64,000 bases of DNA from assembly GCF_009834805.1 (NCBI RefSeq), contig NZ_WVHO01000011.1, positions 1 to 64,000 of the forward strand, in the 5' to 3' direction. Shown here piece after piece: positions 1 through 64,000 of this stretch. The stretch comes from Saccharibacter sp. 17.LH.SD (GTDB taxonomy: Bacteria > Pseudomonadota > Alphaproteobacteria > Acetobacterales > Acetobacteraceae). The stretch's first letter is position 1; every line of letters starts with the position of its first letter. The translations under genes were made by a program, and so were the position numbers. The notes below the pieces were generated by a model. That model was given only the letters and a program-made list of their open reading frames with translations, did no database searches and was not told where the DNA came from.

Positions 1-423
1 ATATTGACGTGCATCTGGCTTCCCTAACTCAAGGCTCTGAAACATCTTATCGACCACTTCATGGCCTTCTAGTCCCTGAGACGCATATTTCCTGATCTCT
101 TCAGGTGTGTTCCCTCGGGCAAGCTCCTCTTGGAAAACACCATATTGACGTGCATCTGGCTTCCCTAACTCAAGGCTCTGGAACATCTTATCGACTACTT
201 CATGGCCCTCCGGCCCCTGAGACGCATATTTCCTGATCTCTTCAGGTGTGTTCCCTCGGGCAAGCTCCTCTTGGAAAACACCATATTGACGTGCATCTGG
301 CTTCCCTAACTCAAGGCTCTGGAACATCTTATCGACTACTTCATGGCCCTCCGGCCCCTGAGACGCATATATTCTTATTTCTGAAGAGCTATCGCCTTGT
401 GCAAGCGCACCTTGAAATACACC
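1..423 (-). repeat. 141-bp coding tandem repeats (three near-identical copies)
   Basis: Units at 1-141, 142-282 and 283-423 start at the same motif exactly 141 bp apart, and a diverged fourth unit begins at 424. Units 1 and 2 differ at only a handful of bases. Units 2 and 3 are identical over roughly their first 85 bp and then diverge sharply. The period equals 47 codons, so copy number can change without breaking the frame. The array continues past the left edge. Confidence 0.9.
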
Positions 424-1503
424 ATATTGACGATCGTCAGGTTGACCTAAGTCGAGGCTTTTAAACATGTTCTCGACCGCTTCACGGCCTTCTTTGGAAA
501 AAGCAATTTCATGAATTGTTTGTTGGTAAGATTGTCCCGCTTGTATTTCTGAGAATATCTGTTGTTGTTGGGCATCATTAACAAAACCAAGCTTATCTTG
601 AAGTGTATTATGCAACCAACCTTGTAATTCTTTACTGTCAAGTATGCTCCCTTGAGTCTGAGACCAGTTTTGACCATTTGTTAATTTATCTGCAATACTA
701 TTCTTTAATGAGTCAGGAGCATCTCCTCCTGTCGCATTATGATAGAGCATATTTATAGAAGTGGTTACTTGAGGGCTGTGAGCAATCATTGCTCGAACAT
801 CTGAAAAACTCCCTCCATTTTCCAATATACTAAACATCTTATCTTGTTCGCCATCACTTGGATCACGCCCTAAGATGTCTTGTGTGTCTTGTGTCAGTGA
901 TGTTGCCATCACACCATAGGATAGTTGTTGGGTCGAGCCATCTGACGCCTGATAGGTTGCAATATTACCTGTTTGTTTAGAGATGAGATAATCAACTCTA
1001 TGACGACGATGATGGTGACGCACCGTTTCAAACTCATGCCCATTATAAGAATACCATGAATGTTTTGGCGGGCGGATGGGAAGATCCCATGGATTCCCCC
1101 AACCACTATCAGGTGAGGTCATAGGGCTAAAGTTGTTTACTTGGGACTGATTTCCATACTCATCATAATCAAAATTTCCGAAATATAGCGTTGGGCTATC
1201 TAACTCCTGTAAGATGTTGTGTTTTTCTAAAATGGCATGAGGAATATTCAACGTATTTAAGAGCGATGTCCCATCGGCTTTAACGGTAAAAGCCATGTCC
1301 TCAATAGAATGACCTTGATTATTGCTATTTGGCAATAAAGAAGGATGACTTCCCCCAGTTTTGTTATCCAATGACGTTGCGTCATCAGAAAAACCAGCAG
1401 CAGCACTTCTTTGAAAGATCGAATCATGATCTGATTTTAATGATGATGGTGTCGAAATGTTTTTATGGTGTGGGCCGGCAGAAAAAATATGGTTTTCATT
1501 CAT
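1..1503 (-). CDS. DUF4214-like tandem-repeat protein, 3' end missing
   Basis: An open frame of 501 codons runs from the ATG at 1503 to the left edge with no stop, so the protein is incomplete at its C-terminus. AAGGA lies 9 bases before the ATG. The N-terminal ~180 residues are low-complexity and rich in His, Ser and Asn, with no obvious signal peptide. A segment near residue 220 (LGRDPSDGEQ, then a Gly-containing helix and AHSPQ) resembles the DUF4214 pattern found in secreted and surface proteins. From about residue 345 the protein enters 47-residue (141 bp) repeats with a core like MFQSLELGKPDARQYG; four are visible, the inner ones almost identical. DUF4214 assignment and surface location are inference. 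It could be an adhesin, a type I-secreted protein or a large toxin-like protein; the missing C-terminus would decide. Confidence 0.75.
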   Translation of the reverse strand, partial: MNENHIFSAGPHHKNISTPSSLKSDHDSIFQRSAAAGFSDDATSLDNKTGGSHPSLLPNSNNQGHSIEDMAFTVKADGTSLLNTLNIPHAILEKHNILQELDSPTLYFGNFDYDEYGNQSQVNNFSPMTSPDSGWGNPWDLPIRPPKHSWYSYNGHEFETVRHHHRRHRVDYLISKQTGNIATYQASDGSTQQLSYGVMATSLTQDTQDILGRDPSDGEQDKMFSILENGGSFSDVRAMIAHSPQVTTSINMLYHNATGGDAPDSLKNSIADKLTNGQNWSQTQGSILDSKELQGWLHNTLQDKLGFVNDAQQQQIFSEIQAGQSYQQTIHEIAFSKEGREAVENMFKSLDLGQPDDRQYGVFQGALAQGDSSSEIRIYASQGPEGHEVVDKMFQSLELGKPDARQYGVFQEELARGNTPEEIRKYASQGPEGHEVVDKMFQSLELGKPDARQYGVFQEELARGNTPEEIRKYASQGLEGHEVVDKMFQSLELGKPDARQY

Positions 1504-2004
1504 CAAAACGATTCCTTAACAAATTATTTATGCGAAATATGCCATCCCTTTCTTTGTGGCAACTCTATTTTTAGAGCTTGGCGAATAAACGATATCAAAA
1601 GGCAGATTTGGATGCTCCAGTCTAAATCTGTAGGTAAGCTGAATCCCTAGGCTCACTGGTTTTTAGACGCCCCCCAAACTGCCTTTCAATAAGGCGCACT
1701 CCTCCCATCAGGCCACCCTAGAACTGAAAGAGTTTTATTTGTTCCTTTTCCGGAACGTACACAACCTCAAAATCCTTGATCTTAATATAGGAGGATTTCA
1801 AGTTTTGAACCCACGAACTAGTTTAAACAGCATGGCCTCGGGGTCGCGGTAGTCGATCCCATAACGGCAATGCCATCGCGCTGCTCACATTATCATTTCA
1901 CTATGAAAATGATATTACCTGAAACTATTCCCGAAAATCGCTCCACCCCTAAACCGATAACGACTTCTAATAAAAATCTCAATTTTGTCACGGAGCCGAG
2001 GAGC
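1504..2004. other. 501-bp region without a recognisable gene
   Basis: The stretch lies between the start of the repeat-protein gene and the end of lpxB and presumably carries the repeat-protein promoter. It contains an imperfect 10-bp inverted repeat at 1603-1630 (CAGATTTGGA against TCTAAATCTG, one wobble). On the minus strand a short open piece around 1800-1890 reads YGIDYRDPEAMLFKLVRGFK, with stops close on both sides; it could be a remnant of a lost gene, but I cannot place it in a family. No tRNA, ORF with a credible start, or insertion-sequence end was seen. Confidence 0.5.
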
Positions 2005-3219
2005 CTACCTTTCCAACTCTGAGAGAGGGGTATTCATCAAATCCATTACTTCATCAGCAGCAGCATCAGCAGGGGTTCTTTCCCCTGTTGGGGCAAGCTG
2101 CCCTAAAACATCCGCAAAAGCAGCACGCTGTGCATCGGCTATCTCTGGGTTTTTCAAAATTTCTGAAACTTTTTCCGCCAATTGCTTCGGCGTGCATTTC
2201 TCCTGCAACATTTCAGGCACCACTTCCCGCCCCGCAAGGAGATTTACCATAGCGACATAAGGCACTTTAATCATCCAGCGCGCGATCAAGGCAGAAAGAA
2301 GATTCACTTTGTAGGTAACGACCATCGGGACGTTTGCCATCGCCAGTTCTAACGTGGAGGTTCCTGACTTTGTCAATGCGCAACGTGCCGCCCGAAAAGC
2401 ATCATGCTTATCGTGAATATCCGCCACGATAATGGGATGACAGGGCCATTTCGCCACCATCTTCCTCACTTTTAAGGACATCACAGGCGTTACTGGAATA
2501 ACCGGACAAATATCTGGAAAATCACGGCGTAACAACTCCACCATTTTCCGGAAAATTGGCAAGAGTTTGGGAACTTCCGAACGTCGACTACCAGGCATAA
2601 GAATAATAACGGGACGGTGCCGTTCGATATCATGCCTTACAAAAAAACGTTCTGCATTTCCCTCCATAACCCCCGATTGAAGAACCGGATGGCCAACAAA
2701 ACGCCCTTCAAATCCACGTTGAGCAAACCATTCGGGCTCAAACGGCAACAGGCATAGGAGGCGATCCCACAAACCTTTATAACGACGCAGCCGTTTTTCT
2801 CGCCACGCCCACACTTGTGGTGCAACATAATGCAAGCGCCTTACCCCTAAGGGCTCAATACGTCGCAACAATCTCAGTGAAAATCCGGGGCTATCAATTG
2901 TAATGACAATATCAGGCCGCCGTAATTCAATATCCTGAACAGCTTCAATCATCCGCTGAGACAGAAGTTGTAAACGCGGTAATATTTCCACGAACCCCAT
3001 AACGGATAAATCACTCATGGGGAAAAGGCTCCGGAGGCCGAGGACTTCCATCCTACCGCCTCCAACTCCTGCAAACACCAAGGCAGGATCACGGCGATGC
3101 AACGCCTGCATAAGGCGTGCACCAATAATGTCACCGCTCGCCTCCCCTGCAAGAATCCAGATAACACGGCCATGATGATGCAGTGGCACTTGTCCTTGAA
3201 CAGGAACCATATGCACCAT
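2005..3219 (-). CDS. lpxB: Lipid-A-disaccharide synthase
   Basis: LpxB joins UDP-2,3-diacylglucosamine and lipid X to form the lipid A disaccharide at the inner face of the cytoplasmic membrane. The 404-residue protein has the diagnostic N-terminal IWILAGEASGD motif near residue 20, then ITIDSPGF, HYVAPQVWAWR and the GSRRSEV nucleotide-binding segment, and in the C-terminal half KSGTSTLELA. Length fits the family. The ATG at 3219 is preceded by AAGGAG at about 9 bases; a second ATG three codons in is possible. It follows pheT by 39 bp on the same strand, so probably shares the pheST transcript. Confidence 0.95.
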   Translation of the reverse strand: MVHMVPVQGQVPLHHHGRVIWILAGEASGDIIGARLMQALHRRDPALVFAGVGGGRMEVLGLRSLFPMSDLSVMGFVEILPRLQLLSQRMIEAVQDIELRRPDIVITIDSPGFSLRLLRRIEPLGVRRLHYVAPQVWAWREKRLRRYKGLWDRLLCLLPFEPEWFAQRGFEGRFVGHPVLQSGVMEGNAERFFVRHDIERHRPVIILMPGSRRSEVPKLLPIFRKMVELLRRDFPDICPVIPVTPVMSLKVRKMVAKWPCHPIIVADIHDKHDAFRAARCALTKSGTSTLELAMANVPMVVTYKVNLLSALIARWMIKVPYVAMVNLLAGREVVPEMLQEKCTPKQLAEKVSEILKNPEIADAQRAAFADVLGQLAPTGERTPADAAADEVMDLMNTPLSELER

Positions 3220-3258
3220 AACGTGTCTCTCCTTCTTCTTGCAGCCTTCTGGCTATGT

Positions 3259-5727
3259 CTAGCGCCGCAATGTCGCCCCAGTCGCTTTCTTTACAGCCTC
3301 TTCAACCGCTTGAGAGAAAGCTTCTAGTTGAACCTCTTTGAGACTCTCACCTTGAGGCTGCAACACCACTTCAATACCCAATGAACGGTATCCTTCAGGA
3401 AGACTCCCGCCCTCAAAAATATCGAATAGTCTCACATCCTCAATTAACTTACGATCTACGCCTCGCACAGCCCTAATAACATCCTGAATGGTAACTTCTT
3501 TTCCTGCAAGGAAAGCAAAGTCACGCCGCACAGGCTGTAAAGCCGACAAAATAGGTGGTGCTTTACGCTTTGTTTTAGACAGCGGAATATCATCCACCAG
3601 TAATTCAAAGATCGCTACACTACCTGTTCGACCGAAATGACGGGCAACACGCGGATGTAACTCACCAAATCGACCAAGAATTTTTTTAGGTCCTTGGCGT
3701 AATTGCCCTGACCGACCTGGATGATAATAGGCTGGAGCATCTGCCGTCGTGTTGAGCGAACTCTCCGATATAGAAATACTCTCTAATGCAGCGATTAGAT
3801 CTGCTTTTGCATCAATCCAACTCGGTTCAATCGCAGCATGCCCAGGAGCTCGCGCCGTTGTCCCACCACGGACTCCAGCCAAAACCAGATGTGCCCCCTT
3901 CTGGCCAAAACATGGCCCTAATTCGAAAAAGGAAGCTTCCCCAGCTACGCCAAAACCATGGGCTATATTCCGCTTCAATGCCGACAAAAGATTGATCAAC
4001 GGCGTTGGACGCAGTTGATTTAAATCCGTAGCAATCGGGTTCAACAAGCGTTCGCTTTCCGTCACATCATCAAACAGAGCGGCGTCCTGATCCGATACAA
4101 AGGAGAAGCCAATCGTTTCCATCATACCACGTGACGCGCAAAGACGACGTAATGCTCCATTACGTGCCTGTTGTGGTGTTAAGGCCGCAGCAGGAACCAT
4201 TGTCGTCTGAGGAAGAGGTACGGCAGGGACGGCATCCAAACCACGAAGACGTAAGATCTCTTCAATGAGATCAACCTCCGCTTCCACATCCGCGACATGA
4301 ACTGCCGCCATTTCCGCTTGCTCTTTAGAGAGACTCCTTGCCTGATCCAAGCTTTGACCTGACGCAATGTCGTTGCGCCATGACGGCACAGAAAAAACAG
4401 CCTTTTCTTCTGTCTGTTCTAGAACCTCAAAGCCTAACTTTTCTAAAGAAGCAACAGCATCACGAGCCGATACCTCAAGCCCACCAAAACTCTTCAGCCG
4501 TTCAAAACGCAAACCTGCACGACGCTGCCACTGGGGGACTTGTCCTGCTTCTGTTACCTCTGTTGCGATACCACCACAAAGCTCCAAAATGAGAGCCGTC
4601 GCCGCCTCTAATCCCTCTTTGACAAAGGCTGGATCAATCCCACGCTCAAAGCGGTAACGCGCGTCTGTTTGCACACCTAAACGCCGCCCGGTCAGCGCAA
4701 TTTGTACCGCATCAAAGAAAGCCGATTCCAAGAACACATCTGTTGTCATGTCATCAACAGCACTGTGCTCCCCACCAATAATACCTGCGAGAGATTGCAC
4801 ACCGTTCTCATCAACAATGACCAGATCTTGTGTACCCAACACATAGTCCTGCCCATCAAGAGCACGAAATGTCTCACGCGCCGCATGGGTGAGTGTCAAA
4901 CATTTCCCCTTAAGCTTCTGTGCATCAAATACATGAAGCGGGCGACCAAGGGCGATCATGAGATAATTCGTCACATCAACGAGCGCGGATTGTGGACGCA
5001 CACCAACACTCTCTAGGCGGCGTTTAAGCCACGCCGGACTCGGTCCATTTGTCACACCATGGATGAGCGTTCCCGTCACATAGGAGCAAGCTGGATGGTC
5101 AATATGCCACTTAATGGAGCTTTCTCCGTGACGTTCGACTTTAGCCGGCACATAGGGCTTTAACGTCCCAATCCCAGCTGCGGCTAAATCCCGTGCTATG
5201 CCACGCACACTGAGCGCATCACCTCGATTAGGCGTAATGGCAATATCAATGACAGGATCATCTAGCTTAGCATAACGCACATAGTCAGCCCCAATAGGAG
5301 CCTCTTCTGGGAGCTCGGCAATGCCGTTACTTTCTTCCCCTAACCCAAGCTCTTTCAGAGAACACAGCATTCCCCCGCTTGCTTGCCCACGAATTTTCCC
5401 AGCTTTGATCGTGATATCACTTCCTGGAATATACGTGCCGGGTGGCGCAAAAATAACATGCAACCCTGAACGCGCATTCGGTGCACCGCACACGACTTGC
5501 ACATCCTCAAATCCCGTACCCCCATCGACGCGACAAAGCTGTAAACGATCCGCATCTGGATGCCGTGTAGCCTCTTTAATAAGCGCTGTACGCAAACCGG
5601 AAAGACGCTTAGAAGGGTCATCGACTCCCTCTACTTCCAGACCAATCCGATTAAGTGTGGCGCATAATTCTTCAAGCGATACAGAAAAATCCAGATAATC
5701 CCGCAGCCATGAAAGTGAGAACTTCAT
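3259..5727 (-). CDS. pheT: Phenylalanine--tRNA ligase beta subunit
   Basis: PheT pairs with PheS in an alpha2-beta2 synthetase that charges tRNA-Phe. The 822 residues start MKFSLSWLRDYL, followed by the tRNA-binding EMAP-like domain (about 40-150), B3/B4 editing domain (SALVDVTNYLM, RPLHVFDAQ), B5 domain, the catalytic-like core (PLINLLSALKRN) and a C-terminal ferredoxin-fold anticodon-binding domain (PVRRDFAF). Between PSWRNDIA and EVDLIEEILRLRG lies an insertion of roughly 30 residues relative to E. coli, rich in Ala, Glu and Gln. It starts just after the pheS stop (1-bp gap), indicating translational coupling. Confidence 0.97.
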   Translation of the reverse strand: MKFSLSWLRDYLDFSVSLEELCATLNRIGLEVEGVDDPSKRLSGLRTALIKEATRHPDADRLQLCRVDGGTGFEDVQVVCGAPNARSGLHVIFAPPGTYIPGSDITIKAGKIRGQASGGMLCSLKELGLGEESNGIAELPEEAPIGADYVRYAKLDDPVIDIAITPNRGDALSVRGIARDLAAAGIGTLKPYVPAKVERHGESSIKWHIDHPACSYVTGTLIHGVTNGPSPAWLKRRLESVGVRPQSALVDVTNYLMIALGRPLHVFDAQKLKGKCLTLTHAARETFRALDGQDYVLGTQDLVIVDENGVQSLAGIIGGEHSAVDDMTTDVFLESAFFDAVQIALTGRRLGVQTDARYRFERGIDPAFVKEGLEAATALILELCGGIATEVTEAGQVPQWQRRAGLRFERLKSFGGLEVSARDAVASLEKLGFEVLEQTEEKAVFSVPSWRNDIASGQSLDQARSLSKEQAEMAAVHVADVEAEVDLIEEILRLRGLDAVPAVPLPQTTMVPAAALTPQQARNGALRRLCASRGMMETIGFSFVSDQDAALFDDVTESERLLNPIATDLNQLRPTPLINLLSALKRNIAHGFGVAGEASFFELGPCFGQKGAHLVLAGVRGGTTARAPGHAAIEPSWIDAKADLIAALESISISESSLNTTADAPAYYHPGRSGQLRQGPKKILGRFGELHPRVARHFGRTGSVAIFELLVDDIPLSKTKRKAPPILSALQPVRRDFAFLAGKEVTIQDVIRAVRGVDRKLIEDVRLFDIFEGGSLPEGYRSLGIEVVLQPQGESLKEVQLEAFSQAVEEAVKKATGATLRR

Positions 5728-5728
5728 A

Positions 5729-6799
5729 TCAGAATCCCTCCGTCAAGGTTGCCGGGGAAAGCGCTGAAAAACCGTAGTGACGTAACCAACGTAAATCACT
5801 TTCATAGAAAGAACGTAAATCAGGTATTCCGTTTTTCAGCATCGCTAAACGTTCTACCCCCATCCCAAAGGCAAAACCCTGCCAACGCTGCGGATCCAAA
5901 CCACAATTGGCCAGTACGCGCGGATGCACCATTCCTGCACCGAGCACTTCAAGCCAATCAGCCCCCGCACCAATCTCTCCACTCGTTTTTGACCAGCCTA
6001 TGTCAATTTCCATAGAAGGCTCTGTAAAAGGGAAATAGGATGCACGAAATCTTACAGGCAACTCAGGTTTATTAAAGAAAACACGTAAAAATTCGATGAG
6101 ACACCCTTTGAGATGCCCCAAGGTAATGCCTTCCTCAACGACCAATCCCTCACATTGATGAAACATTGGAGAATGAGTCGCATCATGATCTGCACGATAC
6201 GTGCGACCAGGCGCGATGATCCGCACAGGGGCGCCATCATCAAGCATCGTACGAATTTGTACCCCTGACGTTTGTGTTCTTAAGACCCGTGCTTCTTCCT
6301 TCCCCGCTTCTGGGGGCAAATAAAATGTATCTTGTTCTGTACGCGCAGGATGGTGTGCCGGTGTATTCAATGCTGAGAAATTATGCCACTGCGTTTCAAC
6401 ATCCGGGCCTTCGGCGACACGAAAATTCATCGCAGAAAAAATTGTTGTTATTTCTTCAATCGTACGACTGATAGGATGAATCTTCCCCTGAACTGGTACT
6501 GTTGGTGGCTGCGTAACATCAACACGTTCTTGCTGGAGACGTTGTTGAAGGGCCTCTTCCTCAATTTCTTTTCCACGCTCTTCAATCAAGGCCGTAAGCT
6601 CATCACGCAAACGATTCAATGATTGCCCACGTTCTTTACGCTCTTGCGGGGAAAAACTACCAAGCTGACGCAATAACGCCGTCAGCTTACCAGAACGCCC
6701 TAGAGTACTCACACGAACGGCATCCCACTCTACTTGCGTGTGAGCAGCCGTAAGGGCCGAAAGTGTCTCTCTTTTCAACGTTTCGAGGTCGTTGGCCAT
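5729..6799 (-). CDS. pheS: Phenylalanine--tRNA ligase alpha subunit
   Basis: Catalytic subunit of phenylalanyl-tRNA synthetase. An N-terminal coiled-coil (about residues 1-90) precedes the class II core: HPISRTIEEI, motif 2 around FRASYFPFTEPSMEID and motif 3 GFAFGMGVERLAML near the C-terminus. I chose the ATG at 6799 (MANDLETLKRE, 356 residues): GGAAG sits 8 bases upstream, and an in-frame TTG at 6820 would fall inside the terminator T-run. First gene of the pheS-pheT-lpxB run; the terminator immediately upstream suggests that expression depends on readthrough or an internal promoter. Confidence 0.95.
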   Translation of the reverse strand: MANDLETLKRETLSALTAAHTQVEWDAVRVSTLGRSGKLTALLRQLGSFSPQERKERGQSLNRLRDELTALIEERGKEIEEEALQQRLQQERVDVTQPPTVPVQGKIHPISRTIEEITTIFSAMNFRVAEGPDVETQWHNFSALNTPAHHPARTEQDTFYLPPEAGKEEARVLRTQTSGVQIRTMLDDGAPVRIIAPGRTYRADHDATHSPMFHQCEGLVVEEGITLGHLKGCLIEFLRVFFNKPELPVRFRASYFPFTEPSMEIDIGWSKTSGEIGAGADWLEVLGAGMVHPRVLANCGLDPQRWQGFAFGMGVERLAMLKNGIPDLRSFYESDLRWLRHYGFSALSPATLTEGF

Positions 6800-6818
6800 A
6801 CGCTTATCTTCCACCACC

Positions 6819-6858
6819 AAAAAAGACGGGCCACCCCGCTTTTGCAGGGCAGCCCGCC
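6819..6858 (-). terminator. Intrinsic terminator/attenuator between rplT and pheS
   Basis: On the minus strand a 15-bp GC-rich stem (arms 6844-6858 and 6825-6839, with a few G-U pairs) closes an AAAA loop and is followed by six T residues at 6824-6819. That is a classical rho-independent terminator ending 20 bases before the pheS ATG. In E. coli pheST is controlled by attenuation at the same place, downstream of rplT. I found no Phe-rich leader peptide ahead of the stem, so regulation here is inferred only from position. Confidence 0.8.
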
Positions 6859-6866
6859 AGTCATAG

Positions 6867-6896
6867 GCCTTTCTATACAGTTAATTATAGAAAGGC
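6867..6896 (-). other. Hairpin just downstream of rplT
   Basis: A perfect 11-bp inverted repeat (GCCTTTCTATA / TATAGAAAGGC) with an 8-base loop lies 28 bp after the rplT stop and just before the terminator-like stem. It lacks a T-run, so it is more likely an mRNA 3'-end stabiliser or an upstream element of the pheST attenuator than a terminator itself. Confidence 0.55.
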
Positions 6897-6923
6897 AGCC
6901 AGATACCAGCTGTAAAATTTCTC

Positions 6924-7277
6924 TTACAGGGCCGCCTGGGCTTTACGTACGATCTCAGCAAAAGCAGCTGCATCATCATAAGCGATAGCAGCAAGCACTT
7001 TACGATCGATTTCAATACCAGCCTTATTGAGCCCGTTAATGAAGCGGCTATAGGTCAGGCCATGTTCACGCACAGCGGCACTGATACGTTGAATCCACAA
7101 AGAGCGAAATTCGCGCTTCTTGTTGCGACGATCGCGATAAGCGTAACGTAACGCCTTTTCAACGCGCTCTAACGCAATACGGTAATTTGTGGAAGAACGC
7201 CCACGATAGCCCTTAGCGAGCTCGAGAACTTTCTTATGACGGGCGTGGGTTGTTGTACCCCGTTTAACACGTGCCAT
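6924..7277 (-). CDS. rplT: 50S ribosomal protein L20
   Basis: L20 binds 23S rRNA early in 50S assembly. The 117-residue product has the family start [16 protein letters not shown], the basic helix containing GYRGR and [12 protein letters not shown], and the C-terminal globular part with [16 protein letters not shown]. Length is exactly typical. It follows rpmI by 14 bp. In many bacteria L20 represses the rpmI-rplT mRNA through its leader; whether that happens here cannot be read from the sequence. Confidence 0.98.
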
Positions 7278-7291
7278 AGTTTCTTAACTCC

Positions 7292-7495
7292 TTATGACAG
7301 CCCGTAGGGTGCCCACTGCTTGACGGTACGCGCATCCATGTCCGTCATTGTCTGAGGACCACGGTTGCTGCGTTTCATCTTTTGAGGGCGATTAATCAGG
7401 CCATGGCGCTTGTTACCCGGACCACACGTCACCTTACCGGTCGCGGTGATTTTAAACCGCTTTTTGACCGAAGACTTCGTCTTCATCTTAGGCAT
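7292..7495 (-). CDS. rpmI: 50S ribosomal protein L35
   Basis: A 67-residue basic protein starting [15 protein letters not shown] with [11 protein letters not shown] in the middle, the L35 hallmarks. The ATG at 7495 has GAGGAG 6 bases upstream, so the longer in-frame extension to 7546 is rejected. It forms an rpmI-rplT pair; infC, which often precedes this pair in other bacteria, is not adjacent (gcd lies divergently upstream). Confidence 0.97.
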
Positions 7496-7829
7496 TTTGA
7501 TCTCCTCTATACAAGTAGGCTCCCCAGCAGAACCGAGCAACCCCACGGCCGGGCATGCCTTACTAGAGCCCGGGCGCGTGAATTAGTGGCGTGCTTATAG
7601 GGGGTTTCCCTAACAATCTCAAGGACGAATCATCGCCTCACGCCATCATTCCTTAAAAAATCCCTTTGACCCCCACAATCCCTAAATTTCGCGTCATTTT
7701 TATGACATAGATCAAAATTGGGACCTATCATAACTTGACCCCATGCCCTATCTCTGTGCTTTAAACAAAGGTGAACCCGTTTTAATCTTTTTTAGTTACG
7801 CGCTTTTTAGTCGTAGGTTGAGGTTTCTC
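7496..7829. other. Divergent promoter region between rpmI and gcd
   Basis: The 334-bp gap holds the rpmI promoter and leader on the minus strand and the gcd upstream region on the plus strand. Near 7702-7715 the plus strand has ATAGATCAA inside a TTTTATGACATAGATCAAAATT-like context, a perfect FNR/CRP-type right half-site with a poor left half. A possible gcd -35 (TTGACC) follows at about 7735 without a convincing -10. No other gene was seen. Confidence 0.45.
7594..7622 (-). promoter_or_regulatory. Sigma-70 promoter for rpmI-rplT
   Basis: Minus strand: -35 TTGAGA (7622-7617), 17-bp spacer, -10 TATAAG (7599-7594), very close to the sigma-70 consensus. Transcription would start near 7587 and give a leader of about 90 bases before rpmI. 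Confidence 0.65.
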
Positions 7830-10277
7830 ATGTCTTCTACATCCCAAACGGGGGGCATTTGGCTAAAATTTGTTGCCGCGGTGGTAGCAATTATTGGCCT
7901 TATCCTGGCTGTTGGCGGCATTTGGTCTGTCGTCGATGGAGGCCCCTTTTATTACCTTATAAGCGGTGTTGGTCTTTTTTTGACCGCAGTGCTTCTATTT
8001 AAACGAAATCCCACAGGATTAGCACTTTACGCTCTTATCCTGATCGGCACCTTCATTTGGGCATTAAGCTCAGTTGGTTTCGATTTCTGGGCTCTTGTTC
8101 CACGACTTGACGTTGTTGTCATCTTGGGGGTCGTACTCCTTCTCCCCATCACCGTTCGTCCACTTTCTGCAAGTCGTGCCGCAACTCTTCCTCTTTATGG
8201 AAGCGTTGCTTTAGGTGTTCTACTCTTAGGAACAACCTTCTTTATGGACCCTAGCGATCAGGCCGGCTCATTGCCTACGACGATCGCTAACATGCACCCA
8301 GCCAACCCTGAAAATGTACCTGATGAAGAATGGCACGCCTATGGTCGCACCCAAGCGGGTGATCGGTGGTCGCCACTCACACAAATTAATTCCAAAAATG
8401 TTAATAAACTTAAGGTTGCTTGGGTCATGCGTACCCACGACCTGCCTCAACCAACCGACCCGGGTGAAGCAACAAACGAAGCGACACCGATTGAGTTTAA
8501 TGGAACGCTTTATTTCTGCTCAATCCATCAGAAACTTTTTGCTGTTGATGCCGCAACAGGTACAACAAAATGGGTTTTTGATCCAAAAGTCGTTATTAAG
8601 CCTAGCTATCAACATCTTACCTGCCGCGGTGTTAGCAAGTTCACAAAACCTGCGAACCCAGTAGACTCCGAAGGTAAAGCTGTTTCTGGTACAGATTGCG
8701 CTGACCGAATCATCCTGATGGTTAATGATGGTCGCGTTTTGGAAGTTGATGCGGCTACTGGGCAGCGCTGCCACGCTTTCGGAAACGATGGCGAAGTTGA
8801 TCTCCGCTTCTCTCATCAGCCTTACACAACCCTTGGTGAATATGAGCCAACATCCCCACCTGTTGTTACGGACAAATATATCATCGTTAACAGCGCGGTC
8901 CGTGATAATGGTTCAGTCCACCAACCATCTGGGGCTACACGTGCCTATGACGTCTATACAGGTCGTCTAGCTTGGGTCTTTGATGCTGCAAACCCAGACC
9001 CCAATGAGATGCCCAGCGAACAGCATCCTCATTTCCATGCTAACTCTCCTAACTCCTGGATTGTTTCGTCCTACGACAAGAACCTAAATCTAGTTTACAT
9101 TCCAATGGGTGTTGGAACGCCAGATCAATGGGGTGGTTACCGCTCTAAAGAAGCTGAACGCTTCGTTCCAGGTATTATCGCTCTCAATGCAGATACGGGT
9201 AAACTTGTCTGGTTCTTCCAAACAGTTCATCACGATTTATGGGATATGGATGTCCCTTCTCAGCCAAGCTTAGTTGACATCACGCAAAAAGATGGCACCA
9301 ACGTACCAGCGATCTATATTCCAACAAAAACGGGTGATCTGTTCGTTCTCGACCGCCGCACCGGTAAGCCTATCGTACCTGTGACGGAGAGACCTGTTCC
9401 TCAACAACCTGCACCAGGCGACAGAACAAGCCCAACACAACCTTTCTCTGACTTAAGCCTGCGTCCTAAAAAACCGCTAGCTGACAAAGATATGTGGGGT
9501 GCTACGATCTTTGATCAGATGGTCTGCACCATCTATTTCCACACCCTTCGCTATGATGGACCATTCACACCACCATCACTGCAGGGCACACTTGTGTTCC
9601 CTGGAGACCTCGGCGTATTCGAATGGGGCGGATTGTCTGTCGATCCACAAAGACAGGTCGCTTTCACAAACCCAATTTATCTTCCCTTCGTTTCCCAACT
9701 TGTGCCTCGCGGGCCTAAAAACCCACTATGGCCCCAAGAAGAAGCCAAAGGAAAAGGTGGTGAAGCAGGATTGCAACCCAATTATGGTATTCCATATGCC
9801 ATTAACTTGCATGCGTTCCTAAACCCAGTCCTGACGCCAATTGGGCTTAACCTTCCTTGCCGTAACCCACCTTGGGGTACTGTTGCAGGTATTGATCTGC
9901 GCACGAACAAGGTTGTTTGGCAGCACCGTAACGGAACAATCCGTGACGCGATGCATGGTTCCTCTCTCCCAATCCCACTACCTCCTCTTAAAGTCGGGGT
10001 ACCAAGCTTGGGTGGTTCCATGTCCACGGCAGGTGATGTCGCCTTCCTGACATCAACCATGGATTATTACATCCGTGCCTATGACATCACGACCGGCCAC
10101 GTTCTTTGGAAAGATCGCCTTCCAGCTGGAGCGCAATCCACACCGATGACGTATTCCGTTAATGGTCACCAATATATCGTCACCTATGCCGGTGGACATG
10201 GTTCATTCCTGAGCCGTATGGGCGATTATTTAATCGCTTATAAGCTACCGGATGACGCGATTGCCGATAAAAAGTAA
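7830..10277 (+). CDS. gcd: Membrane-bound PQQ-dependent glucose dehydrogenase
   Basis: Oxidises D-glucose to gluconolactone at the periplasmic face and passes electrons to ubiquinone; the hallmark enzyme of acetic acid bacteria. The product from the ATG at 7830 (815 residues, MSSTSQTGGIWLK, GAGG 6 bases upstream) begins with five hydrophobic segments in the first ~140 residues, then a PQQ eight-bladed propeller: EEWHAYGRTQAGDRWSPLTQ, TQIN, TGKLVWFFQTVHHDLWDMD, and near the end SLGGSMSTAGDVAF and the C-terminal YIVTYAGGHGS. A longer in-frame start at 7743 is unlikely because family members begin as chosen. Monocistronic: a strong terminator follows. Confidence 0.97.
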   Translation: MSSTSQTGGIWLKFVAAVVAIIGLILAVGGIWSVVDGGPFYYLISGVGLFLTAVLLFKRNPTGLALYALILIGTFIWALSSVGFDFWALVPRLDVVVILGVVLLLPITVRPLSASRAATLPLYGSVALGVLLLGTTFFMDPSDQAGSLPTTIANMHPANPENVPDEEWHAYGRTQAGDRWSPLTQINSKNVNKLKVAWVMRTHDLPQPTDPGEATNEATPIEFNGTLYFCSIHQKLFAVDAATGTTKWVFDPKVVIKPSYQHLTCRGVSKFTKPANPVDSEGKAVSGTDCADRIILMVNDGRVLEVDAATGQRCHAFGNDGEVDLRFSHQPYTTLGEYEPTSPPVVTDKYIIVNSAVRDNGSVHQPSGATRAYDVYTGRLAWVFDAANPDPNEMPSEQHPHFHANSPNSWIVSSYDKNLNLVYIPMGVGTPDQWGGYRSKEAERFVPGIIALNADTGKLVWFFQTVHHDLWDMDVPSQPSLVDITQKDGTNVPAIYIPTKTGDLFVLDRRTGKPIVPVTERPVPQQPAPGDRTSPTQPFSDLSLRPKKPLADKDMWGATIFDQMVCTIYFHTLRYDGPFTPPSLQGTLVFPGDLGVFEWGGLSVDPQRQVAFTNPIYLPFVSQLVPRGPKNPLWPQEEAKGKGGEAGLQPNYGIPYAINLHAFLNPVLTPIGLNLPCRNPPWGTVAGIDLRTNKVVWQHRNGTIRDAMHGSSLPIPLPPLKVGVPSLGGSMSTAGDVAFLTSTMDYYIRAYDITTGHVLWKDRLPAGAQSTPMTYSVNGHQYIVTYAGGHGSFLSRMGDYLIAYKLPDDAIADKK

Positions 10278-10306
10278 GAACTTCATACTGTTGATGTATC
10301 GGACGA

Positions 10307-10337
10307 GGGGAGGAGCTTAGTGCTCCTCCCCTTTTTT
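10307..10337 (+). terminator. gcd terminator
   Basis: Perfect 10-bp stem GGGGAGGAGC/GCTCCTCCCC with a 5-base loop and six following T residues, 30 bp after the gcd stop. Confidence 0.9.
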
Positions 10338-10458
10338 GATCGTTAACAATATATGACAGAGGCTTAACTATTATTTGCCTCTTACATAGTTTAGAGAAGA
10401 AAACATCTGCTCCAGAGGCAGAATGAAAGAAGATCATACCTCTCGGAAGGAATTGAGA

Positions 10459-10755
10459 ATGATGTTACGCCGCTTCGCTTTAGCCGCTCTTGCTGTTAGC
10501 ACCCTGGCAGGGCAAGCAGCTCTTGCACAAGGCCATGCCCATCCTTGCCGTAACGAAAAAGGCCAATTCGCAAAATGCGAGAAGGACCACAAACCTAAGC
10601 CTTGCCGTAACGAAAAAGGTCAGTTCGCGAAATGCGATAAAAAAGACGGCATGAAGGCAATGAAAGACATGAAATCTGATATGAAGTCAGACATGCCATT
10701 AAAGCCTGATATGCCTGATGCAAAAATGCCTGCAGAGAACCCAGCTGCCAAGTAA
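10459..10755 (+). CDS. Small secreted protein with duplicated Cys motif
   Basis: A 99-residue product starting MMLRRFALAALAV; AAGGA sits 7 bases before the ATG at 10459, favouring this start over 10423. Residues 1-24 form a clear Sec signal peptide ending AALAQG. The mature part holds two copies of PCRNEKGQFAKC separated by a Lys/Asp/His linker, giving two Cys pairs, followed by a Met/Lys/Asp-rich tail (KDMKSDMKSDMP). I do not recognise a named family, although short secreted proteins with a CRN-G-F-KC pattern are familiar from acetic acid bacteria. Possible metal- or redox-active periplasmic protein; function unknown. It has its own position between two terminators. Confidence 0.75.
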   Translation: MMLRRFALAALAVSTLAGQAALAQGHAHPCRNEKGQFAKCEKDHKPKPCRNEKGQFAKCDKKDGMKAMKDMKSDMKSDMPLKPDMPDAKMPAENPAAK

Positions 10756-10830
10756 CAAACAAAGCGTTAACGCGCCTTAATCAAACAAGAAGAAGGAAGC
10801 TCGTTATTATTGATGCTTCCTCCCCAACAG

Positions 10831-10868
10831 AAAAAGCCCTCGCCTTTCCAATGGGCGAGGGCTTTTTT
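10831..10868. terminator. Bidirectional terminator between small secreted protein and sufE
   Basis: GCCCTCGCC pairs with GGCGAGGGC around a short loop; the stem is flanked by five A on the left and six T on the right, so it can terminate transcripts from both converging genes. Confidence 0.85.
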
Positions 10869-10898
10869 GTAAGAAATTTTACATTACTGGAACAGCGA

Positions 10899-11348
10899 TT
10901 ATGCCGTTGCTGCTCTCTTTCTAATGGCTTGAGCCATCGCTTCGACACCGTTACCCCGATTTGTCGAGAGCGCCTGCACAAGGCCCAGATCATGCAAGAA
11001 AGAGGACTCGGTATCCACAATTTCCTCACGGCTACGCCCAGAATAGACCCTAAGCAACAATGCCACGAGACCTTGAACAATCGCCGCGTCAGAAGCTCCC
11101 GAGAAAAACAGCTTTCCATCCTTCTCCGTTGCCTCTAGCCACACCTGACTTTGGCATCCTGGAACGCGATGAGTATCGTCTTGCCATTGAGACGGAAAGG
11201 CCGGAATCTTCCGGCCTAACTCGATGATATATTGATAGCGTGCCATCCAGTCATCAAAAAGCGCTAACTCATCGCCTATATTCTCAATCGCTTCCGATGC
11301 ACGCCCCTCCTCTGGTATGACAAAAGGCGACCCAACATTATCAGACAT
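10899..11348 (-). CDS. sufE: Cysteine desulfuration protein SufE
   Basis: SufE accepts persulfide sulfur from a cysteine desulfurase for Fe-S cluster assembly. The 149-residue protein has the acceptor Cys65 in the conserved HRVPGCQSQVW context, followed by FSGASDAAIVQGLVALLL and the SRGNGV-like segment (STNRGNGVEAM) near the C-terminus. No suf operon partner is next to it; it stands alone between hslU and a terminator, so its desulfurase must be encoded elsewhere. Confidence 0.93.
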   Translation of the reverse strand: MSDNVGSPFVIPEEGRASEAIENIGDELALFDDWMARYQYIIELGRKIPAFPSQWQDDTHRVPGCQSQVWLEATEKDGKLFFSGASDAAIVQGLVALLLRVYSGRSREEIVDTESSFLHDLGLVQALSTNRGNGVEAMAQAIRKRAATA

Positions 11349-11402
11349 TTCAAACGACCCCTTATCACTACCATATTGGTCAAAACTCAGACACTTAGTG
11401 CA

Positions 11403-12728
11403 TCAGAGAATAAAACGACTCAAGTCTCCCTTATGGGCTAATGGCGCCACCTTTTCATGAACATCCTCAGCAGTAATGCGAATAACTTCCCCAGAACGCT
11501 CAGACGCCGTAAAAGAAACTTCCTCAAGTAAACGTTCGATAACAGTCGCCAAACGACGCGCACCAATATTCTCAACACGCTCATTAATCTCCGCACCTAA
11601 TTCAGCCAAAGCATCAATAGCCGCTTCATCAAACTCTAACAACACGCCTTCTGTTGCCATCAACGCAATATATTGCTTGATCAATGAATGCTCAGGCTCA
11701 AGCAGAATGCGGCGCAAATCATCACGCGTTAGACCGGACAGCTCTACCCGAATGGGGAGACGCCCTTGGAGCTCAGGCAGTAAGTCAGACGGTTTCGCTA
11801 AGTGGAAAGCTCCCGAAGCAATAAACAAAATATGGTCCGTTTTTACCGCCCCATATCGTGTATTAACCGTCGTCCCCTCAATAAGCGGCAACATATCACG
11901 CTGAACACCCTCACGTGAAATATCTCCACCGCGCCCCCCTGGCTCCGATCTCGCGCAAACTTTGTCGATTTCGTCCAGGAAAACGATACCGTGCTGCTCC
12001 GTATAGCGCACAGCTTCTCGCGCCAAAGCGTCTTCATCCAACAATTGGTCCGCTTCTTCACGAATCAAATGCTCACGCGCATGGGCAATGGTCATTTTCT
12101 TCCGGGAAGGTTCGCGTCCCATCGCTCCACGCATGATCTCTCCCAGATTAATCACCTGCCCAGGAAGAATTGGTGGAAATTCGCCGCTACTACCTGCCCC
12201 AGATGGGGATGACGCATCAGGCATCACCTCAATCTCAATTTCTTTATTTTCTAAAGCACCATCACGCAGCAATTTACGGAAACGTGACCGCTCATCCGCT
12301 GTTGCTTCTTTACCAACCAAAGAATCTAACAACCGCTCTTCTGCAGCCTCCTCTGCTTGAGGTTTAAATTCTTTACGTTTTTGATCACGCAGCATCGTCC
12401 GCGCAGCATCAACAAGATCTCGAATGATGCTATCAACGTCTCGGCCTACATAGCCAACTTCCGTGAATTTTGTTGCTTCAACCTTTAAAAAAGGTGCATT
12501 GGCCAGACGTGCTAAACGCCGCGCTATTTCCGTCTTACCGCACCCCGTTGGGCCAATCATTAAAATATTTTTGGGGACAACTTCTTCACGCAGCCCTTCA
12601 GGCAACTGGGCTCGCCGCCAACGGTTCCTCAGCGCGATCGCCACAGCCCGCTTTGCGTCATTCTGCCCGACAATAAAACGATCCAGCTCGCTCACAATCT
12701 GCCGGGGCGCAAATTCAACAGCACTCAT
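11403..12728 (-). CDS. hslU: ATP-dependent protease ATPase subunit HslU
   Basis: AAA+ unfoldase that feeds proteins to HslV. The 441 residues include the HslU start signature ([21 protein letters not shown]), Walker [10 protein letters not shown] near residue 60, the inserted I-domain (about 110-245), Walker B IVFLDEID, sensor region [22 protein letters not shown], and the C-terminal SRFIL that docks in HslV. Position 5 of the Walker A loop is Cys where Val is usual. Its ATG overlaps the hslV stop by 4 bp (ATGA). Confidence 0.97.
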
Positions 12729-13309
12729 GAACGCCTCACTTCTTCATCACCTAAAATTTCAAGCCGAACAGAATGATTCGTATAAACGCAAATATCACCA
12801 GCAATCTTCATGGCCCGGCGCGCAATATCCGCGGCAGTCAGCCCTTCAATATCCAGTAAAGCGCGCGCGGCAGAAAGGGCAAAATTCCCTCCTGACCCAA
12901 TAGCAATTAACCCATCTTCAGGCTCTAAAACATCACCATTCCCAGTCAGCGTGAAAGAACGATGTTCATCCGCAACAGCCATCATGGCCTCTAGACGACG
13001 AAGATACCGATCCGTCCGCCAATCTTTTGCCAGCTCAACACAGGCGCGTTCCAATTGCCCAGGATAACGCTCTAACTTGCCTTCCAAACGCTCCAACAAC
13101 GTAAATGCGTCCGCAGTCGCGCCCGCAAAGCCTGCTAGGATCTTCCCGCCAGGACCAATACGCCTGACTTTCCGAGCATTCCCTTTGATAATAGTCGAGC
13201 CGAGGCTCACTTGCCCGTCCCCTGCCATTGCCACTTGTGAGCCGCGACGCACACATAAGATGGTCGTGCCACGCCAGCCGACCGGATCATGCGAAACAGT
13301 TTGATTCAT
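12725..13309 (-). CDS. hslV: ATP-dependent protease peptidase subunit HslV
   Basis: Threonine protease chamber of HslVU. The catalytic N-terminal Thr is the first Thr of [10 protein letters not shown] at about residue 15, so the ~14 preceding residues ([14 protein letters not shown]) would be a propeptide, as in other Alphaproteobacteria. Further motifs are [12 protein letters not shown] and [14 protein letters not shown]. Two tandem ATGs occur at 13312 and 13309; I chose the second because GGAG then lies 7 bases upstream. A divergent gene starts 255 bp away, leaving room for promoters; no clear heat-shock promoter was recognised. Confidence 0.96.
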
Positions 13310-13411
13310 CATACCTCTCCAAATTGGGCGACTGATAAGAGAAGACAAGGCCCCACAGAAGAAGGCTCTTTATTTTCTCTCTATGGAAATATGATTAACG
13401 AGTGAAAACGA

Positions 13412-13436
13412 TTACTATCCTACTGAGATATAGTAA
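13412..13436. promoter_or_regulatory. Inverted repeat upstream of hslV
   Basis: TTACTAT and ATAGTAA form perfect 7-bp arms spaced by 11 bp, about 100 bp upstream of hslV and 130 bp upstream of the divergent gene. It could be an operator shared by both directions. No family is assigned. Confidence 0.35.
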
Positions 13437-13563
13437 CCAGAAAGACATGCCCGCGACATAATGCTATATAAGAGGCTCGTATTAACGAACGTCTTCCTCT
13501 ACATACAGCTAATCTTTCGCTATAGAGCACTAAAGTTCCCTTACGAATGGATGACTACCCATC

Positions 13564-13980
13564 ATGAACCAGAACACTCCCCATCATGCTGATGAACGCA
13601 TGGTAACAGAAAGAAAACACTCCCACGTTTCTCGGTCTTATCTTCCCTTCGTCTGGGAAGGATGCTGGGTAGTCTCCCATTTTGCATGTTGCTTTCTGCT
13701 ACAAATCGCTGAGCTTTTTGCCCCCTTCTTCCTCATCGTAGGTATTGGTTGGTCCTTAGTCCCACATATTATCGGCTTAGCAAGCGAAAGCATGGATGCC
13801 GCTACACATGACCCACAAACACGCAATCTCATTGACCATATAACGCATTCATTTCCAACCCAGCTCACATTCTCTGGCCATGTCTTCACACCGCATAGCT
13901 TAATCGTCGATGGGTTTTTTCTCATGGCGCTTGCCGCTGCTGCCGCAACACTTTCAACGTGGATCGGCCGTCGCCTCTAA
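13564..13980 (+). CDS. Small membrane protein of unknown function upstream of ftsE
   Basis: A 138-residue protein with a polar N-terminus (about 30 residues, His-rich), one long hydrophobic stretch around residues 37-75 (probably one or two helices), a periplasmic-looking loop with GHVFTPHSLIVD, and a second hydrophobic segment near 115-133 ending with IGRRL. No family is recognised. It precedes ftsE by 18 bp on the same strand, so it may be a partner of the FtsEX-like module. The start ATG at 13564 has only weak Shine-Dalgarno support. Confidence 0.65.
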   Translation: MNQNTPHHADERMVTERKHSHVSRSYLPFVWEGCWVVSHFACCFLLQIAELFAPFFLIVGIGWSLVPHIIGLASESMDAATHDPQTRNLIDHITHSFPTQLTFSGHVFTPHSLIVDGFFLMALAAAAATLSTWIGRRL

Positions 13981-13998
13981 TTTCTTTTCCGGCATGAT

Positions 13999-14742
13999 AT
14001 GACCATGATCAATCTGCATGATCTCTCTCTTCCTGTCGCCCCTCATCACCATGTAGGAACGGAGCAACGTGTTTCTTTGACCTTACAAAGAGGCGCTTTA
14101 TGCTGGATCGTCGGTTCCAGTGGCAGTGGAAAGACGGCTTTACTAGAAACACTAGCGCTCCAACGCCCCTTCAAAGGCGTATTCCGCCTTTTTGATCAAG
14201 ATATCACGCCGCGAACCTCGTCTCGTACTCTTACATCGCTTCGGCAACGTATAGGATTTCTCGAAGAGAACCCCCTCTTCTGCGATACGCTGACCGTTTG
14301 TGAAAATATTGCGCTTCCGCTCGAAATTAATGGGGTGAAACGCAGCGAATATTTACGTGAAACATCAACAATTCTCAGCTGGTTCCAACTCGATCTCTAT
14401 GCAGATCGCCTCCCAGCGTCTCTCCCACTCCTTGTCCGTTGGCAGCTCGCTTGCACACGCACATTAATCAGACGACCACCCCTTCTCCTTATTGAGGCAT
14501 CGCCTCTCATAAGCTTACCGGATTTTCGTGTACGCTTATTCTCTGTTTTAAATGACCTTGCTCAGTCGGGAAGCACCATTCTTTTAACAACGAATGATGA
14601 CTCTATATGCTCAGACCCCCCCGCCTCTATACTTCATCTACCCTCCAACACCCCTTCAAAGCGTGACTCTGAAAGAGACACTCTTTCGCCCAATCTCTCT
14701 GCACCTTACTCCGACCAACGACGCGAACCTCGGTTATCATGA
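13999..14742 (+). CDS. ftsE: FtsE-like ABC protein with degenerate ATPase motifs
   Basis: Assigned from a complete Walker A (GSSGSGKTALLE, about residue 40), the FtsE-like ENIALPLEINGV segment and an overlapping ftsX downstream (ATGA). Other ATPase elements are lost when aligned with E. coli FtsE: Q-loop FQD reads EEN, signature LSGGEQQR reads LPLLVRWQ, Walker B LLLADEPTG reads LLLIEASPL (catalytic Glu to Ala), and the H-loop ATHD reads TTND. ATP binding may persist, but hydrolysis looks impossible. The C-terminus has a polar Ser/Arg/Asp-rich extension of about 35 residues. FtsEX normally signals septal hydrolases through EnvC; an EnvC-like gene lies at 58063-59337. Confidence 0.8.
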   Translation: MTMINLHDLSLPVAPHHHVGTEQRVSLTLQRGALCWIVGSSGSGKTALLETLALQRPFKGVFRLFDQDITPRTSSRTLTSLRQRIGFLEENPLFCDTLTVCENIALPLEINGVKRSEYLRETSTILSWFQLDLYADRLPASLPLLVRWQLACTRTLIRRPPLLLIEASPLISLPDFRVRLFSVLNDLAQSGSTILLTTNDDSICSDPPASILHLPSNTPSKRDSERDTLSPNLSAPYSDQRREPRLS

Positions 14743-15629
14743 GACATTCCTCTCTCATTACACGTAGTCTTCCCTCGCTTCGCTATGGATGGTTCGCCAT
14801 CTGTGCCGCCCTAAGCACTCTTTGGCTTGGTTTGGGATTCGCTGCCCTATGGGGAGGGCAAACACTCAGTGCAAGCTGGGAACAACGGCTTGATCATACT
14901 ACGTTCATTACCGTTCCTACTCTTGATGGACGTTCAACCTCCAATGAACATATCGCCACCATCATGCGTGCTGTAAGCCAACTACCCGGTAGTGATCACG
15001 TCCATTTTCTGAGTAAAGCCGAAATCAACACCCTCCTCGCACATTGGAGTGCAACACCGTGGCCTGATCCCGTACCGGCCATCATAACACTCCATTACAA
15101 TGGTGATTATCGTGTTTTAGAGAACGCGGTACACCATCTCGATACGAACACGCTCATCCTCCCACCCAATCCACAGAGCGAAACACTCCAACCCTTATTA
15201 GCCGTATTAAAAAGGGGCTCATCTCTTATTGCTGGGCTCTGTTTTATGTCAGGTATTCTTTCTAACCTTGGAGCTTTATTTTTATCACTCAATACGCTCT
15301 CTTTACGCCAAGACAAAAATCTCTCTCTTCTTGAAAAGCTTGGCTACCCTCTATCAAAATTTTATCGTTCTCGTGCAATATATTTTGGTGGGGCAGCACT
15401 TGCTGGAGGTCTCGTCGGTCTGGGCATTCTCTTCACGTTACTGACCTCTATATCATCCCTAGTAAGACCTTTTCTGCACCTCACAACACAATCACAGACC
15501 TGGCTCACATCCACTTCTATCACCCCATTGCATATTATGGTGCTGCTCTTCCTCCCCTTCTTACAGGGAATAATAAGTGCGCTTATCAGCCATCGTCGGC
15601 TTTTACAGGCGACACGATCCTCCTTATGA
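14739..15629 (+). CDS. ftsX: FtsX-like cell division permease
   Basis: A 296-residue protein with the FtsX layout: a first hydrophobic segment near residues 20-43, a periplasmic domain of about 120 residues (including LDHTTFITVP and ITLHYNGDYRVLENAV), then three hydrophobic segments (about 165-190, 215-245, 265-285). LLEKLGYPLSKFYRSRAIYFGG matches the cytoplasmic coupling region of FtsX. It overlaps ftsE upstream and the YdcF-like gene downstream, each by 4 bp. Sequence similarity to E. coli FtsX is weak; the call rests on topology and context. Confidence 0.8.
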   Translation: MRHSSLITRSLPSLRYGWFAICAALSTLWLGLGFAALWGGQTLSASWEQRLDHTTFITVPTLDGRSTSNEHIATIMRAVSQLPGSDHVHFLSKAEINTLLAHWSATPWPDPVPAIITLHYNGDYRVLENAVHHLDTNTLILPPNPQSETLQPLLAVLKRGSSLIAGLCFMSGILSNLGALFLSLNTLSLRQDKNLSLLEKLGYPLSKFYRSRAIYFGGAALAGGLVGLGILFTLLTSISSLVRPFLHLTTQSQTWLTSTSITPLHIMVLLFLPFLQGIISALISHRRLLQATRSSL

Positions 15630-16255
15630 AGGCCCTATCTCACATTTCCCGCTATCTTATAAAAATCGGCGCCATTCTTTTCATTATCATCGGGCCGGGC
15701 GGCTTTCTCTGGTTTTGCTCTGATACCCTCCTAAAATCGACACCACAGCCCGATAGCCTCCCTACCGAATGTGACGGTATTGTTGCCTTAACAGGCGGTA
15801 AAGATCGTATCACGACGTCTCTATACCTCCTGGAAAAACATCCCTCTCTGCAGCTCCTAATCTCAGGTGTTGCACCTCATGCCCAACTCAACCAAATTGT
15901 CGACCTGCGGGCGCACCCCATCTCACCACAATTATTGCCTCACATTACATTAGGCCGCCGTGCCATTAGCACGGTTGGCAATGCGCGTGAAACGGCCGAT
16001 TGGGCACATCATTACCAACTTTCTCATCTTACAATCGTTACGGCGGATTATCATATGAGGCGTGCAATGATCGAATTTCATGAGCTTGCACCAGGGATTC
16101 AGCTCTTCCCCTATCCCGTCAAACCTGAAGATACGACATCCCTATGGCACCGCCACACATGGCGGATCCTCGCACGTGAATATATTAAACTACTCGGTGC
16201 TTTTCTTCGTTCTGTCATCCACGCCCCTCAACGCCCTTATGACCTTAGCCCATAA
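15626..16255 (+). CDS. YdcF/SanA family (DUF218) membrane-anchored protein
   Basis: A 209-residue protein with an N-terminal membrane anchor (residues 10-33) and a DUF218 fold: CDGIVALTGGKDRI, LLISGV, GNARETADWA and LTIVTADYHMRRAMIEF. DUF218 members such as SanA and ElyC affect envelope integrity and peptidoglycan or lipid-carrier metabolism; the exact reaction here is not known. Placed between ftsX and plsC, which is consistent with an envelope role. Confidence 0.85.
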   Translation: MKALSHISRYLIKIGAILFIIIGPGGFLWFCSDTLLKSTPQPDSLPTECDGIVALTGGKDRITTSLYLLEKHPSLQLLISGVAPHAQLNQIVDLRAHPISPQLLPHITLGRRAISTVGNARETADWAHHYQLSHLTIVTADYHMRRAMIEFHELAPGIQLFPYPVKPEDTTSLWHRHTWRILAREYIKLLGAFLRSVIHAPQRPYDLSP

Positions 16256-16300
16256 AAAATCGCTTGCTTGGAAACAGTATTTTAGGTCATGCACTGAACT

Positions 16301-17023
16301 ATGATGAGCTTAATACGCGGTACTCTCTTTAACATTTATCTTATCATTCTCACTCTCATTATGGGGATCATTGCTTTTCCCATACGCTTGATGAAGAAAC
16401 ATGACTTAGCCCTTCGCTATGCTCAATTATGGTCACACGCTGTCTTATGGGGCCTCCAACATCTCTGCAGCATACGTATTACCATCACAGGAAAAGAGAA
16501 TATCCCTGCTGGGCCTGTTTTGATCGCCTCTCAGCATCAATCATTTTTCGATGGCTTTGTCTGGATGAATACCGTGCCTCTTCCAGCTTATGTCATCAAA
16601 CAAGAGCTCACCAAAATTCCCCTCGTTGGCCCCATGTTACTCCTAAGCGGCATGATCCCTATAAATCGACAAGGTGGATCTCAAGCCCTTCGTAAGATGA
16701 TGGACACCGTCGCTCATGCGCAAACAATGGGCCGTCAAATTATTCTTTTCCCCGAGGGCACACGTGTTCGTCCGGGGGAACGCGTGCCACTTCAAAATGG
16801 TATCATCGCGCTTACCCGACAGGCCAAAGCACCTATTATTCCTGTCGCAACAAATTCTGGCCTTTTCTGGCCACGCTCTCCTTGGCGTAAATATCCAGGG
16901 TCTCTTATCGTCGCGATCGGTAACCCTTTACCTCCAATGAAAGGCCGTGATCTCATCCCGGCTCTTGAAAAAGCGTGGGATGATTTGTCTAACGCCCATC
17001 ATTTACCACGCGAGACCCCATAA
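16301..17023 (+). CDS. plsC: 1-acyl-sn-glycerol-3-phosphate acyltransferase
   Basis: Converts lysophosphatidic acid to phosphatidic acid at the inner membrane. It has the acyltransferase HX4D motif (SQHQSFFDGFVW, about residue 83), the substrate-binding motif FPEGTRVRPGE (about 150) and IIPVATNSG. A hydrophobic N-terminal segment anchors it. 240 residues is normal. The start could be either of two tandem ATGs at 16301/16304; no strong Shine-Dalgarno is seen. Confidence 0.92.
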   Translation: MMSLIRGTLFNIYLIILTLIMGIIAFPIRLMKKHDLALRYAQLWSHAVLWGLQHLCSIRITITGKENIPAGPVLIASQHQSFFDGFVWMNTVPLPAYVIKQELTKIPLVGPMLLLSGMIPINRQGGSQALRKMMDTVAHAQTMGRQIILFPEGTRVRPGERVPLQNGIIALTRQAKAPIIPVATNSGLFWPRSPWRKYPGSLIVAIGNPLPPMKGRDLIPALEKAWDDLSNAHHLPRETP

Positions 17024-17101
17024 AATATCCCTATCTACTCCATTCTGATAACATATTAGAGCCGCTCACGCTCTCTCACGCGCCACATTTAAGGAAGCCA
17101 G

Positions 17102-18196
17102 ATGCTGCGAAAATACCTCATCCGGTCCGTAGCGATAGGCACTCTCGTCAGCTCCCTACTGCTTCTCGTCTCTTTATGGATCTATTACCGCTCCACGCTT
17201 CTCCTTGCACACCAGCTCGTCTCATTCCAGCAATCCAGTGCTGCTTATGGTGTGGAGCTTTCTTTCTCAACAACACAACGCAAAGGCTGGCCTTGGGGAG
17301 CTGAATTATACAGCGTTATGCCCAAGCTCCTCTACCACCATGACAACATCCAAATTGGTGGTGTTTCATCCTCTGTTAAGTTAGGGGGCACATGGTGGAC
17401 GTGGCTGTGGTATGGCCTCCACAACACGATGCCACCTATTCATTTCCCCAATCCACTCATCATTAGAATTCTGCAAGATGATCACATTATAACGTTACAT
17501 CTGAATGATCTGACACTTTCACCTTCAGCGATAACCACCAAAAATGCATTTTTCTCACTAACATTCCACAGCAGTGATATCGCGCTCTCTTATAATGGCA
17601 GCCCCTACCCACTACACCTCGCCCCGATAGAGGGAACGCTGTTTGTTAATCCCTCTGCCAACCCTCATGAAAGCCGTATAGGCCTACAACTCACTATAGG
17701 GCTTGCCACCCTACAAAAGGCTTCTTTCCCTTTGAATCTGCCACTGCATAATGTCCATATGGCTCTCTCTCTTGCTGGAGCAAATACGCCACTCTCTGTT
17801 TCCTTGAAACAAGGTATTCCTCTTCACATCCACGATATCAGCATTGATATTCCTTTCACGGCACAACCTAACGGAAACCTTCCTCGTTTTCCGCCTACGC
17901 ACATTTCTCTCAGTGGGACATTGAATCTACCCAACGGGAATGGTCTTCTTTTTCTTCAATTCACACATTGGCGCCTGGGGCTTTACAGCGCTCTTGATCT
18001 GCCCATTTTCCAGCAACGCCTTGCTCCAAATATTCTCGCAAGTTTAAAACGCTACCTTGTGCCATCTCCTAATGACGATACGTTAGAAGAACATCCCATA
18101 ACGCTCAGCGTCCCTCTTGCCCAATGGCATTTGTCTGGACTACCTCCTGAGAAAGTTCGCGCCCTGTATCAAATGCTCCTCCACTCGCCCAAATAA
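17102..18196 (+). CDS. DUF2125 family protein
   Basis: A 364-residue protein with an N-terminal hydrophobic anchor (residues 10-30) and a large predicted periplasmic domain. The early TTQRKGWPWGAELY segment and repeated beta-strand character match DUF2125, an alphaproteobacterial family of unknown role. AAGGA stands 6 bases before the ATG. It ends 4 bp before nadQ, and follows plsC by 78 bp. Confidence 0.75.
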   Translation: MLRKYLIRSVAIGTLVSSLLLLVSLWIYYRSTLLLAHQLVSFQQSSAAYGVELSFSTTQRKGWPWGAELYSVMPKLLYHHDNIQIGGVSSSVKLGGTWWTWLWYGLHNTMPPIHFPNPLIIRILQDDHIITLHLNDLTLSPSAITTKNAFFSLTFHSSDIALSYNGSPYPLHLAPIEGTLFVNPSANPHESRIGLQLTIGLATLQKASFPLNLPLHNVHMALSLAGANTPLSVSLKQGIPLHIHDISIDIPFTAQPNGNLPRFPPTHISLSGTLNLPNGNGLLFLQFTHWRLGLYSALDLPIFQQRLAPNILASLKRYLVPSPNDDTLEEHPITLSVPLAQWHLSGLPPEKVRALYQMLLHSPK

Positions 18197-18200
18197 CCCA

Positions 18201-19067
18201 ATGACTCAAAAACAACTCTGTGAAATTGATCTTCTCACCGTTGTCATCACCTTAGGGCCTCTCGCCCCCCATATCCTTACTGTTAACCAAGGACAGGAAC
18301 TCCCATCTGGTCCGCTCACCATCAGTCATCGTTCTCTGCAAAAAGGGCTCCATCAATGGGCAGAACGCCATACAGGCTGCGCAATTGGACATATGGAGCA
18401 GCTCTACACATTCACTGATCACACCCAAAAAGCATCTCAACGTCAGCTTATCCGTATTTCGTACCTTGCTCTCGCCAGAGTGCTTGACCCTGCACTGCAT
18501 GACGCCCATTCCCTTTATGATTATTTCCCCTGGGAGGATCGCCGTTCAAGCCATAACGCCTCACTTCTCGAGCGCTTCCGCCACGAGATTACACTCTGGG
18601 CACGCAGCAACTCGGAACGTATGGGACGTGTAGCATCAGCCTTCGGACTCCATGATCTTCCATGGGATGATGAAAAAGTGCTGGACCGTTATGAACTTCT
18701 TTGGGAGGCTGGACTTGTATCACGCGCTTCTTCAGATACCGTGACGGCAACGACTCTCTATGATAACCGACGCATTCTCGCGACGGCACTCTCTCGTTTG
18801 CGTGCCAAAATTCGCTATACCCCCATTGTTTTTGACTTATTGCCAGAAGCCTTCACTCTTTTGCAGCTCCAACAAGCGATGGAGAATCTTTCTGGCCGTC
18901 CAATGCATAAACCCAATTTCAGACGCCTCGTCCTTCACCAAAATCTTGTAGAAGAAACGGGAGCCCGTGATGCAACGGCGCCTGGCCGCCCAGCGAAACT
19001 CTACCGCTTTCGCCCTTCAGCCGCGACATCCTGCTATCTCAGTGGGGCCATGCTTCCGCTGAGTTAA
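18201..19067 (+). CDS. nadQ: NadQ-type (NrtR-related) transcriptional regulator of NAD synthesis
   Basis: A 288-residue soluble protein. The N-terminal half is a Nudix-like but catalytically degenerate domain (no Nudix box), beginning IDLLTVVITLGPL; the C-terminal half is a winged helix (EAFTLLQLQQAMENLSGRP and RPAKLYRFR). This architecture matches the alphaproteobacterial NAD regulator NadQ. It sits directly upstream of nadA-nadB-nadC, and a palindrome in the nadA promoter is a likely binding site. The ATG at 18201 is chosen because it removes an overlap with the DUF2125 gene. Function is by family and context. Confidence 0.85.
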   Translation: MTQKQLCEIDLLTVVITLGPLAPHILTVNQGQELPSGPLTISHRSLQKGLHQWAERHTGCAIGHMEQLYTFTDHTQKASQRQLIRISYLALARVLDPALHDAHSLYDYFPWEDRRSSHNASLLERFRHEITLWARSNSERMGRVASAFGLHDLPWDDEKVLDRYELLWEAGLVSRASSDTVTATTLYDNRRILATALSRLRAKIRYTPIVFDLLPEAFTLLQLQQAMENLSGRPMHKPNFRRLVLHQNLVEETGARDATAPGRPAKLYRFRPSAATSCYLSGAMLPLS

Positions 19068-19155
19068 GACAGTTCAGCAGTCACCTCCATAAACTCACTG
19101 AACGTTACATTCCTTTTAAGAAGAATAGTGCAGAAAGCTCTTCCTCTTTTCATTC

Positions 19156-19180
19156 TTTTATGCTCACTATGAGTATAAAA
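19156..19180. promoter_or_regulatory. Palindromic operator over the nadA promoter
   Basis: Two 11-bp arms, TTTTATGCTCA and TGAGTATAAAA, match as an inverted repeat with one mismatch and a 3-bp centre (CTA). The site overlaps a TATAAA -10-like hexamer (19174-19179) and ends 22 bp before the nadA ATG. With nadQ immediately upstream, binding by NadQ to repress nadABC is the simplest reading (inference). Confidence 0.75.
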
Positions 19181-19202
19181 GAAACTGTAAGGATTTTCGG
19201 AC

Positions 19203-20189
19203 ATGTTGCAGGATACTGCGGCCCTTCCTTCTCGCGATGATCTCTATCGTCCTGTTAAATCTCTCATGGCACGGGAAGATTGGGATGCTCTTTTTGCGGA
19301 TGACATTGCCGCTATCATGGAGCTGAAACGTCAGCGCGATGCCGTAATTCTTGCTCATAATTACCAAACACCCGAAATTTTTCATTGCGTTGCAGATATC
19401 CGTGGCGACAGTCTCGCCCTCGCACGGGCCGCTCAAGACATTAAGCAAAAAGTCGTCATTATGGCGGGTGTACATTTCATGGCAGAAACCGTGAAAATGC
19501 TTAATCCGGAGAAAACTGTTCTCATCCCTGATGATCAAGCAGGCTGCTCTCTTGCAGAAGGGATCACCGCTGAAAATGTACGGACGCTAAAAGCGCAACA
19601 TCCCGGCGTCCCTGTCGTGACCTACGTCAATAGCTCTGCTGCGGTAAAAGCGGAGACTGACATATGCTGCACCTCCGGAAACGCACGCCGTGTGGTTGAA
19701 AGCCTCGGGGTTCCAGAAGTGATCATGATCCCCGATGAATTTTTGGCACGTAATATTGAAAACGAAACGGGCATTAAAATGCATACCTGGTCAGCACGCT
19801 GTGAGGTGCATGAGCTCTTTACCCCTCAAGAAATTCGCCAATACAGACGGTTACAGGGACCACTCAGCGTCATCGCTCACCCTGAATGCTCCCCCGATGT
19901 CGTCGCCGCGGCGGACCACGCCGGTTCAACAGCCAGCATGATCAATTACATTGAGGACAATAAACCTGAGAAAGTTATGCTCATTACAGAATGTTCCATG
20001 AGCGACAATCTTTCCGCCATGTATCCTGAGACGCATTTTGTTCGTCCCTGCAACCTTTGCCCGCATATGAAACGAATCACATTAAAGAATATTCGCCAGG
20101 CACTCGAAACGATGAGTACGGAAGTTCTCATCCCTGATGCACTACAAGCACCAGCTCGCCTCGCTGTGGAGCGTATGCTGGCAATTTAA
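19203..20189 (+). CDS. nadA: Quinolinate synthase
   Basis: Condenses iminoaspartate with dihydroxyacetone phosphate to quinolinate; a 4Fe-4S enzyme. The 328-residue product has VILAHNYQTPEI, VMAGVHFMAETVK, the cluster Cys contexts DQAGCSLAEG, DICCTSGNA and CNLCPHMKRI, and HPECSPDV. AAGGA lies 9 bases before the ATG. First gene of nadA-nadB-nadC. Confidence 0.97.
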   Translation: MLQDTAALPSRDDLYRPVKSLMAREDWDALFADDIAAIMELKRQRDAVILAHNYQTPEIFHCVADIRGDSLALARAAQDIKQKVVIMAGVHFMAETVKMLNPEKTVLIPDDQAGCSLAEGITAENVRTLKAQHPGVPVVTYVNSSAAVKAETDICCTSGNARRVVESLGVPEVIMIPDEFLARNIENETGIKMHTWSARCEVHELFTPQEIRQYRRLQGPLSVIAHPECSPDVVAAADHAGSTASMINYIEDNKPEKVMLITECSMSDNLSAMYPETHFVRPCNLCPHMKRITLKNIRQALETMSTEVLIPDALQAPARLAVERMLAI

Positions 20190-20252
20190 CGCATTCTGCT
20201 GGGAGAAAACATCTTCTTCCACAATCTCTTTCCCTCTCACCTAGGCACCTCC

Positions 20253-21734
20253 ATGACTGATTCTCTTCTTTCTCGTTATGCTGGATGGCCTATTATCATC
20301 GGTTCTGGGTTGGGTGGTTTATCTGTAGCCCTTCACCTCAATCGCCCCTGCCTCCTCATTGCGCCTTCTCCAAGTCCACACGAAAATCGCTCAACAGCAC
20401 TTGCACAAGGCGGTATGGCTGCCGCCATTTCTCCTGATGACAGCCCTGAATCTCACGCAAACGACACGATTCAGGCTGGTGCAGGACTATGCGATGAGTC
20501 GATTGTACGAGCCATTACCCAAGCAGGGCCACATGCTGTTGAAACACTGCTAAAATGGGATGTTCCACTTGCACGTGATCCCAAAACAGGTTCGTTAGCC
20601 TTACATCTTGAAGCCGCCCACAGTCACCCGCGTGTTGTCTATGCAGGCGGGGATCAGAGCGGCGCTTTTATTACACGTGCACTCTCACATAGAGTTGAAC
20701 AACAGTCTGATATTCACAAGCTGTCTGGCCATCATCTTGTAAGTTTCCACGTAGAAGACGGGCTCCTTCGTGGTGTCTGGACCAGTGCAGGCTATATCCC
20801 AACATCATGCTGCGTTCTGGCGACAGGTAGTTGTGGTGGCCTATATCGTCATACGACCATTCCTCTTACGAATAGAGGCGTTGGGATTGCGTTAGCGGCA
20901 CATGCTGGAGCACGACTAGCCGACATGGAATTTACTCAGTTCCATCCGACCGCGCTCAAAGGACCAGAAACACACAATCGTCTTTCTTTGATTAGCGAAG
21001 CTGTTCGCGGTGCAGGCGCAACCCTTGTCCTCGACACGCATGAACGCTTCACTGAGGAACTCGCCCCTCGGGACATTGTTAGCCGTGCAATCGCTGCCAA
21101 ACTTAAAGAAGGCCATAATGTTTTTTTGGATGGCCGCGCATTAAAAAATGGCACATTCAGCGAGCGCTTCCCCAGCATTACAGCAGCATGTCACATAATC
21201 GGAATAGACCCTGATACACAGCTCATCCCTGTACGGCCTGCGATGCATTATCATATGGGCGGAATCGCTGTAGACCAGAACGGTCGAAGCTCAATACCTG
21301 GTCTGTGGGCCTGCGGAGAAGTGGCCTGCACCGGCCTTCATGGGGCTAACCGCCTTGCAAGCAACTCCCTTCTTGAAGCACTGATCTGCGGAGAATGGGT
21401 TGCTAAGGATATTGCCGCTTACTCTCCGCCGCCTTCTGTATGCACTCTCCCCAAACATCGACCAACGTTCCTTTCCACAGAATGGACATTACAAGAGGAC
21501 ATGGAGAAGGGAGCTGGTATTCTTCGCAACAAAGACGGCCTCACCCATTTATTGGAGAAGACACTTCCGCTTGCTTCCCATAATGCCTGCGCGCTTACGA
21601 CCTCTTTTATCGCATGGGCCGCTCTCAAGCGTCACGAATCCCGCGGCGGGCATTATCGCGATGATGCCCCGCAATCCGACACACCCCAACGCTCTAGCTT
21701 GAGCTTGGTCGATCTTCCACTCAACATAAAGTAA
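20253..21734 (+). CDS. nadB: L-aspartate oxidase
   Basis: FAD enzyme that makes iminoaspartate for NadA. The 493 residues show the FAD Rossmann motif IIGSGLGGLSVAL, STALAQGGMAAAI, the catalytic region EFTQFHPTAL, PRDIVSRAI, HYHMGGIAVD and LHGANRLASNSLLEAL. The C-terminal helical domain is shorter than in E. coli (540 residues). It starts 63 bp after nadA and ends 4 bp before nadC. Confidence 0.96.
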   Translation: MTDSLLSRYAGWPIIIGSGLGGLSVALHLNRPCLLIAPSPSPHENRSTALAQGGMAAAISPDDSPESHANDTIQAGAGLCDESIVRAITQAGPHAVETLLKWDVPLARDPKTGSLALHLEAAHSHPRVVYAGGDQSGAFITRALSHRVEQQSDIHKLSGHHLVSFHVEDGLLRGVWTSAGYIPTSCCVLATGSCGGLYRHTTIPLTNRGVGIALAAHAGARLADMEFTQFHPTALKGPETHNRLSLISEAVRGAGATLVLDTHERFTEELAPRDIVSRAIAAKLKEGHNVFLDGRALKNGTFSERFPSITAACHIIGIDPDTQLIPVRPAMHYHMGGIAVDQNGRSSIPGLWACGEVACTGLHGANRLASNSLLEALICGEWVAKDIAAYSPPPSVCTLPKHRPTFLSTEWTLQEDMEKGAGILRNKDGLTHLLEKTLPLASHNACALTTSFIAWAALKRHESRGGHYRDDAPQSDTPQRSSLSLVDLPLNIK

Positions 21735-21738
21735 CCTT

Positions 21739-22602
21739 ATGCACTCTACTCTTTTCCTACCCGATCTTCTTTGGGAACCCGTCGTGACCACGGCCCTTCG
21801 TGAAGATTTTGGCACAGGAGGGGATGTGACAACACAAGCTCTCCTCGGACAGGCAACCACACTGCAAGCCTCTTTCCGTGCTCGACAGCACGGTGTTGTC
21901 GCGGGCCTTCCTGGTGCTCGCCTGACATTTGAAAAGCTTGACCCATCTCTTCATTTCCACGCCTATAAGCACGATGGTGATACCATCGCCCCGGGTGATA
22001 TCTTAGCAACCGTTAAGGGAGATGCTGCTGCGCTTCTTGGCGGTGAGCGCGTGGCTCTAAATATTCTATCTCATCTCAGCGGTATTGCGACAACAACAGC
22101 CACAATCGTAAACCGTGTTAAGGGAACAGGTGTACAAATCTGCTGCACGCGAAAAACTCTTCCTGGCTTGCGCGCTCTCCAGAAATACGCTGTCCGCGCA
22201 GGAGGCGGAAGCAACCACCGCCACCGTTTAGATGACGCCATCATGCTCAAAGATAATCACATCGCGCTTCTGGGAGGCAATTTGACGGATGCCCTCAAAG
22301 CAGCACGCCAGAGAGCCGGCCATTTGATGAAAATTGAACTCGAGGTAGATTCTCTTGAACAGCTGGAAACCGCTCTGTCTGCGGGAGGTGCTGATGCCTA
22401 TCTTCTCGACAATATGGACCCAGAAACGCTACGCCGTGCCGTCAAAATGATCAACGGACGCGCCATTACCGAAGCTTCTGGAGGGATCACCCCTGATAAT
22501 GCCCGTTCCAAAGCTGAAACAGGCGTCGATGTCCTCTCCCTTGGCTGGCTGACCCACAGCGTGACAGCCCTTGATATCGGGCTTGATATCATCGCGGGGT
22601 GA
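21739..22602 (+). CDS. nadC: Nicotinate-nucleotide pyrophosphorylase (quinolinate phosphoribosyltransferase)
   Basis: Forms nicotinate mononucleotide from quinolinate and PRPP, completing the local de novo NAD block. The 287-residue protein contains LREDFGTGGDVTT, ALNILSHLSGIAT, CTRKTLPGLRALQKYAV, GGGSNHRHRLDDAIMLKDNHI, and EASGGITPDN. Length and motifs are standard. It converges with gloB, leaving 2 bp between the stops. Confidence 0.97.
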   Translation: MHSTLFLPDLLWEPVVTTALREDFGTGGDVTTQALLGQATTLQASFRARQHGVVAGLPGARLTFEKLDPSLHFHAYKHDGDTIAPGDILATVKGDAAALLGGERVALNILSHLSGIATTTATIVNRVKGTGVQICCTRKTLPGLRALQKYAVRAGGGSNHRHRLDDAIMLKDNHIALLGGNLTDALKAARQRAGHLMKIELEVDSLEQLETALSAGGADAYLLDNMDPETLRRAVKMINGRAITEASGGITPDNARSKAETGVDVLSLGWLTHSVTALDIGLDIIAG

Positions 22603-22604
22603 AA

Positions 22605-23315
22605 CTACCCCCTAAAATGATCCTTTAATTGGCGAAGACGGGCAAATTCTTGGCTGTCTTTTGCCTGAAGGAACGGATTGGTTTTCCGCTCAATACCCAA
22701 CGTTACAGGTAACGTCGGTAGACCCTTTGCACGCAAAGCCGTTACCTCATCTCTACGCTTACGAAAAGCCTCTGTCTCTATACCCAGTGAGGCAATAAAG
22801 GCCATGTTGCTTGCTGTATATTCATGCCCAGCGCAAACAAGTGTCTCATCTGACAGTGAATCATAGGCTCGTAAGCTGCGATAAAGCTCTTCCGCCGTTC
22901 CTTCAAGCAATCGTCCAGAGCCGCCACTAAATAAAACATCACCGCAAAACAGCGCCGGCACTTCAGGAAGAACATATGAAAGATGCCCCACAGCATGACC
23001 TGGACTCGCCAATACATGAATCGCTATTCCGGCAACAGTCAGTGTTTCACCGCCTTGTAAAATATGGTCCAATGTCGCGTAAGCATTGGATGGACCATAA
23101 ACAGCGGCCCCATAACGTTCACGTAAGGCATTCGCACCGGCAATATGATCAGCATGATGATGAGTCAGGAAAATCGCCTCGATTGGATTATCATTCACCA
23201 CCGCCTCAACGGGAGCGGCCTCACCAGGATCAATCAAAATCCCTCGCCCGTCAGAACTCCTGACAAACCACGTATAATTATCTTTTAAAACAGGGATAGG
23301 CTGAATATTAATCAT
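22605..23315 (-). CDS. gloB: Hydroxyacylglutathione hydrolase (glyoxalase II)
   Basis: Metallo-beta-lactamase-fold thioesterase that releases lactate from S-lactoylglutathione. The 236 residues contain THHHADHIAG (metal ligands), SPGHAVGHLSY, LFCGDVLFSGG and CAGHEYTASN. It lacks only the extreme C-terminal residues of longer homologues, ending KDHFRG. Divergent from psd, with a good promoter on its side. Confidence 0.95.
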   Translation of the reverse strand: MINIQPIPVLKDNYTWFVRSSDGRGILIDPGEAAPVEAVVNDNPIEAIFLTHHHADHIAGANALRERYGAAVYGPSNAYATLDHILQGGETLTVAGIAIHVLASPGHAVGHLSYVLPEVPALFCGDVLFSGGSGRLLEGTAEELYRSLRAYDSLSDETLVCAGHEYTASNMAFIASLGIETEAFRKRRDEVTALRAKGLPTLPVTLGIERKTNPFLQAKDSQEFARLRQLKDHFRG

Positions 23316-23344
23316 TATGAATCATCCCTCATACGACACACTTT

Positions 23345-23375
23345 GTTATATTCTCGTATGATCGGCGTGTGTCAA
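23345..23375 (-). promoter_or_regulatory. Candidate gloB promoter
   Basis: Minus strand: a perfect -35 TTGACA (23375-23370). The best -10 is either AATATA at 17 bp or TATAAC (23350-23345) at 19 bp spacing. It lies 30 bp upstream of the gloB ATG. Confidence 0.5.
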
Positions 23376-23414
23376 ATGCTTGACCCACACCGCTGGTAAC
23401 GTAAGAGTAGGTTT

Positions 23415-24092
23415 ATGTCACTTATTCAATCTTTCAAACTTGTCCTCTCTCCTCCACATCGTGCCGCTTACCCGTTTTTGGGCATAGGTCTACTCACCGG
23501 TATCATCGGTCGATCCACCCGTTGGCGTTTGACGCGTGCTGTTGGTACTGCTGGTTTCGCCTTTACCGGATTTTGCCTCTATTTCTTTCGCAACCCCAAA
23601 CGGGTATCTCCAGACACTGATCAGCTAGTCCTCGCCAGTGCTGACGGACGTATCACCTCCATTTCCCAGGTCGTGCCTCCATCCGCACTCGAGATGGGAA
23701 ATGAACCTGTTTGGCGTGTTTCAACATTTCTTTCTGTCCTTGATGTTCATGTAAATCGTATGCCCGTCAGCGGCACAGTCACTAAAATTGCTTACCATCC
23801 TGGCCGTTTTCTTAATGCGAGCCTCGACAAAGCCTCTGAACATAATGAACGCAATGAACTCCGCGTAACACTTGGTGATGGTCGACAAGTTGGCGTTGTC
23901 CAGATTGCTGGTTTTATTGCCCGCCGTATCCTGTGCGATGTCAAAGAAGATGAATATTTGCAAGCAGGAGATCGATTTGGCCTTATACGTTTTGGCTCAC
24001 GTACAGATGTCTATCTCCCTCCTGGCATCACGCCCTTGGTCAAAGAAGGACAGACCATGATTGGAGGCGAAACCGTTCTGGCAAAATTGTAA
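23415..24092 (+). CDS. psd: Phosphatidylserine decarboxylase proenzyme
   Basis: Makes phosphatidylethanolamine. The short (225-residue) alphaproteobacterial/Bacillus-type form: hydrophobic N-terminal segments (residues 20-60), FFRNPKR, LASADGRI, VWRVSTFLSVLDVHVNR and the self-cleavage site in LIRFGSRTDVYLP, where the Ser of GS becomes the pyruvoyl group. Ends VLAKL. It is followed after 10 bp by pssA, which supplies its substrate. Confidence 0.96.
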   Translation: MSLIQSFKLVLSPPHRAAYPFLGIGLLTGIIGRSTRWRLTRAVGTAGFAFTGFCLYFFRNPKRVSPDTDQLVLASADGRITSISQVVPPSALEMGNEPVWRVSTFLSVLDVHVNRMPVSGTVTKIAYHPGRFLNASLDKASEHNERNELRVTLGDGRQVGVVQIAGFIARRILCDVKEDEYLQAGDRFGLIRFGSRTDVYLPPGITPLVKEGQTMIGGETVLAKL

Positions 24093-24102
24093 GGCCCATT
24101 TA

Positions 24103-24981
24103 ATGATTAATCCTACTTCTTCTAAACCGCTTATGAAACGCCGGCGACGACGACAGCGTGTCCGCGGGCTGTCATTCAACCGGCTCGTCCCCAATATTCT
24201 AACCATGATCGGCCTTTGTGCCGGACTCAATGCAATTAAATTTGCTCTCGTGGGACGTTTTTCACATGCTGCTATTGCCCTGCTTGTCGCAGCATGTATG
24301 GACGGCCTTGATGGTCGCATCGCACGAATGCTGCATGGAACATCACGCTTTGGCGCCGAATTTGATAGTTTATCCGACTTCGTTTGTTTTGGCGTAGCCC
24401 CGCCTTTTGTCTTAATGATGTGGGCATTACCTCCAACCACAAGTCGTTTTTCGTTCGTGCCATTCATTATGTTCACGGTTTGCATGGCACTACGCCTTGC
24501 CCGCTTTAATGCCACCCTCGACGACGAGAGCAAGCCAGAATACGCAGCCAATTTCTTTAGTGGTGTGCCCGCCCCAGCAGGAGCTGGTTTAGCACTTTTC
24601 CCTGTCTTCGTAGGGTTAGAGGCTGAACGGAATGGCCTCCATGATATCAGCCGGTTAGCGCACACGTCATGGCTATCAGCCTTATGCCTCATCGGTACGG
24701 CCTTATTGTTAGTATCGACACTTCCAATCTGGTCTTTTAAGAATTTTAAGGTTCCCTCACGCTACATTTTGCCACTGCTTCTCGGCACCGGGCTTTATGT
24801 CGCTGTATTAGTCGCTGAACCGTGGGGCGCACTTGCTGCAGCAGGCTTATTTTATCTTATCATGATCCCGCTTTCACGCCGCTCTTATTGGCGATTAAGA
24901 CGTGAAGCTGAAGCGCCTCGTGAAGAGATCAATGAAGAAAATAAAGCAGATCAGCCTTCCGCTAAAGCGAGCAACGCCTGA
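24103..24981 (+). CDS. pssA: CDP-diacylglycerol--serine O-phosphatidyltransferase
   Basis: Integral membrane enzyme of the CDP-alcohol phosphatidyltransferase family. The signature D-G-x2-D-G-x-A-R-x8-G-x3-D-x3-D fits ACMDGLDGRIARMLHG followed by EFDSLSDFVCFG. The N-terminus is strongly basic (KRRRRRQRVRG) and there are about seven hydrophobic segments. I chose the ATG at 24103 (AAGG 8 bases upstream) over an upstream TTG inside psd. The last 31 bp overlap the convergent hydrogenase-like small subunit gene. Confidence 0.95.
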   Translation: MINPTSSKPLMKRRRRRQRVRGLSFNRLVPNILTMIGLCAGLNAIKFALVGRFSHAAIALLVAACMDGLDGRIARMLHGTSRFGAEFDSLSDFVCFGVAPPFVLMMWALPPTTSRFSFVPFIMFTVCMALRLARFNATLDDESKPEYAANFFSGVPAPAGAGLALFPVFVGLEAERNGLHDISRLAHTSWLSALCLIGTALLLVSTLPIWSFKNFKVPSRYILPLLLGTGLYVAVLVAEPWGALAAAGLFYLIMIPLSRRSYWRLRREAEAPREEINEENKADQPSAKASNA

Positions 24982-25424
24982 AAAATTTCATGTGGAGAGG
25001 GTGGGCACCCAGGTATAGAACGATATACCTGGATAAGCCCTTCAACCCCTCCCAACGTTGCGTAATCAGCCTTAAAAGGCCCACCATTCTGGGCGCAGGC
25101 CCCAATGGCGACCAAAGACTTCCGTTGTGGCATTGCATTCCATGCTTCAGCCAGTGCTCCGATACGACTGCGCGTTACCGCCCCTGTGACGAGCAACCAA
25201 TCCGCCTCTTCCGGCGCTTTGACAATTTGGAAGCCACTGCCTTCTAATGGGATTGTGCTCCCATTTAGGGCAGAAATCTCCATAGCACATCCCTCACAGC
25301 TCCCCGTCTCTATCGGATAAAGACGAATGATCGAACCGGCTCGATTTTTTACAGATGCAGGACGCCATCGATACGCATCCATTAAAGCCAACAGTAATGT
25401 TGATGGGCCAGAACGCACCGTCAC
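24951..25424 (-). CDS. Hydrogenase-4/NuoB-like Fe-S small subunit
   Basis: A 157-residue homologue of HyfI/HycG and complex I NuoB. Four cysteines are placed to bind one 4Fe-4S cluster: Cys43 and Cys46 (GSCEGCAMEI), Cys110 (IGACAQNGG) and Cys140 (IPGCPPSP). The CEGC spacing is hydrogenase-like rather than the CC pair of NuoB. GTG start overlapping the large-subunit stop (GTGA). It is the last gene of the run from pepA. The cluster seems intact although the partner large subunit lacks NiFe ligands. Gene symbol withheld because the reaction is unknown; closest name is hyfI. Confidence 0.85.
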   Translation of the reverse strand: MTVRSGPSTLLLALMDAYRWRPASVKNRAGSIIRLYPIETGSCEGCAMEISALNGSTIPLEGSGFQIVKAPEEADWLLVTGAVTRSRIGALAEAWNAMPQRKSLVAIGACAQNGGPFKADYATLGGVEGLIQVYRSIPGCPPSPHEIFQALLALAEG

Positions 25425-26863
25425 AAGACAACTCCTGCAGGAGAAATGCCTAACGAGGCTAACGCCAATGGGATATCATCAGGTTGATGCCCTCGCATAA
25501 TACCCTCCAACACACACAATACTGGCTGCGTAGGGTCTCTTACTTGTAGATTTTCTATTTTCCCATGTAAGAGTTTTACCCAATACCAAATGTCTCCGCG
25601 GGCACCTTCGGCTACGCCCAATCCTTCCCCTGTCATAGGAATGGTCTGAGCCTCATCCTCTATCCCTAAGCTCGCTATGATACGTTGGATAAGATATAGA
25701 GAATCCCGTATCTCCAACAAACGCTGTCCATTTCGCGCAAGAGCACACCCTTCATGACGGCCTGATGCACGCAAAGCATCAAGACGCATACCAACATCCA
25801 TTGAGCGCATATCAATATAGCGTCCGCTTGCACGACCCGTAACCCCACCGATAGCATATCCCCATACATGCTCAGGTGACAGAATGGCGATGCCTTCCAT
25901 CCGAGACGAGAAAAGACGGTTCAAACCTGTTAAACGTGGAAGTAACGGCTGCATAGTCTCCGTCACAGCCTGTGCAAATGGAACTATTTCTGAAACCTTA
26001 CTTCCTTCATCCCAAAAACGGACCGTATCCGTTAAGCGACGTGAAACACCATATTGACTGCATAACTGCGCCAAGACTTCACGTGCATGGTCACAATGCG
26101 TTGCCAAAAGGTCAGCCTTTACACAACGGGCAACCAAACCGATATCAAACAAATGAAGGCTAATGCGTTCAACTTCCAAAAGAATAAAACGTATATCACG
26201 CTCCTGCGGCAAGGGCACCTTCGCTTGCGCTTGTTCAACGGCCCGCACAAATGCCAAAGGATGTGCAACAAACCCCCCTGCACTGACACGGCTAATCAGT
26301 GGCAACGCTTCTTGAGGAGACAATCCCTTCACTTGAGATAGAATACCCCGATGCCCACTCGCAATGTGTACGTCCAGCTTTGTTATAAGCCCCTTTGACA
26401 CGTTATACGTCAGGTCAAGCAAGCCGGGCACAGCCAGGCACGCAGCTTTCAGTTCGTACCCTTCTTCGCGTTCGTCATGGACTTTCCCTTGAACAGGAAT
26501 CGGCTCACGCGCCATGGGCCATGTTAGAGTCCAACTGCCATTATCCAGAGCAGAGCGATCATCCAACGCGAAAAGAGGCTCAACACCCCACAAATCACGC
26601 GCCATACGTTCTCCCCACTGAGCGGCTAGGAAACGCATTGAAGGGGCATAATAGCGGCGCTTTTCCACTGGGACGCTCAACAAAAAAGGGAGTTCATCTT
26701 CCAATAAAAGCATTGTCGCATAGTCTTCATCAGCCCATGAGGCGATGAGCGACACCGTTTTATCAGCATGTTGCAATACCCCCTGCCATATCTGATTATC
26801 CACCCGATAATGCGACAATCCAACACGTTCACCATGCTGCATGATGGCAGATAATAAACTCAT
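25421..26863 (-). CDS. Hydrogenase-4 large subunit-like (NuoCD-like), NiFe-site cysteines missing
   Basis: A 480-residue homologue of HyfG/HycE. Residues ~40-115 form a NuoC-like domain (PSMRFLAAQWGERMARDLWG), followed by a NuoD-like core (VHIASGHRGI, ERDIRFILLEVERISLHLFD, GSKVSEIVPFA). The first NiFe motif RVCGIC reads RVSAGG (residues 192-197), and the C-terminal DPCxxC motif reads RDPTQPVL. All four Ni/Fe cysteine ligands are therefore absent, so it cannot be an ordinary NiFe hydrogenase. The ATG at 26863 overlaps the preceding stop by 4 bp. This fits the Ehr (energy-converting hydrogenase-related) group; closest name is hyfG. Confidence 0.85.
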   Translation of the reverse strand: MSLLSAIMQHGERVGLSHYRVDNQIWQGVLQHADKTVSLIASWADEDYATMLLLEDELPFLLSVPVEKRRYYAPSMRFLAAQWGERMARDLWGVEPLFALDDRSALDNGSWTLTWPMAREPIPVQGKVHDEREEGYELKAACLAVPGLLDLTYNVSKGLITKLDVHIASGHRGILSQVKGLSPQEALPLISRVSAGGFVAHPLAFVRAVEQAQAKVPLPQERDIRFILLEVERISLHLFDIGLVARCVKADLLATHCDHAREVLAQLCSQYGVSRRLTDTVRFWDEGSKVSEIVPFAQAVTETMQPLLPRLTGLNRLFSSRMEGIAILSPEHVWGYAIGGVTGRASGRYIDMRSMDVGMRLDALRASGRHEGCALARNGQRLLEIRDSLYLIQRIIASLGIEDEAQTIPMTGEGLGVAEGARGDIWYWVKLLHGKIENLQVRDPTQPVLCVLEGIMRGHQPDDIPLALASLGISPAGVVL

Positions 26864-28035
26864 GGATGCCACTCTGGCAGAATATTTTGGCCGGACAAAC
26901 AAACCCCCACGACAGCCACAACCATCAGTAAAGCAACAAGCACTTGCGTATACCTACCTTGCTTTCCCCGGTACAGCGCACTCCCCTCACGCATTGGGAC
27001 AAGCCTCAAACCCCTTATCCCTAAGGCAATGCAAAGCAACAAAATCCCCAAGACAACAATGGAAAGCACATGCCCTAATTGTAACAACACAACCCCAATA
27101 ACTGGCAATACAGCCCTCTCAGGCAACGTATTATATTCATCATTTTTGAGAGAAACACCTAAGCGAAGACTTGTACTCAGCAACGCCGCAGCTTGTAGAA
27201 GTAATAAAATAATCTCTTGTTCTGTTGCCGCCGCTAAAGCGCCTAACCCTGTTAAGCAAGGCAAAAGAGGAAATACATGCCCTCGACCAACCATCGTTAC
27301 AAACAAAGCCAACAACCCAGCAACCATCATTAAATGACGAGCCAATGGATAAAAGGCCAAATGAAGCATTAATGTTAGAGCCGCAAAACGTAAGCCAACA
27401 TCAAGCAAATCAAGTTCTGGGGCGGCCGTCGCAGCACTCCCCAAGCCTGCCATCATACCAACGCCAACAACAGAAAGAATAATACCTAATGTCTGAGCTG
27501 ATTCTGGCGTCACAACCGCAGCCCCACCATGCAATAAGGTGGCCCCTAACCCGCCAAGAACGACCCCACAAAGGCGAAGACGCGCCATGACCCAAGCCGG
27601 CATTGCTCGCCTCGTTGCGCGACCATCCCACCATGCAAGAAGTACAGACCCTGCCCCAACAGCAATTGTTACTGCCAAAGTTGAGCGAAAAAGAAACCCC
27701 ATAAAAGAGCAACCAACCACCAAAAAAGGTAGCCGCTCTCCTATTCCCCCGCCTAAACGCCCAATGCTAGAATCATGAAAAAAAAGCTGCATAAACAGTA
27801 GAAATGGAACGAAGGATTCTAACCCAAGGGCAACCATTTCGGCTGGTTCCAACCCTTGAGCACACCCAATAAGCGCTAAAAAACTTAACCCAAGCCCTAT
27901 ATATGAAAATTCCTGAGCGTGCCCCACGCGTCCCGATATCCACAACAACCATGCGACTAAAAAAGGCCAGCAAAAGATTGCAAACGAAATAGGCGATGCA
28001 AATAAACCCGGTGGGATCATAGGATGAGGTGTCAT
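26860..28035 (-). CDS. Hydrogenase-4 component F-like membrane subunit (NuoM/N-like, divergent)
   Basis: A 391-residue protein that is almost entirely hydrophobic, with roughly eleven membrane segments. It is placed by gene order (E-F-G-I as in hyf operons) and by weak resemblance to HyfF: a LESFVPFLLFMQLFF helix, and LRFAALTLMLHLAF near the middle. The motif PFHxWLxxAH, typical of antiporter-like subunits, is not visible. The ATG at 28035 overlaps the upstream stop (ATGA), which rejects a longer start at 28149. It is shorter than HyfF (about 500-530). Function inferred. Confidence 0.65.
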   Translation of the reverse strand: MTPHPMIPPGLFASPISFAIFCWPFLVAWLLWISGRVGHAQEFSYIGLGLSFLALIGCAQGLEPAEMVALGLESFVPFLLFMQLFFHDSSIGRLGGGIGERLPFLVVGCSFMGFLFRSTLAVTIAVGAGSVLLAWWDGRATRRAMPAWVMARLRLCGVVLGGLGATLLHGGAAVVTPESAQTLGIILSVVGVGMMAGLGSAATAAPELDLLDVGLRFAALTLMLHLAFYPLARHLMMVAGLLALFVTMVGRGHVFPLLPCLTGLGALAAATEQEIILLLLQAAALLSTSLRLGVSLKNDEYNTLPERAVLPVIGVVLLQLGHVLSIVVLGILLLCIALGIRGLRLVPMREGSALYRGKQGRYTQVLVALLMVVAVVGVCLSGQNILPEWHP

Positions 28036-28568
28036 TGATCCTCCACACGCCGCCACGCTAACCGTGGCAACAATGTAGCTCCTAACACCGCAAGAACCCC
28101 CCACAGAGCCACAGCCATCACAAGAAGCCCCCATGACGACAGCACACACGCCATGACCAACAAGCCATCAACCGCCATTAACAACCCACAAAACTGCGAC
28201 AATGGAACGCCATAGGCTGCGGAACATAAACCTGCCAAAACAAGCCCCACACCCAATGTTGGCACTAATCCAAGGCTTGCACCTGATAACGCCAACACAA
28301 GCTGCATGAGCAATATCGCAAGTACTGGGGCCGTTGCTTTCATCATCGAAAGGCGCTCAGCATGAGAGGAAACAGCAAACCCTCTCAGACCGAGCCATGC
28401 GAGCATGTTAAAGACTAACAAAGCCACAACAGCGACGACAATAAGAACGCCCCCACCCAACGAAGCCGATGTAAAGGCACAAATAACCCCGTAGACAGGG
28501 AGCCAACGCCCATCGCGCCCTAATGTTAATAAAACCATGACGAGCGCGAGTGAAAAACCAACGGTCAT
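28032..28568 (-). CDS. Hydrogenase-4 component E-like membrane subunit (NuoK-like)
   Basis: A 178-residue protein with five or six hydrophobic segments. Its QFCGLLMAVDGLLVMACVL segment parallels the NuoK/HyfE helix with an acidic residue before Asn-Gly (here D-G rather than E-N-G). HyfE of E. coli is about 216 residues. The ATG at 28568 overlaps the upstream stop by 4 bp, and the gene overlaps the next by 4 bp. The single membrane Asp could sit in a proton path (inference). Confidence 0.7.
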   Translation of the reverse strand: MTVGFSLALVMVLLTLGRDGRWLPVYGVICAFTSASLGGGVLIVVAVVALLVFNMLAWLGLRGFAVSSHAERLSMMKATAPVLAILLMQLVLALSGASLGLVPTLGVGLVLAGLCSAAYGVPLSQFCGLLMAVDGLLVMACVLSSWGLLVMAVALWGVLAVLGATLLPRLAWRRVEDQ

Positions 28569-29437
28569 GTCGCGAACCTTCCTGCGAGAGCGATCAAAAA
28601 GCCCAACCCGATCAATAAAGCAATCAGTCGCACATGCCGCTCTACACCGATTAAACGTAACAGAACCGTTACAAACAAAGCACAGGCTAGCCGAATGACC
28701 AACTCCACGATGCTCGCCCATCCATCGCTATCGCTGAGAACGGGGAACAGCAAATCCGCAACGAGCAATAACCATCCCATTTGCAAGAAACGTACCAAAA
28801 CACGCCGGCAATCCCGCCCATCACGCGTAGGAACATAACGGTAGCTCATCATAAGTTCTGTTAATTCAGACACTGTTGGCAACGGAGACGACACAGCCAG
28901 CGCCAACGCACAGCAAATGCTTGCACCAGCCAATCCTGATCCTGGAAGCAAACGCAGCACAGTATGGATACCCGAAAGCCCATATACCCCTGGTGCCGCT
29001 AGGACAAGAAGGGCCTCTGCCATACAGAGTGGGACGATAGCTCCAACATAGCGTCCTAAAAAAAACGCTGGCATTAAGCAAAAGCCACCCCAAAGAAGTA
29101 TTCCTCCAACCAGAAGAATATCTCCCAACGGGCCAGGAAAGAGCATCATATCCCCTAAGCCTGGAATAACAACACAGCCAGGGAGCGCAATAAAAACAAT
29201 CATCGCCAGTGAGAAAGACACTCCTTCTGCTGGCGGAAGGCCCTGCCTCATGACATGACGAAAAAATGATATGAACTGTCGATAAATCTGTCCAAGACGA
29301 GGAACAGTCCGCCCTGAGAGCAGGACAGGAGACACCTCAAGAGCCCATGTAAAGAACGGTGTAAGAAGACATAAAATGACGAGCTGGCAAAAACTCACCG
29401 CTCCTTCTTGAAGAACTTCTATCACCTGATGGCTCAT
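28565..29437 (-). CDS. Hydrogenase-4 component C/NuoH-like membrane subunit
   Basis: A 290-residue membrane protein with about eight hydrophobic segments. GRTVPRLGQIYRQFISFFRH (about residues 42-61) corresponds to the GRxGPxxxQPYRDLxKLxxK loop of HyfC/HycD and complex I NuoH. A central acidic loop (TVSELTELMMSYRYVPTRDG) matches the cytoplasmic loop that meets the Fe-S subunit in NuoH. Starts at an ATGA overlap with the B-like gene. Confidence 0.8.
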   Translation of the reverse strand: MSHQVIEVLQEGAVSFCQLVILCLLTPFFTWALEVSPVLLSGRTVPRLGQIYRQFISFFRHVMRQGLPPAEGVSFSLAMIVFIALPGCVVIPGLGDMMLFPGPLGDILLVGGILLWGGFCLMPAFFLGRYVGAIVPLCMAEALLVLAAPGVYGLSGIHTVLRLLPGSGLAGASICCALALAVSSPLPTVSELTELMMSYRYVPTRDGRDCRRVLVRFLQMGWLLLVADLLFPVLSDSDGWASIVELVIRLACALFVTVLLRLIGVERHVRLIALLIGLGFLIALAGRFAT

Positions 29438-30768
29438 GCCGTTAGCCCTATGATAGCGAGAACACTGCCAAGGAATAGGAGCCAGAACGCTAATCCGACT
29501 TCAGAAAGTGGCGCATTAAAACGACGAACATCCCCCGCCAGTACGTCCCAATAACCGCGCCCTCCTACCATCCAGCGGCGCCATTGCCACATGAGATGAG
29601 GCCTCTCTCCCGCAAACCATAGTCCCCAGCTTTGTTTTTCAGACAACGGAACCGAAGCCGCTATGAAAATATCGCCCAACACGCGGCGTGACGATCGCCG
29701 CGTCGACAAAAACCAAAAAAAACACAACAGAACCCACAACACAGGATACGCAACAACAGCACCGTCACCTCCTGGGAAAAACCACAAGATTGCCCCAAGA
29801 GATTGCCTATCAAACGTAGCTCCAAATTGTTTCAACACAGCCCAGCTTGCTAAAAATACCAGAGACGGCAAGACCACAGCACTCACGATAAAAATTTTGC
29901 TTTTCACAGGTTCTCGTAATGCTGGAATCAGCCGAACACCTTCCACCACAGAAAGACCAACCAAGATCAACGCGAGTCCAACCCCTGCAATCGTCCAGCC
30001 TGGTGTTCCTGTTGCCATACCCAAAGCAGCATGCATCCCAAGCCACATCACTAAAAAGCCTGGAAGAGGTGGAATAGGTAAACTTAAAGACCGCCATGAA
30101 GGCCGCAACGTACCAATCACCTGCAATGTAAGATCAAGCACCAAAGCCCGAACCGCCGCTTGGGCGCTTTCGTCCAATCCTTCCTGTTGTGCTGCTTCAA
30201 TAATGCCAAGGAGTAAGAGCGGCCTCAGCGTTAAAATAACACTTAAGAGTGCCCCCCAACCTTTAATATAGGCCCATATCCCCAGAAGAAGCATAACGCT
30301 TCCTGAACCGAGTATCCATGTTACCGGGTGGCTCGGCATAACATGTGACGCAAGGCCAAGTGCTAAAATGACACCGACACATCGCTGATAAGGTGATATT
30401 TCCCTCCCCTGCCCTGGCCACAACAAAACCGGCAGAATAAGAACCGTACCCCCGGTTGTTGGAAAAAGCCCGTATAGTACAAGAGCAGGAACGCCCCAAA
30501 AAGGCAAAAAGACATCCCCCGCCTTGCCGCCCAAAAGCACCATCATCACGGCAAGCGACAAAGCAATGACACCCGTCTGCCCAACGATGAGCGCTACCAA
30601 AGCCACAAGAAGGGCTATGATACGATGCCATTCCTCATAACGAAGGGAAAAAGCACGCCCTTCACCCCACAACACTCTTTTTACGCCTAGCGGTTCGTAG
30701 CACTCACCCCACAAAAGGCACAGCAACAACCCCGCTAAAAATAGGGTTAAAGGATCACCATGAAACAC
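29434..30768 (-). CDS. Hydrogenase-4 component B-like membrane subunit (NuoL/M-like, divergent)
   Basis: A 444-residue protein, largely hydrophobic, with about ten membrane segments. LSLPIPPLPGFLVMWL (near the middle) matches the conserved L-x2-P-P-L-x-G-F-x2-W of NuoM/HyfB-type subunits. The PFHxWLxxAH/APTPVSAL block that should precede it is not recognisable, so proton-pumping residues may be lost. I chose GTG at 30768, 8 bp after the holC stop with AGGA upstream; a TTG start at 30855 would overlap holC by 79 bp. Confidence 0.65.
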   Translation of the reverse strand: MFHGDPLTLFLAGLLLCLLWGECYEPLGVKRVLWGEGRAFSLRYEEWHRIIALLVALVALIVGQTGVIALSLAVMMVLLGGKAGDVFLPFWGVPALVLYGLFPTTGGTVLILPVLLWPGQGREISPYQRCVGVILALGLASHVMPSHPVTWILGSGSVMLLLGIWAYIKGWGALLSVILTLRPLLLLGIIEAAQQEGLDESAQAAVRALVLDLTLQVIGTLRPSWRSLSLPIPPLPGFLVMWLGMHAALGMATGTPGWTIAGVGLALILVGLSVVEGVRLIPALREPVKSKIFIVSAVVLPSLVFLASWAVLKQFGATFDRQSLGAILWFFPGGDGAVVAYPVLWVLLCFFWFLSTRRSSRRVLGDIFIAASVPLSEKQSWGLWFAGERPHLMWQWRRWMVGGRGYWDVLAGDVRRFNAPLSEVGLAFWLLFLGSVLAIIGLTA

Positions 30769-30776
30769 GCTGCTGC

Positions 30777-31283
30777 TTATCCTGCCCGTCGCCAACCACG
30801 GGCTTCTTGTTTCCAGTAGGTCATTAAACAACCAGCCTTTTTCATAGCCCGCCAACGCACCCGCGCCTGCTCCACCATGTGTTCATCACGACCATCAAAC
30901 AAATCAAAAACACGCACGAAAGAGGTCATGACATCATCTCCCGCACCATTAATGCGGAATAAAAATTGCGCCTGATTAGGCACGTCACTCTCGGCGGTTA
31001 ACCAAATAGGCTGTCTCTCGGCTTTCCCTGTGGCGGCACATCCATGCGGCAACCAAATGGGAGAACGGCACGCCCACAGAACTTTATCAAGATGCGCTAC
31101 CATAGCGTCATCCGAGCAACGGACAACCGCTCTTTCTCGCGCATCGAGTGTTTTTCCGAGCAAAGCTGGAAGAGCTTCGTCCAAAGAAGTGCGTGTCAGA
31201 TGGTAGAACCCCACCTGAACACGCTTTTCTGCCAGAGAATCCTCGGCACCATCATCCCCTCTGTCGTGAGTCTCTGCCGCCAT
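30777..31283 (-). CDS. holC: DNA polymerase III chi subunit
   Basis: Clamp-loader accessory protein that contacts SSB. The 168-residue product has the family start VQVGFYHLTRTSLDEALPALLGK and the ALVRC-like, HLDKVLW and PHG segments, then VRVFDLFDGRDE near the C-terminus. It follows pepA by 24 bp, the standard pepA-holC pair. It is directly followed by the hydrogenase-like genes. Confidence 0.9.
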   Translation of the reverse strand: MAAETHDRGDDGAEDSLAEKRVQVGFYHLTRTSLDEALPALLGKTLDARERAVVRCSDDAMVAHLDKVLWACRSPIWLPHGCAATGKAERQPIWLTAESDVPNQAQFLFRINGAGDDVMTSFVRVFDLFDGRDEHMVEQARVRWRAMKKAGCLMTYWKQEARGWRRAG

Positions 31284-31307
31284 AAGATCCTCTGTCGTAA
31301 CTCCATC

Positions 31308-32816
31308 TCAGTTTTGTGTCTCGTGATCCTGCACAAAGCGATCAAGAAGCTGTACACCAAACCCTGTTGCGCCCCGACGCGCTAGAGCTGACTCTTTATC
31401 AAGCCACGCTGTTCCGGCGATATCCAAATGAGCCCATGGCGTATCACCGACAAAACGCTTCAAGAATTCGGCCGCTAGAATAGCACTCCCCGGGCGCCCG
31501 CCAATGTTCTTAACATCAGCAATATCAGAATCAAGCTGGCGGTTATAAGCAGACCCCATTGGCATGCGCCACAATTTCTCACCCACTTCTTTACCAGCAT
31601 CCTCAAGGGCTTGAGCTAACCGATCATGATTACTAAACAACCCCGCATGCTCCGCACCCAGCGCAACAACGATAGCACCGGTTAGAGTGGCCAAATTAAT
31701 CATAAAAGACGGCGCATAAGTCTTCCGCGTATAAGCCAGCAAATCAGCCAAAACCAGACGCCCTTCCGCATCCGTGTTCAATACTTCAATAGTCTGACCA
31801 CTATAGCTCTTGACGATATCCCCAGGACGTTGGGCCTTACCGGAGACCATATTCTCCACCAGCCCGACAACCCCCACAGCATTCACTTCTGCTTTGCGAC
31901 GCGCCAAGGTGCTCATAACGCCGACAACAGTCGCAGCACCACCCATATCATTTTTCATCTCATCCATTCCAGCGGCGGGCTTAATCGAAATACCACCGGA
32001 ATCAAACGTGACCCCCTTACCAACAAAGGCAAGTGGCGCCTCTTGCGCAGAGGCAGCTCCTTGGTAACGCATAATGACTGTATAAGGCTCGCGCTCACTT
32101 CCTTGAGCCACACCGAGCAGAGCACCAAACCCCAATGCCTCCATTTGGGTTTGATCCAAAACCTCTATCTCCAGACCAAGGTCACGCAGCGCTTCAATAC
32201 GGTTTTTAAAACTCTCTGGATAAAGGACGTTAGACGGTTCATTAACGAGATCACGCGTTAACAGGACACCATCTCCCACGGCCTCCAATTCAGCCCAGCG
32301 TGACAAGGCTGTTTCAACCTCTTCTTCTGTCGACAGCGCGATGCTCAGAGTATCGAATACGCCCGGTTTTTGCTTTTCTGATAAATATTTCGTGAAATGA
32401 TAGCTTGTTAACCGTGCGCCAAGGGCCACATCCGCGGCATGCGCTGCCATTCCCTCGGGGAGAACAATCACGCCTTGAGTGCCTGCAAGAGATGATTTCT
32501 CTAAAGCACGCAGCGCAGCTCCTCCTACCTCTTCCATGAGGTATGATTCGCTCAGATTAAATTCATTCGTGGTTTTGCAGCCGATCAACTGCACCTGAGC
32601 AATTTGTTCAACAGGAGCAAGGACACTCAGATTCTGTCCATAACTTCCTTTGAAACCTCGCAACGTCACGGCACGCAAAAGTGCGCCGCCTGTTATCTCA
32701 TCAAGGCGCTTGAACGCCGCCATTTTTGTCGCATCCTCGCCAAAGCAAAGGAGCGCTACCGACAATGGCGTATTGACGTCAGACGGAGAAAAAACATCAA
32801 AGGAAAGCTGGAGCAT
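31308..32816 (-). CDS. pepA: Leucyl aminopeptidase
   Basis: Dizinc M17 cytosolic aminopeptidase. 502 residues from ATG 32816 (MLQLSFDVFSPSD). The C-terminal catalytic domain shows GKGVTFDSGGISIKP, MKNDMGGAATV, the signature NTDAEGRLVLADLL and LATLTGAIVVALG. The N-terminal macro-like domain is normal. A longer start at 32855 lacks support. Heads the pepA-holC-hydrogenase-like run. Confidence 0.96.
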   Translation of the reverse strand: MLQLSFDVFSPSDVNTPLSVALLCFGEDATKMAAFKRLDEITGGALLRAVTLRGFKGSYGQNLSVLAPVEQIAQVQLIGCKTTNEFNLSESYLMEEVGGAALRALEKSSLAGTQGVIVLPEGMAAHAADVALGARLTSYHFTKYLSEKQKPGVFDTLSIALSTEEEVETALSRWAELEAVGDGVLLTRDLVNEPSNVLYPESFKNRIEALRDLGLEIEVLDQTQMEALGFGALLGVAQGSEREPYTVIMRYQGAASAQEAPLAFVGKGVTFDSGGISIKPAAGMDEMKNDMGGAATVVGVMSTLARRKAEVNAVGVVGLVENMVSGKAQRPGDIVKSYSGQTIEVLNTDAEGRLVLADLLAYTRKTYAPSFMINLATLTGAIVVALGAEHAGLFSNHDRLAQALEDAGKEVGEKLWRMPMGSAYNRQLDSDIADVKNIGGRPGSAILAAEFLKRFVGDTPWAHLDIAGTAWLDKESALARRGATGFGVQLLDRFVQDHETQN

Positions 32817-32953
32817 GAAATATCCGGGATAAATAAAGAAAACCCTCAGACACACATAATCACCGTGTATCTACCTCTATCTTATCGGCAGAGGAGGGCT
32901 TTCAGACAAGAGGGCAAGTGACGAATGTTGTGCAATCAGTTAAAGTTAACGCC

Positions 32954-33766
32954 ATGAGCGTTTCTTCTAACATACCATACGATAACCGTGCGTTGCTGGC
33001 CCTAGCCGTTGAGGTTGTTGCTGAGGCAGCAGAAATCGTCAGATCTATCCGACATAAAGGTTTTGAAACGGCTATAAAAGCCGACTCCTCTCCGGTGACC
33101 GAAGCTGATCAAGCTTCAGAGAAGCATATTCTTCAACGACTCCGGAAAGCCTGTCCAGATATTGCAGCAATAGCCGAAGAAGAAAATGCTGCTGGAGTCC
33201 AAATCCAACCTGGTGACACCTATTGGCTTATTGACCCTCTTGATGGAACAAAAGGTTTCGCTAAAGGTGGCGATGATTTTGCAATTAATATCGGCTTAAT
33301 TCACAATCATAGACCTGTTCTTGGAGCCGTCGCTCTTCCGGCTTTTTTTCAAATTTATGGCGGCGGAAAAGGGCTGGGTGCATTTCGCCGAGACCCCGAT
33401 GGGCAACATATCATTCATACATCCCCGCCTCCATCTGACGGATTACGCGTTCTCGCCTCATCCCATCACGGCTCTGAAGTTCTTTTGCAACGCTGGCTTT
33501 CAGGCCGTTCGATCCGCTCTATTCAACGTATGGGGTCTGCCGCGAAACTCGTCCGTGTTGCGGAAGGAAATGCTGATTTTTACCCACGCTTTGGCCCCAC
33601 AATGGAATGGGATACGGCTGCACCTCATGCCATTTTAGAGGAGGCTGGGGGTTGCCTCTACGATGAGAATGGGCATGTCATGCGTTACGGGAAAAAAGGA
33701 TGGAAAAATCCGCCTTTTTACTGCACGGGATACATTGAAACAGAAAAGCTAAACACGCCTTCATGA
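32954..33766 (+). CDS. cysQ: 3'(2'),5'-bisphosphate nucleotidase CysQ
   Basis: Mg-dependent phosphatase of the inositol monophosphatase superfamily that removes 3'-phosphate from PAP. Motifs: SPVTEADQASE, AIAEEEN, the metal site WLIDPLDGTKGFAKGGDDFAIN (about residue 90) and EWDTAAPHAILEEAGG. The ATG at 32954 gives 270 residues. An upstream GTG at 32918 in frame, preceded by GAGGG at very short spacing, would add 12 residues and cannot be excluded. Overlaps the Sua5 gene by 4 bp. Confidence 0.93.
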   Translation: MSVSSNIPYDNRALLALAVEVVAEAAEIVRSIRHKGFETAIKADSSPVTEADQASEKHILQRLRKACPDIAAIAEEENAAGVQIQPGDTYWLIDPLDGTKGFAKGGDDFAINIGLIHNHRPVLGAVALPAFFQIYGGGKGLGAFRRDPDGQHIIHTSPPPSDGLRVLASSHHGSEVLLQRWLSGRSIRSIQRMGSAAKLVRVAEGNADFYPRFGPTMEWDTAAPHAILEEAGGCLYDENGHVMRYGKKGWKNPPFYCTGYIETEKLNTPS

Positions 33767-34788
33767 CACTCCAATCCTTTTCACTACCTTCTGCCACCGA
33801 GCGACTCACCGTTAGCTATGACGGTATACGCCGCGCAGCTGAGATTATCTGCCACGGTGGGGTCGTCGCCTTTGGCACAGAGACCGTTTATGGCCTCGGA
33901 GCATTATCAACATCACGTAAGGCCGTTGCCCGCATCTTTGATATCAAAGGACGCCCTTCATTCAATCCGCTTATTAACCACTTCGCAACACCAGACCGTG
34001 CTTTCGCAGAAGTAACGCTCGATATTCCTCTTCGCGAGCAGGCCCTTGCTCTCGCAGAACGTTTTTGGCCAGGCCCCCTTACACTTGTGCTGCCACGCCA
34101 TGAAGGCAGTCGCATCTGTGATACGGCATCAGCTGCTCTTCCAAGCCTCGCCTTACGTGTGCCCCAAGGACGAGCAATACAAGAAATGCTTCGTCTCATC
34201 GACGCACCCGTGGCCGCTCCTTCTGCTAATCGTTCTGGTCTTATCAGCCCCTCAACTGCTTCCCATGTTTTAAGTGGTCTTGATGGAAAGATTGATGCCA
34301 TCCTCGATACCGGCCCAAGTGCTGTTGGTGTGGAAAGTACAGTCGTTGATCTCTCTGGAGCGCGCCCTCTTCTCCTACGCCCTGGCGGCATAACGCGTGA
34401 AGCCTTAGAAGAAATATGTGGTCCAGTTGATACACAAACGTCGGACAATCATCAGCCCCGCTCGCCGGGGCAGTTATCATCCCATTACGCCCCTCACCTA
34501 CCCCTCCGCCTTAATGCTGATCATATAAAGGCTAGTGAGGCTCTGTTGGCTTTCGGGCATATTCCAGGAGCTCTACGTCACAGCCCACTCATATGGAATT
34601 TGAGTGAAAACGAAGATCTCGCTGAGGCCGCTGCGCGTCTCTTCGCAGGCCTTCATTTTCTGGACTATGAGGGAAAGCGTCGGAATTTATCTGGAATCGC
34701 TGCAATGCCACTTCCATCGCATGGTATGGGATTAGCTCTTCTCGACAGATTGCGCCGCGCCGCAGCGCCTCGCCCGCATCAGAATTAA
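33763..34788 (+). CDS. tsaC: Threonylcarbamoyl-AMP synthase (Sua5 type)
   Basis: Makes L-threonylcarbamoyladenylate for t6A modification of tRNAs decoding ANN. The YrdC domain occupies residues ~15-210 (GGVVAFGTETVYGLGA, KGRPSFNPLINH, FWPGPLTLVLPR, APSANRSGLISPSTA, VESTVVDLS, LLRPGGI). The C-terminal extension with PRSPGQLSSHYAP is the Sua5-specific domain, so the two-domain form (341 residues) is present. Confidence 0.94.
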   Translation: MTLQSFSLPSATERLTVSYDGIRRAAEIICHGGVVAFGTETVYGLGALSTSRKAVARIFDIKGRPSFNPLINHFATPDRAFAEVTLDIPLREQALALAERFWPGPLTLVLPRHEGSRICDTASAALPSLALRVPQGRAIQEMLRLIDAPVAAPSANRSGLISPSTASHVLSGLDGKIDAILDTGPSAVGVESTVVDLSGARPLLLRPGGITREALEEICGPVDTQTSDNHQPRSPGQLSSHYAPHLPLRLNADHIKASEALLAFGHIPGALRHSPLIWNLSENEDLAEAAARLFAGLHFLDYEGKRRNLSGIAAMPLPSHGMGLALLDRLRRAAAPRPHQN

Positions 34789-34800
34789 AAAGGTCGCTTC

Positions 34801-35295
34801 ATGGATCATCCCCTCTCTACAGAAGACCAAGAAGAGACACGCCTTCTCGCGAATGTTTTAGCTCTTATCTTGGATGAAGAAGCTGGCCAGGCTGGGGTTG
34901 CCCTTGAATCCTTACGACAACAAGCACGCAATCGAAAAATCAGCGGCGAAACACTCAAGACGTTATTCAAAACCCTTGTTGAGCAAGAACGAAAAGCGCG
35001 CACTTCCCCGGAAGCATTTCAGGATGAGCTCAGACAAGAACTCCATGAACAGCAAAACGCTTTAGAAGCACTGACCACACGCCATCGCCAACTTCAGAGG
35101 GACTATACTTCTCTGCAAGAAGAGAACACTCTTTTACGCCAAAATAATGCCCATCACCGTAAACAGATACCTTTTCGCCGGATGGCTCTTATCCTTACAT
35201 TTCTACTTGGCTCAGTCATTGGTATCGCTATCACCCAACTTGTACATACGTTTGTAGACCCTCCTAGAATCAACCCTGCACTGTGCCTCCATTAA
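34801..35295 (+). CDS. Coiled-coil protein with C-terminal membrane helix, unknown function
   Basis: A 164-residue protein. Residues ~1-120 are charged and rich in Glu, Gln and Leu with heptad character from about 60 (ELHEQQNALEALTTRHRQLQ), then one hydrophobic helix near residues 128-152 and a short tail with one Cys. Topology suggests a cytoplasmic coiled coil tethered to the inner membrane. AAGG lies 7 bases before the ATG. It follows tsaC by 12 bp, so it is probably cotranscribed. No family recognised. Confidence 0.7.
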   Translation: MDHPLSTEDQEETRLLANVLALILDEEAGQAGVALESLRQQARNRKISGETLKTLFKTLVEQERKARTSPEAFQDELRQELHEQQNALEALTTRHRQLQRDYTSLQEENTLLRQNNAHHRKQIPFRRMALILTFLLGSVIGIAITQLVHTFVDPPRINPALCLH

Positions 35296-35381
35296 TGGTG
35301 CCCCGAAGAACTTACCCATTGAGGCACGCGGTAACACTTCTCCGTCTTTTTCCTTTCCCTTCTAACACGTAGATTTGGCAC

Positions 35382-36533
35382 ATGCCTGGCCCTTCCCTTC
35401 CGCGATCACTCCCCCTGTTAGATCGATATATTCTCCGTTATCTTTTTCTGATGCTTGCCGCTCTTACTGGCGGTGCCGTTGCGTTGATCTGGCTGACACA
35501 GTCTTTACATTTTATCTCCATGGTTGTGGAGCACGGGCTATCACTCAGTGCTTTTCTTCATCTCACATCCTTGATGGTGCCAAATTTCGTCAGCATCATT
35601 CTCCCCATCAGTACTTTTCTCGTGATTCTCTTTGTCTATCAAAAGCTGGAAGGCGATCGAGAATTAACCGTCATGCAGGCTGCGGGCTTTTCGCCCTTTA
35701 GACTGGCACGGCCGGGCCTTATATGCGCTTTTCTAGCAACCGGATTATGCTACTTCCTCAGCTTATGGGGAGCGCCTGCCTCGTATCATGCTTTTCACCG
35801 TTATGAATTTGAAATTCGCAACCGTGTCGCAGCCTTCCTCCTTGAGGAAGGAGTCTTTACGCCCATCTCAAGCACAATGACGATTTATGTCCGCCAACGT
35901 GAAACGGATACTGTTTTTGATGGAATTTTAATCCAAGACAATCGCGTTCCAGCTCATCCCACCACTATTTTAGCAGAACGTGCTGCTATACTTCCCCATA
36001 ATAATGCAATTCAACTTGTCCTTTATAATGGCTCACGACAAGAAATTGATTCACGCAATGGTCAGCTAAGTATGCTTAATTTTTCGCATGACATGATTGA
36101 ACTTGGCCCCTCACATACCGCTCAGAAACTCGATGAAGACGCTGCTGAACTGTCACTTCATACTCTTTTTTCTCCACCGGCCGATCTTCCAGCACGCTAT
36201 CGTGGCAAATTACTTGCAGAAGGATGGCAACGTCTTACCTCTCCTCTATCCACTCTTTCCTATGCTATGATCGGGCTTATTTGTGTCCTGCGGGGGCGTT
36301 TCTCCCGACACGGTTCCATTATCCGCCCTTTTTGCGCCATTTTATGTGTCGTCGGCCTTCTAACCCTCTCTCTTATGCTTAAAGGCATGGTCGCACGCTC
36401 GCCTGTCTTTATAATCTTCCTATGGGGGGAGTTTTTGCTCCCTATTATCGTAGGGTTATCGCTTTTAACCTATGATCAATATCGTGGTCATGCTCATGAA
36501 ATTGCTGTTCGCAGTCAGGAACAACGTTCATGA
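35382..36533 (+). CDS. lptF: LPS export ABC transporter permease LptF
   Basis: Half of the LptFG permease that extracts LPS from the inner membrane. 383 residues, YjgP/YjgQ family: LLDRYILRYLFLMLAALTGGA at the N-terminus, three hydrophobic segments before a periplasmic beta-jellyroll (about residues 140-270) and three after. KLEGDRELTVMQAAGFSPF is the coupling-helix region for LptB. Overlaps lptG by 4 bp. Weak Shine-Dalgarno at the chosen ATG. Confidence 0.93.
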   Translation: MPGPSLPRSLPLLDRYILRYLFLMLAALTGGAVALIWLTQSLHFISMVVEHGLSLSAFLHLTSLMVPNFVSIILPISTFLVILFVYQKLEGDRELTVMQAAGFSPFRLARPGLICAFLATGLCYFLSLWGAPASYHAFHRYEFEIRNRVAAFLLEEGVFTPISSTMTIYVRQRETDTVFDGILIQDNRVPAHPTTILAERAAILPHNNAIQLVLYNGSRQEIDSRNGQLSMLNFSHDMIELGPSHTAQKLDEDAAELSLHTLFSPPADLPARYRGKLLAEGWQRLTSPLSTLSYAMIGLICVLRGRFSRHGSIIRPFCAILCVVGLLTLSLMLKGMVARSPVFIIFLWGEFLLPIIVGLSLLTYDQYRGHAHEIAVRSQEQRS

Positions 36534-37669
36534 TTCGCTCTGCACAAACAGCATGGCGTTATTTCCCATGGATATTAGGCCGTTATTTTGCCACACGTTT
36601 TACGCTTACAACCATAGCAACCATTCTTGCTCTTACCGGGCTTATCTCTCTTTTTGATTTTATTGACCTCCTCAGACGTGCAAGTTCGCATCCCGAGGTC
36701 AACCTCACGTCTATTTTCTTTATCGCTGGGCTCCATACCCCATATTATATCATCTACGTTTTGCCTTTTGGCATATTACTGGGAGGAATCGTCTGCTTTG
36801 CGCGCCTCTCACGTTCTTCCGAGCTTATCGTTGCCCGCGCGACTGGACTCTCAGCATGGCAGTTTCTTACAACCTCTATCGGTTGCGCGGTCCTCATGGG
36901 GGGATTCGTCTCAACCTGTCTTTCCCCTCTTTCATCTATGATGTATCGACACGCTGAAATCTTGGATGAAACCTTACTTCGTGGTGGGGAGGGCCCAATG
37001 ACACTTCGTCATGGCTCTCTTTGGCTGAAACAAAGCGATACAGGCCTAACGCCATCTGGTGAAGCCGTTCTTCATATCAACAACCTACACCTCGAACATG
37101 ACCACCTCTATGTCAGTGGTATCAGTATTTTTCGCCTCGATTCGCACGCTCATTTTTTAGCTCGGATTGAAGCCCCTCAAGGTGAATTATTCCATCAGCG
37201 ATGGTTTTTTCCTCACGCCATGCAACTCTTACCAGCCCACCCTCCACAAAATATTAATAATTTTTCTCTCCCGTCGGAATTAACCGTTGAACGAATTCGC
37301 AGCAGATCAGCCCCTCCAGACACATTATCTTTTTGGGCTTTACCCAAATTTATCAATCTTTTAGGAAAATCAGGTTTTCCAACCATTCAATACCGGCTTC
37401 ACCTACAGGCCTTGCTGGCATTACCTATTTTAGCGGGTACGATGGCCCTTATCTCCGCTGGTTTCTCAATGAGACCAACACGTCGTGGCGGAGTAACTCG
37501 CTTGTTAGGCGCTGGCATCACAGCAGGTTTTGTTCTATTCACGGTATCAAAAGTTGCAGAACAACTTGGCAAGTCAGGAGCTCTCCCCCCGCTCCTTGCT
37601 TCTTGGGCGCCAGCAGGGGCGGGATTGTGTTTAGCTGCAACGCTGTTGTTGCACATGGAGGATGGTTAA
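36530..37669 (+). CDS. lptG: LPS export ABC transporter permease LptG
   Basis: Partner of LptF. 379 residues with the same plan: WILGRYFATRFTLTTIATILAL, coupling segment ARLSRSSELIVARATGLSAW, a periplasmic domain in the middle and three C-terminal helices (LPILAGTMALISAGFSMRPTRR). Starts in the lptF stop and its TAA shares one base with the lptD ATG (TAATG), so the three genes are coupled. Confidence 0.93.
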   Translation: MIRSAQTAWRYFPWILGRYFATRFTLTTIATILALTGLISLFDFIDLLRRASSHPEVNLTSIFFIAGLHTPYYIIYVLPFGILLGGIVCFARLSRSSELIVARATGLSAWQFLTTSIGCAVLMGGFVSTCLSPLSSMMYRHAEILDETLLRGGEGPMTLRHGSLWLKQSDTGLTPSGEAVLHINNLHLEHDHLYVSGISIFRLDSHAHFLARIEAPQGELFHQRWFFPHAMQLLPAHPPQNINNFSLPSELTVERIRSRSAPPDTLSFWALPKFINLLGKSGFPTIQYRLHLQALLALPILAGTMALISAGFSMRPTRRGGVTRLLGAGITAGFVLFTVSKVAEQLGKSGALPPLLASWAPAGAGLCLAATLLLHMEDG

Positions 37670-40005
37670 TGCCTTTGCTGAGAGACTTTCCATTTTTATC
37701 TGGAAAGCCCCTTTCGTTTCTGGGGCTTGCCTTAGGCACCTCGGCGCTCGGCTTTTGGGACCCTGCTTTTGCATCCACCGCCACAAGCGAAAATAAGCCA
37801 TTTCTCCCATCAGGCAGCTTTATTTCACCACCTACTCAGAGCTCCTCCTCACAAGAGCCTCTCACTTATCTCGCTGACCATGAAAGCTATGATAAAACTG
37901 GCCTCCTTATCTGGACGGGAAATGTGCGCGTTTGGCAGGGCGATCAAGCCATGCGGGCCGACGAAATTACCTACGACCGTGCCTCTGGCGTCATGCAGGC
38001 GCGTGGCCATGTTGCCATGGTCCAAGCTGATGGCAGTACTACGTATGCAGACCATGTCGAACTCGCTCATGGCATGAAAGATGGCATCGGTACAGCCATC
38101 TATATGCGTATGCAGCAAAATGCTAAGCTGGCCAGCACCGGTATGCGCCGAACAAATGGTACGGTAACTGATTTTTCAAATGCCGTTTATACGGCCTGTG
38201 AAATTTGCGTAAAACACCCCGACTCTTTCCCTTTCTGGCAGTTCCAAGCTTATGGAGCAGCACAAGACCGTGAACACCAGAATATCGAATTTAACCATGC
38301 CTGGCTGAAAATTCTTGGGGTACCTGTCTTCTACTTCCCCTATTTCGCGGTAACAGATCCCACGGTTAAGCGACATAGTGGATTTCTGATGCTGAACATC
38401 AACCCCCATGACCGATATCTTGGAACTTATTTCACACTCCCTTATTACTGGGTCATTGATGATCAACAGGATATTACCTTTCGTCCTTTGATCTCATCGA
38501 AGACAGGCCCTCAGCTGTCCGCCCAATATCGCCGTCGGTTTAACTTCGGCAAGCTGCGTATCACAGCGGGCATTGCCGATGATACGCGTCGTAATTCGCC
38601 TTACTACAACGCTTTTAACCAGCTCTCCAATGGTGGAAAAGAGCATGGTGCACAGGGCTATGTCTTTGCGAATGGTGAATTCAACCTCGACCGCCATTGG
38701 CGCACCGGCTTCAACTTCAACTACGCCAGTGCCGCTAACTATATGCGCGACTACCGTCTGCCTGGGTATGGGTCCGATGCCCTTTCCTCGAATGCCTATT
38801 TAGAAGGCTTCGGAATTGGTTCTCACGTCATGCTTGACTTGGAAGGCTACCAGGGCCTCAACCGAGGTATCATTAAGAACTCTGACCTTCCTTTCGCTCT
38901 TCCACGGTTCAGTTATGATTTCCAAGGAGAGCCTGATGCTCTTGGTGGCCGGTTAACGGTCCATAGCACAGATTTTTATGTCTATCGCAAAACAGGGGTA
39001 AACGATCAACGCGGTGAGCTTGCACTTCAATGGGATCGACCCTTCCAAAATAGTTGGGGACAACAATGGCTTTTTACAGCGCGCCTCGATTCAATGCTGT
39101 ATCACGCCACACGTTTGAACCAGCAACCAATCTATAGTTCAGCCCGGTCGCATACGAGTGGCCAAGTTCAACCCACTGTTTCTTTAAAAATGAACTGGCC
39201 ATTCCTGCGCACCTTTAATAAAGGCCGCGGCAGTCAACTATTTGAACCTATTGTTCAAGTTATTGCAGCCCCTAACACCGGTGGTGCTGCGGACCGTGAC
39301 CTACCCAACGAAGATAGCTTCGCTTACGAATTTAGTGATACAACTCTCTTTGCACTCAATCGCTATATGGGCACAGACCGCCTTGATGGTGGACTCCGTG
39401 GAAATGTCGGTATCCACCAAAACTGGACATGGAATGGTCATTCCGTTGACATGCTTGTTGGAGAAAGCTTCCAAGAACACATCACTCGTAATCGCCCTGC
39501 CTATTCAGGGCTCGATCACCATGTATCTGATCCTATCGGGCGTATTACCGTCACGCCTACGCAATATCTCGATGTTACAGCACGTGGCCGCTATAACCCC
39601 TGGCGTAAAAAGTTCGACTATGGAGAAGCCCTTTTCAGCGTGGGGGTGCCTCAGCTTCGTTTCACAGGTGGTTATGTTTATGAACCTGTAACGCCCTACT
39701 ACTATAATTACACAAACTACCGCGCTTACGGAGTAAATACCCCTTATTCAACAGAAATAAGTGAACTGAGCGGTAGCGTCTCTGCGCGCTGGCGCGACTA
39801 TCATCTTTCAGCATATGCACGTCGCAGTATTTCCCGTAAGCAGTTTGTTGCAACCGGTGGTGATATTGGTTACTCCAATGATTGCTTTGGAATAGACGTT
39901 ATTTATATTCGTCAATACACATATATCGGTGGACAACGCCGTAATTCTACCGTTTTACTTAACTTCTCCTTTAAAACCCTCGGCAATTTCGGGATCAATG
40001 GCTGA
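37669..40005 (+). CDS. lptD: LPS assembly outer-membrane protein LptD
   Basis: Outer-membrane beta-barrel that, with LptE, inserts LPS in the outer leaflet. The 778-residue product from ATG 37669 has a signal peptide (FLGLALGTSALGF, cleavage around AFA-S), a periplasmic OstA/LptA-like domain (residues ~75-200, WTGNVRVWQGDQAMRADEI) with a CEIC pair, and a long aromatic-rich barrel (VPVFYFPYFAVTDPTVKRHSGF). The upstream-extended frame inside lptG is rejected. Ends overlapping surA by 8 bp. Confidence 0.95.
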   Translation: MPLLRDFPFLSGKPLSFLGLALGTSALGFWDPAFASTATSENKPFLPSGSFISPPTQSSSSQEPLTYLADHESYDKTGLLIWTGNVRVWQGDQAMRADEITYDRASGVMQARGHVAMVQADGSTTYADHVELAHGMKDGIGTAIYMRMQQNAKLASTGMRRTNGTVTDFSNAVYTACEICVKHPDSFPFWQFQAYGAAQDREHQNIEFNHAWLKILGVPVFYFPYFAVTDPTVKRHSGFLMLNINPHDRYLGTYFTLPYYWVIDDQQDITFRPLISSKTGPQLSAQYRRRFNFGKLRITAGIADDTRRNSPYYNAFNQLSNGGKEHGAQGYVFANGEFNLDRHWRTGFNFNYASAANYMRDYRLPGYGSDALSSNAYLEGFGIGSHVMLDLEGYQGLNRGIIKNSDLPFALPRFSYDFQGEPDALGGRLTVHSTDFYVYRKTGVNDQRGELALQWDRPFQNSWGQQWLFTARLDSMLYHATRLNQQPIYSSARSHTSGQVQPTVSLKMNWPFLRTFNKGRGSQLFEPIVQVIAAPNTGGAADRDLPNEDSFAYEFSDTTLFALNRYMGTDRLDGGLRGNVGIHQNWTWNGHSVDMLVGESFQEHITRNRPAYSGLDHHVSDPIGRITVTPTQYLDVTARGRYNPWRKKFDYGEALFSVGVPQLRFTGGYVYEPVTPYYYNYTNYRAYGVNTPYSTEISELSGSVSARWRDYHLSAYARRSISRKQFVATGGDIGYSNDCFGIDVIYIRQYTYIGGQRRNSTVLLNFSFKTLGNFGING

Positions 40006-41374
40006 CCATATGTCTTTATCTTCACGCCTTTCCCTGCTGTCTCTGGCGGCTTGTTCCTCGCTTTTTCTCGCGTCCATTTCACATTGTCATGCAACAGCCA
40101 AACCTGCGGCAGACGATGTGATTTCTTCATCAGACGTCGGGGCGTCAGACGAAAAAGATCAGATTATCGCGGTCATTAATGGCCAAATCCTCACGCAGCA
40201 CGATGTTGAGGATCGAGCACGATTGTTTGTAAGGTCCACTGGTCTTCCAATCAGCCCTTCTGTCATGCAGCGTATGCGTGTGCAAATTATTCATCAGCTC
40301 ATTAATGAGCGCCTTAAGATGCAAGAAATCCTTAGGCGCCATATTAACATTGAGCCGGAACAAATTGCTCAAGCGATTAGCAATATTGAGGCCCGCAACG
40401 GGATGCCACCTAATGCGTTGCGTAATCGTTTAAAAGCGGACGGTGTTTCTCTCACAACGCTTATTGACCAAATCCGCGTTCAGCTTGGCTGGATGCAGGT
40501 CCTTCGTGAGGAGCTTGGGCCACGAAGTCGTGTTACCCCTGAACAAATCACGCAGCGTGAGAATGCATTACAAGCGGAAGCTGGCCGTCCTCAATACATG
40601 ATGAGCCAGATTTTTGTTCCGGTTGCAGATCCCCGTCATGATGAAGCTGAGCTAGCCTTTACCCAGACGATTATTAAACAATTGCGTGATGGTGCCCCCT
40701 TCCCCATCGTTGCGGCTCAGTTTTCACAAGATCAATCAGCTCTTGAAGGGGGATCTCGTGGCTGGGTTCAAGAAGACAGTCTGGAACCAGAAGTTTTAGC
40801 GATTGTCCGTCAAATGCCAATTGGCGCGATTTCTAACCCGATTAAAGTTCCCGGAGGGTTTGTCATTGCGACGGTTCACGCGCGTCGAACAGTTGGCAAA
40901 CAACTCGGGACAATTGTCAGCCTTCGTCAGGCGTTCTTCCCTTTTACATCTCCACTAAACCCAGCAGATCCAACAGACCAACAAAAATTAACCCTGCAAA
41001 GAGCAACCAGCGCCGCTCAATCTTTACATGGCTGTGACGCTATAGAAGCTCTGAATCGATCCCTAGGCGATAAGCGGCCTAGCAATCCTGGGCTTCAAAT
41101 CATGGAACATCTTGCTCCACAAATGAAATCTATCGTTGAAAAGCTGCCGATTGGCCGGTCCTCTCACCCTCTCATTGCGACTGATGGGATCGCTCTTCTG
41201 ATGGTATGCTCAAAAGAGCAACGTAACCTTGCGCAACAATCTCCTGGCCAAATTGCCGATCAGCTCATGAATGAACGCGTTGAGCAAGCATCCCAACAGC
41301 TCCAACGGGCTCTTCAGCGCCATGCCGTTATTCAAATGCGCCCAGCAGCTAAGACGGTACTCTCACACGGATGA
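39998..41374 (+). CDS. surA: Periplasmic chaperone/PPIase SurA
   Basis: Chaperone for outer-membrane proteins such as LptD. From ATG 39998 (458 residues; a second ATG at 40010 is possible) there is a signal peptide (SLLSLAACSSLFLASISHCHA), an N-terminal SurA domain (IIAVINGQILTQHDVEDRARLF, HQLINERLKMQEILRRH), one clear parvulin domain (AAQFSQDQSALEGGSRGWV, IGAISNPIKVPGGFVI) and a second, degenerate parvulin-like part near the C-terminus. Overlaps rsmA by 4 bp. Confidence 0.92.
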   Translation: MADHMSLSSRLSLLSLAACSSLFLASISHCHATAKPAADDVISSSDVGASDEKDQIIAVINGQILTQHDVEDRARLFVRSTGLPISPSVMQRMRVQIIHQLINERLKMQEILRRHINIEPEQIAQAISNIEARNGMPPNALRNRLKADGVSLTTLIDQIRVQLGWMQVLREELGPRSRVTPEQITQRENALQAEAGRPQYMMSQIFVPVADPRHDEAELAFTQTIIKQLRDGAPFPIVAAQFSQDQSALEGGSRGWVQEDSLEPEVLAIVRQMPIGAISNPIKVPGGFVIATVHARRTVGKQLGTIVSLRQAFFPFTSPLNPADPTDQQKLTLQRATSAAQSLHGCDAIEALNRSLGDKRPSNPGLQIMEHLAPQMKSIVEKLPIGRSSHPLIATDGIALLMVCSKEQRNLAQQSPGQIADQLMNERVEQASQQLQRALQRHAVIQMRPAAKTVLSHG

Positions 41375-42228
41375 CATCAAAGCATTTTTCTCAAAGTGAG
41401 CTCCCCCCGCTGCGTGAGAGTATCCACAAGCATGGCCTCGATGCACGGAAGTCCCTTGGTCAACATTTCCTCCTAGATCCATCAATTTGCCAACGTATTG
41501 CAGAACTTGGTGGGTCATTAAATGGAAGGCATATTATCGAAGTTGGCCCAGGGCCTGGTGGGTTGACGCGCGCACTCCTGGCCTCTCAAGCCTCTTCCAT
41601 CCATGCTATCGAGCTTGATGAGCGAGCATTACCCCTTTTAGAAGAACTGCGGGCGCACGATCCTGAACGTCTGACCATCATTCAGCATGATGCGCTTCAG
41701 ATTGATGCCACCTCATTGGCTTCAGAACCACGTCAAATTATCGCTAATTTACCCTATAATGTCGCTACACCACTTCTCGTAAATTGGTTACGACAAGGCC
41801 GGGCTTGGGAACGTTTGGTTCTCATGTTCCAAAAAGAGGTTGCAGAGCGTGTCTGCGCACCACCCGACTCTTCATCCTATGGACGCCTCGCCGTCCTAGC
41901 ACAATGGTGTGCTGACTGTTCAATTGGCATGTCTCTGCCCCCGGGAGCGTTCTTCCCACCCCCCAAAGTACACTCAGCCGTTGTTGTACTCCGTCCCTAC
42001 CCACAACAACCTTCCGCAAAGTTGTTTAAGGCCATGGAACAGGTTACAGCCGCAGCCTTTGGTCAAAGACGTAAAATGCTCCGCACCGCCTTAAAAGCTA
42101 TTGGTGGCTTAGAGCTTCTAGAAAAAGCGGAGATCCTTCCAACACGCCGTGCTGAAACTTTATCCATTGAAGAGTTCGATCGCCTCGCACGCACTTACTT
42201 AACATCCCAAACGAAAGTCGGTGCTTAA
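41371..42228 (+). CDS. rsmA: 16S rRNA (adenine1518/1519-N6)-dimethyltransferase
   Basis: KsgA/RsmA methylates two adjacent adenines near the 3' end of 16S rRNA. The 285-residue enzyme has KSLGQHFLLDPSI, SAM motif EVGPGPGGLTRALL, the IANLPYNVATPLL catalytic motif, MFQKEVAERV and AAFGQRRKMLRTAL. Starts in the surA stop. In many related genomes pdxA stands between surA and rsmA; here it is absent. Confidence 0.96.
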   Translation: MTSKHFSQSELPPLRESIHKHGLDARKSLGQHFLLDPSICQRIAELGGSLNGRHIIEVGPGPGGLTRALLASQASSIHAIELDERALPLLEELRAHDPERLTIIQHDALQIDATSLASEPRQIIANLPYNVATPLLVNWLRQGRAWERLVLMFQKEVAERVCAPPDSSSYGRLAVLAQWCADCSIGMSLPPGAFFPPPKVHSAVVVLRPYPQQPSAKLFKAMEQVTAAAFGQRRKMLRTALKAIGGLELLEKAEILPTRRAETLSIEEFDRLARTYLTSQTKVGA

Positions 42229-42245
42229 AACAAGCGCCGACTTTC
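42213..42245. terminator. Hairpin spanning the rsmA stop codon
   Basis: A 14-bp stem (GAAAGTCGGTGCTT / AAGCGCCGACTTTC, one G-T pair) with a 5-base loop includes the last codons and stop of rsmA. A weak T-rich stretch follows. It lies between the convergent rsmA and cfa genes and could end both transcripts, though no strong T-run is present. Confidence 0.5.
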
Positions 42246-42258
42246 ACCTTCATTTTCT

Positions 42259-43479
42259 CTATGCAGAGCGATGTTTTCTATCAGCTTCGAAAATGTAATC
42301 TCGCGTTAAGGGCAGCGCTTCAATTGAGCGTGTCAATTGAAGCTGAAAATTCATATGCCCTTGTAAACGAAAAGCTAGCTCACTCGCGAGAAGATAAAGC
42401 TCAAACATCCTCATAAAACGATCATCATACATTGATCGAATTTTCTCACAATTTGCATCAAACCGCTTCCGCCAATGCGCAAGTGTCTTCGCATAATGCA
42501 GTCGTAGGACTTCACAGTCATCCAGCCATAAACCCGTTCTTTCAACCGCGGCTAGTACTTCACTCAAGGCTGGAGAATACCCCCCTGGGAAAATATATTT
42601 CTCAATCCAGGGATTCGTCGTGCCAGGCCCATCCATTCGGCCAATTGAATGAATGAGCGCCACACCATCTGGTTTCAAGCAGCGATATATGTTGGAAAAG
42701 AAAGATTCATAATGAGCGACACCAACATGCTCAAACATCCCAACGGATACAATGCGATCAAAAGTGCGATGAAGCGTCCGATAGTCAAGCAGCTCAAACC
42801 TTACTTGTCCCTCTAAACCGGCTTCTTTAGCACGAGCACGCGCTACGCGAAGTTGTTCTTTTGATAACGTAATACCCAAAACTTGGGCACCATAATCCTT
42901 CGCCAAGGTCAGGGCCATACCACCCCATCCACAACCAATATCAAGGACTTCTAACCCTGGCTGATCTAGCTTTAGTTTAGAGGCAATATGTCTCTTTTTT
43001 GCCTCTTGTGCATCATCAAGCGACATATCATCTCGCTCAAAGTAAGCACACGAATATTGTAAATCCTTATCTAAGAAAAGCTTATATAAATCCCCGTTCA
43101 AGTCATAATGATGCGCTACATTACGACGGGATCGCTGTAGTGAATTAAGTGGTTTAAAAAGGCGACCAACAAATCGAAAGCGACTATTAATTTCTTCAAT
43201 AAGAAGATTACCTTGCTCAATATTATACATTAAAACGCGTAACAGCTGCTCCAACGAGCATTCTTCTGGCGTGATGGTCCCGTCCATATACGCTTCGCCA
43301 AACGCTAAGGCCGGCTTCACTATCAAGGCCTCTTCTGCAGCCCGTGTCCAAATACGCATTCCAACATCATCACCAGGATGCGCACCTTGATAACGTTGGG
43401 ACGTCCCATCGCTATACGTTACTGTCAAACTACCAGTCGTTATAAGCTTTTTTAGAAGGATACCCAGAATACGCTTCAT
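42259..43479 (-). CDS. cfa: Cyclopropane-fatty-acyl-phospholipid synthase
   Basis: SAM-dependent enzyme that cyclopropanates unsaturated acyl chains of membrane lipids, linked to acid tolerance. The 406 residues include an N-terminal lipid-binding part, NVAHHYDLNGDLYKLFLD, YSCAYFERDDMSLDDAQ, SAM motif VLDIGCGWGGMALTLAKDYG, SVGMFEHVGVAHY and PGGYSPALSE. Monocistronic, with a 225-bp gap from rplI. Confidence 0.95.
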   Translation of the reverse strand: MKRILGILLKKLITTGSLTVTYSDGTSQRYQGAHPGDDVGMRIWTRAAEEALIVKPALAFGEAYMDGTITPEECSLEQLLRVLMYNIEQGNLLIEEINSRFRFVGRLFKPLNSLQRSRRNVAHHYDLNGDLYKLFLDKDLQYSCAYFERDDMSLDDAQEAKKRHIASKLKLDQPGLEVLDIGCGWGGMALTLAKDYGAQVLGITLSKEQLRVARARAKEAGLEGQVRFELLDYRTLHRTFDRIVSVGMFEHVGVAHYESFFSNIYRCLKPDGVALIHSIGRMDGPGTTNPWIEKYIFPGGYSPALSEVLAAVERTGLWLDDCEVLRLHYAKTLAHWRKRFDANCEKIRSMYDDRFMRMFELYLLASELAFRLQGHMNFQLQLTRSIEALPLTRDYIFEADRKHRSA

Positions 43480-43640
43480 CGTGAGACGCTCCCTCTCCTA
43501 CTCAACCAATTTAAAATATACTGTAAACGCCTTAATCATGCAGGAAAATTTTCCCTGTTAGTAGAGTAATCACTCTATTTTTAACACTATTATCACTAGA
43601 AATTTCTTTTTTATGGTCTCTCTTCATAAGAAACCCCAAG

Positions 43641-43677
43641 AAAAAGGGGCCGGGCGGAAATCCGCCAGGCCCCTTTT
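43641..43677. terminator. Terminator downstream of rplI
   Basis: Long stem with arms AAAGGGGCC and GGCCCCTTT plus an inner GGCGG/CCGCC pair around AAAT. A five-T run follows on the minus strand, the direction of the rpsF-rpsR-rplI operon. Confidence 0.85.
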
Positions 43678-43704
43678 CAACATCCCACACGAATGAGCTG
43701 CTTA

Positions 43705-44301
43705 TTAAGCTTCGTGTGTTTCTTCTTGATGAAGCTCTGCTTCAGCCGCAGCTTCTTCAGCTGCATGCTCAGCATGAAGTTCACCCAGGATATTTTCTTC
43801 TTCTTCCTGAGCCGCTGCTTCACCACGAGCTTGACGCTCTGCTTCTTCCTGAGAACGCGCCACATTGACCGTTACAGAAATGGAAACTTCTGGATGCAGC
43901 GCAATCCGTGCTTCAACCAAACCAAGATTCTTGATTGGCTCATCCAACACGACCTGCTGACGTGCAACCGTCAAGCCTGCTTCTGTCACAGCAACAGCAA
44001 TGTCACGTGGCGTCACAGAGCCATAAAGACCACCGCTGTCACCCGCCTGGCGGATCAGAACAACGGACAATCCTTGCATACGCTCGGCCAAACGCTCAGC
44101 CTCTTCGCGCTTGCGCAGATTCTGAGCCTCTAACTGGGCACGCTCATTATCAAAACGCGCACGGTTCATTGCCGTAGCACGTAGAGCCTTCCCCTGAGGG
44201 AGAAGAAAGTTGCGAGCAAAACCAGGTTTTACACGGACGATATCGCCCATCTGACCAAGATTTTCCACGCGCTGAAGCAGAATGAGTTCTGTCTGAGACA
44301 T
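43705..44301 (-). CDS. rplI: 50S ribosomal protein L9
   Basis: 198 residues. The N-terminal domain [33 protein letters not shown] (interrupted here only by my description) matches L9, followed by the long helix and a C-terminal domain ([16 protein letters not shown]). A Glu/Ala-rich acidic tail of about 45 residues extends beyond the usual ~150-residue L9, as in several Alphaproteobacteria. Follows rpsR by 11 bp. Confidence 0.97.
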
Positions 44302-44312
44302 AAACGTGCTCC

Positions 44313-44597
44313 TCAGTTTACAACGTAAGGGAGCAGAGCGAGGAAGCGGGCGCGCTTGATCGCCTGCGCCAGTTCACGCTGCTTTTTTGCCGAGACAGCC
44401 GTGATACGGCTTGGAACAATCTTCCCACGCTCGGACAGAAAACGGCTCAGAAGACGTACATCCTTATAATCAATCTTCGGTGCATTTGCCCCAGAAAATG
44501 GGCAAGACTTACGACGACGATAAAAAGGACGACGCGCCCCAACAGCCATACGGCGTGTCGCTGGGTTCACTTCGGGGGTTACAGTTGTATCAACCAT
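44313..44597 (-). CDS. rpsR: 30S ribosomal protein S18
   Basis: 94 residues, with the S18 core [19 protein letters not shown] and [23 protein letters not shown] (contiguous in the protein, shown in part). The N-terminus is ~15 residues longer than E. coli S18. 6 bp after rpsF. Confidence 0.97.
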
Positions 44598-44603
44598 GAT
44601 TGA

Positions 44604-45059
44604 TTACTCCGCTCCAGCCGTATGCTCACGTGCTTCAGAAGACGCATCGTTGCCATTCGAGCGACGACCACGGCCACTTTCATAACGTCCGCCACGTCCG
44701 CCACCACCGCGGGAATTACGCTCCCCACGATCATCTCCCTTACGGGAAAGAACAGGCGATGGAGCTTCATCAATCTCTTCAACACGCAATGTCAAAACAC
44801 GAAGAACATCTTCGTTCAGACCGAGCTGACGGTCCATCTCACGCATTGCTTCAACTGGAGCATCAATCCCCAAAAGGACGTAATGTCCCTTACGATTCTT
44901 CTTGATGCGATAAGCCAGCGTACGCAGGCCCCAAAACTCACGCTTGCTGATGGAACCACCATATTCACCAAGCAGTGAGGAAACGTTCTCAACCAAGGCT
45001 TCAACCTGAGCCTGAGAGACGTCATTTCGTGCAATAAGCACGCTCTCATAAAGTGGCAT
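44604..45059 (-). CDS. rpsF: 30S ribosomal protein S6
   Basis: 151 residues from ATG 45059 ([13 protein letters not shown]), preceded by AGGGAG. Contains [21 protein letters not shown] in pieces and [12 protein letters not shown]; the C-terminal extension is Arg/Gly-rich ([16 protein letters not shown]), longer than E. coli S6. First gene of rpsF-rpsR-rplI; ssb and priB are not in the operon. Confidence 0.97.
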
Positions 45060-45089
45060 GAACACTCCCTTCGGATACAGTCAACCCAA

Positions 45090-45105
45090 GCCAACCCATG
45101 TTGGC
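45090..45105 (-). promoter_or_regulatory. Hairpin in the rpsF leader
   Basis: A perfect 6-bp stem GCCAAC/GTTGGC with a 4-base loop, about 30 bases before the rpsF start, with CCG just before the Shine-Dalgarno. S6:S18 are known to bind a structured CCG-containing rpsF leader in many bacteria; this is a possible but unproven equivalent. Confidence 0.3.
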
Positions 45106-45180
45106 CTCACACTCCCCATAATGACTAAGAGAATGCGGGTATAGCCGCGAAGACGCCATATCCTCACGGCAGGGAAAGGC

Positions 45181-45209
45181 GCCTTTAACCACGAAAAATG
45201 GCTAAAGGC
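45181..45209 (-). terminator. Hairpin after rpoD
   Basis: An 11-bp stem (GCCTTTAGCCA / TGGTTAAAGGC on the minus strand, one G-T pair) with a 7-base loop lies 19 bp after the rpoD stop. The following bases are not a T-run, so termination efficiency is uncertain. Confidence 0.45.
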
Positions 45210-45227
45210 AAGAAAATTCAATCGAGA

Positions 45228-47180
45228 TCAATCATCCAAGAAAGAACGCAATTTACGGCTTCGACTTGGGTGCTTCAATTTACGCAAAGCCTTCGCTTCA
45301 ATCTGACGAATACGCTCACGCGTCACGTTAAATTGTTGCCCAACTTCCTCCAACGTATGATCAGTATTCATCCCAATCCCAAAGCGCATACGCAACACAC
45401 GCTCTTCACGTGGCGTCAGCGAGGCCAGCACGCGCGTTGTTGCTTCGCGAAGATTGGTCTGAATAGCCGCATCCAGTGGGATGATCGCCGTCTTATCCTC
45501 AATGAAATCTCCAAGATGACTGTCTTCTTCGTCACCAATAGGCGTTTCAAGTGAGATAGGCTCTTTGGCAATTTTGAGAACTTTACGCACCTTCTCAAGA
45601 GGCATGCCCAATTTCTCAGCCAACTCCTCCGGTGCAGGCTCACGACCGATTTCGTGCAACATCTGGCGCGACGTACGCACCAATTTGTTGATTGTCTCAA
45701 TCATATGGACAGGGATACGAATGGTCTTCGCCTGATCGGCAATTGATCGCGTAATCGCTTGGCGAATCCACCACGTTGCATAGGTCGAAAACTTATACCC
45801 GCGGCGATACTCAAATTTATCAACCGCTTTCATCAAGCCAATATTACCCTCCTGGATCAAATCCAAGAATTGTAGTCCACGATTAGTGTATTTCTTAGCA
45901 ATCGAGATCACCAAACGTAGATTGGCTTCAATCATCTCTTTTTTCGCGCGTGTCGAGTCACGCTCACCACGCGAAATAGTCTGATACACGCCACGGAACT
46001 CACTAACGGGCAGACCTGTCTCATAAGCCAAATCTGCAACCTCTTTCCGCAACCCAATGAGCTGATCAATATGCTTCGTTGTGAGCGTCTTCCAACCCTT
46101 CCCAGGCAACATCTTGATGCCTTCAATCCACTCTGGGTCAAGCTCATGATAACGATAACGCGACATGAATTCTTCACGAGGAATCTTACATCCCTCGGCC
46201 AAGCGCAACATACGCCCTTCCAGCGTGTTAAGACGCTTTACGTGTGCTTTGATCGCTTCAACAAGTTCTTCAATGCGATTATTATGAAGACGCATGCGCC
46301 CCACGAGAGCAACAAGCTCCCCACGCAACTTAGCGTAATTCTTCTCTGCACGATCGGAGGCTTCCTCCCCCGCCATTAATGCCTCGACACGTTTACTCTG
46401 CATCCGAGAAAGCTTTTGATAAAGCGGCTCAAAAGCTTCAAAAAGCAGCATAATTTCTGGCTTTAATTTTTCTTCAAGTGCAGAGAGTGACAAATTACTC
46501 CCCTCACCGGCACCTTCTTCACCATCGTCACCGACGTTTTCATCATCACTCTCAGTGTCATCCTCGGAAGCATCTCCAGGCAACTCCTCAAGTTCACCAG
46601 CTTCCTCTGGATCACTCTGACTCGCCTCCAAATCAATCACATCACGCAGAAGGAGGCTCTCATCCTTAAGCTGCGCATACCAGCCCAGGATAGAACGGAA
46701 CGTCAACGGACTGTGGCACAGCCCGTTAATCATCTCTCCACGTCCCGCCTCAATGCGTTTTGCAATAGCAATTTCGCCTTCACGAGAGAGAAGCTCCACA
46801 GCTCCCATTTCTCGTAAATACATGCGTACAGGGTCGTCTGTTCGACTTGCCGCCGCGGCGTCTATGTTGCCTGTTTCTTCTTGTTCATCATTGCTCTCCG
46901 AGCTCTCTGCCGGCGCAGAATCACCGCTTCCATCTTCCTCACGTTCTGCACTTTCAACAACCTGAATGCCCATTTCGGACAAGGCCGCCATAATGTCTTC
47001 AATCTGTTCTGAAGACATTTTATCCTGAGGAAGAACCGTATTGAGCTCATCAAACGTAATATTTCCAGACTGACGCCCCTTTGCAATCAATCTCTTTACG
47101 GCGCTCGATTGCACATCAAGAGGAGAGGCATCCTGATCGGGTGCATTTCGTTCCGTTCCAGAGGCTGATTTCATGGCCAT
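45228..47180 (-). CDS. rpoD: Primary sigma factor RpoD (sigma-70)
   Basis: Housekeeping sigma factor, 650 residues from ATG 47180 (GGAG 6 bases upstream). Region 1.1 ([19 protein letters not shown]), region 1.2 ([21 protein letters not shown] in part), an acidic non-conserved stretch ([14 protein letters not shown]), then regions 2.3-2.4 ([20 protein letters not shown]), region 3 and the region 4 HTH ([20 protein letters not shown]). Located downstream of dnaG, as in the classical macromolecular synthesis operon. Confidence 0.98.
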
Positions 47181-47358
47181 GCGTCTCTCCGTCAACTCTA
47201 CCCAAAAGCCAGTAATCGGGCAGCGTGCAAGTGGGCAATCCTGAGCCCCAAGTCAAGGGCTCATAGGGATATAAATCGGTTTTCCTAATAACGACTATCT
47301 CTTATTTCGACCAAAACCGTCTGCTTATTCTCGGTCGTTGGCCGCAGTCCTGTGCGCT

Positions 47359-49206
47359 TCATAAGGATGGATCCGTCCCATTATCCAATTCAAGTTGCTC
47401 TCCTCTTCTCAAAGCCTCTAGAACACGCATACGGGCTAAAATAGCTGACGGGAATTCTCCCCCCTCTTCCGATTCGGCGGAAGAATATGCATGCATGATC
47501 GCTTCCTGCACAGATTGTTGCACATCCCGTTCAAAATCGACAAAATTCACAAGACCGTAAAAATGCCACCAACTTTCCAGAATACCAACACGGAATATGT
47601 CATCTGAACCACCATCAACACGACACTTACGTGGGAGTGGCCCTTGCATCAAGGAATGACAATAGTTTTCTAACCCCTGCTTTTTCATCCACAAAAGGCA
47701 TGATTCTTCATTTAAAACATCACTCTGCCCTGCCCAATCTAAAAGAGCCGCTCGAATGCTCTCCAATGGGTCAGGCAAGGCAAGCTGCATGTAAGCATGT
47801 TCAACATGAGGAAGTATCTCTGGGTGCCTCAAAAGCAAAGCCGTCATGATATTAAGACGCTCTGTCCCCCCCTCTGCAACAAGCTGACCATTTAATTGCC
47901 TCGTTTCAGGCTTTCCTCTCTCTTGCCTCATGGGGAGACCACGCCTTCGCCGAAAACGCGCGAAAAATAAGTCTAAAAAGGTGCTGCGATATTCACTCGA
48001 TAAATTACGATCTGGAATTTTCTGGGCTAACGCAACAAGACGTTCTCGCAATGCTGCACGCCGTTCTGGTCCAGGATCAACTTCATGAGCCGTCAGTAGC
48101 GCAAATAACTCATCAGCCATAGGACGTGCGGCACCCAAATAGGCAGCCATCCCTTGCTTACCCTCACGCTGAATGACGCTATCAGGGTCATCTCCTGCTT
48201 CAAGACGACAAAAACAAAGTGTTTTTTCAGGGGATAAAAATGGCAATGCCGTTTCGCATACCCGCAACGCCGCCCTCATCCCAGCCGCATCACCATCAAG
48301 GCACAATATCGGCGCAGGAGAAAGACGCCACAACAACTCCAGCTGTTGCTCTCCAAGAGCGGTCCCTAAAGGCGCCACAGCCCCTTTAAAGCCGCCTTGG
48401 TCAAGAGCAATAACATCCATATAGCCTTCAACGACGATGAGCTCTGCTTCCTGCTTCCTAACAGCCGTCATCGCATAGTTGAGGTTAAACAATGTCCGGC
48501 GTTTCGAAAAAAGGGGCGTCTCCGGACCATTGAGATATTTGGGCTGGCCATCACCAATGATACGCCCGCCAAATGAGATGACGCGCCCCTTTTGATCACG
48601 AATAGGAAAGGTTACGCGGTTAAAAAACAGCTCCCCGCGGGACTTCCCCTGATCATCGACACGCAACAAGCCAACTTGCGTAAGCTGTTCGACCGTTACC
48701 CCTTCTTGATGCATCGCATCAATCAGTGAGCGACCATCACCCGACCAACCAATCCCAAAACGCTCAAGTGTCGCCTCGTTCAACCCACGCTTTTCTAGGT
48801 AAGAGAGACCTGCCCGCCCTTCAGGTTGATAGAGCTTCCGGCGATACCATGCCTGCACCTTCTCCAAGACGTCCAAAAGTGACAGACGCTCTTGTATTCG
48901 TTCCTCTTGATGAGGATCTGCCTTAGGCATTTCCAGCCCAGCTTCTGATGCCAACCGCTCAACAGCCTCTGGGAAACTACTCCCATCGCTCTGCATCACA
49001 AAAGTAATCGCGTCTCCGTGCACACCACAGCCAAAACAATGGAAATGATCGTCATAAATATAAAAAGAAGGGGTTTTCTCTCCATGGAACGGACAACATG
49101 TCTTCCAATTCCGTCCCGAACGCGTCAGCTTGTGACGGCGCCCAATAAGAGACGTCAGGGGCGTTCGTTGGCGTATTTCGTCAAGAAAAGCAGGATCAAG
49201 AGCCAT
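47359..49206 (-). CDS. dnaG: DNA primase
   Basis: 615 residues. N-terminal CHC2 zinc finger (CPFHGEKTPSFYIY... FHCFGCG), the RNA polymerase domain with FPIRDQKGRVISFGGRII, the TOPRIM domain (ELIVVEGYMDVIAL; CLDGDAAGMRAA) and a C-terminal helicase-binding region. Start ATG 49206 has GGAG 4 bases upstream. A 178-bp gap separates it from rpoD, enough for an rpoD promoter. Confidence 0.97.
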   Translation of the reverse strand: MALDPAFLDEIRQRTPLTSLIGRRHKLTRSGRNWKTCCPFHGEKTPSFYIYDDHFHCFGCGVHGDAITFVMQSDGSSFPEAVERLASEAGLEMPKADPHQEERIQERLSLLDVLEKVQAWYRRKLYQPEGRAGLSYLEKRGLNEATLERFGIGWSGDGRSLIDAMHQEGVTVEQLTQVGLLRVDDQGKSRGELFFNRVTFPIRDQKGRVISFGGRIIGDGQPKYLNGPETPLFSKRRTLFNLNYAMTAVRKQEAELIVVEGYMDVIALDQGGFKGAVAPLGTALGEQQLELLWRLSPAPILCLDGDAAGMRAALRVCETALPFLSPEKTLCFCRLEAGDDPDSVIQREGKQGMAAYLGAARPMADELFALLTAHEVDPGPERRAALRERLVALAQKIPDRNLSSEYRSTFLDLFFARFRRRRGLPMRQERGKPETRQLNGQLVAEGGTERLNIMTALLLRHPEILPHVEHAYMQLALPDPLESIRAALLDWAGQSDVLNEESCLLWMKKQGLENYCHSLMQGPLPRKCRVDGGSDDIFRVGILESWWHFYGLVNFVDFERDVQQSVQEAIMHAYSSAESEEGGEFPSAILARMRVLEALRRGEQLELDNGTDPSL

Positions 49207-49399
49207 ACCTCTCCATGTGAGGCTTTAAACGCAACTTGAAAAGCCCTTTCCTTCATTATGATATGAATAGAGGGCCTCTCCTCTTATCTCCGGCAAAAGA
49301 AGATAAATCCCTCCACCCCATTCAGTAGATGGAAGGAAATACAGCGCCTAAAAGTCAGTGGAGCGTAAAATGTTCCGCCTCACCTTCAAAGCAGAAGCA

Positions 49400-49852
49400 T
49401 CATCCCAACTGAGCTTTTACGAGCCCACTGGCCTTTCCGGCATTAAGCGCTGCGCCAAAACGCTCCTTAAGCACAGCCATCACCCGACCCATATCCTTCA
49501 TGCTGCTAGCCCCAGTTTCTGACACAGCCTCAGCAATAGCTGCCTTTAAGGCTTCATCATCAGGTTCCGCTGGGAGATAAGACTCAATCAACGCGATTTC
49601 TTTTTCTTCTTTCTCCACCAATTCAGGACGATTTCCCTGCTTGTAAAGGGCAACTGACTCGGTGCGTGATTTAATCATGGAACGCAGCGCCATAAGGATA
49701 GCTGTTTCATCAACCTCAGCCTTCGTCGCACGTGCTGCAACATCAAGATCCTTAATCTTAGCGGTTATCGCCCGGAGCTGCTGAACACGCTCCGACTGAC
49801 CTGCCTTCATAGCGCTTTTAAGATCATCCATAATACGGACACGAATAGACAT
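49400..49852 (-). CDS. GatB/YqeY domain protein
   Basis: About 150 residues, the whole length being a YqeY domain related to the C-terminal tail of GatB: IMDDLKSAMKAGQSERVQQLR, LMALRSMIKSR, EIALIESYLP and GKASGLVKAQLG. Probably tRNA-related; no exact role known. Of tandem ATGs at 49855/49852 I prefer the second because AGGAG is 6 bases away. Next to dnaG and carA, the common yqeY-dnaG-rpoD neighbourhood. Confidence 0.9.
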   Translation of the reverse strand: MSIRVRIMDDLKSAMKAGQSERVQQLRAITAKIKDLDVAARATKAEVDETAILMALRSMIKSRTESVALYKQGNRPELVEKEEKEIALIESYLPAEPDDEALKAAIAEAVSETGASSMKDMGRVMAVLKERFGAALNAGKASGLVKAQLG

Positions 49853-49945
49853 CATTTGCTCCTAACATCTTTAAATGAATGCACTATAATTGAGGCCTAT
49901 AGTCTAAGGGATTCGATCAGTGCTGTCGATGAGAAGCCACATTCA

Positions 49946-49962
49946 TGGGAAAAAACTTCCCA
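49946..49962. promoter_or_regulatory. Dyad upstream of carA, copy 1
   Basis: TGGGAA-AAAAC-TTCCCA, perfect 6-bp arms with a 5-bp spacer. A second copy lies exactly 50 bp downstream. Candidate binding site for the HTH domain fused to CarA (inference). Confidence 0.55.
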
Positions 49963-49995
49963 ATAAAAATGTTAGGCACTTTCTTACTTTCAGAT

Positions 49996-50012
49996 CAGGA
50001 AAAAACTTCCCA
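49996..50012. promoter_or_regulatory. Dyad upstream of carA, copy 2
   Basis: CAGGAA-AAAAC-TTCCCA; 15 of 17 bases match copy 1, with the inner arms GGAA/TTCC intact. It overlaps the candidate -35 hexamer of carA, which would suit repression. Confidence 0.55.
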
Positions 50013-50035
50013 ACCCCTCCTTCTTCCCTTATGAT
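50007..50035 (+). promoter_or_regulatory. Candidate carAB promoter
   Basis: -35 TTCCCA (50007-50012, 4 of 6 to consensus), 17-bp spacer, -10 TATGAT (50030-50035). A start near 50042 would exclude the far-upstream GTG at 50036 and allow translation from 50078. Confidence 0.45.
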
Positions 50036-50077
50036 GTGCAACCAGTCTCCGAAATGCGGCACGAGGCAGAACACTTC

Positions 50078-51457
50078 ATGAATATTGATTCAATCATTAA
50101 AAAGGCTGGTGGCGTCAACACGATCGCCCAGCTCACGGGCGTTGGTAGCGAGGCTGTACGCAAATGGCGTCAGTCTGGTGCTATCCCAGCAAAACACTGG
50201 CCTGCCCTTCTCCACGTGCCGGGAATCACTCTGGCAGATCTCAACGATAGTTCAGAGGAGACCTCTTCCATGACGCAATCTTCTAATTCCTGCCCTCCCG
50301 GCGCAACAGCCGCCCTCGTTCTGGCCGATGGCACGACCCTATGGGGACGCGGATTTGGCGCCCACAATGACGCTGTTGTAGGGGAGCTTTGTTTTTCCAC
50401 TGGGATGACCGGCTACCAAGAAACACTCACTGACCCCTCTTTTGCCGGACAAATCATTACCTTCACTTTCCCTCATATTGGAAATGTTGGTACTAACTCA
50501 GAAGATAACGAAGCCCCGCACATGGCAGCCTTGGGGCTCGTTGTAAAAGAAGACGTAACCGCCCCAGCAAACTGGCGGTCACAACGCCCTCTTCACGAAT
50601 GGCTCATTGCCCAAAATCGCAGTGGAATTAGCGGCGTTGACACCCGCACCATCACCCGCAAATTGCGTGACCATGGCGCCCAATCCGCCGTCTTAAGCTT
50701 CCCCAAGAATGGTCAGATCGACGTCGTAGCGCTGCAAAAGAAAGCTCAGGAATGGCCCGGGCTTGTTGGCATGGATCTTGTCAAGGACGTTTCCCAAGGC
50801 AAACGCCACTGGACAGAAACAGTCTGGCAGAACACCCATCCTGCGAAAAAAGTTAAACGCCGTGTTGTCGCCTTGGATTACGGCGCGAAAGATAACATTC
50901 TTCGCTGTCTCGTCGCTGTAGGATGCGACGTCCATGTGCTTCCGGGCACAGCCACAGGGGACGATATTCTGGCGCTAAACCCTGAAGGTGTCTTTCTCTC
51001 TAACGGCCCTGGTGATCCCGCCGCAACGGCAGAATACGCTGTGCCCGCCATTCAAGCTGTCCTCAAGGCGGATGTCCCAATTTTTGGAATATGCCTAGGG
51101 CATCAGCTCCTGGCACGCGCCCTTGGTGGTTCAACCTACAAGCTGGACCGCGGCCACCGCGGAGCCAATCAACCTGTAAAAGACCTCACAACAGGTAAGG
51201 TGGAAATTACAAGCCAGAATCACGGTTTTGCTGTCGACGAGAAATCCTTACCTAACGACGTTAAAATAACCCATATCAGCCTGTTTGATGGGTCTAATGA
51301 AGGGATTGCTTCCACCACAAAAGAAGCGTTCTCCGTACAATACCATCCCGAAGCCAGCCCAGGGCCCACGGATAGTTTCTACCTTTTCGAGCGTTTCGTC
51401 ACCATTATGGACCGTCGCGCCAACGACCAAGCCACAGCACAGAAAACGGGAGCCTAA
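50078..51457 (+). CDS. carA: HTH domain fused to carbamoyl-phosphate synthase small subunit
   Basis: The first ~60 residues (MNIDSIIKKAGGVNTIAQLT, then GVGSEAVRKWRQSGAIP) are a YdaS/Cro-like helix-turn-helix. They join in frame, through a Ser/Glu linker, to a complete CarA: an N-terminal domain (ALVLADGTTLWGRGFGA) and a class I glutaminase with nucleophile Cys in GICLGHQLLARALGG and His/Glu in QYHPEASPGP. CarA proper could start at the internal ATG 50270, which has GAGGAG 9 bases upstream and gives 395 residues, close to E. coli. Two products are thus possible: HTH-CarA (459) and CarA alone. The upstream ATG has only a weak GAGG at 11 bases. carB follows after 3 bp. Confidence 0.9.
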   Translation: MNIDSIIKKAGGVNTIAQLTGVGSEAVRKWRQSGAIPAKHWPALLHVPGITLADLNDSSEETSSMTQSSNSCPPGATAALVLADGTTLWGRGFGAHNDAVVGELCFSTGMTGYQETLTDPSFAGQIITFTFPHIGNVGTNSEDNEAPHMAALGLVVKEDVTAPANWRSQRPLHEWLIAQNRSGISGVDTRTITRKLRDHGAQSAVLSFPKNGQIDVVALQKKAQEWPGLVGMDLVKDVSQGKRHWTETVWQNTHPAKKVKRRVVALDYGAKDNILRCLVAVGCDVHVLPGTATGDDILALNPEGVFLSNGPGDPAATAEYAVPAIQAVLKADVPIFGICLGHQLLARALGGSTYKLDRGHRGANQPVKDLTTGKVEITSQNHGFAVDEKSLPNDVKITHISLFDGSNEGIASTTKEAFSVQYHPEASPGPTDSFYLFERFVTIMDRRANDQATAQKTGA

Positions 51458-51460
51458 AAC

Positions 51461-54400
51461 ATGCCAAAACGCACTGACATCCGCTCCATCCTCATCATTG
51501 GTGCTGGCCCGATTATTATCGGCCAGGCATGTGAATTTGACTATTCCGGCGCCCAAGCCTGTAAGGCGCTCAGAGAAGAAGGCTACCGTGTCATTCTTCT
51601 GAACTCTAACCCTGCGACGATCATGACGGATCCCGGGTTAGCAGACGCAACCTATATTGAGCCCATTACGCCAGAATTTGTCGAACGTATTATCCTCAAG
51701 GAAAAACCCGACGCTGTTCTTCCAACTATGGGGGGACAAACAGCGCTCAATGCCGCTATGGCCTTGGATAAATCTGGCTTTTTAGCAAAGCATAATGTCA
51801 TGTTGATCGGCGCACGCGCCGACGTTATTGACCGTGCAGAAGATCGCTTCAAATTCCGTGAGGTCATGGACTCAATCGGAATTGAGAGCCCTCGCAGCGC
51901 CATTGCTCATACACTTGAAGAAGCCCGTGAGGCCGTTAAGAATACAGGGCTTCCCGCTATCATCCGCCCCTCCTTCACCATGGGCGGTTCAGGTGGCGGC
52001 ATTGCCTATAACCTTGAAGAGTTTGATCACATCGTCCGGAGCGGCCTCGACGCCTCGCCTACAACGGAAGTGTTGATTGAAGAATCCGTTATCGGCTGGA
52101 AAGAGTTCGAAATGGAGGTCGTGCGCGATAGTGCAGATAACTGCATCATCGTCTGCTCCATTGAAAATATCGATCCAATGGGCGTCCATACAGGGGACTC
52201 CATTACCGTTGCCCCTGCCTTGACCCTGACGGATAAAGAATACCAGCGCATGCGCGATGCCTCTATCGCCTGCTTGCGCGCGATCGGTGTTGAAACTGGC
52301 GGATCCAACGTACAGTTTGGTGTGAATCCTGAAGATGGCCGCATGGTGGTCATTGAAATGAACCCGCGTGTTTCTCGCTCTTCGGCTCTCGCATCGAAGG
52401 CGACGGGTTTCCCAATCGCGAAAATCGCCGCCAAATTAGCGGTTGGCTACACGCTTGATGAACTTACCAATGACATCACGGGAACAACACCGGCAAGCTT
52501 CGAGCCGACGATTGATTACGTCGTCACCAAAATCCCTCGCTTCACTTTTGAGAAGTTCCCTAGCACGCCTGCCTTGCTCTCCACCTCCATGAAATCGGTT
52601 GGGGAAGCTATGTCTGTAGGAAGGAGCTTTGCCGAATCTCTTCAAAAGGGCCTTCGCTCTATGGAAACCGGCCTTACTGGCCTGGATCCCGTAGACCCAC
52701 CTGGCGATGGATCTCCTGACGCATATCGTGCTGCACTGTCTGAGCCACGCCCAGAACGTATTCTGATGGTTGCTCAAGCATTCCGCGCGGGGCTGTCTCT
52801 CGAAGATATTCAACATGCATGCCACTTCGAGCCTTGGTTCCTCCGGCAGGTTGAGGCTATTGTGGCCGCTGAACGTCACATTGAGAAAAACGGCTTACCA
52901 CAAGACACTATCGGCCTTCGTCAACTGAAGGCTCAAGGGTTCTCTGACCGTCAATTAGCGCGTCTTTCCGGCAAAAACGTTAAGGAAGTTCAATCTCTCC
53001 GCGAACGTCTTGATGTTCACCCCGTCTATCGTCGGATTGATACATGTGCTGCAGAGTTTGCTTCTGACACCCCCTACCTCTATTCCACATACGAGGGTGG
53101 TTTTGGGACACCTGAATGCGAAAGCCACCCAACAGAGCGCGACAAAGTTATCATCCTTGGTGGCGGCCCTAACCGTATCGGGCAAGGTATTGAGTTCGAT
53201 TATTGCTGTGTTCACGCCGCTTATGCCCTGCGCGAAGCAGGCGTTGAAACCATCATGGTCAATTGTAACCCAGAAACGGTTTCAACAGACTATGACACCT
53301 CAGACCGCCTTTATTTCGAACCTCTCACAGCAGAAGATGTTATCGCCCTCGCGCGCACAGAAAAGTCCAAAGGACGCGTTATTGGCTGTATCGTCCAATA
53401 TGGCGGCCAGACACCTCTCAAACTGTCTCGTGCTCTAGAAGAAGCCGGGATTACCCTTCTCGGCACACCCGCTGATGCCATTGACCGTGCGGAAGATCGC
53501 GAACGTTTCCAAGCCATGCTTCGTAAGCTCGGCTTGCGGCAGCCCAAGAACGGCATTGCGCATCATCCTGACAAAGCACTTAAGATTGCTGAAGAAGTTG
53601 GCTACCCTGTCGTTGCGCGTCCCTCTTACGTGTTGGGTGGCCGCGCTATGGAGATCGTCTACGACCCTGCAGGCCTTACACATTATCTAAACACCGTTCT
53701 CCGCACAGCCGGGGAAGAAGTCTCCACAGGGCCGATCCTTCTTGACCATTACCTGAATGATGCCATTGAGGCAGATGTCGATTGTATCGCGGATGGGGAA
53801 AATGTTTTCGTCGCTGGTGTGATGGAACATATTGAAGAAGCGGGTATTCACTCCGGTGACTCAGCATGTTCTCTTCCGCCTTACACACTATCACCTGCTC
53901 TTGTGACAGAACTCCGCGCGCAGACAGAGGCCATGGCCCGAGAGCTCGGAATTCGTGGTCTGATGAATGTGCAATATGCCATCAAAAATGACGAAGTCTT
54001 TGTCCTGGAAGTAAACCCTCGGGCATCCCGCACGGTGCCGTTCGTCGCTAAAGCCACAGGGGTTCCTGTCGCAAAAATTGGCGCACGGATTATGGCTGGA
54101 GCCAAACTCTCGGAATTCTCGCTTGAAGGGCGGAGCATCGCTCCTCATGTTGCTGTCAAAGAAGCCGTCTTCCCCTTCAATCGCTTCTCTGGTGTGGACA
54201 CAATCCTCGGCCCAGAAATGCGCTCCACCGGTGAGGTCATGGGCCTCGACAGCACGTTTGAGACCGCTTTTGCAAAATCTCAGCTCGCAGCTGGTGTCAA
54301 CCTGCCGCAAACAGGCAATGTTTTTCTCTCTGTGCGCGATAGCGATAAGGCTCACGTCCAACCTGTTGCGCGTAAACTTGTCGAGATGGGCTTCACCATT

Positions 54401-54715
54401 CTGGCGACCCGTAATACAGCCCGTCGTCTAGAAGAATCTGGGATCCCTGTCACACGCATCAATAAGGTATTGGAAGGACGCCCACATTGCGTCGATGCCA
54501 TTCGCTCAGGCGAGGTACAAATGGTCATCAATACATCACAAGGTGGCCAAGCCGCTCGTGACAGTTTTGACATCCGCCGCTCGGCTCTGACAATGGGCGT
54601 TCCTCACTATACCACGATCGCTGGGGCGCGTGCTGCAACTTACGCCATCGCCGCTTTAAAGAAAGGCCCCTTGGGAGTGGCTCCACTGCAGTCATATTTC
54701 CACGGCGGTTTCTAA
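51461..54715 (+). CDS. carB: Carbamoyl-phosphate synthase large subunit
   Basis: Makes carbamoyl phosphate from bicarbonate, ATP and glutamine-derived ammonia for arginine and pyrimidines. The 1084 residues hold two ATP-grasp halves: [21 protein letters not shown] with [13 protein letters not shown], and [21 protein letters not shown] with [16 protein letters not shown] (each quoted in part), plus the oligomerisation region and a C-terminal MGS-like regulatory domain ([32 protein letters not shown]). Length is standard. Confidence 0.98.
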
Positions 54716-54779
54716 CATCATCAGGAAACTTGCAGCCTGCCGGTTGTGCTGGTTATCCTAACCTCAACATCTGTACCGA

Positions 54780-54833
54780 ATCCCCGACCCCGTGTTCCAG
54801 AAATTCCACTTCCTAGAGCACGGGGTCGGGGAT
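54780..54833. terminator. Perfect 15-bp inverted repeat between carB and greA
   Basis: ATCCCCGACCCCGTG and its exact complement, separated by 24 bp, lie 65 bp after carB and end 46 bp before greA. Very stable as RNA, but with no T-run, so it may be a terminator for carAB, an mRNA-protective element or a mobile repeat. Confidence 0.6.
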
Positions 54834-54879
54834 GTATCTTTGTTTGTCGTTTTCACAATCTGATCTTAAGGGATGCATC

Positions 54880-55353
54880 GTGCAAAAAAGCCCCATGACC
54901 GCCGCAGGGCTCAAACGCCTTGAAGATGAGTTACGCCAGCTAAAGACAGAAGACCGACCTGCTGTGATCCGCGCGATCGCCGAGGCGCGCTCTCACGGCG
55001 ACCTCTCGGAGAATGCCGAATATCATGCAGCTCGCGAGCGTCAATCCTTCATTGAAGGACGCGTTATCGAACTTGAAAGCCTCGTTTCCACGGCTGAAGT
55101 CATTGATCCAGCAACGCTCTCCGGCAACCGCATTCAGTTTGGCGCTACGGTCGAATTAGTTGATGAGGAAACGGACAAAGAGCGCTGTTACCAGATTGTC
55201 GGTGCTCACGAGGCCGATATTAAAGAGAATCGTATTTCTATCTCTTCGCCCCTTGCTAAAGCTCTTATCGGCAAGGAAGTTGGTGATTCTGTATCTGTCC
55301 CTGCACCAGGGGGAGATCGCACTTATGAAATCTTGAAAGTGACCTATAAGTGA
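54880..55353 (+). CDS. greA: Transcription elongation factor GreA
   Basis: Rescues backtracked RNA polymerase by stimulating transcript cleavage. From GTG 54880 ([18 protein letters not shown]) the product has 157 residues, the usual length. Motifs: [27 protein letters not shown] with the acidic tip Asp/Glu, EGRVIELES, and the C-terminal FKBP-like domain ([14 protein letters not shown]). AAGGGA precedes the GTG by 6 bases, so a longer ATG start at 54832 is rejected. Its stop overlaps the ilvA GTG. Confidence 0.96.
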
Positions 55354-56576
55354 TAACTACCTCTGCTTCTCATACTCGAAAAGTTACCTTGAGCGATGTA
55401 CGCGATGCTCAAAAGCGTATTGCGACTACCATTGCGCGGACGCCCACCATTCGCAATATTGCTCTTTCTCGTATGACAGGGGCAGAGGTCACATTAAAGC
55501 TCGATAATCTCCAAGCCATTGGTTCTTTTAAAGAACGTGGCGCCGCGAACCGCATGGCGTTATTAACGCCAGAAGAACGCCAACGCGGTGTGATCACAGT
55601 ATCTGCTGGTAATCATGCCCAAGGGGTCGCACGCCAAGCCAGCTTGCTTGGATTGGACGCCACCATCGTCATGCCTCGCTTTACGCCAGCAACAAAAGTC
55701 GGCGCGACCCAAAGCTGGGGAGCTCGTGTTGTTCTGGCTGGCAATAATTTTGATGAAGCGAGCGCAACAGCTGAAGACTTGCGAAATAAGGAAGGGCGTA
55801 CACTCATCCATCCCTTCAATGATCCTGCCGTCATTGCAGGCCAGGGTACGTGCGCTCTGGAAATGATTGAAGATGCACCTGACTTAGAAGCGGTCATCGT
55901 CCCTATTGGCGGCGGCGGCCTCATGGCAGGGTTTGTAACTGTTTTGAAGGCGCTTCGTCCGCATGTAAAAATCTTCGGCGTTCAAGTTGCTGCCTATTCA
56001 CCTTTGAGGGATTATCCGCAGCCGCCTGTTGCTGTACGCGCCGGCTCTACCATCGCAGAGGGTATCGCCGTTGTTCAACCAGGCCATCATTGCTTAGACA
56101 TCATTGGAAACCAGCTCGATGGCGTTTTTGTAGTTGATGAACTACAGGTTGAAAGCGCCATCACAACCCTGGCGGAAAAAGCTCGCCAAGTATGTGAGGG
56201 AGCGGGTGCCGCCCCTCTTGCAGCGTTAATCGCTAACCAAGAGCGTTTTAAGGGCCTTAACGTCGGGTTCCCACTCTCAGGGGGCAATATCAACGCGCGC
56301 ATTCTCGCTAACGTTATTTTGCGCTCCCTTTTACGGGACGGACGCATCCTGCGTCTTATTTTCCAAATTCCCGATCGCCCAGGATTATTAGCCGATATTT
56401 CTCAAAAAATTGGTGATTTTGGCGGGAACATCATCGAAGTTTCACATCATCGACTCTTTGCTTCTCCTTCCGTCCAGACAGCAGAGCTCGTCGTTATGAT
56501 TGAAGCACGCGACACAGAGCATGCTCTCCAAATTGAGCACGAACTTGCCCTTCACTATGACGTTAAACGGGACTAG
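55350..56576 (+). CDS. ilvA: Threonine ammonia-lyase (threonine dehydratase) with ACT domain
   Basis: PLP enzyme that deaminates threonine to 2-oxobutanoate for isoleucine. The PLP Lys is in [12 protein letters not shown]; other motifs are [23 protein letters not shown]-like ([12 protein letters not shown]) and SGGNIN. A single C-terminal ACT domain ([20 protein letters not shown] in part) replaces the two ACT-like repeats of long E. coli IlvA; length 408. This short form is common in Alphaproteobacteria and could equally be named tdcB. GTG start, 4-bp overlap with greA. Confidence 0.92.
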
Positions 56577-56622
56577 TATCCCCTACACAGCGGGTGTCTG
56601 ATGGAAAGACATGTAACGAATT

Positions 56623-56637
56623 GAAACCTAGGGTTTC
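56623..56637. promoter_or_regulatory. Palindrome upstream of wrbA
   Basis: GAAACC-TAG-GGTTTC, perfect 6-bp arms, about 90 bp before the wrbA ATG. Could be an operator. A second smaller repeat AAGCG...CGCTT follows near 56660-56676. Confidence 0.4.
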
Positions 56638-56726
56638 TGTTTCGAACATTCCCTTACATTCAAAGCGCATTTACGCTTCATTGCCATAGAGCCGGGGTCA
56701 CTCGGTTTATTTTTAGGAGTTAAGTT

Positions 56727-57332
56727 ATGTCTAGCCCTCGCGTATTAGTTCTTTATTATTCCACTTACGGTCATATTGAAACAATGGCAAACAAGGTTGC
56801 TGAAGGTGCAAAACGTGCCGGTGCAACGGTTGACGTTCGTCGCGTTCCTGAGCTCGTTCCAGAAGAAATTGCTCAAAAAAACCACTTCAAGCTGGACCAA
56901 AGCGCACCTGTTGCTAACCCAGAAGACCTCGTAAACTACGACGCTATCATCCTTGGTGCGCCTACACGTTTCGGTCGTCTTCCTTCTCAGATGGCTAACT
57001 TCCTCGATCAGACCGGCGGCTTGTGGTTCAAGGGCGCTCTTATTGGAAAAGTTGGAGCTGCTTTCACCTCTACAGGAAGCCAGCATGGTGGTCAGGAGAC
57101 AACACTTTTCTCCTTGCTAACCAACCTGCTTCACCACGGCATGGTCATCACAGGTCTGCCTTACTCTTTCCAAGGTCAAATGGCGATCAACGAAGTTGAA
57201 GGTGGCACACCTTACGGTGCCAGCACTATTGCTGGCCCAGATGGCTCACGCGCCGTTAGCACCACTGAAGGCGAAGGCGCAAGCTTCCTTGGTGAGCACG
57301 TTGCTAAGTTGACGCAGCGCCTCGTTAAGTAA
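56727..57332 (+). CDS. wrbA: NAD(P)H:quinone oxidoreductase WrbA
   Basis: Flavodoxin-like FMN enzyme giving two-electron quinone reduction. 201 residues: [24 protein letters not shown] (FMN phosphate loop), the [21 protein letters not shown] segment, [13 protein letters not shown] and the C-terminal [18 protein letters not shown] 7 bases before the ATG. Codon use looks enriched in strong codons, suggesting high expression. Confidence 0.96.
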
Positions 57333-57341
57333 GTTGTGTCC

Positions 57342-57371
57342 AATCAGCGTGGCTTAAGTGCCGCGCTGATT
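57342..57371. terminator. Terminator hairpin between wrbA and msrB
   Basis: AATCAGCGTGGC and GCCGCGCTGATT form a 12-bp stem (one G-T pair) with a 6-base loop, 10 bp after the wrbA stop; a T-rich stretch follows at some distance. Confidence 0.65.
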
Positions 57372-57431
57372 GATCTCCATTTTAATTAACTAAATACAAA
57401 AATTATCCAGCAAGCTCGCTATGAGCTCTCC

Positions 57432-57824
57432 TTATTTTTCGGGAGAATCACTGGGAACAAAATTTAAAGCAAGTCCGTTGATACAGTAGCGCTGTCCCGT
57501 AGGACGTGGCCCATCGGGAAATAGATGGCCTAAATGACCACGACAGCACGCACAATGAACCTCCACACGATACATCCCAAACCGAGTATCTTCTGAGAGA
57601 TCCACCGCTTTTTCCAATGCTTGAAAAAATGACGGCCAACCTGAGCCGCTATCATATTTTGCCTCAGAACTAAAAACAGCTTCTCCGCACCCAGCACAAA
57701 AATAACAACCCTCGCGCTTTTCATCATTCAACGGGCTTGTTCCAGCGCGCTCTGTACCATGGTCCCGTAGAATACGAAGCTGCTCGTCACTTAGTTCTGT
57801 CGTCTCTTCTTTTTGACTGGGCAT
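57432..57824 (-). CDS. msrB: Peptide-methionine (R)-S-oxide reductase MsrB
   Basis: Repairs methionine-R-sulfoxide. Zinc ligands are the two CxxC pairs in CYFCAGCG and HCACCRGHLGH; catalytic Cys in QRYCINGLALNF. Other motifs: YDSGSGWPSF and GHLFPDGP. 130 residues from ATG 57824; a GTG at 57851 would add 9. Stands alone on the minus strand, divergent from the envC-like gene. Confidence 0.95.
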   Translation of the reverse strand: MPSQKEETTELSDEQLRILRDHGTERAGTSPLNDEKREGCYFCAGCGEAVFSSEAKYDSGSGWPSFFQALEKAVDLSEDTRFGMYRVEVHCACCRGHLGHLFPDGPRPTGQRYCINGLALNFVPSDSPEK

Positions 57825-58062
57825 TATCAAAATCACTCCATTATTGATCACACGACAGTATATCCTCTCTATACGAAAGAGACGAATGCCTTATAAACTA
57901 TACGATGTAGCGACAAAAATGTTAAACGCCATCCGATTGCCTTCTTTCAGGACGATATGATTTTCCCCTGATCTGGAGCAGCAGATACTAAACCTGTTAC
58001 TGTGATCTTCTTAGCGATACTGTCTACCACCCTCCTTAGATAGAGGTTCAACACCGTTAACA

Positions 58063-59337
58063 ATGGTAACGTTGCTCTTCTCACCTCTAATACGACGCGT
58101 GATAACGCTTGTTATCATAACAGGAAGCCTCTCGGGCGTAGCACTCGGTGATGAAACCTCACCGGCTTTGGCCGCATCCCTAGCCTCACGCCAGGCCCTT
58201 CAACAATCTTTACAACGAGAACTTCAACAGCTCAAAGAACGTGAAGCTCAGGCCCAAGACGCCATCAAGCACGCTCGCCTTAGCCAGCACCAGCTCAAAC
58301 TCGAAAAACTACATCAGCGCCATTTACAACAAGCACTTCTACGCACACAAACTCGCTTAACCTCTCTAACGCGGCTCATTTCTCGTCTTACAGCACATGA
58401 TTCGTCGCTAGAGCATGAAGAAAATCAGAAAACGATAGAGATGGCGCAGCTCCTTCCTACACTGCAGCAGCTTAATACCGCGCCGGAGACACCCCTTTTA
58501 CTGCCTTCTGAAACATCTCCTGCTGGACCTGAAAATGACCCTGCTCTCATTTTCCCGCTTTTAACCACACAGATACGCCTCACTCAGCAAAAACTGACGC
58601 AACTCGAACATCAACGCCGCACACTGCATCAACGCCAAACACAACTTGATCGCACAAGCCAATACATCGAAAAGCAGCGCCTCTTACAACAGAAACAACA
58701 AGCACTCGAAGCATCTCAAAAAGAGCAAATCGAGCGTATGCATCAAGCTGATGAACAAGCCGTATTGCAGGCTCGTTCCTTGCTTGAAAAATCCAGACAA
58801 AATATGCAGTCACTCACAAATGCCATTGAACAACTTGCTCGCCGAGAAGAAGCAGAACGCCGCCGTCTCAAAGCGGAAGCCCGGCGCTTGCGACAAGCCC
58901 ACAAAAAAGCCAAAGCACGCCAAGCCGAACAAGCCGCTCGGAATCTCAGTGCCGGAAACGGTGTGGCTAAAGGACAAGGAGCAGCCCCTGTTCAAGGAAC
59001 CTTACTCATTCATTGGGGAGAAAACACTGAAGCAGGTCCTTCTACCGGCCTCACCTATCGTACGAACTCAGCCGTCACTGTGAGCGCTCCATGCTCCGGT
59101 CGTCTCCTTTTTACCGGTGATTTCCGTTCATTTGGCCCTATGGTCATTTTAGATTGTGGTCATAGTCAGCGTTTTGTTCTTGCCGGATTAGGACAAATTG
59201 TCGTGCACTCTGATCAACCTGTGAAACGCAATGCCCTCTTGGGTTATATGCCCAGTCATGGAGGCGATTTGTTTGTTCAATTTCGTCAAGGCTCCCACAT
59301 TACAAACCCCACACCTTTCTTGACCTCCTCTCCATAG
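58063..59337 (+). CDS. envC: EnvC-like murein hydrolase activator (degenerate LytM)
   Basis: 424 residues: signal peptide (about 1-29, VITLVIITGSLSGVALG), two long coiled-coil stretches rich in Gln, Glu and Arg (about 35-130 and 175-290), a Lys/Ala-rich linker and a C-terminal LytM/M23-like domain (APCSGRLLFTGDFRSFGPMV, then HSQRFVLAGL). The zinc ligands HxxxD and HxH of active M23 peptidases are absent, as expected for an activator that FtsEX recruits to amidases. It heads an envC-ctpA-rppH run typical of Alphaproteobacteria. The FtsEX-like pair lies 43 kb away in this window. Confidence 0.85.
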   Translation: MVTLLFSPLIRRVITLVIITGSLSGVALGDETSPALAASLASRQALQQSLQRELQQLKEREAQAQDAIKHARLSQHQLKLEKLHQRHLQQALLRTQTRLTSLTRLISRLTAHDSSLEHEENQKTIEMAQLLPTLQQLNTAPETPLLLPSETSPAGPENDPALIFPLLTTQIRLTQQKLTQLEHQRRTLHQRQTQLDRTSQYIEKQRLLQQKQQALEASQKEQIERMHQADEQAVLQARSLLEKSRQNMQSLTNAIEQLARREEAERRRLKAEARRLRQAHKKAKARQAEQAARNLSAGNGVAKGQGAAPVQGTLLIHWGENTEAGPSTGLTYRTNSAVTVSAPCSGRLLFTGDFRSFGPMVILDCGHSQRFVLAGLGQIVVHSDQPVKRNALLGYMPSHGGDLFVQFRQGSHITNPTPFLTSSP

Positions 59338-59505
59338 TCTTTTCCCTTTATTTAAAGGGTAATCTCTCTTTCTTTTGGTCTAAGCGCTCTTGGAGGAGTT
59401 TCACCTTTTTCAGAAAGACTGTAAGCTAGGCTTACTACATGTCTCTATCACTTACGTTTGATTGATCTGATCTTTCTCCTCTTCCATGGCGAGGATGGCG
59501 CTCTT

Positions 59506-60906
59506 ATGAAGTTTAAAACTGGCCTTATGCTGGGTCTTGCTTTTGTAGCTGGCGCGGGTGCCAGCTCCGGTATCTGGTCTACAGGCCTACCTTCTTTTTT
59601 CCTTCCCGCAGCGGCACAAGATGGGAAGCCTGAAAAAGACAATAACGCCGAAACGATCCGAATGCTGACTCTTCTCGGCACGGTTATGGATATCGTTCAT
59701 TCGGAATACGTCCAGCCTATTACCGACAAGAAACTTATCGGAAATGCCCTTGATGGAATGGTAGGCGAACTTGACCCCCATTCCGCCTATATGAATGCTC
59801 AGCAACTGCACGATATGCAGGATGAAATTTCTGGGCAATTCGGTGGGCTCGGGCTGCAAGTTCAAGCCGACTCAGGGCATGTCCGCGTTGTGTCACCTAT
59901 TGATGATACCCCTGGTGCTCGCGCGGGCATCCAGCCAGGTGATGTCATCACCATGGTCAATAATAAAAGCATTGCCGACCTGACACTGGACCAGGCTGTC
60001 CGAAAAATGCGCGGCAATCCTGGCACAAAAATAACCTTAACAATTCTACGCCCCAAAACTGGGAAAACTGAAACAATCACGCTTACTCGAGAAATTATTC
60101 ATACACAGGTTGTCCGCTCCGCCCTCTATGGACGTACAGCCTATCTGCGCCTCACCGAATTTGATGATTCTCTCGAGCGTGAGATGCACAAAGCTTACAA
60201 TCAACTCCGTAAGAAAATCGCACAAACACCAGAAAAAACCTTTAACGGAGTAATTCTTGATCTCCGTTTCAACCCTGGCGGGAAGCTTGATCAAGCCATT
60301 GCCGTCTCCCGTGACTTTATCAAAGAAGGAGAGATCGTCTCCATTCGCGGTCGTCATCCTGAAAATAACCAACATTGGGATGCAAAAGGCACAGACATTA
60401 CAAATGGTCTGCCCATCATTGTCCTCGTCAATGCTGGCTCCGCTTCAGCCAGTGAGATCGTTTCGGGCGCTCTCAAAGACCATCACCGTGCCATCATTAT
60501 GGGAGAGCGAACCTTCGGGAAGGGATCCGTACAAACGATTATTCCAATTGCTGATCAAGGTGCTCTTCGCCTTACAACGGCACGTTATTACACACCTTCT
60601 GGGCGCTCCATCCAAGGGCTGGGGATCACACCAGATATTGTCGTACAGGCAACGCATGATGACGATAGCGCTTATTCCTATCATGAGTCTGATCTTGCTC
60701 ATGTGCTCACTAATATCGGAAGCACCACCACCAAAGAGACACTCCGTCAGGACCTTCCTGCGGCTGCTAAGACCATCCCTCATCTTCCACCGGAGAAATG
60801 GCCAGCTTACGATCCGAAGAAACCAGAAACGGACTTCCAACTTCAGCAGGCCCTTCACCTTCTCAATATGATGACGACAACTCCCGTAGAAGGAGCACAT
60901 AAATGA
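59506..60906 (+). CDS. ctpA: S41 family C-terminal processing peptidase
   Basis: Periplasmic serine protease of 466 residues from ATG 59506. Signal anchor (residues 5-25), a PDZ domain (GGLGLQVQADSGHVRVVSPI and PGARAGIQPGDVI), then the S41 core with LDLRFNPGGKLDQA, catalytic Ser in NAGSASASEIVSGAL and Lys in FGKGSVQTI. Overlaps rppH by 4 bp. An upstream start at 59458 is not supported. Confidence 0.95.
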   Translation: MKFKTGLMLGLAFVAGAGASSGIWSTGLPSFFLPAAAQDGKPEKDNNAETIRMLTLLGTVMDIVHSEYVQPITDKKLIGNALDGMVGELDPHSAYMNAQQLHDMQDEISGQFGGLGLQVQADSGHVRVVSPIDDTPGARAGIQPGDVITMVNNKSIADLTLDQAVRKMRGNPGTKITLTILRPKTGKTETITLTREIIHTQVVRSALYGRTAYLRLTEFDDSLEREMHKAYNQLRKKIAQTPEKTFNGVILDLRFNPGGKLDQAIAVSRDFIKEGEIVSIRGRHPENNQHWDAKGTDITNGLPIIVLVNAGSASASEIVSGALKDHHRAIIMGERTFGKGSVQTIIPIADQGALRLTTARYYTPSGRSIQGLGITPDIVVQATHDDDSAYSYHESDLAHVLTNIGSTTTKETLRQDLPAAAKTIPHLPPEKWPAYDPKKPETDFQLQQALHLLNMMTTTPVEGAHK

Positions 60907-61427
60907 CATCAACTTCTGCTCTTCCTTACCGCCCCAATGTTGGCATTGCTCTCTTCAACCCAGAAGGGAAGTTGTTTTTTGCACGACGCGCAGACACGCC
61001 AGATAATATCTGGCAATGCCCACAAGGCGGAATTGATGAGGGCGAAACCCCTCATCAAGCTTCTCAACGCGAAATGATGGAAGAAATTGGGATTGGGGCC
61101 AATCACGCTACTCTTTTAGGAGAGCGTGAGGATTGGTACTCTTACGACCTTCCTGATCATCTTATTGGCAAAGCTCTCGGGGGACATTTCCGCGGCCAAC
61201 GCCAGAAATGGTTTGTCTATGGTTTCACCGGACAGGATTCAGATATCCGCCTTGATGTGCAAGATCCCGCCGAGTTCAACACATGGCGCTGGGTCTCCCC
61301 TTCTGACATCCTCAGCGGAACCTATAATCTCGGCTTTAAACGCACCGTTTACGAGACCATTCTTCCTGATCTAGAAAAAATTTTTCACGCATCTCCTAAA
61401 GACTGGATCCGCACCAAACGCGCATAA
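60903..61427 (+). CDS. rppH: RNA pyrophosphohydrolase RppH
   Basis: Nudix enzyme that removes pyrophosphate from 5'-triphosphate mRNA ends. 174 residues; PYRPNVGIALFNPEGKLFFAR at the start, Nudix box beginning GGIDEGETPHQAS and ending REMMEEIGI, and WFVYGF. The last 43 bp overlap the convergent msbA-like gene. Confidence 0.95.
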   Translation: MTSTSALPYRPNVGIALFNPEGKLFFARRADTPDNIWQCPQGGIDEGETPHQASQREMMEEIGIGANHATLLGEREDWYSYDLPDHLIGKALGGHFRGQRQKWFVYGFTGQDSDIRLDVQDPAEFNTWRWVSPSDILSGTYNLGFKRTVYETILPDLEKIFHASPKDWIRTKRA

Positions 61428-63139
61428 AGCCCCTCTTTTTGTAGAAGATCGGCATGCGTGCCGATCTCTACAACACGCCCTTGATCAAGCACGACAATCT
61501 GATCGGCCGTTTGCACGGTCGAAAGACGATGAGCGACAATAAGCGTTGTCCGCCCTTGTCTTAGGGCCTGTAATCCTTCTTGGACGCGTACTTCATTTTC
61601 AGAATCTAAAGCACTCATCGCTTCATCCAATAAGAGAATACGTGGATTCCGTAACAGAGCCCGCGCCAAGGCTACACGCTGACGTTGCCCTCCTGAAAGA
61701 CGTTGCCCTCCCACGCCAATACGTGTGTGTATTCCTTCTGGAAGTGCGTCGATAAAATCGAGAGCGGCTGCCCGACAGACATCCTCAACATCTTCATCCG
61801 ATGCACTGGGGCGCCCAAGGCGAATATTATCCATGACGGACATATCAAACAGTGCCGTTTCTTGGCTGACATAGGCAATATGATCACGCAAACTCGCCAA
61901 TGTGAGATAACGGAGATCAACGCCCTCTATTGTAATCGCCCCGCTCGTCACATCATGCAGACGTGGAATCAGGGATAAGGCTGTAGACTTACCGGCACCA
62001 CTTGGCCCAACAATCGCCACGGTTTGGCCCGGCATCACATCTAACGTCACATCATGAAGCCCATGCTGCCCATTCCCATAATGATACGATACATCGCTAA
62101 AAGTCAGATGTCCGTCCCCATCGGGTAAAGCCACTGCCCCTTCATGCTCATGAATAGATGACGGTTCATCAATAACCGCAAAAACCCGACTCATCCCAGC
62201 CAGACCTTCTTGTAACGCGTGATGCAACGATCCAAGAGCGCGCAACGGACGAGAAGCAGCGAAGAGTGCCGCAATAAAAGCTGTAAAATCGCCTAATGTC
62301 GCCCCTCCCATAGCAGCGCGCCATCCAGCAAAACCCAAGACAAAAGCAATGGCAGCTCCCCCAATCACTTCCAACATGGGATCTAACCGAGCCCGGTTAC
62401 AGGCTATGCGGAGAAACGTATCATGCAGACGGTCTAACTCCCGCCCAATACGCCTATGCTCATGTTTCTCCATCCGATAAATGCGAATTTGCCGTGCTAA
62501 GGCGTAGCTTTCATTTAACAATGTCGAGGTATGGCCAACCTGCTCCTGCATCCCACCTGATGCCCGGCGAACACGCTTCCCTAATTTTTGCACTGGAACT
62601 GTGGCAAGAGGGTATAAAATGACAGCGATAAGGCTCAGCTCCCAGTCCGTCCAAATCATGGACGCCACCAAACCAATCACCGTCACGACATCACCCAACG
62701 CATTAACCGATCGGATGAGAGCCTCACGAATCGTAAGAGCATCACTGGTAAAACGTGCAGCCCACTGTGCAGGGGCTTCGCGTTCAATACGCGCAACGTC
62801 CACTTCCAGCGTATGGCAAAACATACGCTCTTGCAGTCCTCTGATAACTTGAAGCACAAGCCCCTGAACAGCAACACTTTGTCCATACTGCGCCAGTGCT
62901 TTTAAACTTGTCACAATGACTACAAGAATGGGAACTTGATACAGGATACGCCGGTCATGGGCCGCAAACATGTCGATGGCACGCTTAATTACCAGCGGAT
63001 AGACCGCCGTCAATAACGCCATAGCGATGGTAAGCCCCAGCACGGCTAAGACACGCCCCCAGTGACGGCTCACCTCCTCTTTCCATATTCGGCGTATCAA
63101 AGGAAGGCTGGCGAGGTCCGCGTATTTCTGCTGCTTCAT
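61385..63139 (-). CDS. msbA: Lipid A/multidrug-type ABC exporter (MsbA-like)
   Basis: A fused half-transporter of 584 residues: six membrane segments (about 20-300) and an NBD with Walker A VGPSGAGKSTALSL, signature LSGGQRQRVALARALL, Walker B ILLLDEAMSALD and the H-loop IVAHRLSTV. Best fits the MsbA family that flips lipid A, but a general ABCB-type exporter cannot be excluded. ATG 63139 has no good Shine-Dalgarno; it starts 19 bp after cca, with an AGACTG-TAG-CAGTCT palindrome in the gap and over the cca stop. A longer frame into cca is rejected. Confidence 0.85.
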   Translation of the reverse strand: MKQQKYADLASLPLIRRIWKEEVSRHWGRVLAVLGLTIAMALLTAVYPLVIKRAIDMFAAHDRRILYQVPILVVIVTSLKALAQYGQSVAVQGLVLQVIRGLQERMFCHTLEVDVARIEREAPAQWAARFTSDALTIREALIRSVNALGDVVTVIGLVASMIWTDWELSLIAVILYPLATVPVQKLGKRVRRASGGMQEQVGHTSTLLNESYALARQIRIYRMEKHEHRRIGRELDRLHDTFLRIACNRARLDPMLEVIGGAAIAFVLGFAGWRAAMGGATLGDFTAFIAALFAASRPLRALGSLHHALQEGLAGMSRVFAVIDEPSSIHEHEGAVALPDGDGHLTFSDVSYHYGNGQHGLHDVTLDVMPGQTVAIVGPSGAGKSTALSLIPRLHDVTSGAITIEGVDLRYLTLASLRDHIAYVSQETALFDMSVMDNIRLGRPSASDEDVEDVCRAAALDFIDALPEGIHTRIGVGGQRLSGGQRQRVALARALLRNPRILLLDEAMSALDSENEVRVQEGLQALRQGRTTLIVAHRLSTVQTADQIVVLDQGRVVEIGTHADLLQKEGLYARLVRIQSLGDA

Positions 63140-63158
63140 GGGGCAGACTGTAGCAGTC

Positions 63159-64000
63159 TCACCCTTCCCGCGAAACCTGCTCCTTAAGCCATGTAAGACA
63201 CATACCGTGGTCTGGGCGACACCCTTCCGCCATCCACCATTGTTGCGCCTTCTTGAGCCACCTCCCCAACTGAGGCCCAGAAGCAAGACCAATCATTAAA
63301 CCATCACGCCCAGAAAGGGGAAAAACGGGTTGCGGCAATGCCTCAAGCCGTTGGCGCCACTGATCCCATTGCGGATCGGGACCTATAACCGAACGCGCTT
63401 GCTGTAACCAGCTCCGTGAAACCAAAAGCGGTAATGACTGCGACGCACGAATTCTTCGTAAATCATCATCAGACGCTGACAGAAATAACTCTGGTTCAGA
63501 GCGCGCAAAAGCCTGCAATGCACTGCGCTCCGCATTCGACAGTTTCAACAGTTCACCAACGGAGCGGTCTCCACCGCTTAATACATATAAACGTGGTAAC
63601 GGTTCTGATGGATGACCCGTTTTAAGCAAATCCTCTAACAGATCTACATGAGGGTGCGGTAAAATTTCCGGCAGAACACCAGCTGACAACATAAGGCGAA
63701 TCGTACGCCCCACATGTGGGCCACTTAAAATTTTCAGCAACTCAGACGCTACGCGTTCAACGGACAACCGCGTTATGAGGTCACGTTTTTCTGCGATGGC
63801 CGCATAAGCGCACGGATCCACCTCTTCATCGCCATAACGTGCTTGAAAACGGAAAAATCGTAACGATCGAAGAGCATCTTCTTCAATACGACTCTCTGCA
63901 TTCCCGACGAACCTTACTTTATGTGCTTCTAAATCGGTCTTCCCACCGAAATAATCATAAAGAACACCCTCGTGATCAATCGACATAGCATTGATCGTAA
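63159..64000 (-). CDS. cca: CCA tRNA nucleotidyltransferase, N-terminus missing
   Basis: The frame is open to the right edge, so the N-terminal catalytic motif is not visible. The first residues seen are TINAMSIDHEG, the end of the RDFTINA-type motif, followed by YDYFGGKTDLEAHKVRFVG, EEDALRSLRFFRFQARYG (part) and the neck/tail domains, ending TWLKEQVSREG. Adds or repairs the CCA end of tRNAs; a poly(A) polymerase role is less likely given length. The ATG at 63986 is internal. It precedes the msbA-like gene. Confidence 0.92.
   Translation of the reverse strand, partial: TINAMSIDHEGVLYDYFGGKTDLEAHKVRFVGNAESRIEEDALRSLRFFRFQARYGDEEVDPCAYAAIAEKRDLITRLSVERVASELLKILSGPHVGRTIRLMLSAGVLPEILPHPHVDLLEDLLKTGHPSEPLPRLYVLSGGDRSVGELLKLSNAERSALQAFARSEPELFLSASDDDLRRIRASQSLPLLVSRSWLQQARSVIGPDPQWDQWRQRLEALPQPVFPLSGRDGLMIGLASGPQLGRWLKKAQQWWMAEGCRPDHGMCLTWLKEQVSREG

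Follow-up and report, generated by a model that had tools for sequence, protein, structure and literature searches.

What function, if any, is left to a gene cluster that resembles hydrogenase-4 and complex I once its Ni-Fe site is gone? We addressed this question at a locus of a bacterium closely related to Saccharibacter, which lives on bees and flowers, using a 64,000-nucleotide stretch of its DNA (hereafter, the window). Six ORFs in the order B-C-E-F-G-I occupied 24951–30768 of the minus strand, and each overlapped its neighbor by 4 bp at all five junctions (ATGA/GTGA; Table 1). The ORFs, strand and coordinates confirmed the hyfB-C-E-F-G-I order and the 4-bp overlaps reported in an earlier, sequence-only reading of this DNA.

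Table 1. Genes of the cluster and its upstream neighbors in the window.
Feature	Coordinates	Strand	Length and basis
B: HyfB/HycC-like membrane subunit	29434..30768	-	GTG start, 444 aa; predicted antiporter fold without pump residues
C: HyfC/NuoH-like membrane subunit	28565..29437	-	290 aa; profile chain
E: HyfE-position membrane protein	28032..28568	-	178 aa; operon position, 4-bp overlaps, profile chain
F: HyfF/NuoL-like membrane subunit	26860..28035	-	391 aa; predicted antiporter fold without pump residues
G: NuoCD/HycE-like large subunit	25421..26863	-	480 aa; PF00346 E 2.5e-12; Ni-Fe cysteines absent
I: NuoB/HycG-like small subunit	24951..25424	-	157 aa; PF01058 E 1.1e-23; four Cys, one 4Fe-4S
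holC	30777-31283	- (upstream of B)	PF04364 E 6.7e-31
pepA	31308-32855	- (upstream)	named by sequence and conserved place

The stop of holC lies 8 bp from the start of B, and holC and pepA were both matched at 38 of the 48 named loci, which include Gluconobacter (n = 20), Bombella and Asaia. Junctions across related loci overlapped by 4 bp (160 cases), 1 bp (27) or 8 bp (10), with 19 pairs not adjacent; these counts are biased towards overlap by a scripted start choice, the nearest to the previous stop. The window contained no tRNA and no match to Fer4_7, and neither HypD (PF01924) nor molybdopterin oxidoreductase (PF00384) was matched in the host genome, in line with the earlier claim that ferredoxin-like, formate dehydrogenase and maturation genes are absent nearby. 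One small ferredoxin candidate, a 126-aa frame, was present in the host genome. No conserved partner gene accompanied the cluster throughout the whole branch. An aldo/keto reductase, absent at this place from the window and two Saccharibacter loci, precedes hyfB in Gluconobacter oxydans (by its sequence), Neokomagataea (L035) and genomes G024 and G027 (PF00248).

We examined the large subunit for the ligands of a Ni-Fe site. Protein G carries R192-VSAGG at the place of the hydrogenase motif RVCGIC, and DPCxxC is missing from its C-terminus (...LASLGISPAGVVL). The alignment was judged to be in register because a true hydrogenase in it, L051 (from genome G031), retained both Ni-Fe motifs. Cysteine was found at none of the four ligand columns in 82 of the 84 Ehr-type large subunits aligned with L051 and at a single column in two (L048, L120), with no pair anywhere; three rows are gapped at the first two columns. 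The claim that all four Ni/Fe cysteine ligands have been lost was thus upheld. Because relatives agree, we ruled out misread frames or a sequencing error. Nor was an ordinary complex I the best match: the closest PDB sequences to G and I were HycE (7z0s_E, E 6e-13) and HycG (7z0s_G, E 7e-22) of E. coli formate hydrogenlyase, each ahead of complex I.

Cysteines 43, 46, 110 and 140 of the small subunit, I, agree with the earlier statement that four Cys remain for one 4Fe-4S cluster, and wherever hyfI was linked the pattern was present (65 of 65 loci). The contig stretches of the named Asaia loci, to which that search was confined, showed no hyfI. Had Asaia-type genomes lost the gene, they would have no redox center; such a loss was ruled out for G024, G010, G039 and G048, where an unlinked hyfI retains its cysteines (by eye). 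In G, the charged residues H171, R192, E230, E232, R233, R344, R348, D351, R442 and D443 did not vary across the 10 rows aligned. The quinone tyrosine of complex I (Tyr87 of T. thermophilus Nqo4) aligned by eye with Ala195 of G; therefore, a quinone site of the complex I type is not expected.

The membrane subunits were harder to name. No Pfam or NCBIfam family matched B, C, E or F above its curated cut-off, and a PHROGs search with C and E was empty. Judged by the order of the genes, by profile chains and by their predicted folds, B, C and F are probably HyfB, HyfC and HyfF; for instance, the iterated profile of C connects to HyfC-like proteins that match PF00146. Protein E is putatively the HyfE-position gene, by its place in the operon and by a profile chain that links it to genes in the E position at related loci. 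The AlphaFold2 model of B (pLDDT 81.6, pTM 0.80) had E. coli HycC as its best VIA match (7z0t_C, Z 20.2, rmsd 4.0, 328 aligned, model 1–376 on chain 70–550), and Foldseek alone returned nothing for it at E 0.001 or better. The model of F (pLDDT 85.7, pTM 0.90) best matched E. coli NuoL (7p7l_L, Z 29.5, 361 aligned, model 14–391 on chain 1–491; Foldseek E 1.4e-4), and archaeal 6u8y_H was among the structural matches of both models; the VIA lists draw solely on Foldseek candidates. The models thus suggest that B and F retain the antiporter fold.

Basal Ehr clusters match PF00361 and PF00146, whereas the membrane arm of the window and of its acetic-acid-bacterial relatives does not. Among 22 selected genomes, both families scored above cut-off at the Ehr or hydrogenase locus in the same six (five basal Ehr, one true hydrogenase), whereas the remaining 16 gave no such match. 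Profile-profile comparison (hhalign) of the basal with the deranged families was not significant (E 0.024 for B and 0.0046 for F; probabilities 2 and 7.5). Residue correspondence in B and F therefore rests on collinearity, the PP..GF motif of B and the fold.

Under this correspondence, the residues of the proton path were missing. The TM12 motif 'GFxSEW' of B has become 'GFLVMW', and both the TM7 Lys and the TM12 Glu were lost in all aligned rows of the acetic-acid-bacterium branch (36/36 for B, 34/34 for F). These alignments have 36 rows each, near-identical or broken loci being left out. Gaps cover the TM8 position in 34 of the 36 rows for B and in 13 of the 34 for F; the apparent absence of proton-path Lys and Glu from B and F is firm for TM7 and TM12, and less so for TM8. 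Protein C is missing the acidic loop of NuoH (DLAEAEQEL...EYSG). Four basal Ehr rows retained the pump residues, and the TM7 Lys of B was missing also in the true hydrogenase L051. New charges were conserved in predicted helices (R182, D212 and H246 of B; R152, R154 and R216 of F), identical in 25 of 25 rows. By parsimony on the large-subunit tree, each pump residue changed once or twice; the losses are nested on the tree and occur too where a genome has kept complex I. The ion-linked role suggested earlier is weakened by the missing TM7 and TM12 residues in every aligned row of the branch. The description of the complex as a 'reduced form' holds, but the reduction lies chiefly in the membrane arm (pump residues, lengths), and the complex occurs beyond this genome.

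To place the cluster, we sampled 249 Acetobacteraceae genomes, and 220 of them had an Ehr-type large subunit in a by-eye count at E 1e-30, a level below which matches overlap with those of ordinary NuoD; the check for missing Ni-Fe ligands covered the 84 aligned rows. In a quick tree of the large subunit (one support value, long-branch warnings; 15 near-duplicate or fragmentary loci left out), the window's cluster was nested at starred forks within the Ehr clade, which suggests descent from basal Ehr complexes. The earlier Ehr placement was fair, given a large subunit without Ni-Fe Cys, a linked small subunit and this tree position. So too was the assignment to an acetic acid bacterium, which proved Saccharibacter-like.

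The host genome had no match to NuoF (PF01512), NuoH (PF00146) or the antiporter family (PF00361), and no second NuoD- or NuoB-type copy was found; for the five families searched, this rules out a complex I encoded at another locus of the same genome, a genomic setting that the earlier reading did not have. The large subunit was retained in 18 of 19 genomes without NuoF, the tests for complex I covering the sampled genomes rather than every named locus. The complete genome G108 had neither NuoF nor a large-subunit match, and the complex is therefore dispensable there. Genome G232, of the same genus group (g55) as G056, has NuoF; hence, complex I is not missing throughout the branch.

Comparison of 11 Gluconobacter genomes (Nei-Gojobori, this genus only, pairs with dS 0.15 to 1.5) gave median dN/dS values of 0.20 for B, 0.14 for C, 0.050 for E, 0.10 for F, 0.09 for G and 0.13 for I, so that E was the lowest and B the highest of the six. 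Controls were below five of the six cluster genes, the exception being E (pepA 0.064, pssA 0.016, psd 0.036). We concluded that purifying selection acts on each of the six genes in Gluconobacter, and on this basis rejected pseudogene decay. Frames were open in most of the 48 named loci; those of three Asaia drafts (L094, L096, L105) were broken, possibly through sequencing errors.

How does this cluster compare with known systems? Like the published Ehr complexes, it has a group 4 hydrogenase-like large subunit without CxxC ligands and complex I- or Hyf-like neighbors. Antiporter- or complex I-like membrane subunits have been ascribed to those complexes, which are suspected of charge translocation, whereas here the membrane subunits are unrecognizable to Pfam, the proton-path residues appear to be absent, and the branch includes bacteria without complex I. 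A published proposal on Ehr complexes leans on a pump-like membrane arm (PMC6349859). Basal Ehr loci from within the family (G012, G057, G006, G033) and from a second alphaproteobacterial family (G095) have related G and I and a C that matches PF00146; they differ in that their membrane subunits match PF00361, and in the aligned members G012, G057 and G095 both B and F retain the Glu of TM5 and TM12 and the Lys of TM7 and TM8. Formate hydrogenlyase of E. coli (Hyc; 7z0s, 7z0t) is the nearest in PDB sequence for G and I and in structure for B, but the present cluster is without its Ni-Fe site, formate dehydrogenase and ferredoxin-like subunits. Complex I shares NuoB-, NuoCD- and NuoH-related subunits, and the F model fits NuoL best; here, however, the NADH module is absent, the cluster contains nothing resembling NuoI, and the pump residues are missing. 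Archaeal Mbs and Mbx are likewise hydrogenase-like complexes without the hydrogenase reaction, and 6u8y_H matches the B and F models; in contrast, they are described as ion-translocating and as having a ferredoxin-binding subunit. Marreiros et al. 2013 is said to be the paper that named Ehr. We recognized no study of this cluster in acetic acid bacteria in the open-access literature, as represented mainly by titles and abstract openings.

Taken together, retained Fe-S cysteines, lost Ni-Fe ligands and pump residues, a kept antiporter fold and purifying selection support our preferred reading, to which we give slightly less than an even chance: an electron-transfer membrane complex with one cluster, descended from Ehr, that is not a hydrogenase and probably does not pump in the manner of complex I. 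We infer, that is, a redox complex without H2 production and without proton pumping of the complex I type. Counted against it are the missing quinone tyrosine, the non-significant hhalign comparison, the TM8 gaps, L051 without the TM7 Lys of B, and G108. The new B and F charges also count against it, since they could carry protons by another route. If ion translocation did persist by such a remodeled route, the identical charges in predicted helices and the strong constraint on the small membrane subunit E would fit; we nonetheless hold this to be improbable, with the TM7/TM12 Lys and Glu and the acidic loop of C missing and B showing the highest dN/dS of the six.

A more serious alternative, unlikely in our judgment but with appreciable weight, is a non-catalytic structural or sensory membrane assembly, in which the 4Fe-4S cluster would help the protein to fold or would sense redox state or oxygen, without any net transfer of electrons to quinone. 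With the Ni-Fe ligands and the complex I quinone tyrosine both gone, there is no known acceptor site beside the cluster, no partner gene is linked throughout the branch, and the proton-path residues of the membrane are gone. A precedent from the same family has been argued: deranged respiratory proteins, bc1 and a COX1-like protein, are probably retained for structural roles (PMC10715153). Yet the four cluster cysteines are kept even where hyfI is unlinked, and the invariant charges of G look more like chemistry than scaffolding. The idea of a dying relic, an operon heading for loss with no function worth selecting, could draw on the reduced lengths of B and F, the gaps in their alignments, functional residues that disappear step by step, the broken Asaia frames, G108, and dN/dS mostly above that of three housekeeping neighbors. 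It is very improbable, being largely refuted by dN/dS of 0.05–0.20 in Gluconobacter, with most named loci open, relocated hyfI intact, and the broken frames confined to drafts in which errors could have arisen. We found nothing in favor of sequencing errors that disguise an active hydrogenase-4 or an ordinary complex I, and this idea has a negligible chance of being correct, given the ligand columns, the lack of matches to the complex I families searched and the lack of HypD.

Returning to the one-cluster electron-transfer complex, we offer the following scheme. A soluble one-electron carrier, a guess as to the donor for which the genome offers the small ferredoxin candidate, would trade electrons with the cluster of I at the G/I cavity. 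Anchoring of the G/I head would fall to the membrane arm, which probably also gives access to the quinone pool, the acceptor being likewise a guess. In bacteria that feed quinone mostly from periplasmic dehydrogenases, the complex might be a non-energy-conserving entry or a balancing valve, its direction again guessed. A wider proposal, more tentative still, is that ion pumping and the hydrogenase reaction were both shed while selection preserved a membrane complex with a single cluster for redox chemistry or redox sensing, the former pump subunits serving as its scaffold; this would be an electron route from cytoplasm to membrane, of a kind not yet described, for acetic acid bacteria without complex I. 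If functional, the complex would be a further component of respiration in such bacteria.

Ehr complexes recur across distant phyla, and here a single bacterial family offers a natural gradation, from forms that look competent to pump to others that appear pump-dead, with the Fe-S subunit retained. Should the pump-dead form be functional, selection on Ehr does not protect pumping, and the search narrows to the G/I head. Gene removal in a carrier could reveal what Ehr does; Bombella of bees carries the genes, as does G. oxydans (L070), a tractable industrial organism.

The six overlapping genes claimed by the sequence-only reading were confirmed: the HyfB-, C-, E-, F-, G- and I-like ORFs (hereafter B, C, E, F, G and I; see table) share five 4-bp stop-start overlaps between consecutive genes. 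Overlaps were usually short in 48 named relatives too (160 junctions of 4 bp, 27 of 1 bp and 10 of 8 bp, with a script choosing the start nearest the previous stop). The window cluster is preceded by pepA and holC, whose stop lies 8 bp before the B start, and followed by pssA and psd, which run the opposite way. Of the 48 named loci, 34 matched all four of these genes and 38 matched pepA together with holC, with one or two additional genes intervening in some of them; the conserved flanking genes were also present in three further genomes (G042, G015, G044). We concluded that the cluster position is inherited in place.

The host genome is 2.10 Mb in 13 contigs and 100% complete; its contig C11 begins with the window. 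The closest named large subunits were those of Saccharibacter floricola (61%) and Saccharibacter sp. EH611 (59%). These grouped with the window in the large-subunit tree (support 97), and the trio sat within 15 rows including Bombella and Parasaccharibacter (support 100). Five metagenome bins that bear the title Nitrosovibrio or Asaia bogorensis (loci L100, L104, L107, L110, L113) appear to be mistitled; on the tree, their large subunits were placed well apart from those of Asaia isolates.

The large subunit, G, matched PF00346 (E 2.5e-12) and the small subunit, I, matched PF01058 (E 1.1e-23). The closest solved chains were HycE (6e-13) and HycG (7e-22), respectively, of E. coli formate hydrogenlyase, with complex I chains ranking after them. 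We aligned 84 large subunits of the energy-converting hydrogenase-related (Ehr) type with the sole true hydrogenase of the set, locus L051 (RVCGIC, DPCYSC). No cysteine stood at any Ni-Fe ligand column in 82 of the 84, a single one was found in two (L048, L120), and a pair in none, which bears out the proposed loss of these ligands. The four-cysteine small subunit also held up: the pattern CxxC...C...CP occurred in all 65 loci with a linked hyfI, and the unlinked copies of four genomes had four matching cysteines by eye. Two short partial NuoB-like matches elsewhere are possibly gene remnants.

None of B, C, E and F matched any Pfam or NCBIfam family above its curated cut-off. AlphaFold2 models built from alignments of 36 sequences each were of good quality for B (pLDDT 81.6, pTM 0.80) and F (pLDDT 85.7, pTM 0.90). 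The best VIA match of the B model was HycC (Z 20.2, 328 residues) and that of the F model was NuoL (Z 29.5, 361 residues); by Foldseek alone, the B model matched weakly (best E 0.13). C was linked by iterated profiles to proteins with PF00146 matches, and E was assigned from operon position and from profile chains that reach the genes at the E position in related loci.

Four basal Ehr loci (L050, L042, L041, L120) retained the TM5 Glu, TM7 Lys, TM8 Lys and TM12 Glu in both antiporter subunits. On the acetic-acid-bacterium branch, TM7 Lys and TM12 Glu were missing from B in 36 of 36 rows and from F in 34 of 34. Over all rows on the tree, B retained TM12 Glu in 5 of 55, and F retained TM5 Glu in 8, TM7 Lys in 4, TM8 Lys in 4 and TM12 Glu in 5 of 50, with one or two changes at each of these positions. 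Loss of the B TM7 Lys alone says little, because the same Lys is missing from the true hydrogenase L051. The acidic loop of C reads DLAEAEQEL...EYSG in L051, has a related form in L042, and was absent from the 23 remaining rows of the C alignment. The strongest statements concern TM7 and TM12, because TM8 lies in gapped alignment columns and the basal and deranged families did not match significantly when compared profile to profile.

In a survey of 22 hand-chosen genomes, six had a PF00361 match above cut-off at the Ehr or hydrogenase locus, and these same six matched PF00146 there as well, five with basal Ehr (G006, G012, G033, G057, G095) and one with the true hydrogenase (G031); G003 gave a sub-threshold PF00361 match. 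This pattern agrees with the residue losses in B, F and the C loop. Because complex I NuoH is present elsewhere in eleven genomes with an unmatched Ehr locus, we infer that the pump residues were lost earlier than complex I.

PF00346 and PF01058 each matched the host genome once, in both cases within the cluster; PF00361, PF00146, PF01512, PF00384 and PF01924 gave no match, and one small ferredoxin candidate (126-aa frame) lay outside the cluster. Among 249 Acetobacteraceae genomes at least 90% complete, NuoF was present in 230 and absent in 19, and an Ehr-type large subunit (E 1e-30 or better, counted by eye) was present in 220. Eighteen of the 19 genomes without NuoF retained this large subunit, G108 giving no match; among the 18, the G028 assembly is fragmented, and NuoF may simply be missing from it. 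Acetobacteraceae are known for aerobes. The true group 4 [NiFe] hydrogenase-like cluster of L051, which includes a ferredoxin-like subunit with a Fer4 match and lies in a 1.9 Mb genome of this family, was unexpected there.

Pairwise Nei-Gojobori comparison of 11 Gluconobacter genomes gave median dN/dS values of 0.204 (B), 0.139 (C), 0.050 (E), 0.098 (F), 0.089 (G) and 0.129 (I), and flanking values of 0.064 (pepA), 0.016 (pssA) and 0.036 (psd). The cluster is under constraint, which for most of it is weaker than in the adjacent housekeeping genes. Frames were broken in at least one cluster gene in each of three Asaia drafts (platycodi, L094; prunellae, L096; astilbis, L105), through errors in the drafts or real decay.

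Ehr complexes without Ni-Fe motifs, of unknown function and with complex I- or antiporter-like neighbours, have been described from Margulisbacteria and related groups, comammox Nitrospira and Sulfobacillus (PMC6349859, PMC10284858, PMC4378227). The proposed Ehr placement stood for head and descent, whereas the membrane arm gave no PF00361 or PF00146 match; the window cluster is an Ehr member that departs from known Ehr in membrane-arm sequence. The literature searched included no paper that we could recognise as dealing with this cluster. The main text of an Acetobacteraceae respiratory-enzyme survey, covering complex I and a deranged bc1 complex, contains 'hyf' nowhere and 'hydrogenase' once (PMC10715153), and that of a Commensalibacter study lacks 'hydrogenase' (PMC10149009).

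Beyond its demonstrated anatomy, conservation and losses, the complex probably transfers electrons, because the cluster cysteines are kept and charged residues of G are invariant, and probably does not pump, because the pump residues are missing. The main rival to this electron-transferring reading is a non-catalytic role. As a guess, the complex might contact quinone; the residue with which complex I holds the quinone head is missing from G (alignment by eye).

Features of the cluster and of related loci (G, genome; L, locus; C before a number, contig)
Feature	Position	Strand	Length	Remark
Cluster	window 24951-30768	minus		six ORFs
B		minus	444 aa	cluster ORF
C		minus	290 aa	cluster ORF
E		minus	178 aa	cluster ORF
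F		minus	391 aa	cluster ORF
G		minus	480 aa	cluster ORF
I		minus	157 aa	cluster ORF
Unlinked hyfI	L121, L122, L123, L124 (G024, G010, G039, G048), about 5500-6550			away from operon, four Cys retained
True hydrogenase-like cluster	L051 (G031:C1:743500-763400), about 5902-12028			RVCGIC and DPCYSC kept
NuoB-like partial match	G015:C1:1280632-1280781		62-aa frame	
NuoB-like partial match	G033:C353:10370-10561		82-aa frame	
Rieske-oxygenase-like gene	L070, 3173-4297			between holC and hyfB
Aldo/keto-reductase-like gene	L070, 4319-5164			between holC and hyfB
TonB-dependent receptor gene	L034 (G034), 5541-8408			between hyfG and hyfI
nadA-, nadB-, nadC-like genes	window 19203-22602			adjacent to one another

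Some loci carry insertions. Two genes, identified by sequence, separate holC from hyfB in Gluconobacter oxydans NBRC 14819 (L070). A PF00248 aldo/keto reductase adjoins hyfB in Neokomagataea (L035), G024 and G027, and is absent from this place in the window and the Saccharibacter loci. Six Bombella loci (L055-L058, L060, L086) have a gap of ~4 kb at hyfG/hyfI, the same place as the receptor-gene insertion of L034. Near the cluster in the window lie three genes resembling those of NAD synthesis, judged from sequence only.
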